Positions 1 to 64,000 of a stretch of 64,000 nucleotides of DNA are shown here, one piece after another. Source of the stretch: Isoperla grammatica (taxonomy: Eukaryota; Arthropoda; Insecta; Plecoptera; Perlodidae); assembly GCA_945910005.1 (NCBI GenBank), contig OX246744.1:44884965-44948964 (forward strand), read 5' to 3'. Position 1 is the stretch's first letter; every line of letters starts with the position of its first letter. The notes under the pieces are model-generated. The model was not told the origin of the DNA, ran no database searches, and saw only the letters and a list, made by a program, of their open reading frames with translations. The translations under genes were made by a program, and so were the position numbers.

Positions 1-2557
1 TTCCCAAACAATGTTTTATGTTGATTTTATTCTAAATCTTTTTAAAAATTACTTAATTTATTTACTTATTTGTTAAATGATCATTTTATTATTTTCCATT
101 ACAAAGCTTTGTTATTTGTTTATTTATTTTATTGTTTAAATAAATAAATAGGTAGGTAATTTATTTTCACTCCTTGCTGTAGAGGTGATACCTAGCAACA
201 AGTATTAAAAAGTAAAAAAATACCAGCAGCAAATTTTACTTTAAAATTACTTAATATTATATTTATTGAGTTGGTTTGAATAGGCAATTGTTTTTCAAGC
301 ACCTGATACCTATTAGTGAGGGGACACACTTTTGCAATAGAATTTTTAAAATTTCTTCAAATATTGCCAATAATTTTCATCTTGTAGCTGCATATTGTCT
401 AAAATTATTTCAAATTGATATTGTTTCAGGTGTGGAGAGGAACTTAACCCCACGACTGGCGCTTACTGTACCACCACCACCACCACCACCACCACCACCA
501 CCACCATGGACCAGGACCAGTAGCACACAGCATCCATGATCGGGGCCAAACAAACAGAGCTAGAGGTGCAACAGCAGCAGCTTCATCTCATTGTCAATCG
601 ATTTACGTGGGTGTGATTTAATTCGTGGCAATATAACAGCAAACGTTGGGTGAAAAGTGCTTGAGTGTTTTGTATAATATTCTTGTCTATCTTTTGTAGA
701 TGACTTGAATCACACAGGTACAGTTAAAATTGTTCCTCGTAAAGTGTTATTGTTGGGGTATTGTTAGGATGGAGGAAGTACTAGTGTTCAATAATCAATA
801 TAATGCATTTTATATCCAAAATAAGTAAATCTAAATGTTAATATAATTAATTCACACTAGCTGAAGCTGAATAGCTGAAGGTAGACTATCGGTTGGTACA
901 TTTTCTGTTCTTTTAAAACATAGGCCTACTCTACAACAAGGTCAGACGACTCAATACTTTTACTCGCCTAAATAAGAAAATCAAACCTACCCTGGATCTA
1001 TTCAACTCAGAACCGAACTCTAATGGGTAAGGCCTAGGATTGATTCTTATGGTAACTTTTTTTCATAAAAAAGGCCATACTTTTATTGCAAGCCCCAATT
1101 CAATACAGTTTTAATTCTTTGATGTTGCTTCCTCTTTTTGGTGGATTATTTAACTTTTTTTATAAGAAAACATACCTGGACAAGTGATACTATGGTTGCA
1201 GTGATACAGATAGGCTATGTTTTAGTAAATAACATAGTGCCACAGGTACATACCATGTTGGATGTATGTTACTGTATGTTGTGTATTGTATAGTAACTTG
1301 ATACTGTACGTAAAAATGAAAACGTGCTATAATAAATATTTCTACTACTAGATTGCTTAAATTATTATGTCTAAATATCTGTTATATTATGTTGTTGAGG
1401 ACATAGGCCCCTACTACATTTTTTCCCAACCAAGGTTAAAGAATATTTGTGGCCCTTGGAATTATTTGGAACAAAAAATGACAGCACATCATGGAGGCCT
1501 ATAGGCCTAGGTAAGTAGAAGTCTGAGCATAATGTCCTAAAATATAATAACAATAAGTTATAACGCCTAGTATTGGCCCTAACCATTATAGGGCTACATT
1601 ATTCAGGTTTATCACAACCTTTAGCTCTTGACTTTTCAACCACTAGCTAGCTGACAGATGACATTGCCTGTGTGTTGCAAGAAGCACCTAATTTAGTTAT
1701 TTTATTTAAACTTTAATTTAAATGCATTTTCTACTGAGGCTCCGATTTTAGACAGTCATATTTATTCAACAATATTATTTTTAGACAAATTCATCAATAA
1801 AAACAAAGGCTAACAGATAGCTACGGACGACCTACCCTTGTCTGTCTGCATATTATCGTACTCTAAAGGCATAGGGAACACATATTACTCTTAGTAATCT
1901 CTTAGTAATGTTTTCAGTGTCATTGTCTCTTGATATCGGTTATAGGTGTTCATAAATAATATTACAAGCTAAATCAGTCGAACACGAGCGTCAGATAAAA
2001 CGCCGCTATATTTCCCTCACGTGAAATTAACTTCTGTCAAACATCTGTCAAACACGAAACGGCAATAAAGACAACTGACCATCAACTGACGAAGAAACAC
2101 GTCAAGTATCCTAGCAACACACAGAATGTCAGTGCGAAGTAAACATTGCGAACGCCACCTATATGTGCCGTGAAGGCTGTGCGATACGCTTGGCAACATC
2201 GTACAGCCATCGCCTGCCCGTCTTCGTACATTGTTGTCTAACTTCGTGGTAGCGCGAGCTTCAGCATAGCTCGGCTGGCTCAATTTGCGTAGATGTTGCA
2301 AGCAGCATTATGTAGACATTCGGATAACTTGCTACTGTTTAAATTGTATCAAATACTGGATCTTACAAAAATTATCATAAAGAAACAAATAATTCACGGT
2401 TAATCCGATACCCTTATTATTGGGTAATATAACATAGGGAATAAATGGGAGCATATTCTAGGCCAACATTTCTATTTTACATGTTATTTTCCTATCCCGT
2501 GAAAACAAGCTTGAACCGGAAGTAGTTACTTTTTGGCGCACTTGCATTCCCTATACA
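1..2557. other. AT-rich region, no gene recognised
   Basis: No coding exon can be supported here. Open frames are short and lack recognisable motifs. A trinucleotide CCA run lies at about 470-507. TAGGCCTA motifs occur near 920 and 1502. Upstream exons of the unknown gene that ends at 7322 could lie here, but I cannot identify any. Confidence 0.5.
470..507. repeat. (CCA)n microsatellite
   Basis: About a dozen uninterrupted CCA/CAC triplets. In one frame it reads as polyproline, but the surrounding frame has no other protein-like feature, so it is treated as a simple repeat. Confidence 0.9.
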
Positions 2558-5500
2558 AAGCCATTCAACGCAGTTCCACACTGATTCCAATGAGCAAGGC
2601 AAGGTATGTAGGTATATAATCAACAAGTAATGTATTGGCGCGCTTTACAGTTTCAAGTAGGCGGTGAACCTATACTGAGTGCTCTGGTGAATGTCAAGCA
2701 AGGACGTTATAACCGAATACAACACCATTCAACGCAGTTCCACACTGATTCCAATGAGCAAGGCAAGGTATGTAGGTATATAATCAACAAGTAATGTATT
2801 GGCGCGCTTTACAGTTTCAAGTAGGCGGTGAACCTATACTGAGTGCTCTGGTGAATGTCAAGCAAGGACGTTATACTCGAATACAACACCGATCAACGCA
2901 GTTCCACATTGATTCCAATGAGCAAGGCAAGGTATGTAGGTATATAATCAACAAGTAATGTATTGGCGCGCTTTACAGTTTCAAGTAGGCGGTGAACCTA
3001 TACTGAGTGCTCTGGTGAATGTCAAGCAAGGACGTTACACCCGAATACAACACCATTCAACACAGTTCCACACTGATTCCAATGAGCAAGGCAAGGTATG
3101 TAGGTATATAATCAACAAGTAATGTATTGGCGCGCTTTACAGTTTCAAGTAGGCGGTGAACCTATACTGAGTGCTCTGGTGAATGTCAAGCAAGGACGTT
3201 ACACCCGAATACAACACCATTCAACACAGTTCCACACTGATTCCAATGAGCAAGGCAAGGTATGTAGGTATATAATCAACAAGTAATGTATTGGCGCGCT
3301 TTACAGTTTCAAGTAGGCGGTGAACCTATACTGAGTGCTCTGGTGAATGTCAAGCAAGGACGTTATACTCGAATACAACACCATTCAACGCAGTTCCACA
3401 TTGATTCCAATGAGCAAGGCAAGGTATGTAGGTATATAATCAACAAATAATGTATTGGCGCGCTATACAGCTTCGAGTAGGCGGTGAACCTATACTGAGT
3501 GCTTTGGTGAATGTCAAGCAAGGACGTTATACTCGAATACAACACCATTCAACGCAGTTCCACACTGATTCCAATGAGCAAGGCAAGGTATGTAGGTATA
3601 TAATCAACAAGTAATGTATTGGCGCGCTATACAGTTTCAAGTAGGCGGTGAACCTATACTGAGTGCTCTGGTGAATGTCAAGCAAGGACGCTATACCCGA
3701 ATACAACACCATTCAACGCAGTTCCACACTGATTCCAATGAGCAAGGCAAGGTATGTAGGTATATAATCAACAAGTAATGTATTGGCGCGCTTTACAGTT
3801 TCAAGTAGGCGGTGAACCTATACTGAGTGCTCTGGTGAATGTCAAGCAAGGACGTTACACCCGAATACAACACCATTCAACACAGTTCCACACTGATTCC
3901 AATGAGCAAGGCAAGGTATGTAGGTATATAATCAACAAGTAATGTATTGGCGCGCTTTACAGTTTCAAGTAGGCGGTGAACCTATACTGAGTGCTCTGGT
4001 GAATGTCAAGCAAGGACGCTATACCCGAATACAACACCATTCAACGCAGTTCCACACTGATTCCAATGAGCAAGGCAAGGTATGTAGGTATATAATCAAC
4101 AAGTAATGTATTGGCGCGCTTTACAGTTTCAAGTAGGCGGTGAACCTATACTGAGTGCTCTGGTGAATGTCAAGCAAGGACGTTATACTCGAATACAACA
4201 CCATTCAACGCAGTTCCACATTGATTCCAATGAGCAAGGCAAGGTATGTAGGTATATAATCAACAAGTAATGTATTGGCGCGCTTTACAGTTTCAAGTAG
4301 GCGGTGAACCTATACTGAGTGCTTTGGTGAATGTCAAGCAAGGACGTTATACTCGAATACAACACCATTCATGCAACACAGTTCCACACTGATTGCAAGG
4401 CAAGGTATGTAGGTATATAATCAACAAGTAATGTTTTGGCGCGCTTTACAGTTTCAAGTAGGCGGTGAACCTATACTGAGTGCTCTGGTGAATGTCAAGC
4501 AAGGACGTTATACTCGAATACAACACCATTCAACGCAGTTCCACATTGATTCCAATGAGCAAGGCAAGGTATGTAGGTATATAATCAACAAGTAATGTAT
4601 TGGCGCGCTATACAGCTTCGAGTAGGCGGTGAACCTTTACTGAGTGCTTTGGTGAATGTCAAGCAAGGACGCTATACCCGAATACAACACCATTCAACGC
4701 AGTTCCACACTGATTCCAATGAGCAAGGCAAGGTATGTAGGTATATAATCAACAAGTAATGTATTGGCGCGCTATACAGCTTCGAGTAGGCGGTGAACCT
4801 ATACTGAGTGCTTTGGTGAATGTCAAGCAAGGACGTTATACTCGAATACAACACCATTCAACGCAGTTCCAAATTGATTCCAATGAGCAAGGCAAGGGAA
4901 GGTATGTAGGTATATAATCAACAAGTAATGTATTGGCGCGCTGTACAGCTTCGAGTAGGCGGTGAACCTATACTGAGTGCTCTGGTGAATGTCAAGCAAG
5001 GACGTTATAACCGAATACAACACCATTCAACGCAGTTCCACATTGATTCCAATGAGCAAGGCAAGGTATGTAGGTATATAATCAACAAGTAATGTATTGG
5101 CGCGCTTTACAGTTTCAAGTAGGCGGTGAACCTATACTGAGTGCTCTGGTGAATGTCAAGCAAGGACGCTATACCCGAATACAACACCATTCAACGCAGT
5201 TCCACACTGATTCCAATGAGCAAGGCAAGGTATGTAGGTATATAATCAACAAGTAATGTATTGGCGCGCTATACAGCTTCGAGTAGGCGGTGAACCTATA
5301 CTGAGTGCTTTGGTGAATGTCAAGCAAGGACGTTATACTCGAATACAACACCTTTCAACACAGTTCCACACTGATTCCAATGAGCAAGGCAAGGTATGTA
5401 GGTATATAATCAACAAGTAATGTATTGGCGCGCTATACAGCTTCGAGTAGGCGGTGAACCTATACTGAGTGCTTTGGTGAATGTCAAGCAAGGACGCTAT

Positions 5501-7195
5501 ACCCGAATACAACACCTTTCAACACAGTTCCACACTGATTCCAATGAGCAAGGCAAGGTATGTAGGTATATAATCAACAAGTAATGTATTGGCGCGCTAT
5601 ACAGCTTCGAGTAGGCGGTGAACCTATACTGAGTGCTTTGGTGAATGTCAAGCAAGGACGTTATACTCGAATACAACACCATTCAACGCAGTTCCACACT
5701 GATTCCAATGAGCAAGGCAAGGCAAGGTATGTAGGTATATAACCAACAAGTAATGTATTGGCGCGCTATACAGCTTCGAGTAGGCGGTGAACCTATGCTG
5801 AGTGCTCTGGTGAATGTCAAGCAAGGACGTTATAACCGAATACAACACCATTCAACGCAGTTCCACATAGATTCCAATGAGCAAGGCAAGGTATGTAGGT
5901 ATATAATCAACAAGTAATGTATTGGCGCACTGTACAGTTTCGAGTAGGCGGTGAACCTATACTGAGTGCTCTGGTGAATGTCAAGCAAGGACGTTATAAC
6001 CGAATACAACACCATTCAACGCAGTTCCACACTGATTCCAATGAGCAAGGCAAGGTATGTAGGTATATAATCAACAAGTAATGTATTGGCGCGCTATACA
6101 GCTTCGAGTAGGCGGTGAACCTATACTGAGTGCTCTGGTGAATGTCAAGCATGGACGTTATAACCGAATACAACACCATTCAACGCAGTTCCACATAGAT
6201 TCCAATGAGCAAGGCAAGGTATGTAGGTATATAATCAACAAGTAATGTATTGGCGCGCTTTACAGTTTCAAGTAGGCGGTGAACCTATACTGAGTGCTCT
6301 GGTGAATGTCAAGCATGGACGTTATAACCGAATACAACACCATTCAACGCAGTTCCACATAGATTCCAATGAGCAAGGCAAGGTATGTAGGTATATAATC
6401 AACAAGTAATGTATTGGCGCGCTTTACAGTTTCAAGTAGGCGGTGAACCTATACTGAGTGCTTTGGTGAATGTCAAGCAAGGACGTTATACTCGAATACA
6501 ACACCATTCAACGCAGTTCCACACTGATTCCAATGAGCAAGGCAAGGTATGTAGGTATATAATCAACAAGTAATGTATTGGCGCGCTTTACAGTTTCAAG
6601 TAGGCGGTGAACCTATACTGAGTGCTCTGGTGAATGTCAAGCATGGACGTTATAACCGAATACAACACCATTCAACGCAGTTCCACATAGATTCCAATGA
6701 GCAAGGCAAGGTATGTAGGTATATAATCAACAAGTAATGTATTGGCGCGCTTTACAGTTTCAAGTAGGCGGTGAACCTATACTGAGTGCTTTGGTGAATG
6801 TCAAGCAAGGACGTTATACTCGAATACAACACCATTCAACGCAGTTCCACATTGATTCCAATGAGCAAGGCAAGGTATGTAGGTATATAATCAGCAAGTA
6901 ATGTATTGGCGCGCTTTACAGTTTCAAGTAGGCGGTGACCCTATACTGAGTGCTCTGGTGAATGTCAAGCAAGGACGTTATACTCGAATACAAGACCGAT
7001 CAACGCAGTTCCACACTGATTCCAATGAGCAAGGCAAGGTATGTAGGTATATAATCAACAAGTAATGTATTGGCGCGCTTTACAGTTTCAAGTAGGCGGT
7101 GAACCTATACTGAGTGCTTTGGTGAATGTCAAGCAAGGACGTTATACCAGACTTCAACACCATTCAACACAGTTCCACACTGATTCCAATGAGAA
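2558..7195 (+). repeat. 164-bp exon/splice-site-containing tandem array, about 27 units
   Basis: A 164-bp unit repeats head to tail; the same landmark recurs at 2582, 2746 and 2910, and between 2629 and 7064 there are 27 intervals. Each unit contains a good 5' splice signal (GGCAAG|GTATGT), a 47-bp intron-like spacer with stops, a 3' splice signal (CTTTACAG|TTTCAAG), and then 117 bp that is open for exactly 39 codons. The last unit runs into unique coding sequence at 7086-7322. Common differences between units include several synonymous ones (CTG/TTG, CGT/CGC, TAT/TAC, ACC/ACT, ACG/ACA) and some replacements (Q/R, F/L, T/N, T/I). A few units carry small indels (near 4370, 4895 and 5720). This is either an expanded exon boundary or, if the short introns are spliced, a source of a 39-residue repeat protein. 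Confidence 0.93.
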
Positions 7196-7322
7196 AGATG
7201 TTAGCCAACCTATTTGTGCTAGAAATGATCGTTGGCTCTTGAAGGTCAACAAAGAGTCATCGTGGGTTTTATTTGACACGAGTGGATTAACCAATAGACT
7301 ATTTTCAAAATTATTGATCTAG
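7086..7322 (+). CDS. Terminal coding exon of an unrecognised gene
   Basis: A 78-codon open stretch ends at a TAG (7320-7322) and is preceded by a 3' splice signal (TTTACAG at 7079-7085). Its first 36 codons match the 39-codon unit of the upstream array. After the GAG codon it departs into unique sequence containing NDRWLLKVNKESSWVLFD, which looks like genuine protein with alternating hydrophobic residues. I do not recognise the family. The last roughly ten codons and the stop lie in the left arm of an inverted-repeat element (7291-7592), so the C terminus seems to have been taken from a mobile element. No other exon of the gene was found, and no convincing polyadenylation signal lies close by; an AATAAA-containing stretch occurs near 8400. 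An alternative is that the whole locus is a dead exon within a minisatellite. Confidence 0.5.
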   Translation, partial: FQVGGEPILSALVNVKQGRYTRLQHHSTQFHTDSNEKDVSQPICARNDRWLLKVNKESSWVLFDTSGLTNRLFSKLLI

Positions 7323-7592
7323 GACATTTAGACCTCTAAATCTTCAAGTACAACAATGCATAATAATGGAAAATGAACCTTGCAAAATTATTGATCTAGG
7401 ACCGTTAGACTGACTTCATCGAGGTCCTCTAAATCTTCAATGACAACAATACATATAACAATGAAAAATGAACCTTACCATAACATTTGAAAACTAGTTT
7501 TAACTGTTGTGCATTGTTGTCATTGAAGATTTAGAGGACTGTGATTAACTCAGTCTAAGGGTGCTAGATAAATTTTGAAAATGGGCTATAGG
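7291..7592. repeat. Inverted-repeat (MITE-like) element with a duplicated left arm
   Basis: The sequence TTCAAAATTATTGATCTAGG followed by CCTCTAAATCTTCAA occurs twice in direct order (from 7303 and from 7382). It is matched by an inverted arm at about 7508-7580 (TTGAAGATTTAGAGG ... CTAGATAAATTTTGAA). The arms can form a long hairpin. The left arm overlaps the end of the upstream open reading frame. Confidence 0.7.
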
Positions 7593-8036
7593 AGTTAATT
7601 TGAAACTGTGTTTAGTGTTAGTTAGATTCTGGAATTCGATACATAAATTTAAAAAAAACAAACATCGATTCTACACTCTCACACTCTAGACTTAAACAGG
7701 AGTTAACTTATACGTTTAGAACCTACGCCCCCAGGCCCCACTGAGTGAGCCCTCGCGGTCGGTTAGTTGAAGAAAAGAAGAAGAAGCGAAGAGTTGTGTG
7801 CAACGTGCGTAGAAGCCCAACCAACAACAAGTAGTTTACAGAGTGGTTTATTATAATTCACCAGTTGCATTTAAAACTGTGTGTAAGTTATTTATATCCG
7901 CTATCTGAGCCGGTTTGTGCAGACAACATTGCGTCACCGGCCAAGGAAGGCGAAAAGCGAAGTTGCGCCTCCAGCAATCAGCAAGCTACGGTACCTTACA
8001 ACCGTGCATCCATCTCTCCAACTCAATATACCAATA
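7593..8036. other. No recognised feature
   Basis: Mixed sequence with a purine-rich patch (AAGAAAAGAAGAAGAAG near 7770). No gene, RNA or repeat could be supported. Confidence 0.4.
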
Positions 8037-8304
8037 TATAGAGGTGGCTCAGCGGTGAGACGCGAGACTCTAATTCGGGAGGTCGGCGGTTCGATTCTGG
8101 CCACCGGCAGTCCTGACTGAAGGTTTTTCTCGAGGTTTTCTTCAGTCGTAAAGGCGAATGCTGGGATTGAGTCCTTTACTAATAGCCCTCGGACATTCCT
8201 TCCCAACTATCCAAACACCCTAATAACCTAGTTAGTCACCTGAAGAGGGGCACATCAGGTAAAGCTGGTGTGCACCCTATAACGGGTATACCTACGAATT
8301 TTAT
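8037..8304 (+). mobile_element. tRNA-derived SINE (family A), near full length
   Basis: The head is tRNA-like with a pol III A box (TGGCTCAGCGGTGAGA near 8045) and B box (GGTTCGATTCT near 8089). A conserved non-tRNA body follows (CAGTCCTGACTGAAGG ... GCTGGTGTGCACCCTATAAC). At least five other copies in this window share the full order of head, body and ACGAA/ATT-rich tail. Confidence 0.9.
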
Positions 8305-9573
8305 CACATTATGTAAGCATGGCACAAGCACCAAACATGCGGAACTCCCGAATCGGTCTATTAAAATTGCTTTTAAATGTGTTTAAATTGTCCCAAATGT
8401 AAATAAAAATAAGTCAGCCTGTAGAGAATTTAGTGTTATTTCTTATTAACGTTTCTTTGTTCCAATCAATATTTCCGTTTTTCAGATGGTCTCAATTACC
8501 TTGCGCAATGTGATGTTGCTGCACACCTTATGCACCTAATTAAGAACAAGTGCAAAACAGAAATATTTATTGGAATAAAAAACCATTCACAAAGAACAGC
8601 ATTTAATTCTCTAAAGAATGAAATATTTTGATTTTCTTTCCGGACAATCTAAAACCATTTAAAAGTAACCTTAACAGGTGAACATACAGATGTCAAACGT
8701 CATCGCATAAGCAAAGGTGTGCAGTGCATTCCATATAAAAGATATTAAACTTCACAAATACATCGCTTAGTTGGCATGCCTTCGTTTTTCCAACGCAGGC
8801 ATGGGAATTATTAAGCAAAAAGTTGGAGTTGAATCAACTTTTCGCGTCATGAAACGTACTCTAATTTTCCTAATTTCAATGTGCATGGTTACATGTAAAT
8901 TCAATATGGCCAACTCGCTAATTTCTGGAAGTTACGTACGCTAAGTGGATGTAGACGGGCCTTAACTCTTTAAAGTCGATCGATGAAGTGAACTACCCAT
9001 TCAATACAACAACTAAACTATTCAAATTAAATGGACATGAAAAAATACTTTTTGCTATTCTAAACTATGAATTTCAAGAATTATTACATGTGAGTAGCAT
9101 TTAATAATGAACGTCTTGAAATTATATATTTTTTTTTATTAATAAAGTATATTTATAGTTTCCAATTTGAGTAGATTTGAGGTAAAATTGACACACCAGC
9201 GCAAATATCTCGAAAACGGATCGCGTTCAATCATCTTTTTCAAACGTATTCATGTTAGTCATGAAGTTATCTACATTTAGGACGAAAATTTTTTTGAAGG
9301 TGCTACGCAAAGTTATACGGTTGAAAGTGTAGGTTTTTTGTTCAGTTACAATGTATAACATAGGGAATTCCAACGCATTTCAACACTCAATAAATAGAAA
9401 ACTAATAGCGGTAGGTGCATATTTTTGTCTACAATATTCACAAGCTTAATCTCAACTTGCAGCACATACAATTTGAATGATTTATATTACATGTGCAGTT
9501 ATCATCGATCGACTTTAATTCTTTTCTTCACACAAGATTCTGCAGAACATTTTACATACAGTTCCAACATTCA
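8305..9573. other. AT-rich region, no gene recognised
   Basis: No exon or structured repeat could be supported over this stretch; frames are short and closed. Confidence 0.4.
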
Positions 9574-9755
9574 TAAATAAATAAAAAAAAAAAAAAATGA
9601 ATCCACATTTAGCTGATTTTCAGTGGGGCACTTTAATTTAAAGCGACTAAACCAACCCTGTAGGCTCCGAACACCATCGACGAGTGAGCGATAACCAATC
9701 AAAGATCGATATTTCAAATACGTAACATGTGAATCAGTGATTGATACACCGCTAT
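9574..9755 (-). mobile_element. Interspersed repeat family B (TTTA-tailed), truncated copy
   Basis: Shares the core GGTTGGTTTAGTCGCTTTAA / ATTAAAGT..CCCACTGAAAATCAG (on the minus strand here) with copies at 17249, 29362, 41928 and 52284. The A-rich end at 9574-9598 corresponds to the TTTA-rich tail of the plus-oriented copies. The one-sided simple tail suggests a retroposed non-autonomous element. Confidence 0.8.
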
Positions 9756-10228
9756 TGTTTTCCTCTTCTCTGATTGGCTGACGATGACAGAAGACTCAGT
9801 TTCACAATGTGTGCACACGACATTGACGCTTCGCTATTTAGCTACTCCTATGCCGCGACTACATAAAAGTCAAGGTCCATTTTATATTTGGAAGCTCCAA
9901 GGCCTTTTAACGCTAAATAAATAATATTTTCATTGCCGGTATAACAGTTCCTACTAAAGTGTTGCCCCAAATGGGGTTTAACCGCAGAACTTCCATTAAA
10001 CGTGATGTGTTTATCAATTATTGTAACATACGTCACATGACCTTGAAGTAGAATACCACGTAAACAATAAACAACAACAATAAACAACAACATTCATTGC
10101 ACACCACGTTGGGAAGAAACTGTGTAAATAAACATAAGTGCAGCGTTTGTTATTTTTAAACAAACTACTGTAGCAGGACGTCTGTTGAACGAAATTCATT
10201 CAAATTATTTACTAAACAGACTTTGATG
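9756..10228. other. Unique flank upstream of the BEL/Pao insertion
   Basis: No gene could be supported. It ends in the 5-bp sequence ATAAG that is duplicated after the 3' LTR. Confidence 0.4.
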
Positions 10229-10233
10229 ATAAG

Positions 10234-10735
10234 TGTTCGCGCCATTTATTCGTCGCTGGTAATATGTATGTTTTCGGTGTTGGTATACCTGCCTATTATT
10301 TTCATATGTTTCGATTTGGGCCAATCACGTAATCTCTTACTGTTTTCCCGTTTAGAGCCCGTTTGCTTATCTCTTATCTCGTCAGTATCGTTCGAGCTTC
10401 GAACTCGTAAAGTTCAGTTAGTATCGTTCAAGTCTCGACCTCGTCCAGTCAAGTTGTTTTGCTCTCTCGTTATTCTCTCGTGCGTTCCCGGACTACATTG
10501 ACAACTTCTACGCTGCATGTCCTGGGTTCGATCGCCTTCCAGGCATTTTCATCTTTCCTTCTTTTCTCTTCTAAACTCGAGTTTCCTTCTTCTATCTCTT
10601 TTTCACGACGGCCACTTTCCGCCCGTCGCTGTCATCTACGTTTCGTCACCTTTCAAACATCATTGGGGTAAGTTTCTACATCAAAATATACAGTCCACTA
10701 AAAAACTCCTCGGAGTGAGCATCCCGGCTCAAACA
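10234..10735 (+). repeat. BEL/Pao 5' LTR (502 bp)
   Basis: Begins TGTTCGCGCC and ends GGCTCAAACA, giving TG...CA ends. It matches the 3' LTR across its length except for two extra bases near 10493. It would carry the promoter of the genomic transcript, though I could not pick out a certain TATA box. Confidence 0.97.
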
Positions 10736-10737
10736 TA

Positions 10738-10755
10738 TGGTCCTCGCGGAGCCGA
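10738..10755 (+). other. Putative primer-binding site
   Basis: TGGTCCTCGCGGAGCC starts two bases after the 5' LTR. A TGG at this spacing is expected for complementarity to the CCA end of a primer tRNA. I did not determine which tRNA it would match. Confidence 0.7.
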
Positions 10756-10956
10756 ATTGTCCGGTAATTTTCCGCATTTTTCTCGAAGATTTTCTCAATC
10801 AAGGTCACTCCATAGTTGGTCGCACAATACACACGTCATTGAGTGTTGTGTGTTTCCGCTCTCGTATTCAATTGATTGTGCTGTTCAGTGTGTGTCTCTT
10901 ACGTACGTCGTACATCCCTTGTATTTCTAACATTGTCTTTTGCATTTCCGATCATA

Positions 10957-13900
10957 ATGGTCGATATTACTGCAGAACTAAACAAGTTAGTTGCTCGACG
11001 CGAGTTCATATTCGCGTCCGCCCAACGAACGTACACTGCGTTCGAAAAAATAAAACCTGAACAAGTTGAGTCACATAGGCCTCGGTTCGATGAATTATCT
11101 GTTCTGAAATCGGATTTTCAAGAAATTCAAATGTCCATTGCCGATCTCAACACTCAAGTAGTTCTTCCTGCCAAGCCGATCGAAATAGACAAAGTTCAGG
11201 AGAGTTTTGAAACGTTGTTTTACGCTGCCAAATCTCGGTTTCTCACGGCTGATAAATTAAATCAGCGTCCTGCTGTGACTCAACCTGGGTCTCTACCCGC
11301 TTCAGTAAAACCATCCATTGCATTGCCTGTCATAGATCTTCCCAAGTTCAAAGGTGACATTTGTAAATGGCCCGAGTTCTATGCTCTATTCAAGTCTCTT
11401 ATTGATGATAACAAGTCATTAAGTAATGTTCAAAAATTACACTATTTAAAAACTTCGTTGTCTGAAATACCGTTGGCACTCATCTCAGAGTTTCAAATAA
11501 TTGAGGAAAATTATCCCCTCGCTTTGCAAACGCTCGTCTCTCGTTATCAAAACAAGCGATTATTAGGGAGCTTGTATGTTCACAAGATTTTAGATTTTGT
11601 TCCTCTGAAAACGTCATATTATGACGGTCTTCAAGCATTTCTCAAAGTACATCGCAATTCTGTCGACTCTTTGAAAGCCCTGAATATTCCTGACCTGGGC
11701 GATTTCCTTCTACTGTGTTTGGCATTAGCTAACCTCGATACGTCATCTCGCAAGGCTTTTGAAACCAAACAATTGTCTAATTCGACTCCCGAATATAAAT
11801 CGCTTATTGATTTTGTCGACGACCAATCTAAAGTAATGGAGTTATGTGCTGTCGGTAAAAACTCAGTCACTTCTGTCAAAAGTTCTCCCCCTGTGAAGAA
11901 AGTAAATACGTTGATGGTGTCATCTGATGTTTCGAACTTGAGTTCAAAACCATCTCACAATGACACATCTCGCAATCACGCTCATACTAACGTGTCTACT
12001 TGTCCGTTATGTAAGGCTTCGCATTCATTCTATCAATGTAATGCTTTCCGTGGTTTAACCGTAGACCAACGTTACGACACTCTGCGACAGTTAAAACGCT
12101 GTTTTAATTGTATGGGTGCACATCTACGAACCCAATGCAGTTCGACAAAGTCTTGTTCCGTGTGTCATAGTACCAGACATCACTCTATGTTGCATGTAGA
12201 CTCCACTCAGTCTTCTGCGGACGATACTCCTGTCTCCGATCAAGGCCATCAGGTGCCACAGACTCTGTCGTGCCAAGTCCGGGGTTCGAACCCCACTCAT
12301 CAAACTGTCATATTGGGCACCGTTCGCGCACTCATAAGTGATGCCCACGGGATATTGCACCCATTTCGCGCGGTTATTGACTCCGGGTCGCAAATCTCTG
12401 CCATCACTAATTCGTTAGTGCAACGATTGGGTTTAAAGGTCAAACCAGCCACCGCCCAACTGTCAGGTGTTGGTCAAATTCATGCTCGTGTGCATGGTAT
12501 CGTTCAATGCAGTATAGCTTCTCGACGTTCTAAGCAACCAGCTATGCATTGCAACGCGCACGTTCTCTCAACTATCGCCGGCAATTTGCCTACGTCCTCC
12601 GTGTCCACTGAGGTCATAAAGCGCTATCATGACCTCGACCTCGCTGACGATCACTTCAATGTTCCCGGACCCATTGATTTTCTCATTGGTGCCGATCTCT
12701 ACTCTGACATTCTCTGTAAAACTGGAAACACAATCGTAGGCAGCAAACCTGCTGCACTCAACACAGTTTTCGGTTGGGTGATTTTGGGTCCAGTCAACTC
12801 TTCTGAACCTGCACCTGAGTCATCCTACTCATTTCTCGCCGTGGCCAATACTCCTTTGGAACACACTCTTCGTCTCTTCTGGGAAACAGAAGAAGTTAGT
12901 CGACCCCCCTCTCTAGACCCATTGGATTCGCTCGCTGAAGAGCATTTCATTAAAACCCACTCTCGCGACCCATGCGGTCGCTACTCGGTCGCTCTACCTT
13001 TCAAGCCTGACTGTATCATGCCAGGCTATAATCGTGACGTCGCGCTCAAGAACTTTGTAAGTTTGGAGCGTCGTCTAAAGCGTGATCCTCCACTTCATGA
13101 CACCTATCACGAGTTCATGAGTGAATACGCTCGTTCACTGCACATGCAGCCTGCTTCTCAACCTTCAAAGTACATTATCCCGCACCATTGTGTACACAAG
13201 GTCACTAGCTCTACCACTAAATTGCGAGTGGTATTCAACGCCTCCTCCCCTGATAAACGTGGAGTTGCTCTCAACCACGTCTTGCTCAGTGGTCCCAAAC
13301 TTCAGAGTGACCTTCCCCGGGTTCTCACCACCTTTCGTGTCTATCCCGTAGCCCTGTGCGCGGACGTGAGACAGATGTACCGTCAAATCCTTGTACACCA
13401 AGACGACCGTGTCTATCAGCACATATTTTGGCGCCCTGAACCTTCCTCCCCTGTTATTGAGTACGAGCTCACCACAGTGACTTACGGTCTCACGCCCTCT
13501 GCTTTCCAGGCCCAAAGAGTGTTGCAGCAACTTGTCAAGGACGAGGGCGCGCAGTATCCTCTCGCTTCACGCGCCCTCACTTCAAACATCTACATCGATG
13601 ACATAGTATCCGGTGCCAGTGACCTTGACGAAGCTCTCGCGCTTCGCGCTGAGTTGCAATCAATCACTCAGTGCGCCGGGGTCGAACTTCGCAAATGGGC
13701 TAGCAACTCTCCCGACGCTCTTAGCGCTCTTCCCCAGGACCACTTAGAGACTCCCCTGGTATTCTCTAACGATGAGCAGACTCTGAAAATTCTCGGATTG
13801 TTGTGGGACCCTCGCTCTGATTGCTTCAGTTTTCACACTCTACCTTTCGAAGGTTGTGTCACCAAACGTTCCATACTCTCCTACATTGCGCGCATATTCG

Positions 13901-16149
13901 ACCCTCTCGGGTTTCTCACCCCTATTCTCTCCTGGATGAAGGTGTTCATGCAGAATCTCTGGCTCTTGCGCGTGGAGTGGGACGAATCACTTCCGGAGTC
14001 GCTTTCTCAGACTTGGATCACTGCCATCGAAAGCGTGTCCAAGTTGAGTGATGTCAGTGTTCCGCGCCTCCTTGTTTTGAGTGACGCCACCTACCGGCTT
14101 GTGGGGTTTTGTGACGCCTCCGAGAAGGCCTATGCTGCTACTCTCTATTTGCACGTTGAGACGTGCTCGCAATCTCATGTCAGACTGTTGAGAGGCAGGA
14201 GCAAGGTCGCGCCCGTCAAGCTTCTCACTGTCCCTAAACTGGAGCTCAGTGGCGCATTGTTATTGTCTCGGGTGTTGAAAGATGCCCTGCCCGCTCTCGA
14301 GTCCTTGCACATAGAAACAGTGTTGCTCTATACCGATTCCACGATCGTACTTGCCTGGCTCTCTACCCCCCCGCACCAGCTGAAGACTTTCGTCGCCAAT
14401 CGAGTGGTTGAAATTCTCGAGACCACTTCTCCTCTGAACTGGTCTCACGTTCGTTCCGAAGAGAACCCTGCCGACTGTGCCTCTCGGGGACTTCTCCCCC
14501 AAGACTTGTTGAACCATCCCATATGGTTCTCTGGTCCCCCGTTCATGCGTTCGCCCCCCTTTACGTGGCCTCGCTCGGTCCCCTCGCGTGAACCTAGCCA
14601 CGAGGTGCCTGAGCTGAAAGCGTCTCCCACAGTTCTGATCAGTCTTGATCCCGTTGTTGACCCTCTACTAGTTAAGCTGCAAAGCTTCTCCTCGCTCGTC
14701 AAAGCCAAGCGCGTGTTTGGTCACGTGGTACGGTTTTCCCGCATTTTGCTTGCTCGCCGAAGTCAGCTTGCTCCCCCCACTGGTCCCCTGCTCCCGTCCG
14801 AACTTGAGGACGCGATGCGTTTGTTCGTACGCATCACTCAACGACATTATTTCGCCAATGAGTTCAAGCAATTGGCGAAACACTCGCTCGTGTCTCACCG
14901 CATCGCCCCCCTCAAACCCTTCATTGACTCCCGTGGGTTTCTCAGGGTGGGCGGCAGACTTCACAACTCTTCACTTCCCGAGGACGCACGTCATCCGCTC
15001 TTGCTTCCCAAAGAAGCTTATCTGTCCGCACTCTTGTGTGATGCTTTTCATCTCACGTCATTGCATTCTGGCCCTCGCACTGTGCAAGCTCTCATTCAGC
15101 AGATGTATTGGATCGTTGCTTTACGCGGTTTATTGCGGCAACGCATTCGACGTTGCTTAACCTGTTTCAAATTCCGCGCCAAGCCTGTTCAGCCAATCAT
15201 GGCTGAGCTGCCTGAACCTCGCGCTAAGCCTTCACGCGCTTTCCTAAACGTAGGCACTGACTACGCTGGCCCTTTCTCCGTGAAGACGAGTCCCCGCCGT
15301 AACGCCCCCATCGTCAAGGGTTATTTGTGCCTGTTCATCTGCATGGCCACTAAGGCTGTTCACCTAGAGTTGGTCTCGGACTTATCCACTGAAGCCTTCC
15401 TGGCCTGTCTTGATCGGTTTCTCGCTCGTCGTGGCCTCCCCGCTCATATTTATTCCGACTGTGGTCGTAATTACGTAGGTGCTGCCCGTACGCTCCGCGA
15501 GATTCACGATTCTCTCACCTCAGCTGAAACTACTATCGCTGACAAGCTCGCTCTACGTAATGTTCAGTGGCATTTCAACCCCCCTTACGCCCCTAATTTC
15601 GGTGGCCTATGGGAAGCTGGAGTGAAGTCCGCCAAACTACTTCTACACAGATTAATTAAGGATTCCTCCCTTAATTTCGAGGAGTATTCTACCCTGTTTG
15701 CACGTATTGAAGCCGTGTTGAACAGTCGACCTCTTTGTGCCACTTCGTTCGACCCACTGGAAGGCCCTGATTACCTTTCCCCCGCCCACTTGTTGATTGG
15801 CACCTCACTTCTCGCACCTCCTGAAACCGCTGTCGCCGAGTCTACTTCTCACCTTTCTCGTTGGCATCAAGTGCGTCAGCTGCATCAATCCTTCTGGACG
15901 CGTTGGTCCAGAGAGTATCTGCATACGCAAATGCAGCGTGGGAAGTGGGTGCGCGCGTGTCCTAATCTCAAGGTCGGTGACGTCGTCTTCGTGTTGGAAC
16001 CCGCCACTACCCCATTATCTTGGCCTATTGGCAGGGTGGTTCAGGTGTGCCCTGGTAACGACAACGTCGTCCGAGTCGCGTCCGTTCGCACGTCTAAAGG
16101 AGTGTTCACCCGACCGGTGAACAAGTTAGTTACCCTCCCCTCTCTTTAG
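10957..16149 (+). CDS. BEL/Pao Gag-Pol polyprotein
   Basis: One frame of 1,730 codons, taking ATG 10957 as the start; the frame is open upstream to an ATG at 10876, but that region looks like leader. Residues below count from 10957. A Gag region of the DUF1759 type lies at about 118-270 (LPKFKGD..KWPEFYALFKS). Cys/His knuckles lie at about 347-409. The retroviral-type aspartic protease motif DSGSQ is at 475. Reverse transcriptase starts near 756 (LRVVFNAS), with catalytic YIDD at 879. RNase H acidic residues are D1053, E1096 and D1127. The integrase HHCC finger is H1365, H1370, C1400, C1403, and the catalytic triad is D1435, D1501 and E1553 (spacing 65 and 51). A DUF5641-like C-terminal tail is present (W..GRVV...). 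Cytoplasmic particles would reverse-transcribe the RNA and integrate the DNA. No frameshift, stop or missing catalytic residue was seen. No envelope gene follows. Confidence 0.97.
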   Translation: MVDITAELNKLVARREFIFASAQRTYTAFEKIKPEQVESHRPRFDELSVLKSDFQEIQMSIADLNTQVVLPAKPIEIDKVQESFETLFYAAKSRFLTADKLNQRPAVTQPGSLPASVKPSIALPVIDLPKFKGDICKWPEFYALFKSLIDDNKSLSNVQKLHYLKTSLSEIPLALISEFQIIEENYPLALQTLVSRYQNKRLLGSLYVHKILDFVPLKTSYYDGLQAFLKVHRNSVDSLKALNIPDLGDFLLLCLALANLDTSSRKAFETKQLSNSTPEYKSLIDFVDDQSKVMELCAVGKNSVTSVKSSPPVKKVNTLMVSSDVSNLSSKPSHNDTSRNHAHTNVSTCPLCKASHSFYQCNAFRGLTVDQRYDTLRQLKRCFNCMGAHLRTQCSSTKSCSVCHSTRHHSMLHVDSTQSSADDTPVSDQGHQVPQTLSCQVRGSNPTHQTVILGTVRALISDAHGILHPFRAVIDSGSQISAITNSLVQRLGLKVKPATAQLSGVGQIHARVHGIVQCSIASRRSKQPAMHCNAHVLSTIAGNLPTSSVSTEVIKRYHDLDLADDHFNVPGPIDFLIGADLYSDILCKTGNTIVGSKPAALNTVFGWVILGPVNSSEPAPESSYSFLAVANTPLEHTLRLFWETEEVSRPPSLDPLDSLAEEHFIKTHSRDPCGRYSVALPFKPDCIMPGYNRDVALKNFVSLERRLKRDPPLHDTYHEFMSEYARSLHMQPASQPSKYIIPHHCVHKVTSSTTKLRVVFNASSPDKRGVALNHVLLSGPKLQSDLPRVLTTFRVYPVALCADVRQMYRQILVHQDDRVYQHIFWRPEPSSPVIEYELTTVTYGLTPSAFQAQRVLQQLVKDEGAQYPLASRALTSNIYIDDIVSGASDLDEALALRAELQSITQCAGVELRKWASNSPDALSALPQDHLETPLVFSNDEQTLKILGLLWDPRSDCFSFHTLPFEGCVTKRSILSYIARIFDPLGFLTPILSWMKVFMQNLWLLRVEWDESLPESLSQTWITAIESVSKLSDVSVPRLLVLSDATYRLVGFCDASEKAYAATLYLHVETCSQSHVRLLRGRSKVAPVKLLTVPKLELSGALLLSRVLKDALPALESLHIETVLLYTDSTIVLAWLSTPPHQLKTFVANRVVEILETTSPLNWSHVRSEENPADCASRGLLPQDLLNHPIWFSGPPFMRSPPFTWPRSVPSREPSHEVPELKASPTVLISLDPVVDPLLVKLQSFSSLVKAKRVFGHVVRFSRILLARRSQLAPPTGPLLPSELEDAMRLFVRITQRHYFANEFKQLAKHSLVSHRIAPLKPFIDSRGFLRVGGRLHNSSLPEDARHPLLLPKEAYLSALLCDAFHLTSLHSGPRTVQALIQQMYWIVALRGLLRQRIRRCLTCFKFRAKPVQPIMAELPEPRAKPSRAFLNVGTDYAGPFSVKTSPRRNAPIVKGYLCLFICMATKAVHLELVSDLSTEAFLACLDRFLARRGLPAHIYSDCGRNYVGAARTLREIHDSLTSAETTIADKLALRNVQWHFNPPYAPNFGGLWEAGVKSAKLLLHRLIKDSSLNFEEYSTLFARIEAVLNSRPLCATSFDPLEGPDYLSPAHLLIGTSLLAPPETAVAESTSHLSRWHQVRQLHQSFWTRWSREYLHTQMQRGKWVRACPNLKVGDVVFVLEPATTPLSWPIGRVVQVCPGNDNVVRVASVRTSKGVFTRPVNKLVTLPSL

Positions 16150-16235
16150 TCGTTCGTTTCGGTGTGTTGTTAGATTTAGTTTTGTAGTTCTTAGGTTGTT
16201 ATTTCTCATTGTCTTATCTAAAATTGTTCTATTTT

Positions 16236-16247
16236 AGGTGGGCGGTA
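16236..16247 (+). other. Putative polypurine tract
   Basis: AGGTGGGCGGTA lies directly before the 3' LTR, where plus-strand synthesis should prime. It is purine-rich but not pure. Confidence 0.5.
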
Positions 16248-16747
16248 TGTTCGCGCCATTTATTCGTCGCTGGTAATATGTATGTTTTCGGTGTTGGTAT
16301 ACCTGCCTATTATTTTCATATGTTTCGATTTGGGCCAATCACGTAATCTCTTACTGTTTTCCCGTTTAGAGCCCGTTTGCTTATCTCTTATCTCGTCAGT
16401 ATCGTTCGAGCTTCGAACTCGTAAAGTTCAGTTAGTATCGTTCAAGTCTCGACCTCGTCCAGTCAAGTTGTTTTGCTCTCTCGTTATTCTCTCGTGCGTT
16501 CCCGGAACATTGACAACTTCTACGCTGCATGTCCTGGGTTCGATCGCCTTCCAGGCATTTTCATCTTTCCTTCTTTTCTCTTCTAAACTCGAGTTTCCTT
16601 CTTCTATCTCTTTTTCACGACGGCCACTTTCCGCCCGTCGCTGTCATCTACGTTTCGTCACCTTTCAAACATCATTGGGGTAAGTTTCTACATCAAAATA
16701 TACAGTCCACTAAAAAACTCCTCGGAGTGAGCATCCCGGCTCAAACA
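16248..16747 (+). repeat. BEL/Pao 3' LTR (500 bp)
   Basis: Same ends and sequence as the 5' LTR apart from a 2-bp deletion. It is followed by the target duplicate ATAAG at 16748-16752. Confidence 0.97.
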
Positions 16748-16916
16748 ATAAGTGATGATACTTATTCAAGATGATAATTGAAATGTTTGTTGAAACAGCG
16801 TGCATGAAAGAAGGATCTGAGGTCGGTATGAGACGGAAGTCAATTGTCAAATCACCTTGGGAATAAGAAGCAAAGTGAACTAATGAGTTAACTTGCTATT
16901 TTACGTATGGGGTATA

Positions 16917-17142
16917 GGTATCTCACAGCAAGAAGTAAGATAGTATCAGGACCGCCCACATTTAGTTTCCCGATTATCTAGTACAATCTGGTTGCGGTAA
17001 GTTTTTTGACGGTAACGCACAAGAAAACGTGCAAGCAGGTTTCCGTCGAAAAACTTAACGTACCCAAATTTTATTAGATAATCGGGAAAACGTTAGGTCC
17101 TGACTCCCCTGACACTATCTTACTTCTTGGTGTGAGAGACCT
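16917..17142. mobile_element. Long-TIR MITE (family C), copy 1
   Basis: The ends CTCACAGCAAGAAGTAAGAT and ATCTTACTTCTTGGTGTGAG are inverted complements, and most of the element folds back on itself (CCCGATTATCTAG ... TTAGATAATCGGG). The second copy at 30891 shares ends and core but is about 75 bp longer. Confidence 0.88.
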
Positions 17143-17248
17143 TTACCTCCTCCAACGAAGATTGAGCCTGAAGATTGAACCTGTCTATTAGGCTTCGGCT
17201 TAAGTATTTTAACAGTTTTGAGGTTATTTGCTTTTTTTCTGTTCTTAA

Positions 17249-17482
17249 AAAAAAAAAATCACATTTGGAGACCACCCACTCAGTAACGAAACTGATTTTC
17301 AGTGGGTGACTTTAATTTAAAGAGACTAAACCAACCCTGTAGGCTCCGAACACCATCGACGAGTGAGCGATAACCAATCAAAGATCGATATTTCAAATTC
17401 GAAACATATGAATCAGTGATTGGACAGTGCGAACACCTGCGGACAGATGCCAGAATCAACAAGGCCGATTCAGAACAACTTT
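17249..17482 (-). mobile_element. Interspersed repeat family B, near full length
   Basis: Minus-oriented copy with the conserved CCCACTCAGTAACGAAACTG end, the GACTAAACCAACCCTGTAGG core, and the far end AATCAACAAGGCCGATTC. It matches the plus-oriented copies at 41928 and 52284. Confidence 0.85.
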
Positions 17483-17620
17483 GAATTGATTGAGTGTTTT
17501 GTTGCTTGTTGTTGAGTGTTTCGTTTTGTCTTGTTTTTCAACAATGTCAATTCCTTCGATCCACACAAATTTATACCTATCATTTGCTGACTCCTTATTG
17601 GCTAATCAGGCCTCTGTAGT

Positions 17621-17923
17621 CAGTGGTGTATTCCTAGAATATAAAGTGACTAGGCGGTCGAATTTACGTGTGCACGGGGTGGGGGTTGGAGGAGGGGGGG
17701 GGGGATGGCGATTGTTGTAAGTGGCTGGAAAAAGATTTTACAAAAATTAAACCTGAGTACATGAAAACGTTGAGGTAACACAGTTTTTCTCAATTATAGA
17801 TATTGTGAATACTACATGGGTTCTTGAAATTAAAACATCAGTACTGTGAAAAAGCGCCTAGGCTAGCCTAGCCTCCAAATAAAAGTGCCTAGGCGGCGCC
17901 TAAGCCCGCCGAATACACCACTG
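17621..17923. mobile_element. hAT-like MITE (family H), copy 1
   Basis: Terminal inverted repeats CAGTGGTGTATTC and GAATACACCACTG flank a body shared with the copy at 23543. It contains a G-rich run near 17683-17703 and a GCGCCTAGGC palindromic region near its right end. Flanking octamers TCTGTAGT and CTAGTAGT match only partly, suggesting decay since insertion. Confidence 0.85.
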
Positions 17924-18117
17924 CTAGTAGTTTAAAATTCACTCTCGAAAGCCCGGCAAGATTTGAAGCATAGAAAGCCCTTCGCATCCGGTTCAGTGAA
18001 CACCGCCTGTGTTATTTGCCCGCCGCAATTATCTATTAGTTGGCTCACTAGTCACTCTGTGCTGTATCTCGTTGACATTTCGACCGTGCGTAGGCGATGC
18101 TAATCACTGGCTTCAAT

Positions 18118-18273
18118 GCCGTCTACACTCTACACATCAACAGGTGCGCCTCTATACTTGGCCTAGGACTACCTTACATATTATGCTTTCGTCACAGGCG
18201 AGGCACTCATAGCCAACCAGCGAACCGCCCAAGACAATAGCGCGCAAATACCGATCGCTGATTGGCTACGAAT
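18118..18273. mobile_element. Left part of a TIR element (family M)
   Basis: Contains CTTTCGTCACAGGCGAGGCA through GATTGGCTACGAA, as in the second copy directly downstream and in the complete copy at 32842. It is preceded by a segment (GTCTACACTCTAC...) that is repeated again at 18278. Confidence 0.75.
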
Positions 18274-18277
18274 AGTC

Positions 18278-18738
18278 TACACTCTACGCATCAACAGGTG
18301 CGCCTCTATACTTGGCCCAAGACTACCTTACAGATGCTTTCGTCACAGGCGAGGCACTCACAGCCAACCGATAGAGGTGGCTCAGCGGTAAGACGCGAGA
18401 CTTTAACTCGAGAGGTCGCCGGTTCGATTCCGGCCACCGGCAGTCCTGACTGAAGGTTTTTATCGAGGTTTTCCTCAGTCGTAAAGGCGAATGCTGGGAT
18501 TGAGTCCTACTATCAGCCTTCGGACATTCCTTCCCAGATATCCAAACACCTTAATAACTATTAAAGTCACCCGAAGAGGGGCACATCGGGTTAAGCTGGT
18601 GTGCACCCTAAAAAATATTCCTACGGAAATTATTAACCAGCGAACCACCCGAGACAAGCGCGCGCAAATACCGATCGCTGATTGGCTACGAACCCGACGC
18701 CTGTGGCGAAAGCATCTGTAAGGTTGTCTTGGGACAAC
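18278..18738. mobile_element. TIR element (family M) carrying a nested SINE
   Basis: The left end (TTGGCCCAAGACTACCTTAC) and right end (GTAAGGTTGTCTTGGGACAA) are inverted complements. The element is interrupted at 18370-18634 by SINE family A; an AACC before and after the SINE is a plausible short target duplication. The uninterrupted sequence is visible in the neighbouring copy. Confidence 0.8.
18370..18634 (+). mobile_element. tRNA-derived SINE (family A), full length, nested
   Basis: The A box (TGGCTCAGCGGTAAGA), B box (GGTTCGATTCC) and the conserved body and tail are all present. It sits inside a TIR element, so it is younger than that element. Confidence 0.92.
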
Positions 18739-19315
18739 TATACCTTTACTTACAGAGAGGATCGATATGAGAGCCAGCTCTACACTGACTCACTGACTCA
18801 CTGAATCACTGACTCCACACTTCCATTTTATTAGGGGCTTCACCCCCTCGACCTGTCCGGCTACAGTGGGCCCGTGACTTAGTTGAGAACAAGAAAATCA
18901 GTTGATCTTTCGTCGGTCTTGGCATTTCACAAAAAAATGATGTACACCCCCACTTTACCTGGTAACCTGGCTAGCACAAACATGAGACGAAATCCCCGAA
19001 TTCATTACTGGAAGCCACCATGCGCACATTTCTTGGAAACCCAACATCTAGTCAAATAATAGGCTTCCACACAACAAACAAACAATGACATTTGATTACT
19101 TTTTGACAGTTCGGACCCAACAATTTCAAGAAAACTGGGGTCGCACTCGGGCTGTTCAAACAATCTGTTATAAATGCAGTTAAAAAAATGCCCTGCGGCG
19201 TTCTCAGCTTTGCCAAGGACAAGGTTTAGGGTAGTCGGTGGCCCCACCAGAAGCACACGCTTCCACCGACATAGCTTAACACGCAATCCTGCCCACCCCG
19301 ATAAGGGTGCGCGTC
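18739..19315. other. Anonymous region with a short non-LTR-like fragment
   Basis: The segment near 18840-18862 on the minus strand (AGCCGGACAGGTCGAGGGGG) matches the downstream end of the conserved segments at 24683 and 32508. Otherwise nothing was recognised. Confidence 0.4.
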
Positions 19316-20090
19316 CGATCAGTAAGAACGAATCTACGAATTAAAATAATATATAGGGCCTATCAAGGATCCGGCTCGGCTTAATAACAGTTTTAATAAT
19401 ATTAATTAGGGCTAGGATGTTCAGGACCTTTCAAAGTGAGAAAAAGGCAGGCAAATAGTACCTTTAAAACAGCAAAAAAGGACCTAAAAAGGACCTATTG
19501 AATTTAATCGAATTCTATCGGTTTCATTACTTTCAGTATTGTTTTATTAAATTAATTCAGTTACACCAATATATTTTCGTGGAGAGGGGGGGCTGCAGAC
19601 ATCGGCTGGCTCATCTCATCTCTGACTCACCGTTACAGTATTCGACAACAGACAAATCATTGCGTATATGCTTGGCCCGATGATGTGGCAAGCTCGACAC
19701 TGCACTCGCACGTTTGGCATCCGTTTTAGCAAATTATATCAAAATAGGAAAATAGTCCCTTAAAAATGTCCCAAAAGGACCTTTTCTTATGAAATGATGT
19801 AAATAGGCATTTTAAGGCAAAATAAAATGCATATTTCTGGCATCCCTAACACTTGAAACACACTTTAAACTATTTTCCAGGCAAATATTTACCAATAGAA
19901 AAAAAGGAGATGTCCTGAACATCCTAGCCCTAATAATAATAATAAAATTTGGATTAGATCCCTAATCGTAGTTTTTTAAAGGCTCTTCAAACGTTTCTTT
20001 AGTTTTAAAATCGTTTCAGAGACCCGTCGGTAAGAACGAATCTACAAATGACAATAATATATACCAAGGATCCCGATCGGCAAAGAAAGC
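19316..20090. repeat. Direct repeats of about 65 bp flanking a TIR element
   Basis: GTAAGAACGAATCTAC followed by AATAATATAT and CAAGGATCC occurs at 19321-19382 and again at 20030-20090. The left copy carries an extra GGGCCTA after its TA (TATAGGGCCTATCAAGG versus TATACCAAGG). Confidence 0.75.
19406..19932. mobile_element. Non-autonomous DNA transposon with 22-bp perfect TIRs
   Basis: TTAGGGCTAGGATGTTCAGG at the left and CCTGAACATCCTAGCCCTAA at the right are exact inverted complements. The interior is AT-rich with repeated AAAAGGACCT motifs and has no transposase frame. Flanks are ATT/AAT-rich, so the target duplication is unclear. Confidence 0.88.
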
Positions 20091-20252
20091 AGGTTACCCG
20101 CTTACTGGTAACCGGCGCGGGAAATCGGGTTTATTGCATTGAGGAAAACGGAACGCTGGCAAGCTGGAACCTGCATAGCTGCACTTGAAAGCATGGTGAC
20201 ATTCATGACGTAGTTCAGCGCTGGCAACCAGCGCAGGTAACCTGCTTTCTTT
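20082..20252. mobile_element. Short TIR element
   Basis: CAAAGAAAGCAGGTTACC at the left and GGTAACCTGCTTTCTTTG at the right are inverted complements around a 130-bp interior. Confidence 0.8.
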
Positions 20253-20253
20253 G

Positions 20254-20330
20254 TTCGTAGGTCCGGAATCGAACCAACGACCTCCCGAATAGGCACCGTG
20301 TGTAAGTACACACAGCGCTATATGTGGCCA
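20254..20330 (-). repeat. tRNA-like (SINE head) fragment
   Basis: On the minus strand it contains a B-box-like GTTGGTTCGATTCCGGA following a GGGAGGTC stretch, similar to the SINE family A head but divergent. The rest of the SINE is missing. Confidence 0.5.
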
Positions 20331-21040
20331 AATGTAGCAACTTATTGGTGAAGATTGTTATCCGCGGTTGAAAATAGTGCTGGATATTATTGAGAAACAT
20401 CTTGTTTTGTTTGTTTGTTTTTTGTTGTTGTGTTTTTATTTTGTTGTGTTGTTTTGTTTTGTTTTGTGTTTGATTGTTTTTCATTGTCTTGTTTTGTTTG
20501 TGTTGGTTGTGTGTTTTGTTGTTTGTAGGCCTAAGTCTAAAACGTGTCCTGATTCAAATGGCGCCTTGCCTTCTAATATGAACTGATGGGATTCATAATC
20601 TGCCTACAATTTTTAAAAGCCGTATTTAATTAAAGAATGTTTCCTAATTTGCCATTATCGACGTAGGAAGAACGACGCTGCTTCAACGTAAGGTTGCCTG
20701 ACATTGCCACTTGAGCGCTCCATTCGTTTTCACTCAGTGGCCAAACACGGTGTTACCATTGAGTTTGTTCCTAACTAAGAAACTCAATGGTGTTACCGCT
20801 GAGCCCCCTACTACCGGTGCACGCGCACCGAACGAATACAGAGTTGTAATATTTACAAGAATGTGAATAGAAAAAAAAGAGTGCTCGAGTATAGACCCCA
20901 CATTCCTGGGCAGCTTCCTGTTTACTATAAAACTACACACGATGCGTAGATGCACAACGAGATGGCTGGAATTACATTGAAACGATGAACCAAACACTGA
21001 CAGCATCGGGTCCGTAAGTCCCCTGGCCCTGAGGTAGTCG
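20331..21040. other. Low-complexity T/G-rich stretch and anonymous sequence
   Basis: A TTTTGT/TTGTTT-rich run spans about 20400-20525. The remainder to 21040 shows nothing that I recognise. Confidence 0.5.
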
Positions 21041-21475
21041 AACTATATGCAGGTGGGTACACTGTGCGCAGACAGACAGACAGAGAGACAGACAGACAGA
21101 CATGAGATATGGCGGAGCACAGAGATGCGCGGGGTAATGAGTGCAGGGTGGGTTCAGTGTGCACATGACAGACAAACAACGCATACAGATGCGATATCGC
21201 GGTGCAACGCGGAGCACAAGGGGCGCGGTGTAATCAGTGCAAGGTGGGTGACAGACAGACAAACACAGAGGTGCGATATTGCGGTGCAAGGCGGCCCACC
21301 GAGATGCGCGGTGTAATTAGTGCAGGGTGGGTGTAATTAGTGCGCAGACAGACAAACAAACAGGTACGATATCGCGGTGCAAGGCGGATGCGCGGTGTAA
21401 CGAGTGCAGGGTTCGTGCACTGTGCTGAGACAGACAGACAGACAGACAGGTGTGGGGGATATGTAAGCCTATAAT
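21041..21475. repeat. Degenerate minisatellite with CAGA-rich blocks
   Basis: Blocks of GATATCGCGGTGCAA, GTGCAGGGTGGGTG and CAGACAGACAGACA recur at irregular spacing of about 80-95 bp over five or so copies. Frames through it look repetitive rather than protein-like. Confidence 0.75.
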
Positions 21476-21607
21476 TACAGTGGAGTGATGTACACAGTGC
21501 TAATCTCTCTGACACAGACAGACGCTTCAAGTAGGTGAATGAATGAGTCAGCCTGACATATGACACACCGGGCTCGGGTTCGGCGACAGATATCTCTCTA
21601 TACGATG

Positions 21608-21700
21608 ACACAGCAAAGCACCATAGCACAGCACACAGCACAACACAGCACGATAGCACAGCACAACACCATAGCACAGCACAACACCATAGCACGACTG
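21608..21700. repeat. AGCACAACACCAT-type short tandem repeat
   Basis: AGCACAGCACAACACCAT and variants recur four to five times. Open frames here on the minus strand are an artefact of the repeat. Confidence 0.8.
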
Positions 21701-21710
21701 CGTAGACTTA

Positions 21711-22268
21711 AAGGCGCGTCCACACTGCTGCAACAAGCTGCGCGGAATGTTTGCAAACGTTCGTAAACCCATAAAATTTGTCAGTGTGGACGGCAAACCG
21801 CGCACGCGCGCGCTGCGCTGCGCGTTCGCAAACGTTTTCCACTCCGAGTCGGTACATCAAAGGTGTTTGCGTGTTCGTGCGCGCTTGCTGTGGACGCTTT
21901 CTGCGCACTTCCCTGTTCGTAGGCCACCGCGCGCGCGTAAATCGACCAATATCGTCTCTTCTCAAGTCAGTTAACAAATACGAACCTCTGTAGATGTCTC
22001 TGCTTTTAAATAGAGACGACATCCAGAATCGACGTTGACTCTTTTTATTCTTTTTTTTTTTTAACGCGTCGCAAAGTATAATGAACGCAGCACTCGCAAC
22101 CGCGGTTGTCTCCTCCATGGTGCGCGTTGTAGCTGGAACATCGACAAACACTGACGAACCTCGCAAATGTTGCACCGGTTTGGACGTTAGTTGCGCGCGC
22201 GCACTAATTGGTTCACAAACGTTTGCGAACGTTTTGCGCAGCTTGTTGCAGCAGTGTGTACGCGCCTT
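21711..22268. mobile_element. Non-autonomous DNA transposon, about 50-bp TIRs, flanked by TTA
   Basis: The left end AAGGCGCGTCCACACTGCTG and the right end CAGCAGTGTGTACGCGCCTT are inverted matches extending inward through CAACAAGCTGCGC and TTTGCAAACGTT. TTA(A) is present on both sides. The CpG-rich interior has no transposase motif. The superfamily is uncertain; a 3-4 bp TTA/TTAA target would fit PIF/Harbinger-like or piggyBac-like insertion. Confidence 0.82.
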
Positions 22269-22845
22269 AACAACCTTATCAGTTACACGGGTTTTAATTT
22301 TCTAAAATATACACAACATACAAAAATTTAGCTTTGAAATTGAAACATTGAATTTTGAAAGTTAGAATCTGAAGTAGAGAAATCCTATTATCGGTTTAGG
22401 CGTGAGAAGTGTAAGTTTAGAAGCATATTTTAGCGGTAAAATGACAACTGCCGAACGCTCTTAAAACGTACTTCCGAAGTCTACCGGGCAGGCCTAACAA
22501 GGCTCGCAAGCCGACATGTTTTCTGGTTTCCGCCTCCTCTACTCCTCAATGTTGTCTAACTCTAATTAACAGAGATTCTCAGTTCAACCAGAGTTGCTCA
22601 ATTAACACACAAACTGGTTCACTTGATGCAACAATAACACTTGTTAGGCGAGCGACCACTTGTCTTATTTCACACAACCACTTGGCGGCCAACACGGGCG
22701 AGGGCGGCTGCCAATTCGTCATTGTTGAAGTGTTTTTACTCCTCGTGCCAACCTAAGAAGCACCCTGCCAATCACTTACCTCAACTATTCTTTAAAATAT
22801 ATAACTATATATCAAATATAACTATAAACTATAAAGTCAGTTTCG

Positions 22846-22965
22846 TTATTGAGTGGGTAGTATAGACTCTAAATGTGAATTTATTTATTTATTTCGTTAC
22901 TGAGTGGGTAGTAGGCCCTACTAGTATAGACTCTAAATGTGATTTTTTTTTTTTAGGCGATGGTA
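22846..22965 (+). mobile_element. Family B tail fragment, duplicated
   Basis: GAGTGGGTAG and GACTCTAAATGTGA occur twice, each with the tail side of family B. The second is interrupted by AGGCCCTACTAGT-type extra sequence relative to the copies at 29418 and 42173. Confidence 0.7.
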
Positions 22966-23130
22966 TAATGGTGGAGATCATAAATGTCAATCATACCTAT
23001 TATTCAGCACACGCGTACAATTCAACACACGCGTACAATGAATGACGTCACAAAACGAGCCAATGTCATTAATACAGCAAGTGGCCGAGTGCGCAGCTGT
23101 ACAACGACTGGGCTACCCATCAAGTATGTC

Positions 23131-23172
23131 GTCCACACACGCACACACACACGCACGCACACACACGCACAA
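23131..23172. repeat. (CA)n microsatellite
   Basis: Runs of ACACACGC and ACACACAC dinucleotides. Confidence 0.9.
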
Positions 23173-23542
23173 AGTAAGAGTGGTTTCTAAGATCACATTC
23201 CATCTCACAGTACCGTTGTGAGGACTGGACCTCCATCCTCCACCGCCATTATTATCTTGATCCGATCGGTTACGGTATAATAAACAACCGTATAATCTAT
23301 CTATGAAGCCGGTGGGTTCCATCTCATCTCTCGAACAAGGCTGTGGTTCACTCGGATCCATTAGTGGTGGGATGCAATCGTACAAATACAGTTGTGCAAT
23401 GGACCAGTTCAAGATGAGGATTCAACTTTGATGTTATGAAACACAATTTCACGGGGTTTTGAATGTAAACGAAGCACAATATCAAGAAATAGCCGAGTCA
23501 GGGACTCAGGAGGCTTTAGTGTTTAAGTATCAGGGTTAATTC

Positions 23543-23887
23543 CAGTGGTATATTCCTAAAATAAAAAGTGCCTAGGCGGTTGAATGTACATGTGCACGGT
23601 GTGGGGGGTGGGGGTGGGGGGTGGGGGAGGGGGGGGGGGGGGGAGGGCGATAGCGATTGTTTTAAGTGGCAGGAAAAAGATTTTACAGAAATTAAACCTG
23701 AATACATGAAGAGGTTGAGGTAAAATATTTTTTTCTCAATTATAGATATTATGAATACTACATGGGTTCCTGAAATTTAATGTGAAAAAGCGCCTAGGCT
23801 AGCCCAGCCTCCAAATAAAAATGCCTAGGCAACTGCCTAGGCATTTTTTACTTTTTCCCTGCCCGCCTAGGCTTGAATACAACACTG
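23543..23887. mobile_element. hAT-superfamily MITE (family H), copy 2, with perfect 8-bp TSD
   Basis: Starts CAGTGGTATATTC and ends GAATACAACACTG. GTTAATTC is present immediately on both sides (23535-23542 and 23888-23895), an exact 8-bp duplication diagnostic of hAT-type insertion. A long G-rich tract lies at about 23600-23645, and a TGCCTAGGCA-type palindrome lies near the right end. Confidence 0.92.
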
Positions 23888-24062
23888 GTTAATTCTATGC
23901 CCCATGTCGCTAATGTAGATTATCTGTACACAGACAGTGAACCACTATGATCGAAGCTAGTCCGCCGCAAAGTGCAGCAACTGCCAATTACGCTGAGAAA
24001 TGCTCTCATATGTTGGTGGTCCACTCATTAGACCAAATCCTCTGTCAGGCTCTGAATAGCCC

Positions 24063-24113
24063 AGTTAGTTAGTTAGTTAGTTAGTTATGACGAGACAGAC
24101 AGACAGACAGAAC
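24063..24113. repeat. (TTAG)n and (CAGA)n microsatellites
   Basis: TTAGTTAGTTAGTTAG is followed closely by ACAGACAGACAGACAG. Confidence 0.85.
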
Positions 24114-24185
24114 ATTTTAATGTGTTGGATCTATCTTGATTGTGGAGAAAGTCCAGGACCAATAAGTATGAGCTTTTTAGACATT

Positions 24186-24385
24186 NNNNNNNNNNNNNNN
24201 NNNNNNNNNNNNNNNNNNNNNNNNNNNNNNNNNNNNNNNNNNNNNNNNNNNNNNNNNNNNNNNNNNNNNNNNNNNNNNNNNNNNNNNNNNNNNNNNNNNN
24301 NNNNNNNNNNNNNNNNNNNNNNNNNNNNNNNNNNNNNNNNNNNNNNNNNNNNNNNNNNNNNNNNNNNNNNNNNNNNNNNNNNNNN
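24186..24385. other. Assembly gap (200 N)
   Basis: Exactly 200 unresolved bases. A round number is typical of a scaffolding gap of unknown true length. Any open frame spanning it is meaningless. Confidence 0.99.
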
Positions 24386-24534
24386 CCTGGGCCAAATTGG
24401 TGTAATGTCCTCCACTGGAAATCAGTTCTTGTAACTAAGTGGGTACTGGGTACACACAAATTACACGCCTTGTTATATTCTACAAAGAAAAAATCTTTAC
24501 AAGTCTTGATTTATATTTTTATGTCGGCGAGCGG

Positions 24535-24668
24535 CGAGCCCTGCGCCCTGATTCTGAATGATGACGATACGTTTATCACCGGTTTCAGTTGTTAGAAGAA
24601 GGCGACGAGCCAATCACGCCTTCAGTAACGACTAAACCCGCTGATAAATTTATCGTCGCCCATACAGA
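24535..24668. mobile_element. Palindromic MITE (family D), copy 1
   Basis: CCTGATTCTGAA...TTTATCACCGGTTTCAG at the left matches, inverted, ACTAAACCCGCTGATAAA...CAGAATCG at the right, around a short GAGCCAATCACG centre. The same architecture occurs at 45053-45201. Confidence 0.8.
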
Positions 24669-24682
24669 ATCGCCCTACTGGC

Positions 24683-24800
24683 AATGCTACCTGATCGTGG
24701 TGGGCAGATTTGCGTGCTTTGCTGATCCCGAGAGCTATGGCGGCGGAAGCGTATGCTTCTGGTAGCCGGCCACCCTAGCCGGACAGGTCGAATCGAAGTG
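24683..24800 (+). repeat. Conserved segment of a probable non-LTR element, copy 1
   Basis: GCTACCTGATCGTGGTGGGC through CCACCCTAGCCGGACAGGTC is shared with 32508-32620 at high similarity. From memory, similar blocks occur in untranslated regions of non-LTR retrotransposons in many invertebrates; I cannot verify which. No reverse transcriptase frame is attached here. Confidence 0.55.
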
Positions 24801-24960
24801 GAGAATCCAGACGAAAGGACCTCCCCGTCTTCCTACTTTCCCTCTTCCTCCAAAGACCCTTCCCTCCCCCCCCACCCCTGACGTCATAGTTGTCGAGTAC
24901 GTCATTAAAACTCAAATAATTAAATAAATTTTATTTTCGTTCGTTATCAAGCTCCTAGTA

Positions 24961-26765
24961 TGACGTCACACTGGCTGTGTATAAGCGCCGCCATGCGGGG
25001 GGCTCGCGCAACTCTACTGCGCAAGCGCCGAGGACACGTCACACTGGCTGTGTATAAGCGGGGGGCTCGCGCAACTCTACTGCGCAAGCGCCGAGGACAC
25101 GTCACACTGGCTGTGTATAAGCGGGGGGCTCGCGCAACTCTACTGCGCAAGCGCCGAGGACACGTCACACTGGCTGTGTATAAGCGGGGGGCTCGCGCAA
25201 CTCTACTGCGCAAGCGCCGAGGACACGTCACACTGGCTGTGTATAAGCGGGGGGCTCGCGCAACTCTACTGCGCAAGCGCCGAGGACACGTCACACTGGC
25301 TGTGTATAAGCGGGGGGCTCGCGCAACTCTACTGCGCAAGCGCCGAGGACACGTCACACTGGCTGTGTATAAGCGGGGGGCTCGCGCAACTCTACTGCGC
25401 AAGCGCCGAGGACACGTCACACTGGCTGTGTATAAGCGGGGGGCTCGCGCAACTCTACTGCGCAAGCGCCGAGGACACGTCACACTGGCTGTGTATAAGC
25501 GGGGGGCTCGCGCAACTCTACTGCGCAAGCGCCGAGGACACGTCACACTGGCTGTGTATAAGCAGGGGGCTCGCGCAACTCTACTGCGCAAGCGCCGAGG
25601 ACACGTCACACTGGCTGTGTATAAGCGGGGGGCTCGCGCAACTCTACTGCGCAAGCGCCGAGGACACGTCACACTGGCTGTGTATAAGCGGGGGGCTCGC
25701 GCAACTCTACTGCGCAAGCGCCGAGGACACGTCACACTGGCTGTGTATAAGCGGGGGGCTCGCGCAACTCTACTGCGCAAGCGCCGAGGACACGTCACAC
25801 TGGCTGTGTATAAGCGGGGGGCTCGCGCAACTCTACTGCGCAAGCGCCGAGGACACGTCACACTGGCTGTGTATAAGCGGGGGGCTCGCGCAACTCTACT
25901 GCGCAAGCGCCGAGGACACGTCACACTGGCTGTGTATAAGCGGGGGGCTCGCGCAACTCTACTGCGCAAGCGCCGAGGACACGTCACACTGGCTGTGTAT
26001 AAGCGCCGCCATGCGGAGGGCTGGTGCAACTCTACTGCGCAAGCGCCGAGGACACGTCACACTGGCTGTGTATAAGCGGGGGGCTCGCGCAACTCTACTG
26101 CGCAAGCGCCGAGGACACGTCACACTGGCTGTGTATAAGCGGGGGGCTCGCGCAACTCTACTGCGCAAGCGCCGAGGACACGTCACACTGGCTGTGTATA
26201 AGCGGGGGGCTCGCGCAACTCTACTGCGCAAGCGCCGAGGACACGTCACACTGGCTGTGTATAAGCGGGGGGCTCGCGCAACTCTACTGCGCAAGCGCCG
26301 AGGACACGTCACACTGGCTGTGTATAAGCGGGGGGCTCGCGCAACTCTACTGCGCAAGCGCCGAGGACACGTCACACTGGCTGTGTATAAGCGGGGGGCT
26401 CGCGCAACTCTACTGCGCAAGCGCCGAGGACACGTCACACTGGCTGTGTATAAGCGGGGGGCTCGCGCAACTCTACTGCGCAAGCGCCGAGGACACGTCA
26501 CACTGGCTGTGTATAAGCGGGGGGCTCGCGCAACTCTACTGCGCAAGCGCCGAGGACACGTCACACTGGCTGTGTATAAGCGGGGGGCTCGCGCAACTCT
26601 ACTGCGCAAGCGCCGAGGACACGTCACACTGGCTGTGTATAAGCGGAGGGCTGGTGCAACTCTACTGCGCAAGCGTCGAGGACACGTCACACTGGCTGTG
26701 TATAAGCGGGGGGCTCGCGCAACTCTCCTGCGCATGCGCCGAGGGCATAACTGTGACGTCATAGG
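24961..26765. repeat. 63-bp GC-rich minisatellite, about 28 units
   Basis: Landmarks recur at 25038, 25101 and 25164, a 63-bp period. The total offset from 25038 to 26686 is 26 periods plus 10 bp, and the 10 bp is explained by one CGCCGCCATG insertion near 26005. The same insertion also occurs in the first unit near 24985, about 1,018 bp away, indicating higher-order duplication. Because 63 is divisible by three, long open frames appear on both strands; these are not genes. Each unit has CACGTCAC and CTGCGCAAGCGC. A full TGACGTCA lies at each edge (24961, and a variant near 26755) and TGCGCATGCGC lies near 26731. Confidence 0.97.
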
Positions 26766-27680
26766 AAAGTTGTCCACCACGCATTGTCACTTTAGTTGCA
26801 CACTCGCTATTTGTAACTCCCGGGCAAGAGGAAAATAAAATGACAGGGTTACCACTGCCAGCGATTACCTGCACAGTTTCGCAACGAGGTTAATTGAGAC
26901 GTTATGAAATCTGAGTACAAAACTATCAACTCGCCAGTGGGATACATTCAAACCGCCATTTTGTCTCTACTTCACAACAAAAGTATAAAACGTTACATGG
27001 GCACTGATGAAAACATATTAAAACAGGGCCGTAACTAGGGGTTGGTAAACCGGGTGTAAAAAATCGGGAGTAGACCATTTTAACTTGCTAATACCACCGT
27101 TAATGTCACACCGGTCACCAGTAACAAAATATGTTATAAAAAAAACATGCCTAAAACTCGTTAAAACACTCTAATTACACTAGAAGATCGAACAATTTTC
27201 TAGATTGGCTGCCCCTTCCCCCCCCCCAGACCCTCTATTGTACTTTGCCCAATCATACCCGGGTGATTTGCGGCCCACATACAAAGTGGCAGCTATGACA
27301 AATAGCTGGAAAACCATTAGAATAATTCTTATGGTTTAGAATTTAAGGTTTTTTGATCACATCTCTAAAATTACTTTCAGTACAAAAGTTTTGAAACTAT
27401 GCGTTGCACATATATTGTCAAGATCTACAGATATTCCCGAAAAAGGATAAAAAGTTATAACATTTGGAGAAGATAACTTAACTTGATATGTCATTGAAAT
27501 TGAATTGTCTTACTCTTATTTTATCCAAACGCTAGGAATAATTTTTGGCCCTGTATTTGAGAATATAAAAAAATATCTTGATAGCTACGCATAACTCCAA
27601 CATTGTATATTGAATGTACTTCTACAAGATAGGTACGAAGAAAAACCATTAAATTCTCAAGCATTTCCATCTCTTTGTGT
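26766..27680. other. AT-rich region, no gene recognised
   Basis: A short C-rich run lies near 27220. No exon or repeat structure could be supported. Confidence 0.4.
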
Positions 27681-28055
27681 CGACACCTGCAAAACGCATA
27701 AACCCTAGTATTTAATGAACACATTTCTAAACATTTTCCGTGTCTTATTTGTTTATTTATTTATTTATATTAAAAATAACAACAGTTGCCGCATAGAACC
27801 TCAAGATGTAAGATAAAAATGATAACTCATAAGGCTATAGATGGATAGAACATAAAGCAACATCCTTTTTTGTGACGAACACCTGCAAAACGCATAGACC
27901 CTATAATGAACAAAATTTCTAAACTCTTTCCGTGTTTTATTTGTTTATTTATTTTAATTAAAAATAACAACAGTTGCCGCATAGAATCTCAAGATGTAAG
28001 ACAAAAGTGATAACTCATAAGGCTATAGATGGATAGAAGAACATAAAATAACATC
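27681..28055. repeat. Direct duplication of about 190 bp
   Basis: ACCTGCAAAACGCATA ... TTGCCGCATAGAA(C/T)CTCAAG ... GGCTATAGATGGATAGAA occurs at about 27686-27860 and again at 27880-28045 with scattered differences. Confidence 0.8.
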
Positions 28056-28310
28056 ACGAATCAACATGACGGCGGTGTATGTAATGATTTCTAAAAGCAG
28101 GTTGGTGTATTTTCTAGGTTAAAGACTCTGCATGTATTTGCATGTACGGACGGGTGCACGTGAAATTAAAAGATGATTTGTGCCACATCACTTTTATAGA
28201 GGTAATAATATTTTTCTAGTAAGAATCATTATACTGCAGCCGATGTGCCGCTTTCCAGCTGACTGACTAACTAAGTGTTAACTCGTATGGTGTTCGTATA
28301 GTGTAGAAAC

Positions 28311-28830
28311 CGATAGAGGTGGCTCAGCGGTAAGACGCGAGACTAATTCGGGAGGTCGCCGGTTCGATTCCGGCCACCGGCAGTCCTGACCGAAGGTTTT
28401 TTCCGAGGTTTTCCTCAGTCGTAAAGGCAAATTCTAGGATTAGTCCTACTACACTGGCCACGCCGTAAGAAGCGAGGTGTCCCCTAAAATTCTGAGAAGA
28501 GACGATCGCTCCACACGATCTATTTCAACGGTATTCACGATACCTGTATTGTTATTGTCCACTGCATTGGCTGCACCGACCGTGAATGGAATGCGACCCC
28601 ACCACGTCTGACAACATGCGAGCGATATTATCACTACAATACCTGAGGCAGGAGAACGGGATGCAACTAGATTTAGGTTGGTAGTTGTCACACGCGTCAC
28701 TTCACTATTACATAATCCGTGACGAAAAGACCTCGAGCATTCCTTCCCAGCTATCCAAACACCCTAACACACATAGGGGCACATCAGGTTTAAAGCTGGT
28801 GTGCACCCTATAACGGGTATCCCTACGAAA
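28311..28830 (+). mobile_element. tRNA-derived SINE (family A) split by a 275-bp insertion
   Basis: The head and first half of the body (28311-28452) and the second half with tail (about 28728-28830) are in the correct order. They are separated by sequence absent from other copies (28453-28727). I do not recognise the insertion; a weak target duplicate (ACTAC / ACTATTAC) is possible. Confidence 0.85.
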
Positions 28831-28847
28831 ACTACCATTTTTATGGT

Positions 28848-29022
28848 GTGGAAGGAATGTCTGAGGGCTACCTCGCAGTACATAATCCCAGCATTCGCCT
28901 TTATGACTGAAGAAAATCTCTAGAAAAGCTTTCAGTCACGATTGCCGGTAACGGGAATCGAACCGGCGACCTCCCGAATTAGAATATAGTTTCACGTGTT
29001 ACCGCTAAGCCACCTCTATCGG
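28848..29022 (-). mobile_element. tRNA-derived SINE (family A), 3'-truncated, inverted to its neighbour
   Basis: The minus-strand head (GATAGAGGTGGCTTAGCGGT, GGTTCGATTCCC) and first part of the body are present; the GCTGGTGTGCACC end is missing. It is placed tail to tail with the preceding plus-strand copy, so a transcript across both could fold back. Confidence 0.85.
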
Positions 29023-29361
29023 TGATGCAATAATGTCTAAACTGCAGGTTGTTACATGTTTGTTTTTACTTTTAATTTGGGACGAGCGCATTGCACACAA
29101 CCGGAACCCTCATACGACATAATAGGCCTATAGATTAGGTGTAACAGTCTGTAAAGTGTTCCACTATGGGCCATTCTGTATAAAATCTAGATGTAGGTAT
29201 TCAAAGTTCACCAATTGCATAAAAACTCTGTAACATATAATCATGGACTTACAACTATCTGTACCTATATGCAACATGGTTCGAATACGCGTCTGCGATT
29301 CTCACTTCCGGTTTTGTGTATTGTCGGGCAATTAAGCCCCTATCGCTAAGCAATTACACAT

Positions 29362-29462
29362 CAGGGTTGGTTTAGTCGCTTTAAATTAAAGTCCCCCACT
29401 GCAAATCAGTTTCATTACTGAGTGGGTAGACTCTAAATGTGAATTTATTTATTTTATTTTAT
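29362..29462 (+). mobile_element. Family B, truncated copy
   Basis: GGTTGGTTTAGTCGCTTTAA through GAGTGGGTAGACTCTAAATG and a TTTATTTATTTT tail. The 5' half is absent. Confidence 0.82.
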
Positions 29463-29641
29463 TTAACAACAATGTGAACAATGTCAGAATCCTAAACTTA
29501 AGGGCTAAAATGGCCCCCTACCGCCTTCTTCCATGGGTATTGAATTAGTACGCTGATTTATTAGCTGATTCAGACCCAGTAACGAAGTTACTATTATAAG
29601 TCCATGATATAATAATCTCATCTGACTTTCTTTCTGCAGGA

Positions 29642-29770
29642 TAACGGTAACGCTGCAGTATTACGATCTCGGGATAAGATTCTAGATAAAGTTATCCCAA
29701 GGATAAATAGTGACTTATACCGAGATCGTAATATCGGGGATAACTTCCGGATAAGTATTTCATTAGGAAT
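29642..29770. repeat. Imperfect hairpin element
   Basis: ATTACGATCTCGGGATAAG and TTATACCGAGATCGTAAT are inverted matches, with further TAGATAAAGTTATCCC / GGATAA repeats. Confidence 0.65.
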
Positions 29771-30119
29771 AATCCAATACAGGTGGTTCACCTGTTCGAT
29801 AGGAAAATTATTCTTGATGATACAATTCCACAACTTCAATTCAATGCAAGGATACATTCAGATGAATGATGAATCAATCGTTAGTAGGCGTATAGAAACT
29901 TTTTCGTGAGCACGTTTAAATCTGTGCACACGAGAAATTAACAGACTATTCGTGCCACCTCGGATTAAAGTAGGTACCAATTGAAATGTGTAGAACTACG
30001 CGGTGAAACTTGAGTCCCTAACCTTGAGGTCGCGACCTGCACGCCTGATATATTTAATTAGTTACTCTACTGGATGCCAGAGATATTCAATTAGCCAATA
30101 ATGTTCTTGTAGAACCAGT

Positions 30120-30727
30120 TATAGTCGTCGTACAACATCTTCGGTAATGCTTCCGTCACGGTGGGTGAGCGGCAGCCAACCAGCGGCCGTGGCTAATTCA
30201 AATACCTGCTCGGGTTGGCCGAGACCGTAAACACGTCATTGATTGATGACAAAAGCATTACCGAAGTTATTTAAGACAAGTTTATAGTAGTCGGTACAGC
30301 AACTACGATAATGCTTTCGTCATCAATCAATGACGTGTTTACGGTCTCGGCCAACCCGAGCAGGTATTTAGTAATAATAATTTTTCGTAGGACTCACCAG
30401 CTTTACCTGATCTGCCCCTCTTCAGGTGACTAACTGGGTTATTAGGGTGTTTGGATAGTTGGGAAGGAATGTCCGAGGGCTGTTAGTATGACTCAATCCC
30501 AGCATTCGCCTTTACGACTGAGGAAAACCTCGGAAAAAACCTTTGCAGTCAGGACTGCCGGTGGCCGGAATCGAACCGGCGACCTCCCGAATGAGAGTCT
30601 CGCGTCCTACCGCCGAGCCACCTCTATCGGTAAAGGCAGGTATTTGAATTAGCCACGGCCGCTGGTTGGCTGCCGCTCACCCACCCGTGACGGAAGCATC
30701 ACCGAAGTTGTTGTACGACGACTGTAG
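30120..30727. mobile_element. Large foldback element interrupted by a SINE
   Basis: The left arm (GTCGTCGTACAACATCTTCG ... GACCGTAAACACGTCATTG) is matched in inverted order by 30310-30369 plus 30636-30727. A SINE occupies 30370-30635 within the right arm. The two arm pieces rejoin exactly across the SINE target duplication. Confidence 0.88.
30370..30635 (-). mobile_element. tRNA-derived SINE (family A), full length, with 10-bp TSD
   Basis: Minus orientation: the A and B box head is near 30560-30630, and the tail is AT-rich at 30370-30385. GCAGGTATTT flanks it on both sides (30360-30369 and 30636-30645), clear evidence of target-primed retroposition. Confidence 0.95.
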
Positions 30728-30890
30728 ACTGTACACTCATCATGTATGATGTGCGACGTGCGTCACTGTATGTGAATGTCTTATTAGCGGTAGATAGAGA
30801 AATCTTAAATATCGATTGACCCGTTATACGGTTATAGGATGGTTGGTAGGAAATGAGACATTAGTACACGGAAGTAAGTGTTAAAAGTAA

Positions 30891-31192
30891 AGATCTCTCA
30901 CACCAAGAAGTAAGATAGTGTCAGGGGAGTCAGGACGGCCCACAATTAGTTTCCAACTTAACAAGTGCGAATCACTAACGTTTTTCCCGATTATATATTA
31001 CAATTTGGTTGCGTTACGTTTTTTGACGGAAACCTGCTTGCACGTTTTCTTGTGCGTTACCGTCAAAAAACTTACCACAACCAAATTGTACTAGATAATC
31101 GGGAAAGACGTTACAGTGATTCGCACTTGTTAAGTTGGAAACTAAATGTGGGCGGTCCTGATAGTATCTTACTTCTTGCTGTGAGAGACCTA
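30891..31192. mobile_element. Long-TIR MITE (family C), copy 2, near-perfect 300-bp hairpin
   Basis: The ends are CTCTCACACCAAGAAGTAAG and CTTACTTCTTGCTGTGAGAG. The arms continue as inverted matches almost to the centre, including CAACTTAACAAGTGCGAATC against GATTCGCACTTGTTAAGTTG. It has an extra arm segment that copy 1 lacks. Transcription would give a long double-stranded RNA. Confidence 0.92.
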
Positions 31193-31239
31193 TACACTAG
31201 GCAAGTCGACTAGCGTCAAAATAGAGGATTGAGATCCGC

Positions 31240-31345
31240 CCTTAATGTCAATATTTTTGTGACGTTCGTCTGTCATTAAAACTTACACTAGTGTAGCCAG
31301 TGCAGGTTATTATCTCGTGTCCAGTGTAAGACAGACGAACGAAGC
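31240..31345. repeat. Short inverted repeat
   Basis: GACGTTCGTCTGTC and GACAGACGAACG lie about 60 bp apart. Only a hairpin can be claimed. Confidence 0.5.
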
Positions 31346-32505
31346 TACCTACGGTAAGGCGCACTTATTCCACTACATACAAGCGGAAATAAGAATACAA
31401 ATTCGCGCCAATTAGCTCCAAACACGAACGCCTGTGTGTACGAGTACGACTGAATGCAGAGTCGTGCGAAACCCAAGTCGGTTGACCCGTGGGGCGCTAA
31501 GAGAACGACAAAGCCGGCCGACTGGAGGTCAATTAGACGAGGCCCGAGTAACGGACTTGTAATTAGCGAGTACTGCGCTGTACTGTACACACTCATAAGT
31601 CATAACAAACACAGATGTTGATGTTGGGAGAGGAGAGATGCGGGAACACTTAACAATAATGACCTCGGGCAGTTGGTTTTTTGCATATCAATTGTGGCCT
31701 CTGCCCCCCCCCCCACACACACACTAGTAATAAAGCTGAAATGATGTAATAATCATTATGTAAGCCTAGTTATTAAATTTTGTTCACCAATTTAAGCACA
31801 GAAGTATATCATGGTTTTTTTAAAAGTGCTCGTCTCAAGCCTATGCTATGTCATCCTTTGACTCAAATTTTATACCGTCATTCTCGTGCAAAAAAATAAA
31901 ATAAATAAAAATAAAAAATGCAAAAGACTAGGCTAAGGTCTAGTACTACATATTCGTCAAATAGCTTGTTGTCTCCATGGCAACGACCAATCAAAACCCT
32001 TGAAATCCTTCAAAATCAAATAGTTTAATTGCTACAAATAACTTTCCTATTAGGAGATTGTAAGACTGGACCTAAGCAGCATTTATTCAAAACTTGAGTA
32101 AGAAAAAATCAGATTATTTTAAAAGACTCGTATCAATTAATTATATTTTATAGTGTATCCTATTTAAATCGGCGGTGCAACAGACAAAAGAGAGGAATTA
32201 TAAATCTAAGCTAATTTGAAACAGATGTACTCGACGACTCATGTACAGCAAAAACAATAAAGAGAAATGCGTTAATTGCAGACATATAACTAATTAGTAC
32301 AAATGCGTTTATTGGTAATTTAATAACTCGTGCAACTGACAAAAGAGAGAAATGGTGAGTAGAACATTACTAATTGAAAGAGGTAGGTATGTAAAATACG
32401 CGCAACAATGAAGAAAAACGTGCGTCCATATGAGTGAAAATAGGCATAATCGAAAACATATAATAATAACAAAATGGTTTTATTTCAAACTTGTTTATTT
32501 TATCC
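31346..32505. other. AT-rich region, no gene recognised
   Basis: A C-rich/CA run lies near 31703-31725. No exon, RNA or clear repeat was found. Confidence 0.4.
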
Positions 32506-32507
32506 TG

Positions 32508-32625
32508 CCCGGGCCTGCTACCTTATCGTGGTGGACAGGTTTGCGTGCTTCGGTGATCCCGAGAGCTATGCTGGCGGAAGCGTATGCTTCTGATAGGGCC
32601 ACCCTAGCCGGACAGGTCGAGGGGG
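32508..32625 (+). repeat. Conserved segment of a probable non-LTR element, copy 2
   Basis: GCTACCTTATCGTGGTGGAC through CCACCCTAGCCGGACAGGTC matches the copy at 24683. In both copies a pyrimidine-rich stretch with TTCCTCC follows. No coding region is attached. Confidence 0.55.
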
Positions 32626-32841
32626 AGAAGTTAGAAGAAATGCAGTCCACAACCCCTTTCACCTTACCTCCCCTTTACCTCTTCCTCCCTGTCCCCCATC
32701 CCATCAACTTCATATTTCACCCACTCGCATCGTTTCGATTAGCCACGTTGCAAAAACATGAGACGTTAAGCCCAAATATCAATCAGTTTATTTTGTGTCG
32801 ATTTTGATCGATGTTTTTTTTTAAAGTCATCAATCAAGCGA

Positions 32842-33006
32842 TATACTTTGCCCAAGATTACCTTACACATGCTTTCGTCACAGGCGAGGCACTCGTAGCC
32901 AACCAGCGAACTGCCCGAGACAAGCGCGCGCAAATACCGATCGCTCATTGGCTACGAGCCCGTCGCCTGTGACGTAAGCATGTGTAAGGTTGTTTTGGGA
33001 CAACTA
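32842..33006. mobile_element. TIR element (family M), complete copy
   Basis: TTGCCCAAGATTACCTTACA at the left and TGTAAGGTTGTTTTGGGACAA-type sequence at the right are inverted. The arms extend through ACAGGCGAGGCACTCGTAGCC. The interior CAGCGAACTGCCCGAGACAA is shared with the copies at 18.2 and 18.7 kb. Confidence 0.88.
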
Positions 33007-33011
33007 TAGGC

Positions 33012-33165
33012 CTATACTTGACGTGTCGTGCGAACTGCGAATGTGCCAGCACAGCTCGGAATGTCACGCGGTGTAGAAACTGCGATGAGCCTATATATTT
33101 GACGTGTCGGGCGAACTGCGAATGTGCCAGCACAGCTCGGAATGTCACGCGGTGTAGAAACTGCT
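33012..33165. repeat. 81-bp tandem duplication
   Basis: GACGTGTCG followed by GCGAACTGCGAATGTGCC recurs at 33020 and 33101. The two copies differ at a few positions. Confidence 0.88.
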
Positions 33166-33198
33166 CGCGGGAAATGTAATGACAAGTAGCCTATGTAT

Positions 33199-33635
33199 AG
33201 GCCATATCACATTAGGTTCCGAACTGACAATTGCAATCGTAGATTCGAGCTTACGATTGGCGGCGCATGCGCAGTAGCTCAGTTCAGTCAGTCTACGGTT
33301 GCAATCTTTTTATAGACGGAGCTCTAAAATAAGATTGGGAATCGTAGATCCGAGTCACGTGAACCAATCAGGAAGGAGAACGGTTAAATACGAATTGAGC
33401 ACTAACACAACATAACCTCAAGCAACAACTATTTTAATGGAAACAAAGAGCCAATAACTTTAATTTTATATTTGTTTGAGATTAAGGCTTGTCTTTTTAG
33501 TTATTATTATTGAATTTATTTCCTAGTTGAACGATTTTAGGATTGTCAGCTGGTCAAGTGTGATTGGATAATTGTAGATTGCGATTGCAATTGGCGACTC
33601 CAGTCTACGATTCCAATTGTAGTGTGATATGGGCT
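33199..33635. mobile_element. TIR element with probable 8-bp TSD
   Basis: AGGCCATATCAC and GTGATATGGGCT are inverted ends, and the inner arms both contain AATTGCAATCG-type matches. Flanks CTATGTAT and TTATGTAT match at 7 of 8 positions, which would fit a hAT-like target duplication. Confidence 0.75.
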
Positions 33636-33907
33636 TATGTATGTCGTATATTGTCTGGCCTCGGTTGTTGTCGCAACCACTAACTGTCCATACACACTCG
33701 GAACATAACTAACTAACCTAATTGTCGGCTGAAAGCAAAACACATCCCGTAGCGGTAAAGAGTTGCACACTACTTTCTTCTCTAGCCAACAAGTTCATGC
33801 ATGGTATGATGTCATGATTTGTAGGTGACATTATACCGGTATTGCAATTATTACAAGACGTGTAGTTTGGACTTCGGACCGACTGATACCTTTGAGATTC
33901 ATAAAAT

Positions 33908-34181
33908 AATAATAATAATTTTTGTAGGAATACCCGTTCTAGGGTGCACACCAGCTTTACCAGATGTGTCCCTCTTCAGGTGACTCACTAGGTTATTAGG
34001 GTGTTTGGATAGTTGGGAAGGATTGTCCGAGGGCTGTTAGTAGGACTCAATCCCAGCATTCGCCTTTACGACTGAGGAAAACCTCGGAAAAAACCTTCAG
34101 TCTGGACTGCCGGTGGCCGGAATCGAACCGGCGACCTCCCGAATTAGTCTCGCGTCTTACCGCTGAGCCACCTCTATCGGT
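33908..34181 (-). mobile_element. tRNA-derived SINE (family A), full length, with 11-bp TSD
   Basis: The minus-oriented copy has an intact head, body and AAT-rich tail. ATTCATAAAAT before it and ATTCATGAAAT after it are an 11-bp target duplicate with one mismatch. Confidence 0.94.
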
Positions 34182-34436
34182 ATTCATGAAATAGAATTAT
34201 TGGTATCAATCAACAATCATTGAATACTCTTTAAAAGTAGCTACAATATTATAATATTCGTCAAAAGAAAGACAATTCAACATTGCACAATAAAAACAAC
34301 ACTTCCAATTCCAACAAAACTTTGGCGTTTTTCAATGGAAAAAGTGAGTACGAAACGCGAATCAGCGATACGGCACAAATACCAAATTATTTAAAGATAC
34401 AAATATATTATGATTTATTATTTATGTAGCCCATAC

Positions 34437-34485
34437 TTCGAACCCCGGAATCGAACTCCGGACCTTCTGCCTGGGAAGCATTCAG
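34437..34485 (-). repeat. tRNA-like fragment
   Basis: On the minus strand, GGTCCGGAGTTCGATTCCGG resembles a T arm with a pol III B box. The rest of a tRNA cloverleaf is not evident, so this is a relic of a tRNA-derived repeat rather than a tRNA gene. Confidence 0.45.
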
Positions 34486-34746
34486 TATATTTGTCCGGAG
34501 TCTAGCTAGATTGTTTTAAAACGTTCCTTGCGAGTAGTCTATTTTTTTAGTTTTTTTTGCTATTCAGTTTTTTAAATGTTGTTAAAAAAACTGAGATAAA
34601 TTCCTCATACTTCACCGTTCCAGAATCCTGAGTATTTTCTCGTCTCTTCTACGTGAAAAGGAATTCCGTCGGAATTTCCGTTGGTTTCGTTAGGTTACTT
34701 TGGACCTTTCTTTCTCTCTGGTATTCGTTCTGACTTCCTACCGGCT

Positions 34747-34912
34747 GGCGAGGTGTTTGTAGTTGTTGTACATGGACAGTTACATTCTTTATCTACCGGT
34801 AAGGTGTTTGTAGTTGTTGTGCATGGACAGTTACCTTCTTTATCTACCGGTAAGGTGTTTGTAGTTGTTGTACAGATAGCTACCTTCTTTATCTACCGGT
34901 AAGGTGTCGTGG
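34747..34912. repeat. 51-bp minisatellite, three units
   Basis: AGGTGTTTGTAGTTGTTGT recurs at 34751, 34802 and 34853, each followed by TTTATCTACCGGTA. A partial fourth unit starts near 34902. Confidence 0.92.
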
Positions 34913-35200
34913 CCTATAATTATTACATTCAGCCGGCGGGTGGAATCCTGTCGCTACAGATAAAACGATAATCGTTATTTAAGTGGTCATTAAAAGTGAA
35001 TCCATTACTGTTCTTTAACCCACGTTTAGAAATATAAGTTATTGCCTACTTTCATTGAAATTAGGTTATTATGTGTTACTTCTTAGTTGTGAGATAGTGT
35101 TCACATCTTCTTACACAAATTACAAAACATGCCAATGGTGCATGCATAAGCTACTTTATAAAATGCATCGTATTGCACATATTTTTGTTCCTCATTGCTA
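34913..35200. other. No recognised feature
   Basis: Anonymous sequence without supported exons. Confidence 0.4.
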
Positions 35201-35204
35201 TAGT

Positions 35205-35306
35205 GGGTTTATTCCTGCTTCCAGTGCAGAAGGTCTAGGGTTCGAATCCCGGTTCGGCCATGAGTTTTTTAAATCTGAATCAATCAATCAATCAATCAAT
35301 ACAATA
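35205..35306 (+). mobile_element. Second tRNA-derived SINE-like relic with (AATC)n tail
   Basis: GGTCTAGGGTTCGAATCCCG has a good B box and T-arm symmetry. A few dozen bases later an (AATC)n tail follows at 35277-35302. The unit is short, and its sequence differs from SINE family A. Confidence 0.6.
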
Positions 35307-36055
35307 CGGTATATGTATACGTAAACGGTGACTTTAGAGCCGTCATAGCAACGAAGCATAAAATATAATAAATACAAACTTATTTATTTTATTTATTTAC
35401 ACATTCAGAGACTAAATTTCTACAGAATCGAAATGTTTCCACACATGCAATAGCTACCCAGTCGATTAATTAGTTAAAAATACAGGTTACATTTGTTGAA
35501 AAAGAATTGTCTTGTCAGTCAGTAGTGGAGATTGTCTTCTTGTTGTAACAAAAAACAATGATAGGCCTACTGTTTATTAATAAGTCCTAGTTTTTAAGCT
35601 TTTCCAAATCCATTATCTATCTATTACTACTTTCAGTTTCAATTTCCGTCCATCATAGACAAATAAGTTAATAACTACAATGTAAAAGCCCCTTATAGCG
35701 AGCTTAGGCTCTTTGGGGGCAAGTCTCCATGCTGTAACATGTATTTGTTAAAATGTCAATAAAAAAATCTTTGTTCATTCATTGATTGTGATTGAAAGTG
35801 GCGGGAATTCAATCGTCTCAATTAGCTTCGTAACTACACAGTGCACGTGCACGAACCAATGGAAGCAACTTTACAAAATTAAATTCAAATGAAATAAGTA
35901 GGCTATGGCAAATCGATTTCAGCACTGTGGCAATTTGCCAAGTTTCTTTTTTCCACGTGATGATTTGTGATTTACCGGCTAGAACCACCGACAAGGAAAT
36001 CAACGGCGAGACTAATATTAATTAGCCTAAAGTAATGGGATAGTTGATACGAATC
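35307..36055. other. No gene; short family B-related stretch
   Basis: GAGCCGTCATAGCAACGAAG at 35337 matches GAGCCGTCCTAGCAACGAAG at 41940, just upstream of a family B copy. The rest is AT-rich and anonymous. Confidence 0.45.
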
Positions 36056-36057
36056 CA

Positions 36058-36190
36058 CGAGGGCTGTTTTTAAATCTCAATTAATGGAGGAAAACCTTAC
36101 CGACAGTCACGATTGCCGGTTCTGGGATCGAATCGAACCCACAACCTTCCGTATTATCATCACGTACATTATCGCAAAGCCACTGCTTAT
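36058..36190 (-). mobile_element. Decayed SINE family A relic
   Basis: On the minus strand, GGTTCGATTCGATCCCAGAA-like sequence, CCGGCAATCGTGACTGTCGG and AGGTTTTCCTCC keep the order of the SINE head and early body, with many changes. Confidence 0.65.
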
Positions 36191-36839
36191 CAGCTGTTGT
36201 GAAACGTTTGCATTTTTGACATGTGTCATAACGAGAATTGTTTGACTTGCACTTTGTATTACTAATAAATTGATAATCTATTTAGGCTTAACTTCTAATT
36301 CAATGACCTAACGTAGGCTAATCGAAATCTTTCGTAATCGAAAACACCGCGAAATTGCGCCACGCACAATAACAATTAGTATTATCTACGTCTATGACCC
36401 AATACAGTAATGTTTATGGCACTTACCAAACATTCGGCATTCCACAACAATAATCCAATGAGTGAGTGTTGAATCGAGCAAACTTTGACGTGTATATCTT
36501 GTAAACTAAAACACACTCACAAACACAGCACAACACTTTACACTTTGCAAACTCGTCACTGAATCCGAACAGCTGTTAAATAGTACAAATTAAAATCTAT
36601 CACTAAAGTCAATTGGTTCTGATCTTGTTTTGTTTGATCACGTGTTAGGCCTAGGCCTACTCACTCACACAATGACATAAGCGTACATTCTATGCACTGT
36701 ACGAATAGTCGGTACACTGGCGGTTCTTCATCTAACCGTGATCTATCTGAAGGTCGACTGCGCTTTGTTATGTTGTGTTCTATTATTTCTGAAACTGACG
36801 TAACACATGTTCGGTTACTATGACAACGGAAGACAACGC
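36191..36839. other. AT-rich region, no gene recognised
   Basis: Contains overlapping TAGGCCTA motifs (36646-36659). Nothing else could be supported. Confidence 0.4.
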
Positions 36840-37334
36840 TGGGTGCTTACGGAAACCTCTCGAGTTGAAGAGATCGGATGGATCTGGTCACGTGATGGAT
36901 TTGATCAGATTCCCTGGATCTCATGTCTGTTTCCGAACGAAAAGTTGTAGTTGTTTATAAATCTAAATATAATTATAAATCGTGCTTCCGAAATTAATCT
37001 TATTTAATTTACTTTCTACATGAAATACATCGAAATGTTCTTGAATGTCTTCAAATAATTCTTTAATCCCACAAATCCCACATTGTGCGTCGTCCATGAT
37101 GGCAATACAGCCTATAGTTTATAGGCGTTAATTTTGAAAAGGCGGTGAAACAGGCTGTGGTGCGAGATCCAACCCAAGGGATCCTTCTTTTAGCAGGATC
37201 CCTAAGATTTGATCGGATCACTTGATCGGATGGATCCGTGAAGGTTTTCGAACAGAGGTTCTTGCAATCTTGTATGTTTCCGAACGAACAGATCCGTTCG
37301 GTTCAACCAGATCAGGGTTTCCGTAAACACCCAC
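36840..37334. mobile_element. Non-autonomous TIR element
   Basis: GGGTGCTTACGGAAACC and GGTTTCCGTAAACACCC are inverted ends. GATCGGATGGATC-type motifs and TTTCCGAACGAA recur inside in both halves. No transposase frame is present. Confidence 0.78.
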
Positions 37335-38245
37335 TGACAGACAACCGCTCCGTTCGAAGGAAAACGTTCTACTGATTTGACTGCTGATCTGCGACGGCGG
37401 ACCAATCATCTTGAACCGAGCTCGGTCAAGTTCGGAAGTCTTCGCGCAGCTCCGTCAATAACATTCCACAGGTGGCGTAATTATTTTCTCGCGCGGCGGG
37501 TACAAACGGTGTGTTCTTTATTAAATTTGAAACAATGAAAGTTGATATGGTAGGAGGATAATGGAAAATGTCAAGGTTGGATTTCTTGAAATGTACCAAA
37601 CAAAGACATTGAAGATTAAGAAAGTGGATAATTAAAAATGCGGGTTGTTGCTTTGTGTAAGTAAGTACGCAATGCATCTATTGTGCATATTTCCTCTCTT
37701 TATCTCATGTCAGTCTTATCTCTTGACTTTGCATAATTCTCCTTCATCATACGTACTAAACATTTTGTAATCTGATAACCCATCTTCTATTTTAGGTTAT
37801 TTTTATATTGCAATGAATACAAATTTTTACTTGGCAGTATTGAATGGCAAGTAGCATACCCAAAATCGGAGTCAATCCCCCATGTAAACAAAGCTATTCT
37901 ATGACGTATAGCTGAATTGAAAACATATTTGAATATAATTTAAATTCAAAGATAAATAAAAGAGACCAAAAGTACTCACTCAGTTTAACTTTACTGTTCA
38001 ACTAACGAATCAATCATTTTATTTATTGGGTAAATAAATTGATACATTCATTCCCACTAATAAAAACATTACCATCAATGCGTAGTGTCAAACAAAATAA
38101 TAATGAAAACAGGGATAACACCAGTTTTAATGTACGTAATAGAACCTAATAACAGATTTCACCGACTGAGACATCATTGGGTCTACAATAACAATTGTGA
38201 CTGTCATATTATATTAAGACTAACTTAGACTTAACTTACTCTAAT
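37335..38245. other. AT-rich region, no gene recognised
   Basis: No exon or repeat could be supported. Confidence 0.4.
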
Positions 38246-38247
38246 TT

Positions 38248-38560
38248 AGACTTAGGGTGGAATGCAGAGTCGAGTTAAGTATGTGATTCGTTTATGGTTG
38301 CTATGGAGTTTGTTCTTATGGAAAATAGCATGTAATAAAACAATTCCATAGCAACAAATCCTGTACTTAACTTGACAGTTGTCTGTGCATACGGCCCTTA
38401 GACTAGCTTAGAGCCTTAAACTTAGGGTCGTATGCAGAGTCAAGTGTTTGTTGCTATGGAACTGTTTTATTACATGCTATTTTTCATAAGAAAAACAAAC
38501 TCTATAGATAGCAACCATAAACAAATTACATTACTTAACTCGACTCGTCAACTGCTCGGC
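38248..38560. mobile_element. Inverted pair forming a long foldback
   Basis: 38253-38392 (CAGAGTCGAGTTAAG ... ATAGCATGTAATAAAACA) is repeated in inverted order at 38423-38550 (TGTTTTATTACATGCTAT ... ACTTAACTCGACTC). Each arm also begins or ends with CTTAGGGT..TATGCAGAGTC. Likely two copies of one MITE in opposite orientation, or one foldback element. Confidence 0.8.
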
Positions 38561-38693
38561 AGTCCAGGTTAGTGGAGGAACCTATATGACTGGTCAAAGT
38601 TACACCGTCCTTTCGGATGGGACGTAAAGCCGATGACCCCCTTGGTACTTTTTGACAGGAGTAGGCTACGTGCCGGTACCACGCAGGGGCGGA
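38561..38693 (+). repeat. Possible LINE 3'-tail-like fragment
   Basis: TTTCGGATGGGACGTAAAGC resembles, from memory, a conserved motif near the 3' ends of some invertebrate non-LTR elements and their SINEs. The fragment is short, so the assignment is weak. Confidence 0.35.
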
Positions 38694-39901
38694 TTTAAGA
38701 AAAAGGGCCCGGTCGCCATTGATGATTGTAGTAATTTCGTGTAGATGAGGTAGCGCGGAATAGCAGGGGTCTGGGGCGAAGCCCCAGCCGCTGAAAACAA
38801 TTTCGATAAGGACGAACATATTTTTGGTACTGCAATAAGTTGGATGGCCTAAAACGCGTAAAGTTAATTTGTAAAAAGAGCCTTGTCCGTGGGAAACTTT
38901 TCCCCAAAAAATTACGAATTATTACTGTCCCCATTTTTGCTTGAAGTAGGTAATGATGGGATTAAATCGAAGCAAGTTTTAGTAGAAGTTTGGTTTTCAA
39001 AATTAACATTAAGTTCTACTTGAGAAATGCTCGTGACATCACTAGACGATTCGGACACATGTTCCTGTTGCACTGTGGGGAGACCAGAACAGAGATTTTT
39101 AATATAAATCGACGTTTCATCGCGTTTACTTACGTCACCAACACGACATACCTTCCTCTCAGCAAAAAATTGCTAATTTTGTTTGTTTAGGATCACTGCC
39201 CTCACTCGTTAAAAGAGAACGTTACCTATCTTTACATTTTTGACAGCCTGGTTTTGTTTGTATTTGTCTTTCTCGCTCATTTCTAAACATACCTGAACCT
39301 AGCAGTGGCACAATTTCAATACCACATTACAATTAAAACATACAAACAAAAGGAATAAAACGAAAACTGTCCCGCAGAATAACGCTCACACACACGCACA
39401 CGGTAAAGCACAGTATTATGCAAGAACTACTTGACTTCCGTCACTTGCCAAACTTATAATACAACTGAGCTACGAACACGTGTTTAGGGTTTAATAAGAC
39501 ACAACCAGCCACCCCCACCCGACCCCCCCATTGGCCACCTACATAAGTAACTGATTTTCCTTGAACTTTGAAATATGTGCACCCGCATTTATGTTTACGA
39601 AGCGTTGTTCCTCAGAACGGTGTAAATCTGTTTAAAATCTGAAAAAATCTAGTCCCGCTGTCCCTACCCTTATCTTCTAACAACCTGTTGTTATTGTGAA
39701 AGGCCCACACTAAACTCTTCAGATAATTTATGTCAATTGTAGCTTCGTTTTCCTTTCATGGAAAATTTCAACAAATAGCGGCTGAGTAGACGACAACTAC
39801 ATAAAGTTATGATTATCAGCAATAGAGGTCTTGGGGGGCCCCGACCGGGTCGGGGCCCGGTCGGCATTCGCCGACCTCGCCGCCCGCTAAATCCGCCCCT
39901 G
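38694..39901. mobile_element. hAT-like non-autonomous element, 1.2 kb
   Basis: CAGGGGCGGATTTA and TAAATCCGCCCCTG are perfect inverted ends. Subterminal GGGCCCGGTCG motifs follow inside both ends. Flanking octamers GTACCACG and GGTACCAG are similar but not identical. The interior has no transposase frame and includes a GGGGCGAAGCCCC hairpin near 38774. Confidence 0.8.
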
Positions 39902-40032
39902 GGTACCAGGCTTCCCCTCCTCCCTTCCTCATTATCATTCATCAATCATCACTCATCAGTCTAAAGAGAGGGCATTGTGCCCTACACTGGCCTTAATTAC
40001 AATAAAATAAATAAATAAAATACACTGACTTA

Positions 40033-40161
40033 GGCCCTGTTTTTCAATCGGTCATTAACGGGGCCGTTAGCTGACGGTCCGTAATCTGTAACCCAACAAA
40101 CCCTATGCAGATAACGGACCGTCAACTAACGGCCCCGTTAATGACCGATTGAAAAACCGGG
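40033..40161. mobile_element. Compact MITE, 56-bp near-perfect TIRs
   Basis: CCCTGTTTTTCAATCGGTCA and TGACCGATTGAAAAACCGGG lead arms that are complementary through CATTAACGGGGCCGTTAG and GACGGTCCGT. The loop is only about 15-20 bp. ACTTA near both ends could be the target duplicate. Confidence 0.9.
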
Positions 40162-40665
40162 AAACTTACCGATTTACTCTATTATGCGTTCTCAAGTATG
40201 CAGAGTGTGTGTAGAGTGTGTGTACCAGCCTTGCCATGCATATGACAACGAAACATGCTGTTGGCCGCGTGGTGGCGTACGCGACCTTCACTACACAACA
40301 CAAACGTGCGCGGGTCCGATTACCACCCAAAGTGTTTCTGACTGTAGTTGTAGTACTACAAGTACTCGATTAGCATAGATTAAAATATGGATGCAAGAAA
40401 CGACTCGATTTTGGTGACTGAATTAAGAAACTAGATATTTAAAAAAACGTAAACGGAATAACTAAAACTAAATGAAAAATATCAACAACAAAAAAAAGGA
40501 AAAATTAACAATCTATGACTTCGTAACAAAAAAGACAAAGTACTTTTATTATCATAATGGATATAGTATTTTGGTGTATTGCAGTATTCTGATAAAGCAT
40601 GGTTAGTGAGTTTTCACTTTTCCGAGATAATGTAGCATTATTGAGATAATTGACGAAAAGATGGG
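40162..40665. other. No recognised feature
   Basis: Short open frames only; none resembles a known protein. Confidence 0.4.
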
Positions 40666-40667
40666 GG

Positions 40668-40796
40668 GGGCGAAGTCCACCATGGGCATACTTGGATTAT
40701 CCCTTCCCTTTCCCTCACTAAGCTTTATAATAAACCTACAGGACTACTCTTATCCAGGTATGTCCATGATGGTGGGCTTCACCTACGTAGTTAATT
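40668..40796. mobile_element. Short TIR element
   Basis: GGCGAAGTCCACCATGGGCA and the inverted TGTCCATGATGGTGGGCTTC lie at the two ends, with CCAAG / CCAGGTATG matches inside. Confidence 0.72.
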
Positions 40797-41525
40797 AGTT
40801 ATCTGTGGCTTCAACCCCCTGTTTTTTTCTCAATAGTACGGTGTATTCATTACTGCTGAATTTATGGAAGAAATTATAAAATCTTAAAAAGTGCAGCCTA
40901 AAGCTAAAATTAGGTTATTTTCACGTCTGTGGGTCACTCAGATGTGAGAAGATGTTGTTTTACACGTAAATCGTGTCTTCGGCTAATTAAAACATAGCCG
41001 AGGCCTAGATAACCGCCCACTCGGCACGGTTCGCCCAATTCCGCGACTCCTCGGCTACCGAGTGGCGCTCTTCGCGCGACGCGGCGGGAATACGAAGCAG
41101 CCGAGATATGATCGGCGGAGATGAGCCCAGCCAAGGTCGATAGGGGAAAGTGATGAAGTAACAAGATGATTCTTGATGCTTTACGTGTCTATTGTTGCAT
41201 TGAGGCTATTCGAGACGATGAGGATGATATATGAGATGATGAAGATGAGAATGGGATGATGATGAAGATAAAACTAGGGATCCACACGGTAATCGATATT
41301 ATCTTTCGATATTCGATATTCAATCAAATTTCGATAATCGAAAATGGAATGTTTTTTTTTTTTTTTTTGAAAAGGTGCGTTCGTTATGCATTATTTCGTT
41401 CTTCTTTGTAGCTTTGAAATTCTCAACTGACAAAATACTAGATCTCGGGCCTCATCATATGGGATTAGGTACTCTCAACAGTGTCACGTCAGATGTGTCC
41501 AAAGAACGTTGCTTTACATTATAAC
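40797..41525. other. No gene recognised
   Basis: Contains a GATGAT-rich stretch (41215-41270), an ATCGATATT/TTCGATA-rich patch (41290-41345) and a T run (41352-41370). Confidence 0.45.
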
Positions 41526-41655
41526 GTTCGCTTTTACGACTGAGGAAAACTTTGGGAAGAGCCTTTAGTCAGAACTGACGGTGGCCGGAATCGAACCGGC
41601 GACCTTACGAATTAGTCTCGCGTCTTACCGCTGAGCCACCTCTTCATATATCGGT
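41526..41655 (-). mobile_element. tRNA-derived SINE (family A), head only
   Basis: The A box, B box (GGTTCGATTCCGG) and start of the body are present on the minus strand; the 3' half is missing. Confidence 0.88.
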
Positions 41656-41927
41656 ATGAGATGTCACCGGATGTTTAGGGCGGCACTTTTCTACGGTCAA
41701 TTTCTCTACAAATACTTATTAGTGCAAATATTTAGCAATCTCATGGTAGGTCTGGACTTTCTTCTAGAATCTCACCCATAACTGTTGACACCAGCACCGA
41801 AAGAAGCTGTTCAAAGAGTAAAACCACGTAAAACCATTGTCTTCTACAAACTAAAGATTTCCATCGAGAAGAGAATCACAGAACAAAATAAAAAGATGAC
41901 AATATTCTTGTCTTAGGAATAAGTAAA

Positions 41928-42222
41928 TGGGGACTTTGGAGCCGTCCTAGCAACGAAGCACTCAATAAATTCAAATTTGTTCAGAATCGGCCTTGTTGAT
42001 TCTGACATTTGTCCGCAGGTGTTCGCAATGTCCAATCACTGATTCATATGTTTCGTATTTGAAATATAGGTCTTTGATTGGTTATCGCTCACTCGTCGAT
42101 AGTGTTCGGAGCCTACAGGGTTGGTTTAGTCGCTTTAAATTAAAGTCCCCCACTGAAAATCAGTCTTGTTACTGAGTGGGTAGACTCTAAATGTGAATTT
42201 ATTTATTTACTTATTTCTTCAG
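41928..42222 (+). mobile_element. Interspersed repeat family B, most complete copy
   Basis: Runs from GGACTTTGGAGCCGTCCTAG through GAATCGGCCTTGTTGATTCT, the GGTTGGTTTAGTCGCTTTAA core, GAGTGGGTAGACTCTAAATG and a TTTATTTATTTACTTATTT tail. A short direct or inverted motif AGTCTTGTTACTGAGTGGG precedes the tail. I found no clear pol III boxes. Confidence 0.85.
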
Positions 42223-43810
42223 TAACCAACTATATTATCCCCATTGTACTGTACTTTACCTTGCCAACAACTCTCAAACAACTCTATTCTTTCTCTCTTA
42301 TATGTCTTCATTTTATTCTACATTTTGTTATTTCAATTACTATTTTATTCAGACTATGGACTCTTTCACATAGCATTTGAGGACACAGTATATTGTATTC
42401 GATATATGTCGTCAAAACACGGTATCTTGTTTTTAAAAATTATTTGTACAAAGGTATTCGAGACTCCTTGTGTCAGTTTACATACTAGAACATGCTGGTT
42501 GAAGGGCGATTGTATAATTCTATAATTTCCATCCGAATCGAACCCACGTCCCTTTACTTTCTACAACTGGGACCTGCGCCCAAAACTTCAGTCAATCGTT
42601 TTCGTACAAAGCTACAGATCCTTTGTCCATGATTCACGGTTGAAGTTGTACTGTAATGAATGGCGTACATACATGCACAAGGAGATATAATTATCAAGAT
42701 TATTTGTTACATGGTCCATTGTTGAGTTGGCGATACCATTTTGTCCACACCGTCAAGCTTCACGGCAACTCGTAACAACTACTACTACGAAAAAGTTTCT
42801 TTCTTTCTTTCTTTGTTTCTTGTGTAGGCGGTATATATTAATAAAGAAATTCCAAAAGGCAAAACGCATAACTGTGAAAATGCATAGCCTACCTATAGAA
42901 ACAACTTTTTATTTTTTGCACTGCATCGTTTTAAAACGCGCGCGCTCAAGCTTGACGGCAAGAGTTGAACACTGCTCATAGGTAGCAGCACTCGACGACA
43001 ATGTAGTTTGTAGCTTGTAAGGCTGCTCCTAACGGTTAATGATGAGTTTAGGGGTCATTTAAACAAGTTTTGAACAAAAAAAACTGAACACAAACTAAAA
43101 TATATTTAAGTTCACGTTTAATACAACTTTATTAATGTGATAAATCCGTCAATTATGCGATTTTATCGTGGAAATATTTACACGACTTATAGAGTGTTTG
43201 TACCGGCCTTTGGTTGGTTGTCATAACAACAACATGGCCAAGCGTTCCAAACACAAGAAGGAAGGAACGTTCCAACAAATATTCGAATAACGTGAAACAA
43301 AAGCATGTGAGAACACTTTGCAAGCTATGAAAGATTGAAGAAGGTTGACAAAATGAGCTCCATGAGGTAATTCTAATATAATTATGCTATAAGTTTAGTG
43401 ACTACCAGCGAGCAGTGCTTACGCTAACGACATAACCCTACATTCTTCCTAAATTAATTTTGTTAGCATCTCAGATTTTGTTATTTGTGGTAATATAATA
43501 GGCCTACAGTTTTACGAGTATGCTACGTCAAACGTTAATTAAACAGCTAATTTAAAGTAAGCCTACGGTATATTCCGTGGCATAAAAACATTCTGGGTCC
43601 GAATAACCGATTTATTTAAAATACGATGTTTTCATAATGTAGGGTCCCTAGGCCTATTCTACAATTCACTCTAGACAAGTAAATTTACGTATTTTAGTTT
43701 AATTACTTTTTTCCATAGCTTTAGAATGTTGTCAATCATTACATGTATTTTTAAGTATAGTTATATGTATCGTATCATACCGTATGTATTTTGTTATACT
43801 TTTTAAATGT
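42223..43810. other. AT-rich region, no gene recognised
   Basis: Contains a (TTTC)n run near 42797 and TAGGCCTA motifs at 43499 and 43649. No exons could be supported. Confidence 0.4.
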
Positions 43811-44410
43811 ATTTTTCGCTCCTGAGGTTATCCTGAGGACTACCCTTACGGGATGAGAGGTACTCCTCAGGTATACCTTTCTCATATACTTATAACATGG
43901 GAGTGAGACGCTAAGAGCAGATCACAGGATGTATAACCCAGGGTCCTCCCCAGGACTGCCCACAAAGGTAATAGTTCCCGACAGGCAGGTGACAGGTACA
44001 CTGTGGGTAGTAGTGAGGAAGACCAAGGGTAATCCTGAGGAGTACCCAGGGCAATGCTGAGGAAGACTGTGGGTAGTAGTGAGGAAGACCAAGGGTAATC
44101 CTGAGGAGAACCCAGGGCAATCCTGAGGAAGACTCAGGGTAATCCTGAGGAAGATTCAGGGCAATGCTGAGGAAGACCCAAGGATGTTTAGTTCACCCCT
44201 CAGCCCCCCACTTCGTGGGTGAGGGTGTGGGAGGGGGGTGAACTAAACATCCCAGGGTCTTCCTCAGTTTTACCCTTGGGTGCAAAACAATGGATAGGCC
44301 TATGCCGTAAATAAAATAAAATGCTTATTTTGAGCTTAAAAGTGAATTTAATTATAATAGACAAATACATACAACAACATACATACAACAATATAACATC
44401 AATATAGCTC

Positions 44411-44922
44411 ACGTGTCCCGGTTTTTTACATTTATAGCACACTATTCCAGCTGCACTGAATGCCAACGACTTTTCACTCTCAGAGTTTTCACACGGCTTC
44501 TTCTGAAATCAGTCGTGATGTTAAGTTTGTTACGTTGCGATCCGGAACTGGTGTCGACTCCCATGCTGTTCGGTATGATTTGGGCAAAGTACTCAAGATT
44601 TTTGACATGAGCATCTCGTCATCTATGGTTTGATTCAATGCTCTTAGTCTATATGCCAGGTTTTCTAATTTGCTTATATGTAGAGAAATATCACTGCCCT
44701 TCTCAAAACTGAAGTTAAAGAACTCTTGTAACAAAGCACACTTTTGTTGCTCGTTATCCTTTTGATAGATGTCACACAGCTTACTGTAGGCCTACATCTC
44801 AGCCGATGTTCCACAGTTCATGATGTGCATCATGACCTTCCTATCGATAGACATTATTACCTTCTGTGCCTTTGCATCTTTCTTCTTCCATAATTGCTTT
44901 TCTTCTTCTCTAGTACAGTGTT
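44411..44922 (-). pseudogene. Copia-type gag fragment, copy 1
   Basis: On the minus strand the reading goes through KKDAKAQKVIMSIDRKVMMH, KLCDIYQKDNEQQKCALLQE, ISKLENLAYRLRALNQTIDD and LPKSYRTAWES. This is the order of the gag region of Ty1/copia elements (UBN2 type). It continues, after a frame change, to a zinc-knuckle start CYKCKKPGH. The knuckle stops before its last cysteine. A stop codon sits where six bases TAGGCC interrupt the expected reading. No protease, integrase or reverse transcriptase follows. It is a relic, probably captured in a larger TIR element. Confidence 0.85.
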
Positions 44923-45052
44923 GCAGATTGTGTTCACCATTTTATTAGGTCTAGACCTACCTTGACTTTTTGACACAACACTGTTTTAATGTGTTTTTTT
45001 TTACTTCACTTTTTTATACCACAGAATATCCTGCGCCCATAACCTGTTCAGG

Positions 45053-45201
45053 GCCTTGATTCTCTATGGTCAACGATAAGGTGATCACCGGTTTCGGTCG
45101 TTATGAGAAGGCTGTGACCCAATCACAGCCATGTATCCGCCTTCCATAACGACAGAAACCGGTGATAAATTTACTGCAGATTTAGAGAATCGAGCTCCAG
45201 G
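45053..45201. mobile_element. Palindromic MITE (family D), copy 2, with empty site in block 2
   Basis: GATCACCGGTTTCGGTCGTTAT and its inverted match ATAACGACAGAAACCGGTGAT lie inside GATTCTCT ... AGAGAATCGA ends. The corresponding position in the duplicate block (46493) reads straight through CCTGTTCAGG to ATAATTTTTAG. CAGG flanks the insertion on both sides as the probable target duplicate. Confidence 0.9.
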
Positions 45202-45240
45202 ATAATTTTTAGTGTAGTTATTACTTCCCTACAAACATTT

Positions 45241-46495
45241 TTCGATCCTGAGGTTATCCTGAGGACTACCTTTACGGGATGACAGGTACTCCTCAGGAGT
45301 ACCTTTCTCATATACTTATAACATGGGCCCGAGTGAGACGCTAAGAGCAGATCACAGGATGTATAACCCAGGGTGCTCCCCAGGACTGCCCACAAAGGTA
45401 ATAGTTCCCGACAGGCAGGTGACAGGTACACTGTGGGTAGTAGTGAGGAAGACCAAGGGTAATCCTGAGGAGGACCCAGGGCAATGCTGAGGAAGACTGT
45501 GGGTAGTAGTGAGGAAGACCAAGGGTAATCCTGAGGAGGACCCAGGGCAATCCTGAGGAAGACTCAGGGTAATCCTGAGGAAGATTCAGGGCAATGCTGA
45601 GGAAGACCCTGGGATGTTTAGTTCACCCCTCAGCCCCCCACTTCGTGGGTGAGAGTGTGGGAGGGGGGAGGGGGGTGAACTAAACATCCCAAGGTCTTCC
45701 TCAGTTTTACCCTTGGGTGCAAAACAATGGATATGCCGTAAATAAAATAAAATGCTTATTTTGAGCTTAAAAGTGAATTTAATTATAATAGACAAATACA
45801 TAGGCCTACAACAACATACATACATACAACAATATAACATCAATATAGCTCACGTGTCCTGGTTTTTTTCATTTATAGCACACTATTCCAGCTGCACTGA
45901 ATGCCAACGACTTTTCACTCTCAGAGTTTTCACACATGGCTTCTTCTGAAATCAGTCGTGATGTTAAGTTTGTTACGTTGCGATCCGGAACTGGTGTCGA
46001 CTCCCATGCTGTTCGGTATGATTTGGGCAAAGTAGCCTACTCAAGATTTTTGACATGAGCGTCTCGTCATCTATGGTTTGATTCAATGCTCTTAGTCTAT
46101 ATGCCAGGTTTTCTAATTTGCTTATATGTAGAGAAATATCACTGCCCTTCTCAAAACTGAAGTTAAAGAACTCTTGTATCAATAAAGCACACTTTTGTTG
46201 CTCGTTATCCTTTTGATGGATGCCACACAGCTTACTGTAGGCCTACATCTCAGCCGATGTTCGACAGATGATGGGCATCATGACCTTCCTATCGATAGAC
46301 GTTATTATTACCTTCTGTGCCTTTGCATCTTTCTTCTTCCATAATTGCTTTTCTTCTTCTCTAGTACAGTCTTGCAGCTTGTGTTCACCATTTTATTAGG
46401 TCTACCTTAACTTTTTGACACAACACTGTTTTAATGTTTTTTTTTACTTCACTTTTTTATACCACAGAATATCCTGGGCCCATAACCTGTTCAGG
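45241..46495. repeat. Segmental tandem duplication, block 2
   Basis: Second copy of block 1 with the same internal order. It lacks the family D MITE and has private insertions of GGCCTA (45803, 46513) and GCCTA (46031). Confidence 0.93.
45852..46365 (-). pseudogene. Copia-type gag fragment, copy 2
   Basis: Same reading as copy 1 (KLENLAYRLRALNQTIDDET and KKDAKAQK visible on the minus strand) with additional disruptions. A GCCTA insertion near 46031 breaks the frame between the ILS and the LCPNH-like continuation, and the knuckle region has lost a cysteine codon. The shared TAGGCC interruption shows that this one predates the duplication. Confidence 0.85.
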
Positions 46496-47200
46496 ATAAT
46501 TTTTAGTGTAGTTAGGCCTATTACTTATTAATAAAGGTAGAATCAACTTCTAAAAGACCTAGTTTATTATTACAAACATGGAAAGATTACAAGAACACAA
46601 CAACCACATTTTTGTCCTAGACAACAATTAAACTTTCTGGAAGACAACAGTGCTAACACACAGACAACTTAAAATAATCTATATTTCATAAAACACGTTG
46701 TTGTTGTTGTTGTTACTATTTATTCTATTTTTATGATTATTATTATTTCTTAACAAGGCCTACCGTGAATAATAATGAATAATCACAACTTACCAGTGAA
46801 ATTGTCGGTTCAAATCACCTTTTTCGAATCACACTCACAAAAAAGTAAAGAAAAACTCACAAAACACGTCGTGTAGGTGGTTTGCTTTGACTAGAAAATC
46901 GTAGCGTTGCCATGTGCACAAGGTCACGTGGGCTCCGGCTAGGGCGGTAAAAGATTGATGACGACACAGAGCTCAAATGAGCTACTTTATCTTAAAAATT
47001 ATACCTATTCGACAATGATAGCTGGTAAAACTACAATAACACAGCAAATTTAATTTTTTTTTCAAACACTGGTTATTTTCTTACAGCAATTTCAAATGAT
47101 AAGCGAACACATGAAATAAAGATCTGAATAAATTACTACAGTCGCCTCCCTATTTGAAAGCAAGCAGGGAAGTTCTGCCTGTAGTCTACCTGAAAGGCAG
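46496..47200. other. AT-rich region, no gene recognised
   Basis: Contains (TTG)n near 46699 and AT-rich sequence. BBS1 exon 1 could lie here or further upstream, but I could not identify it. Confidence 0.4.
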
Positions 47201-47204
47201 AGTA

Positions 47205-47485
47205 AACTGAATAAATTTAAAAAGTTTCCTCCGTGGGCCATCCTGAAAGGTAATCTGAGGGTAATTTCCTGTAAGGGCAGGCCACAGGTAGTCCGACGGA
47301 AGTCCTGCCTATGCTTTACCCGAAAGGTACAGAAAATCACTTAAGGGCAGGCCACAGGTAGTCCGAGGGAAGTCCTGCCTCAGCTTTACCCGAAAGGTAC
47401 AGAAAAGCACTTTAGGGCAGGCCACAGGTAGTCCGAGGGACGTCCTGCCTCAGCTTTACCCGAAAGGTACAGAAAAGCACTTCCT
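47205..47485. repeat. 70-bp minisatellite, three to four units
   Basis: AGGGCAGGCCACAGGTAGTC recurs at 47274, 47344 and 47414, with TTTACCCGAAAGGTACAGAA between. A divergent unit precedes them. Confidence 0.92.
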
Positions 47486-47515
47486 CAGAATATCAAATGT
47501 TTGTAGGGTAACAAG

Positions 47516-47655
47516 GCCTGGTTAAGAACTTCGGGTAAATATTCAGAAGGCTTCTAACTTGTTTTCACCGTGGCAACAACCAACCAACAACCACAGTGAA
47601 AACAAGTTAGTATCTTACTAAATATTTAGGATGCGAAGTTCATAATACCGGACGT
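47516..47655. mobile_element. Foldback MITE
   Basis: GAACTTCGGGTAAATATTCAG ... CTAACTTGTTTTCACCGTGG is followed by inverted CCACAGTGAAAACAAGTTAG ... TAAATATTTAGGATGCGAAGTTC around a CAACAACCAACC loop. Confidence 0.88.
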
Positions 47656-47660
47656 TAAAT

Positions 47661-48355
47661 ACTCGTAATCCTTGCTAGGAGCTTGAACCCTCAGAGGTGG
47701 CTGGACGCTTACACCGAGCCCCACGCCTCCCTCTACACGTTCAGTCACTGCATGGCCATGGCTGACCTGAACGCTGACGGGGACTACAAGCTAAATAATA
47801 CTCGTAATCCTTGCTAGGAGCTTGAACCCTCAGAGGTGGCTGGACGCTTACACCGAGCCCCACGCCTCCCTCTACACGTTCAGTCATTGCATGGCCATGG
47901 CTGACCTGAACGCTGACGGGGACTACAAGCTAAATAATACTCGTAATCCTTGCTAGGAGCTTGAACCCTCAGAGGTGGCTGGACGCTTACACCGAGCCCC
48001 ACGCCTCCCTCTACACGTTCAGTCACTGCATGGCCATGGCTGACCTGAACGCTGACGGGGACTACAAGCTAAATAATACTCGTAATCCTTGCTAGGAGCT
48101 TGAACCCTCAGAGGTGGCTGGACGCTTACACCGAGCCCCACGCCTCCCTCTACACGTTCAGTCATTGCATGGCCATGGCTGACCTGAACGCTGACGGGGA
48201 CTACAAGCTAAATAATACTCGTAATCCTTGCTAGGAGCTTGAACCCTCAGAGGTGGCTGGACGCTTACACCGAGCCCCACGCCTCCCTCTACACGTTCAG
48301 TCACTGCATGGCCATGGCTGACCTGAACGCTGACGGGGACTACAAGCTACTTGTC
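47661..48355 (+). repeat. BBS1: 139-bp tandem array over the 3' splice site and 5' half of BBS1 exon 2, five units
   Basis: Unit starts at 47661, 47800, 47939, 48078 and 48217 are exactly 139 bp apart. Each has intronic sequence, CCCTCAG|AGGTGG, and 31-32 codons of BBS1. Units 1-4 then break from AAGCTA into AATAATACTCG intron sequence, with an in-frame TAG; only the fifth continues into the complete exon. A C/T difference at the CAGTCAC/TTGCATGG site alternates C, T, C, T, C, implying that a two-unit block was itself duplicated. Confidence 0.97.
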
Positions 48356-48394
48356 GCTGATCTGGGGACCGGAGCAACCAACATGAAACTGAAG
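48251..48394 (+). CDS. BBS1: BBS1 exon 2 (WLDAY...MKLK)
   Basis: Forty-eight codons between a CCCTCAG acceptor and a GTATTT donor, phase 0 at both ends. It encodes RWLDAYTEP, FSHCMAMADLNADGDYKLLV and DLGTGATNMKLK, which align with the N terminus of vertebrate BBS1 (WLDAHYDP...[22 protein letters not shown]). BBS1 is a core BBSome subunit, and this region begins its beta-propeller. The BBSome moves membrane proteins into and out of cilia and binds ARL6/BBS3 through this subunit. The exon lies at the end of a five-unit tandem array of its own 5' half, and four complete decoy acceptors lie upstream. Which base starts the exon (48251 or a neighbour) depends on exon 1, which was not found. Confidence 0.93.
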
Positions 48395-49077
48395 GTATTT
48401 GGGATGTGGATGGTTAAACGTTTAGTGGTGGCTTCTAGAGGTTATTTAAAATGCATTACATTCATTATATTTTAAACATTCTAAGTACCCTATCATACTT
48501 GTAGATTTAGGTACTACTCTAAGCAAAAACAGATGTAATGAGATAATCGTTTAGAGATAAATTAAAACAAATTAACTAATGTCAATAATTAAAAATATGC
48601 TAAAGGGTCTCTTCTTCTTCTTTTCTTATACCCACAAATCACAATTGACATCTCATGTCATCATGCATTTTCTGGTCAGCCAGTAGAGATAGGACTCCTG
48701 TTCACTCCGATCCATGCCACCCGGCATTTTCCCCCTTTCATTCTTTAAATCCTATAGGGTGAACTAGGTATTTTTTAAGCCATCTGTTGCTTAGGCCTAC
48801 TTTAAAATATTTTGAATAGAATAGAATATCTTAATTGACTTTGATACAGTAGTAAATGGACGGTACATGCATAACTCTTTTTAGGGAAAAAGTGAATAAA
48901 TAATAGTAATAATAATTAACGATATTTAAAATGGTGTAGGCCTATGTATAATATAATAAAACAATGTTTTTCTTACTCAAGCTCAATTTAAAAAGATATG
49001 TCAAGTGGCGTGGTGGCAAGTGCCTCTTTTGCCGGCACCATGATTTCTCCAGTAATACGCGTTGTTTGTTGCCACAG
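48395..49077 (+). other. BBS1: BBS1 intron 2
   Basis: GTATTT...CCACAG. AT-rich, with a TTCTTC run near 48610 and TAGGCCTA motifs at 48792 and near 48936. No repeat of defined family was seen. Confidence 0.85.
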
Positions 49078-49177
49078 GTGTACAAAGGCACATCGCTGAT
49101 GACGGAGAACACCCTGATAGACATTCCTACCGGAGTCGTAAGCTTCTACATGGATACAAACGAGCCTCGCATTCCCG
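49078..49177 (+). CDS. BBS1: BBS1 exon 3 (VYKGTSLMTE...RIP)
   Basis: One hundred bases starting in phase 0 after TTGCCACAG and ending in phase 1 before GTCAGT. It encodes VYKGTSLMTENTLIDIPTGV and SFYMDTNEPRIP, matching the LKGPLVMTE...FLMEQHEPRTP segment of vertebrate BBS1. This is propeller strand sequence. The frame closes correctly with exon 2 (phase 0) and exon 4 (G|CT gives Ala). It is the one recognised BBS1 exon here without a local duplication. Confidence 0.93.
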
Positions 49178-49745
49178 GTCAGTGTACATCAGTGTTGAGA
49201 TGTTGACGTTGTTGTCATAAGGGATCTATAATTACCACATTGTATCCCACTGCAAAACATATTTAAATATTCGTTGTAGATCATGGCAAATGATATCTAC
49301 TTAAAACACATAGCCCTAAAGGAACCATTTTGCGACAATGGAATGGCAAAAAGTATTAAAATATTGTGATTTTGTCTGTAATCTGTAAAAAATTGCTTCA
49401 TGTTTGTAAAAATTGATAATGCAGTACATACTTAAAGTCTTTTCGGTTATAACAATAATAATAATCTTAAACTCAGTTCCAACTGTGTCTGGTTGACTGG
49501 TGGTTTTCCACCTAGGGCATAAAGGTTGTAGACACTTAGTTTTTTTTTTTTTTGGTAGCAATTATCGAGACTTTTTAACAACTTTTTGTACGGTTGTGGG
49601 AAGATAAGAAGAGGTGGAAAAATATGGTTGTGAAACCCAAGCTGACCCTGCCAGAAGCAGGAAACGGCGATGGATAATGATGATGATGATCGATACTTTT
49701 TATTTTATTATTGTGCACCCCTGAATACGAGTCATGTTGTCGCAG
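49178..49745 (+). other. BBS1: BBS1 intron 3
   Basis: GTCAGT...GTCGCAG, phase 1. AT-rich, with a T run at 49540-49554 and a GATGATGAT run just before the acceptor. Confidence 0.85.
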
Positions 49746-50035
49746 CTATCGCTGTGGCGTCGGGCTCCAACGTGTTTGTCTACAAGAACATGCGGCCGTA
49801 CTTCAAGTTCTCTCTCCCGTCCACCGAGGTGAATCAGCTAGAACGAGAGCTCTGGACCAACGTCAGCAACCGCTCGATGGAGGTGGAGGTCTTGCACGAG
49901 ATGCTCGAGAGCGTTCGAGACGAGATCGGCTTCTCAGCGCTGACGGCTCGGTCGCAGAGGTTCCTCGTCATTACCGACCGGGCCGGACAGAAGGAGTTCG
50001 TTGACAAGTATCGCGACGTGGAGATCAAGAAACAG
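49746..50035 (+). CDS. BBS1: BBS1 exon 4 (IAVASGSNVFVYKN...IKKQ)
   Basis: A 290-base exon, phase 1 in and phase 0 out (CAG|GTGAG). It encodes IAVASGSNVFVYKNMRPYFK, FSLPSTEVNQLERELW, LHEMLESVRDE and RSQRFLVI...EIKKQ. The match to vertebrate BBS1 (YVYKNLRPYFKFSLP, LKEMLESIRE, LRFLQLE...SIKRQ) is strong and colinear. GC-rich coding composition stands out from the AT-rich introns. The last part of the exon and its donor are duplicated directly downstream (50041-50135). Use of the second donor would read through VSQR and a stop, so only the first donor preserves the protein. Confidence 0.95.
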
Positions 50036-50140
50036 GTGAGTCAGCGCTGACAGATTCCTGGTCATTACCGACCGGGCCGGACAGAAAGAGTTCGTTGACA
50101 AGTATCGCGACGTGGAGATCAAGAAACAGGTGAGTCACAG
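49942..50140 (+). repeat. BBS1: 94-bp partial duplication of the 3' end and donor of BBS1 exon 4
   Basis: CATTACCGACCGGGCCGGAC occurs at 49969 and 50063. The second copy runs from CAGCGCTGACA, lacks about 14 internal bases, and ends in the same CAGGTGAGTCA donor (50129|50130). Few substitutions separate the copies. Confidence 0.96.
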
Positions 50141-50757
50141 CGTGATACTACAATAAAACTGCACAAAACTAACTACCTAGAAAACTTTTTTAAAAATGTT
50201 ATGCAACCTTCAAATAGGCTCTTTGTAAAATGCATAGCCCATAGCCCACACAAATGGATAATTGTTTACTGTAGGCCTACACATTAATAGACCACTAAAA
50301 TAGACTAGATGCAATCTGGTGGCAAGCAGATAAAATTCTGTGAGCAGATTACTCATTGTTGATTTGTTGAAACCGTCAATGGTGCAGATAAGGGGGTAGC
50401 TTAGCAGCGCTGTCTATTGTTAGTTTGAGTCAACTATAGACGAGACCAGATGTAGACTACTGCGTGTCACCCGTTATGCCCTTCGTTACCGTTCGTTATG
50501 TGAGTGTTTTTTGGAAGCGACTGTACGGCCTGAAAGCATTCAGCTGTACGGGAAACTGGGAGGCTTATGCGTGCAGAATCCACATCACTCAAATGGAGAG
50601 TATTGTTCCCCCCCTACCCCCCCCCCCCCCCTCAAATATACTGGTGATACCTCATGGGCGAAAAGAGGAAAGAATGAAGATTTGTTTGAAACCAACGTGA
50701 AACGTTTTGTCCGCAGGCGATCATTGTTTGAAACCAACGTGAATTGTTTGTCCGCAG
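50036..50757 (+). other. BBS1: BBS1 intron 4
   Basis: GTGAGT...TCCGCAG, phase 0. It contains the duplicated exon 4 end, a TAGGCCTA near 50273, a C-rich run (50609-50632) and, at its 3' end, two copies of the acceptor region. Confidence 0.85.
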
Positions 50758-50768
50758 GCCATCATCAC
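50679..50768 (+). repeat. BBS1: 42-bp duplication of the BBS1 exon 5 acceptor
   Basis: TTTGAAACCAACGTGAA recurs at 50685 and 50727, each followed by TTGTCCGCAGGC(G/C)ATCAT. The outer acceptor (50716|50717) is followed by the first exon codons and then an in-frame TGA. The inner one (50757|50758) opens the real exon. Confidence 0.95.
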
Positions 50769-50889
50769 GTGCATCGCGACCTTGAACAAGAACACGTCTG
50801 ACCCCGAGGCCGTGTCTTGTCTGGTTCTCGGCACTGAGAGCGGGGACATCTACTTCCTGGACCCTCAGGCCTTCACCATCCTGGAGACC
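50758..50889 (+). CDS. BBS1: BBS1 exon 5 ([12 protein letters not shown]...FTILET)
   Basis: Forty-four codons, phase 0 at both ends, between TCCGCAG and GTGAGT. It encodes [36 protein letters not shown] and QAFTILET, aligning with vertebrate BBS1 ([40 protein letters not shown]). The [11 protein letters not shown]..FTIL block is diagnostic of the BBS1 propeller. Confidence 0.96.
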
Positions 50890-51414
50890 GTGAGTCAGAC
50901 ACACATATAAATGAGCTTTTTAGCATTTAAAACTAATAATTTAGCAATAACTTCTGAGAAATTTGCATTTACATAACTATATTGGTAAAAAGTAAAAACG
51001 TTTAAATGTCAATACATTTTTTAATTTTGTAAAAGATTTTATTTTTTTTTTAATTTCAAATTTCATATTTTGGTTATGTTGATAGGTGCCCATTGGCTTG
51101 AATGGGGAGGCGTACAACAAACAACTACACTGCAGTGCTGCGAGCGTTCCGGCCACTGAGCACTGCGTGCTAGAATTAACAGAAACCCCTCTAGAAGGCA
51201 GTACACTACTTATTATTGTAAAATTATCCAAAGATTCCAAAGAAGTCAAATAGTTTTGCAATGACTTAAGAATTCTTATTGTTGAAAGTTGTGAGTATCC
51301 AATATTCAGTCACTGTTGGCCGGATCGCTCACAACGCTCTTTGTGCACTTGTTACGCCTCCCATAGTATAATGCAGAGATATGATCCAACAGCTTACCTT
51401 AGATGTAAGCTGTC

Positions 51415-51871
51415 GGATCCTTAGACCAGTAATATAGGTAGACGGAGCAAGCAGATGCTAGCGACCGGCCGCGAGTGAGACCAACATTGAGACCACGTGA
51501 TGTGGGGACAGGATGCGCGGCAATTTAAAGCGTTTGCATATGAACAGTACAAACAGTACATCGTTGTGTAAAGAAAAATGATCATTTTCAATAAGTGCAA
51601 ATTAAAAATATGTTAACTAAGATTAACAGTACCTTCACTAATCATTTCTGAGGAAATACAAATAATAATACATCCTTTGTCAAATGTCAAACGTATTTGC
51701 CGCGCACTTAACACCATCTAGCGGCAAACCTGCGAACTTCTCGCTAAGAATGCAGTCTATCGCGGATTGGTCGAGAAGGCTTTGTCCCCACATCACGTGG
51801 TTTCAATGATGGTCTCACTCGCGATGACGTCATACTCCGTCTACCTATATTACTGGTCTAAGGTCGGATCC
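51415..51871. mobile_element. TIR element with about 90-bp arms in BBS1 intron 5
   Basis: GGATCCTTAGACCAGTAATA and TATTACTGGTCTAAGGTCGG lead arms that stay complementary through GTAGACGGAG, GCGAGTGAGACC and CACGTGATGTGGGGACA. The AT-rich interior has no transposase. Confidence 0.88.
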
Positions 51872-52283
51872 TATTCAATAGGCCTACATATTTTGTTTGT
51901 TACTTTTTGTTTACTGGTATTCATGACTCATCTATTGTTCCATTTTGTATAGTTATATATTGTATTGTTCTCCTTTTGATTGATTTATTTATATGTAATA
52001 GTAAATAAATCACAAAAAGGGAGGGGAAAGTATGTGGTTGTAATTTGTTCAAGTATTGTATTGACTACTCGATAATTAATGTTGGAAACGGCCCAACGGG
52101 GTCAAGATATATATATATATGTATATTGTCACAAAATTTTTAAAATATTCCTTCATGTTTGTAAATTAATTATTGTTTTTCAGTCACCTCTTCGATTATC
52201 GATAATTTTTATTTTATCGTTGGGCATCCCTACTAGGATATAAATACAAATTTATTTAGTACTAACAGCAAGATGTACGCATG

Positions 52284-52647
52284 AATCTGAATCGGCCTTG
52301 TTGATTCTGGCATTTGTCCGCAGGTGTTCGCACTGTCCAATCACTGATTCACGTATTTCATATTTGAAAATAGCTATTGATCTTTGGTTGGTTATCGCTC
52401 ACTCGTGGATCGTGTTCGTAGCCTACAGAGTAGGCTCAGTCGCTTTAAATTAAAGTCCTCCACTGAAAATCAGTTATGTGACTGAATGGGTAGACTAAAT
52501 ACAAAATGTATTTATTTGTTTATTTTTTTTATTTACATATTTATTTATTTATTTATGTATTTATTTGTTTATTTTTTTTATTTACATATTTATTTATTTA
52601 TTTATGTATTTATTTATTTATTCATTTATTTTATTTATTTATTGCAG
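52284..52647 (+). mobile_element. Family B repeat whose tail forms the exon 6 acceptor tract
   Basis: GAATCGGCCTTGTTGATTCT, a core with GTCGCTTTAAATTAAAGTCC, and CACTGAAAATCAGT are all present. A (TTTA)n-rich tail follows from about 52502 to 52640, ending in TTATTGCAG|GTGTCT. The tail is internally duplicated (TTTGTTTATTTTTTTTATTT occurs twice, 57 bp apart). Confidence 0.82.
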
Positions 52648-52759
52648 GTGTCTATGGGGGACGGTAGAGAGGCCATGGTGCCGGTCCACATGACAGCTAG
52701 TGGACTCTACGACGTGTATCGTGTAGAGACGGATCAATCAACGTGTGTATTTATTGCAG
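52648..52759 (+). CDS. BBS1: BBS1 exon 6, first (outermost) copy
   Basis: After ATTGCAG the frame (phase 0, continuing from exon 5) reads VSMGDGREAMVPVHMTASGL then YDVYRVETD. VPVHMTASGLYDVYRV corresponds to VPVFLEVSGQFDVEFRL of vertebrate BBS1, directly after the FTIL segment as expected. This first copy differs from the others at its start (ATGGGGGAC instead of ATCTATGAG). Reading on, it passes into the next unit and meets TGA after GVYL, so this copy alone cannot complete the protein. The true 3' part of the exon must lie after the array, outside the window. Confidence 0.85.
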
Positions 52760-55700
52760 GTGTCTATCTATGAGGGTAGAGGGGCCGTGGTGCCGGTCCA
52801 CATGACAGCTAGTGGACTCTACGACGTGTATCGTGTAGAGACGGATCAATCAACGTGTGTATTTATTGCAGGTGTCTATCTATGAGGGTAGAGAGGCCGT
52901 GGTGCCGGTCCACATGACAGCTAGTGGACTCTACGACGTGTATCGTGTAGAGACGGATCAATCAACGTGTGTATTTATTGCAGGTGTCTATCTATGAGGG
53001 TAGAGGGGCTGGGGTGCCGGTCCACATGACAGCTAGTGGACTCTACGACGTGTATCGTGTAGAGACGGATCAATCAACGTGTGTATTTATTGCAGGTGTC
53101 TATCTATGAGGGTAGAGAGGCCATGGTGCCGGTCCACATGACAGCTAGTGGACTCTACGACGTGTATCGTGTAGAGACGGATCAATCAACGTGTGTATTT
53201 ATTGCAGGTGTCTATCTATGAGGGTAGAGGGGCCGTGGTGCCGGTCCACATGACAGCTAGTGGACTCTACGACGTGTATCGTGTAGAGACGGATCAATCA
53301 ACGTGTGTATTTATTGCAGGTGTCTATCTATGAGGGTAGAGGGGCCATGGTGCCGGTCCACATGACAGCTAGTGGACTCTACGACGTGTATCGTGTAGAG
53401 ACGGATCAATCAACGTGTGTATTTATTGCAGGTGTCTATCTATGAGGGTAGAGGGGCCGTGGTGCCGGTCCACATGACAGCTAGTGGACTCTACGACGTG
53501 TATCGTGTAGAGACGGATCAATCAACGTGTGTATTTATTGCAGGTGTCTATCTATGAGGGTAGAGGGGCCGTGGTGCCGGTCCACATGACAGCTAGTGGA
53601 CTCTACGACGTGTATCGTGTAGAGACGGATCAATCAACGTGTGTATTTATTGCAGGTGTCTATCTATGAGGGTAGAGGGGCTGGGGTGCCGGTCCACATG
53701 ACAGCTAGTGGACTCTACGACGTGTATCGTGTAGAGACGGATCAATCAACGTGTGTATTTATTGCAGGTGTCTATCTATGAGGGTAGAGGGGCCGTGGTG
53801 CCGGTCCACATGACAGCTAGTGGACTCTACGACGTGTATCGTGTAGAGACGGATCAATCAACGTGTGTATTTATTGCAGGTGTCTATCTATGAGGGTAGA
53901 GGGGCCGTGGTGCCGGTCCACATGACAGCTAGTGGACTCTACGACGTGTATCGTGTAGAGACGGATCAATCAACGTGTGTATTTATTGCAGGTGTCTATC
54001 TATGAGGGTAGAGGGGCCGTGGTGCCGGTCCACATGACAGCTAGTGGACTCTACGACGTGTATCGTGTAGAGACGGATCAATCAACGTGTGTATTTATTG
54101 CAGGTGTCTATCTATGAGGGTAGAGGGGCCGTGGTGCCGGTCCACATGACAGCTAGTGGACTCTACGACGTGTATCGTGTAGAGACGGATCAATCAACGT
54201 GTGTATTTATTGCAGGTGTCTATCTATGAGGGTAGAGGGGCTGTGGTGCCGGTCCACATGACAGCTAGTGGACTCTACGACGTGTATCGTGTAGAGACGG
54301 ATCAATCAACGTGTGTATTTATTGCAGGTGTCTATCTATGAGGGTAGAGGGGCTGTGGTGCCGGTCCACATGACAGCTAGTGGACTCTACGACGTGTATC
54401 GTGTAGAGACGGATCAATCAACGTGTGTATTTATTGCAGGTGTCTATCTATGAGGGTAGAGGGGCCGTGGTGCCGGTCCACATGACAGCTAGTGGACTCT
54501 ACGACGTGTATCGTGTAGAGACGGATCAATCAACGTGTGTATTTATTGCAGGTGTCTATCTATGAGGGTAGAGGGGCCGTGGTGCCGGTCCACATGACAG
54601 CTAGTGGACTCTACGACGTGTATCGTGTAGAGACGGATCAATCAACGTGTGTATTTATTGCAGGTGTCTATCTATGAGGGTAGAGGGGCCGTGGTGCCGG
54701 TCCACATGACAGCTAGTGGACTCTACGACGTGTATCGTGTAGAGACGGATCAATCAACGTGTGTATTTATTGCAGGTGTCTATCTATGAGGGTAGAGGGG
54801 CCGTGGTGCCGGTCCACATGACAGCTAGTGGACTCTACCACGTGTATCGTGTAGAGACGGATCAATCAACGTGTGTATTTATTGCAGGTGTCTATCTATG
54901 AGGGTAGAGGGGCCGTGGTGCCGGTCCACATGACAGCTAGTGGACTCTACGACGTGTATCGTGTAGAGACGGATCAATCAACGTGTGTATTTATTGCAGG
55001 TGTCTATCTATGAGGGTAGAGGGGCCGTGGTGCCGGTCCACATGACAGCTAGTGGACTCTACGACGTGTATCGTGTAGAGACGGATCAATCAACGTGTGT
55101 ATTTATTGCAGGTGTCTATCTATGAGGGTAGAGGGGCCGTGGTGCCGGTCCACATGACAGCTAGTGGACTCTACGACGTGTATCGTGTAGAGACGGATCA
55201 ATCAACGTGTGTATTTATTGCAGGTGTCTATCTATGAGGGTAGAGGGGCCGTGGTGCCGGTCCACATGACAGCTAGTGGACTCTACGACGTGTATCGTGT
55301 AGAGACGGATCAATCAACGTGTGTATTTATTGCAGGTGTCTATCTATGATGGTAAAGGGGCTGTGGTGCCGGTCCACATGACAGCTAGTGGACTCTACGA
55401 CGTGTATCGTGTAGAGACGGATCAATCAACGTGTGTATTTATTGCAGGTGTCTATCTATGAGGGTAGAGGGGCTGTGGTGCCGGTCCACATGACAGCTAG
55501 TGGACTCTACGACGTGTATCGTGTAGAGACGGATCAATCAACGTGTGTATTTATTGCAGGTGTCTATCTATGAGGGTAGAGGGGCCGTGGTGCCGGTCCA
55601 CATGACAGCTAGTGGACTCTACGACGTGTATCGTGTAGAGACGGATCAATCAACGTGTGTATTTATTGCAGGTGTCTATCTATGAGGGTAGAGGGGCCGT

Positions 55701-58700
55701 GGTACCGGTCCACATGACAGCTAGTGGACTCTACGACGTGTATCGTGTAGAGACGGATCAATCAACGTGTGTATTTATTGCAGGTGTCTATCTATGAGGG
55801 TAGAGGGGCCGTGGTGCCGGTCCACATGACAGCTAGTGGACTCTACGACGTGTATCGTGTAGAGACGGATCAATCAACGTGTGTATTTATTGCAGGTGTC
55901 TATCTATGAGGGTAGAGGGGCCGTGGTACCGGTCCACATGACAGCTAGTGGACTCTACGACGTGTATCGTGTAGAGACGGATCAATCAACGTGTGTATTT
56001 ATTGCAGGTGTCTATCTATGAGGGTAGAGGGGCCGTGGTGCCGGTCCACATGACAGCTAGTGGACTCTACGACGTGTATCGTGTAGAGACGGATCAATCA
56101 ACGTGTGTATTTATTGCAGGTGTCTATCTATGAGGGTAGAGGGGCCGTGGTGCCGGTCCACATGACAGCTAGTGGACTCTACGACGTGTATCGTGTAGAG
56201 ACGGATCAATCAACGTGTGTATGTATTGCAGGTGTCTATCTATGAGGGTAGAGGGGCCGTGGTGCCGGTCCACATGACAGCTAGTGGACTCTACGACGTG
56301 TATCGTGTAGAGACGGATCAATCAACGTGTGTATTTATTGCAGGTGTCTATCTATGAGGGTAGAGGGGCCGTGGTGCCGGTCCACATGACAGCTAGTGGA
56401 CTCTACGACGTGTATCGTGTAGAGACGGATCAATCAACGTGTGTATTTATTGCAGGTGTCTATCTATGAGGGTAGAGGGGCCGTGGTGCCGGTCCACATG
56501 ACAGCTAGTGGACTCTACGACGTGTATCGTGTAGAGACGGATCAATCAACGTGTGTATTTATTGCAGGTGTCTATCTATGAGGGTAGAGGGGCTGTGGTG
56601 CCGGTCCACATGACAGCTAGTGGACTCTACGACGTGTATCGTGTAGAGACGGATCAATCAACGTGTGTATTTATTGCAGGTGTCTATCTATGAGGGTAGA
56701 GGGGCCGTGGTGCCGGTCCACATGACAGCTAGTGGACTCTACGACGTGTATCGTGTAGAGACGGATCAATCAACGTGTGTATTTATTGCAGGTGTCTATC
56801 TATGAGGGTAGAGGGGCTGTGGTGCCGGTCCACATGACAGCTAGTGGACTCTACGACGTGTATCGTGTAGAGACGGATCAATCAACGTGTGTATTTATTG
56901 CAGGTGTCTATCTATGAGGGTAGAGGGGCCGTGGTGCCGGTCCACATGACAGCTAGTGGACTCTACGACGTGTATCGTGTAGAGACGGATCAATCAACGT
57001 GTGTATTTATTGCAGGTGTCTATCTATGAGGGTAGAGGGGCTGTGGTGCCGGTCCACATGACAGCTAGTGGACTCTACGACGTGTATCGTGTAGAGACGG
57101 ATCAATCAACGTGTGTATTTATTGCAGGTGTCTATCTATGAGGGTAGAGGGGCCGTGGTACCGGTCCACATGACAGCTAGTGGACTCTACGACGTGTATC
57201 GTGTAGAGACGGATCAATCAACGTGTGTATTTATTGCAGGTGTCTATCTATGAGGGTAGAGGGGCTGTGGTGCCGGTCCACATGACAGCTAGTGGACTCT
57301 ACGACGTGTATCGTGTAGAGACGGATCAATCAACGTGTGTATTTATTGCAGGTGTCTATCTATGAGGGTAGAGGGGCCGTGGTGCCGGTCCACATGACAG
57401 CTAGTGGACTCTACGACGTGTATCGTGTAGAGACGGATCAATCAACGTGTGTATTTATTGCAGGTGTCTATCTATGAGGGTAGAGGGGCCGTGGTGCCGG
57501 TCCACATGACAGCTAGTGGACTCTACGACGTGTATCGTGTAGAGACGGATCAATCAACGTGTGTATTTATTGCAGGTGTCTATCTATGAGGGTAGAGGGG
57601 CCGTGGTGCCGGTCCACATGACAGCTAGTGGACTCTACGACGTGTATCGTGTAGAGACGGATCAATCAACGTGTGTATTTATTGCAGGTGTCTATCTATG
57701 AGGGTAGAGAGGCCGTGGTGCCGGTCCACATGACAGCTAGTGGACTCTACGACGTGTATCGTGTAGAGACGGATCAATCAACGTGTGTATTTATTGCAGG
57801 TGTCTATCTATGAGGGTAGAGGGGCCGTGGTGCCGGTCCACATGACAGCTAGTGGACTCTACGACGTGTATCGTGTAGAGACGGATCAATCAACGTGTGT
57901 ATTTATTGCAGGTGTCTATCTATGAGGGTAGAGGGGCCGTGGTGCCGGTCCACATGACAGCTAGTGGACTCTACGACGTGTATCGTGTAGAGACGGATCA
58001 ATCAACGTGTGTATTTATTGCAGGTGTCTATCTATGAGGGTAGAGGGGCCGTGGTGCCGGTCCACATGACAGCTAGTGGACTCTACGACGTGTATCGTGT
58101 AGAGACGGATCAATCAACGTGTGTATTTATTGCAGGTGTCTATCTATGAGGGTAGAGGGGCCGTGGTGTCGGTCCACATGACAGCTAGTGGACTCTACGA
58201 CGTGTATCGTGTAGAGACGGATCAATCAACGTGTGTATTTATTGCAGGTGTCTATCTATGAGGGTAGAGGGGCCGTGGTGCCGGTCCACATGACAGCTAG
58301 TGGACTCTACGACGTGTATCGTGTAGAGACGGATCAATCAACGTGTGTATTTATTGCAGGTGTCTATCTATGAGGGTAGAGGGGCCGTGGTGCCGGTCCA
58401 CATGACAGCTAGTGGACTCTACGACGTGTATCGTGTAGAGACGGATCAATCAACGTGTGTATTTATTGCAGGTGTCTATCTATGAGGGTAGAGGGGCCGT
58501 GGTGTCGGTCCACATGACAGCTAGTGGACTCTACGACGTGTATCGTGTAGAGACGGATCAATCAACGTGTGTATTTATTGCAGGTGTCTATCTATGAGGG
58601 TAGAGGGGCCGTGGTGCCGGTCCACATGACAGCTAGTGGACTCTACGACGTGTATCGTGTAGAGACGGATCAATCAACGTGTGTATTTATTGCAGGTGTC

Positions 58701-61700
58701 TATCTATGAGGGTAGAGGGGCTGGGGTGCCGGTCCACATGACAGCTAGTGGACTCTACGACGTGTATCGCGTAGAGACGGATCAATCAACGTGTGTATTT
58801 ATTGCAGGTGTCTATCTATGAGGGTAGAGGGGCCGTGGTGCCGGTCCACATGACAGCTAGTGGACTCTACGACGTGTATCGTGTAGAGACGGATCAATCA
58901 ACGTGTGTATTTATTGCAGGTGTCTATCTATGAGGGTAGAGGGGCCGTGGTGCCGGTCCACATGACAGCTAGTGGACTCTACGACGTGTATCGTGTAGAG
59001 ACGGATCAATCAACGTGTGTATTTATTGCAGGTGTCTATCTATGAGGGTAGAGGGGCCGTGGTGTCGGTCCACATGACAGCTAGTGGACTCTACGACGTG
59101 TATCGTGTAGAGACGGATCAATCAACGTGTGTATTTATTGCAGGTGTCTATCTATGAGGGTAGAGGGGCGGTGATGCCGGTCCACTTGACAGCTAGTGGA
59201 CTCTACGACGTGTATCGTGTAGAGACGGATCAATCAACGTGTGTATTTATTGCAGGTGTCTATCTATGAGGGTAGAGGGGCCGTGGTGCCGGTCCACATG
59301 ACAGCTAGTGGACTCTACGACGTGTATCGTGTAGAGACGGATCAATCAACGTGTGTATTTATTGCAGGTGTCTATCTATGAGGGTAGAGGGGCCGTGGTG
59401 CCGGTCCACATGACAGCTAGTGGACTCTACGACGTGTATCGTGTAGAGACGGATCAATCAACGTGTGTATTTATTGCAGGTGTCTATCTATGAGGGTAGA
59501 GGGGCCGTGGTGCCGGTCCACATGACAGCTAGTGGACTCTACGACGTGTATCGTGTAGAGACGGATCAATCAACGTGTGTATTTATTGCAGGTGTCTATC
59601 TATGAGGGTAGAGGGGCCGTGGTGCCGGTCCACATGACAGCTAGTGGACTCTACGACGTGTATCGTGTAGAGACGGATCAATCAACGTGTGTATTTATTG
59701 CAGGTGTCTATCTATGAGGGTAGAGGGGCCGTGGTGCCGGTCCACATGACAGCTAGTGGACTCTACGACGTGTATCGTGTAGAGACGGATCAATCAACGT
59801 GTGTATTTATTGCAGGTGTCTATCTATGAGGGTAGAGGGGCCGTGGTGCCGGTCCACATGACAGCTAGTGGACTCTACGACGTGTATCGTGTAGAGACGG
59901 ATCAATCAACGTGTGTATTTATTGCAGGTGTCTATCTATGAGGGTAGAGGGGCTGTGGTGCCGGTCCACATGACAGCTAGTGGACTCTACGACGTGTATC
60001 GTGTAGAGACGGATCAATCAACGTGTGTATTTATTGCAGGTGTCTATCTATGAGGGTAGAGGGGCCGTGGTGCCGGTCCACATGACAGCTAGTGGACTCT
60101 ACGACGTGTATCGTGTAGAGACGGATCAATCAACGTGTGTATTTATTGCAGGTGTCTATCTATGAGGGTAGAGGGGCTGTGGTGCCGGTCCACATGACAG
60201 CTAGTGGACTCTACGACGTGTATCGTGTAGAGACGGATCAATCAACGTGTGTATTTATTGCAGGTGTCTATCTATGAGGGTAGAGGGGCCGTGGTGCCGG
60301 TCCACATGACAGCTAGTGGACTCTACGACGTGTATCGTGTAGAGACGGATCAATCAACGTGTGTATTTATTGCAGGTGTCTATCTATGAGGGTAGAGGGT
60401 CCGTGGTGCCGGTCCACATGACAGCTAGTGGACTCTACGACGTGTATCGTGTAGAGACGGATCAATCAACGTGTGTATTTATTGCAGGTGTCTATCTATG
60501 AGGGTAGAGGGGCCGTGGTGCCGGTCCACATGACAGCTAGTGGACTCTACGACGTGTATCGTGTAGAGACGGATCAATCAACGTGTGTATTTATTGCAGG
60601 TGTCTATCTATGAGGGTAGAGGGGCCGTGGTGCCGGTCCACATGACCGCTAGTGGACTCTACGACGTGTATCGTGTAGAGACGGATCAATCAACGTGTGT
60701 ATTTATTGCAGGTGTCTATCTATGAGGGTAGAGGGGCCGTGGTGCCGGTCCACATGACAGCTAGTGGACTCTACGACGTGTATCGTGTAGAGACGGATCA
60801 ATCAACGTGTGTATTTATTGCAGGTGTCTATCTATGAGGGTAGAGGGGCCGTGGTGCCGGTCCACATGACAGCTAGTGGACTCTACGACGTGTATCGTGT
60901 AGAGACGGATCAATCAACGTGTGTATTTATTGCAGGTGTCTATCTATGAGGGTAGAGGGGCTGTGGTGCCGGTCCACATGACAGCTAGTGGACTCTACGA
61001 CGTGTATCGTGTAGAGACGGATCAATCAACGTGTGTATTTATTGCAGGTGTCTATCTATGAGGGTAGAGAGGCTGTGGTGCCGGTCCACATGACAGCTAG
61101 TGGACTCTACGACGTGTATCGTGTAGAGACGGATCAATCAACGTGTGTATTTATTGCAGGTGTCTATCTATGAGGGTAGAGGAGCCGTGGTGCCGGTCCA
61201 CATGACAGCTAGTGGACTCTACGACGTGTATCGTGTAGAGACGGATCAATCAACGTGTGTATTTATTGCAGGTGTCTATCTATGAGGGTAGAGGGGCCGT
61301 GGTGCCGGTCCACATGACAGCTAGTGGACTCTACGACGTGTATCGTGTAGAGACGGATCAATCAACGTGTGTATTTATTGCAGGTGTCTATCTATGAGGG
61401 TAGAGGGGCCGTGGTGCCGGTCCACATGACAGCTAGTGGACTCTACGACGTGTATCGTGTAGAGACGGATCAATCAACGTGTGTATTTATTGCAGGTGTC
61501 TATCTATGAGGGTAGAGGGGCCGTGGTGCCGGTCCACATGACAGCTAGTGGACTCTACGACGTGTATCGTGTAGAGACGGATCAATCAACGTGTGTATTT
61601 ATTGCAGGTGTCTATCTATGAGGGTAGAGGGGCCGTGGTGCCGGTCCACATGACAGCTAGTGGACTCTACGACGTGTATCGTGTAGAGACGGATCAATCA

Positions 61701-64000
61701 ACGTGTGTATTTATTGCAGGTGTCTATCTATGAGGGTAGAGGGGCTGTGGTGCCGGTCCACATGACAGCTAGTGGACTCTTCGACGTGTATCGTGTAGAG
61801 ACGGATCAATCAACGTGTGTATTTATTGCAGGTGTCTATCTATGAGGGTAGAGGGGCCGTGGTGCCGGTCCACATGACAGCTAGTGGACTCTACGACGTG
61901 TATCGTGTAGAGACGGATCAATCAACGTGTGTATTTATTGCAGGTGTCTATCTATGAGGGTAGAGGGGCCGTGGTGCCGGTCCACATGACAGCTAGTGGA
62001 CTCTACGACGTGTATCGTGTAGAGACGGATCAATCAACGTGTGTATTTATTGCAGGTGTCTATCTATGAGGGTAGAGGGGCCGTGGTGCCGGTCCACATG
62101 ACAGCTAGTGGACTCTACGACGTGTATCGTGTAAAGACGGATCAATCAACGTGTGTATTTATTGCAGGTGTCTATCTATGAGGGTAGAGAGGCCGTGGTG
62201 CCGGTCCACATGACAGCTAGTGGACTCTACGACGTGTATCGTGTAGAGACGGATCAATCAACGTGTGTATTTATTGCAGGTGTCTATCTATGAGGGTAGA
62301 GAGGCCGTGGTGCCGGTCCACATGACAGCTAGTGGACTCTACCACGTGTATCGTGTAGAGACGGATCAATCAACGTGTGTATTTATTGCAGGTGTCTATC
62401 TATGAGGGTAGAGGGGCCGTGGTGCCGGTCCACATGACAGCTAGTGGACTCTACGACGTGTATCGTGTAGAGACGGATCAATCAACGTGTGTATTTATTG
62501 CAGGTGTCTATCTATGAGGGTAGAGAGGCCGTGGTGCCGGTCCACATGACAGCTAGTGGACTCTACGACGTGTATCGTGTAGAGACGGATCAATCAACGT
62601 GTGTATTTATTGCAGGTGTCTATCTATGAGGGTAGAGGGGCTGTGGTGCCGGTCCACATGACAGCTAGTGGACTCTACGACGTGTGTCGTGTAGAGACGG
62701 ATCAATCAACGTGTGTATTTATTGCAGGTGTCTATCTATGAGGGTAGAGGGGCCGTGGTGCCGGTCCACATGACAGCTAGTGGACTCTACGACGTGTATC
62801 GTGTAGAGACGGATCAATCAACGTGTGTATTTATTGCAGGTGTCTATCTATGAGGGTAGAGGGGCCGTGGTGCCGGTCCACATGACAGCTAGTGGACTCT
62901 ACGACGTGTATCGTGTAGACACGGATCAATCAACGTGTGTATTTATTGCAGGTGTCTATCTATGAGGGTAGAGGGGCCGTGGTGCCGGTCCACATGACAG
63001 CTAGTGGACTCTACGACGTGTATCGTGTAGAGACGGATCAATCAACGTGTGTATTTATTGCAGGTGTCTATCTATGAGGGTAGAGGGGCTGTGGTGCCGG
63101 TCCACATGACAGCTAGTGGACTCTACGACGTGTATCGTGTAGAGACGGATCAATCAACGTGTGTATTTATTGCAGGTGTCTATCTATGAGGGTAGAGGGG
63201 CCGTGGTGCCGGTCCACATGACAGCTAGTGGACTCTACGACGTGTATCGTGTAGAGACGGATCAATCAACGTGTGTATTTATTGCAGGTGTCTATCTATG
63301 AGGGTAGAGAGGCCGTGGTGCCGGTCCACATGACAGCTAGTGGACTCTACGACGTGTATCGTGTAGAGACGGATCAATCAACGTGTGTATTTATTGCAGG
63401 TGTCTATCTATGAGGGTAGAGAGGCCGTGGTGCCGGTCCACATGACAGCTAGTGGACTCTACGACGTGTATCGTGTAGAGACGGATCAATCAACGTGTGT
63501 ATTTATTGCAGGTGTCTATCTATGAGGGTAGAGGGGCCGTGGTGCCGGTCCACATGACAGCTAGTGGACTCTACGACGTGTATCGTGTAGTGACGGATCA
63601 ATCAACGTGTGTATTTATTGCAGGTGTCTATCTATGAGGGTAGAGGGGCCGTGGTGCCGGTCCACATGACAGCTAGTGGACTCTACGACGTGTATCGTGT
63701 AGAGACGGATCAATCAACGTGTGTATTTATTGCAGGTGTCTATCTATGAGGGTAGAGGGGCCGTGGTGCCGGTCCACATGACAGCTAGTGGACTCTACGA
63801 CGTGTATCGTGTAGAGACGGATCAATCAACGTGTGTATTTATTGCAGGTGTCTATCTATGAGGGTAGAGGGGCCGTGGTGCCGGTCCACATGACAGCTAG
63901 TGGACTCTACGACGTGTATCGTGTAGAGACGGATCAATCAACGTGTGTATTTATTGCAGGTGTCTATCTATGAGGGTAGAGGAGCCGTGGTGCCGGTCCA
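52648..64000 (+). repeat. BBS1: 112-bp tandem array of BBS1 exon 6 with its acceptor, more than 101 units
   Basis: GTGTCT unit starts fall at 52648, 52760, 52872 and 52984, and the last is at 63960. That is exactly 101 periods of 112 bp with no net indel over 11.3 kb. Each unit is TTTATTGCAG|GTGTCTATCTATGAGGG ... CACATGACAGCTAGTGGA ... GAGACGGATCAATCAACG. Units differ only by rare substitutions, mainly in a short window (GGGGCCGTGG, GGGGCTGTGG, GAGGCCGTGG, GGGGCTGGGG) plus scattered singletons. The period is 37 codons plus one base, so read-through always reaches TGA. No credible donor is present in the unit. The array continues beyond the right edge. Confidence 0.98.

Follow-up and report, generated by a model that had tools for sequence, protein, structure and literature searches.

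The window, i.e. the whole stretch of 64,000 nucleotides of Isoperla grammatica DNA analysed here, holds a BBS1-like gene, a BEL/Pao element, tandem arrays, SINE copies and a tandemly duplicated block that carries the short insertions described below (Table 1). The BBS1-like gene (47658-50047; PF14779, E=3e-30 on 49646-50047) contains a 139-bp unit repeated five times at 47658-48349. The BEL/Pao element (10234-16747) has a 1,757-aa open frame, and its two long terminal repeats are 99.6% identical; its polyprotein shares 63-64% identity with its two closest relatives and up to 49% with insect relatives (Zophobas, Diaphorina, Cacopsylla). Tandem arrays occupy 2553-7197 (164-bp unit, 28 copies), 24995-26744 (63-bp unit, 28 copies) and 52636-64000, where about 101 copies of a 112-bp unit run off the window; this last unit opens with TTATTGCAG, which is splice-acceptor-like, and resembles part of an exon. 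The two blocks share 94.1% identity in an alignment of 1,276 columns, with gaps included in the count, and belong to a dispersed repeat with at least 104 matches in the genome, many of them partial. The gag remnant in block 1 was recognized by Pfam PF14223 (E=6e-18 on 44489-44788, - strand).

Table 1 Coordinates of the duplicated blocks, word sites and related repeats. Positions refer to the window unless a stretch number (L) is given; filled and empty counts refer to copies of the block repeat
Feature	Position	Strand	Remarks
Block 1 of tandem duplicate	43811..45052	.	holds copia-type gag remnant on - strand
Block 2 of tandem duplicate	45237..46495	.	likeness runs on to ~46530, beyond the element interrupting block 1
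TAGGCCTA, private 6-bp insertion, block 1	44295..44302	.	TAGGCC 1 filled/18 empty
TAGGCCTA, private 6-bp insertion, block 2	45801..45808	.	TAGGCC 1 filled/19 empty, string-scored (misplaced by aligner)
TAGCCTA, private 5-bp insertion, block 2	46033..46039	.	TAGCC 1 filled/20 empty
TAGGCCTA, private 6-bp insertion, block 2	46513..46520	.	TAGGCC 1 filled/12 empty, 8 not covering
TAGACCTA, 6 bp ancestral in repeat, lost in block 2	44952..44959	.	6 bp in 16/17 covering copies
TAGGCCTA, older family-wide site, block 1	44787..44794	.	filled 19/19 covering copies, L162 empty
TAGGCCTA, same older site in block 2	46238..46245	.	filled 19/19 covering copies, L162 empty
TAGGCCTA	921..928	.	word match
TAGGCCTA	1502..1509	.	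word match
TAGGCCTA	20526..20533	.	word match
TAGGCCTA	29123..29130	.	word match
TAGGCCTA at repeat edge	33007..33014	.	partner copy altered there
TAGGCCTA	35562..35569	.	word match
TAGGCCTAGGCCTA, two units in tandem	36646..36659	.	word match
TAGGCCTA	43499..43506	.	word match
TAGGCCTA	43649..43656	.	word match
TAGGCCTA	48792..48799	.	word match
TAGGCCTA	48937..48944	.	word match
TAGGCCTA	50272..50279	.	word match
TAGGCCTA	51879..51886	.	word match
TAGGCCTA with empty partner	L130:4292		neighbouring mismatches
TAGGCCTA with empty partner	L136:7233
TAGGCCTA with empty partner	L138:6876		against other arm of same inverted repeat
SINE copies	8038-8304, 18367-18635, 33913-34181; also L169-L228
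TA-flanked inverted-repeat element, CC...GG ends	30203..30366	.	24/24 terminal bases match between arms
Probable hAT-type element, TAGGGCTAGGATGTTCAGGAC ends	19406-19932		TIR TAGGGCTAGGATG; candidate 8-bp duplication ATATTAAT/ATAATAAT, 7/8

The palindrome TAGGCCTA occurs 19 times in the window against 0.67 expected, a number reached in 0 of 100 shuffles, and it ranks first in count among the 256 palindromic 8-mers. The earlier note had called for such a comparison across the genome. In 874,298,753 bases (603 contigs) the word is found 245,368 times and its reverse, which has an identical letter content, 3,576 times. A sample of fourteen 10-kb stretches from preset positions on six contigs (140 kb, a figure that includes neither the window nor loci selected for the word) holds 71 copies against a second-order expectation of 1.49. 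A larger set of 198 kb, consisting of the window minus its three large arrays, the same 14 stretches and four loci chosen for holding TAGGCCTA, gives 98 against 2.26. The enrichment is real and genome-wide, and chance fails as its general cause. Density is uneven, from 0 to 31 copies per 10 kb. Two stretches of contig C6 (L138 and L139) are dense in TAGG/CCTA words, and parts of them (L138:1-2200, L138:3940-4320 and L139:180-860) are crowded with TAGGCC, TAGCC, TAGACC and CTAG words, the pattern that repeated hits on TA would leave.

The earlier note had read the two blocks as five filled/empty pairs, and all five are present, at most a few bases away from its coordinates. To polarize them, both blocks were aligned with 20 more stretches of the same repeat (L143-L162). 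Filled and empty states were scored on 21 copies, namely the two blocks and L143-L161, with those that do not cover a given site left out of its count; the diverged relative L162 was excluded from counts of private insertions. The fills at 44295, 45801, 46033 and 46513 are derived insertions private to one copy. Four of the five pairs therefore bear out the claim that each event duplicates TA and adds GGCC or GCC, being centred on TA and filled in one copy against 12 to 20 empty ones. The fifth pair, for which GACC had been proposed as the added sequence, reflects the loss of 6 bp from block 2, the 6 bp being present in 16 of the 17 covering copies; hence it is no evidence for a GACC-type scar, and the possibility that the motif is ancestral and removed by 6-base deletion holds for this pair alone. 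The older site shared by both blocks introduces a stop into the frame of the gag-like remnant.

Across the repeat, 22 insertions occur in no more than two copies, and seven of them convert TA into TA-(3 to 5 G/C-rich bases)-TA. An eighth case of the same type, at 45801, lies outside this automatic list through misplacement by the aligner and was added by string count. Among the cases outside the window are TAGCC in L158 (1 filled/20 empty), TACCGG in L149 (1/17), CTACGG in L150 (1/18) and CTAGAGG in L147 (1/16), the last two of which could also represent imperfect local duplications. In 200,000 trials with random insertions of matched lengths and composition, 0.8% created a new TA-[GC]3-5-TA, a test that strictly fits six of the eight cases, as GAGGC contains an A and 45801 is off the list.

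Similar events are found in other repeats. Self-alignments of the 198-kb set yielded three TAGGCCTA sites outside the window with empty partners (Table 1); two further sites, in L139, sit in motif-rich sequence and are ambiguous. Among 64 SINE copies at 8.5% divergence there are 25 insertions of at least 2 bp, including one clear TAGGCC (L173) and one ambiguous case (L226). At one SINE TA, followed through 2,857 copies, 39 insertions of at least two bases were counted, of which TAGGCCTA accounts for one; this TA has the context G-TA-A, unlike the preferred R-TA-Y (see below). The commonest insertion of at least two bases at that TA is TA to TATA (14 of 39), followed by TGTA with eight, and TATA could belong to the same series, with zero fill, or simply stem from slippage. 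No event was seen in eight copies of another SINE, a biased set in which six were selected from the longest of the top-scoring matches, nor was such an insertion present in three copies of DDE_3 transposase loci. An 8-kb part of an unplaced contig (C565), tried as a possible second haplotype, gave only repeat matches outside itself among the 40 of 22,874 candidates that were scored.

The bases added between the two TAs follow a narrow spectrum. With the two dense stretches left out, GGCC is found 52 times against 1.7 expected (in a set that takes the window up to 52600 with its two smaller arrays unmasked) and GGC/GCC 39 times against 15.8, while GC, at 36 against 36, is not raised. Longer fills are few (GGGCC 3 against 0.8, GGGCCC 0). 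Other four-base fills in excess are CCGG (7 against 1.7), GCGG/CCGC (10 against 3.4) and AGCC/GGCT (11 against 4.6), and GCGC (1), CGCG (2) and GGGG (2) are not raised. The one-sided TAGGTA, counted at 115 against 84 in the set just described, was set aside for a count of 87 against 79 without the dense stretches, which is not clearly raised. Genome-wide, GGCC makes up 62.6% of 392,205 TA[GC]4TA words, the reversed class numbering 129,868; TACCGGTA occurs 27,620 times and its reversed word 10,452 times. A peak at 2+2 bases, followed by 2+1 and with no 1+1 excess, points to a fixed remainder of two bases per side. The earlier expectation that variants one base shorter, typical of transposon scars, would accompany the main form is borne out by the GGC/GCC excess. 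The private insertions and those in other repeats show a TA site with TA on both sides afterwards, and the spectrum shows a short symmetric remainder with one-base losses, both as expected of a Tc1/mariner-type footprint.

Isolated TAGGCCTA sites (49 runs) favour R-TA-Y. The base before TA is G in 0.40, A in 0.31, C in 0.19 and T in 0.10 of these runs, compared with G 0.20, A 0.31, C 0.17 and T 0.31 at all TA. In the genome, 81,057 of 245,368 copies (33%) have R..Y flanks, compared to about 25% for sampled TA sites overall. One-substitution neighbours of the word are few, with 81 against 55.7 expected where the exact word has 98 against 2.3, and most TAGGCCTA sites therefore look young. If copies accumulated constantly and were never removed, the observed ratio of neighbours to exact words would be reached at about 7% divergence, by our own calculation and with a large error.

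The reading we favour, at about an even chance, is that TAGGCCTA is the excision scar of a Tc1/mariner-like element whose ends read GG...CC. Such an element (5'-GG...CC-3') would enter TA and duplicate it; a Tc1/IS630-type transposase would later excise it, with cuts at its 3' ends and 2 nt inward of its 5' ends. Fill-in and joining of the 3' overhangs, which read GG on both strands, would then give TA-GGCC-TA. Loss of one base would result in TA-GCC-TA or TA-GGC-TA, and a CC-ended family could in the same way produce TACCGGTA. For ISY100 transposase, cuts are reported to lie exactly at the 3' ends (24/24) and, on the 5' side, mostly two bases within the element (13/16) (PMC2170065). In favour of the scar reading, TA-flanked families with GG...CC and with CC...GG ends both exist, and the fills GGCC and CCGG are both in excess. 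The CC...GG element at 30203..30366 would leave TACCGGTA in this scheme. Against it, the private fills CGGC and GAGGC are not expected from GG ends, although they may be local duplications; events in SINE copies are few, TAGGTA is hardly raised, TAGGCC that is not followed by TA is scattered, and no scar was seen with an allele that still holds an element. That an element was once present at these sites, as well as its identity and its enzyme, we infer. From the earlier note, which first proposed the scar of a GG...CC element at TA, the TA-centred insertions, the enrichment and the shorter variants stand, whereas the GACC pair is a loss and no fitting parent was found.

Such a parent was sought as suggested in the earlier note, among Tc1/mariner/IS630 elements at TA with terminal inverted repeats starting GG. 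Frames of DDE_3 transposases (PF13358; Tc1/mariner/IS630-type) give at least 109 matches in the genome (150 of 389 candidates scored), many of them without stops, so that a transposase of this superfamily is present; long inverted repeats are seen at some of the loci L163-L168. A TA-flanked MITE of the form GGG...CCC with GGGCACTAGCAACACC ends also exists. It is homogeneous, about 300 bp long (seen at L129:27-334), and 5,598 ends with at most two mismatches, compared to 24 for the reversed word, correspond to about 2,800 elements. Its target, however, is ATAT: TA is preceded by A in 84 of 100 ends examined among the 2,514 exact ones, all 100 being on contig C1 and from a search pattern that barred C at -8. 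As A precedes TA in a fraction of only 0.31 at isolated TAGGCCTA sites, and as the scars prefer R-TA-Y, this MITE was rejected as the main source and is at most a minor one. No parent with matching ends and target was found among TA-flanked inverted repeats of the window and the 14 stretches. The most frequent recurring words of the 198-kb set that start with TAGG all belonged to TAGGCCTA itself, to local arrays, or to repeats confined to one stretch or shared by a few. Of 246 strand-wise occurrences of TAGGCC in the same set, 182 continue with TA and 64 with one of 15 other dinucleotides, a scatter which shows that no common element starts with TA-GGCC. The hunt for TA-flanked inverted repeats starting GG also returned the element at 19406-19932, which was rejected as a source; it is probably of hAT type. 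Since a parent with matching ends and target was sought and not found, membership of Tc1/mariner is not claimed. As GG-ended elements are rare relative to the scars, the parent would have to excise very often, be mostly gone, or belong to families not recognised here.

As the main rival explanation, TA could be cut with a 2-nt 5' overhang and filled in, after which a terminal-transferase-like polymerase would add GG, or less often CC or a mixture, to each 3' end before joining. This explanation is possible but we regard it as unlikely. It would account for both excess fills, as G on both 3' ends gives GG|CC and C on both gives CC|GG, for mixed G-rich fills such as GAGGC among the private insertions, and for a search that turned up no parent element. 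Free addition, however, should yield graded lengths, which is at odds with the sharp 2+2 peak, the lack of a 1+1 excess and the scarcity of 3+2, as well as with the dominance of GGCC among four-base G/C fills. We know of no enzyme of this type. Taken as a new germline mutational process, in which a staggered break at TA is filled, two Gs are added per 3' end and TA becomes TAGGCCTA with two TAs that can be hit again, it would have made about 235,000 copies within a few per cent of divergence; this, too, we hold only tentatively.

Less probable still is another kind of micro-insertion, in which a fixed template, RNA or DNA, supplies a short piece that is copied into TA breaks, or in which a TA-targeting retroelement is truncated almost completely. 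Copying would explain the fixed letters and why one word dominates, yet a copied piece need not be symmetric, and the product is palindromic around the break with short forms that lose bases of GGCC. Expansion or contraction of a TAGGCC microsatellite by replication slippage, or deletion of an old word, is very improbable. Tandem runs do occur (seven of two units and two of three), as do the dense stretches L138 and L139, and the 44952 pair reflects a 6-bp loss. Nevertheless, 89 of 98 runs in the window and L121-L142 (with four overlapping loci counted twice) are single units instead of arrays that change by whole units, and the insertions lie in flanks that lack TAGGCC, with 12 to 20 copies empty, which contradicts slippage, the alternative raised in the earlier note, as a general cause. 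An artefact of assembly or library is highly improbable, as an insertion common to all 19 covering copies and absent in a relative, beside private ones with a target preference, is an evolutionary pattern and not that of an adapter.

Among known systems, the footprints of Tc1/mariner/IS630 elements share with the insertions the TA target and its duplication, the few terminal bases left behind, one-base variants and a two-base stagger. Tc1 leaves TACATGTA and Sleeping Beauty TAC(A/T)GTA. They differ from the present case, which has GG/CC end letters, about 245,000 copies, a preference for R-TA-Y and no parent of matching ends and target among the elements found. N additions at V(D)J joints, where G...C fills arise when G is added to both 3' ends, are similar in this respect and differ from the fixed 2+2 length and TA specificity seen here. 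HIP1, the iterated palindrome GCGATCGC of cyanobacteria, is likewise a short palindrome repeated genome-wide, the difference being that TAGGCCTA arises by an insertion that duplicates TA. Elements of the PHIS superfamily, as described in PMC4482050, resemble the proposed parent in ends starting with GG or GGG: NuwaI has GGG ends and a CWG duplication, and Pangu often has AG or GG ends. Their duplications are given there as CWG, ANT, TNA, TWA or AT and never as plain TA, and the term footprint has 0 occurrences in the main text of that paper. An element of about 146 bp that interrupts the end of block 1 (45052-45197), with imperfect inverted ends and CAG on both sides, is absent from block 2 and is similar to NuwaI in its CWG duplication (PMC4482050).

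If the sites are scars, they record about 235,000 past excisions (the genome count of TAGGCCTA minus roughly 10,000 copies expected at the rate of the 198-kb set), including cut-and-paste events that resident copies hide, and the parent would be either lost or extremely prone to excision. Otherwise, they would represent a new kind of sequence-specific insertion mutation. In either case, sites of the TAGGCCTA type can shift reading frames (5 bp), add stop codons and bias word and motif statistics. Literature searches, judged by titles, met none on TAGGCCTA insertions. The word seems to be common in some fish and sea-urchin sequence. Two IMG/VR contigs, L080 (2626-3912) and L089 (4561-4793), hold 8 and 7 copies of TAGGCCTA in about 7 kb each, and these do not form a simple tandem array.
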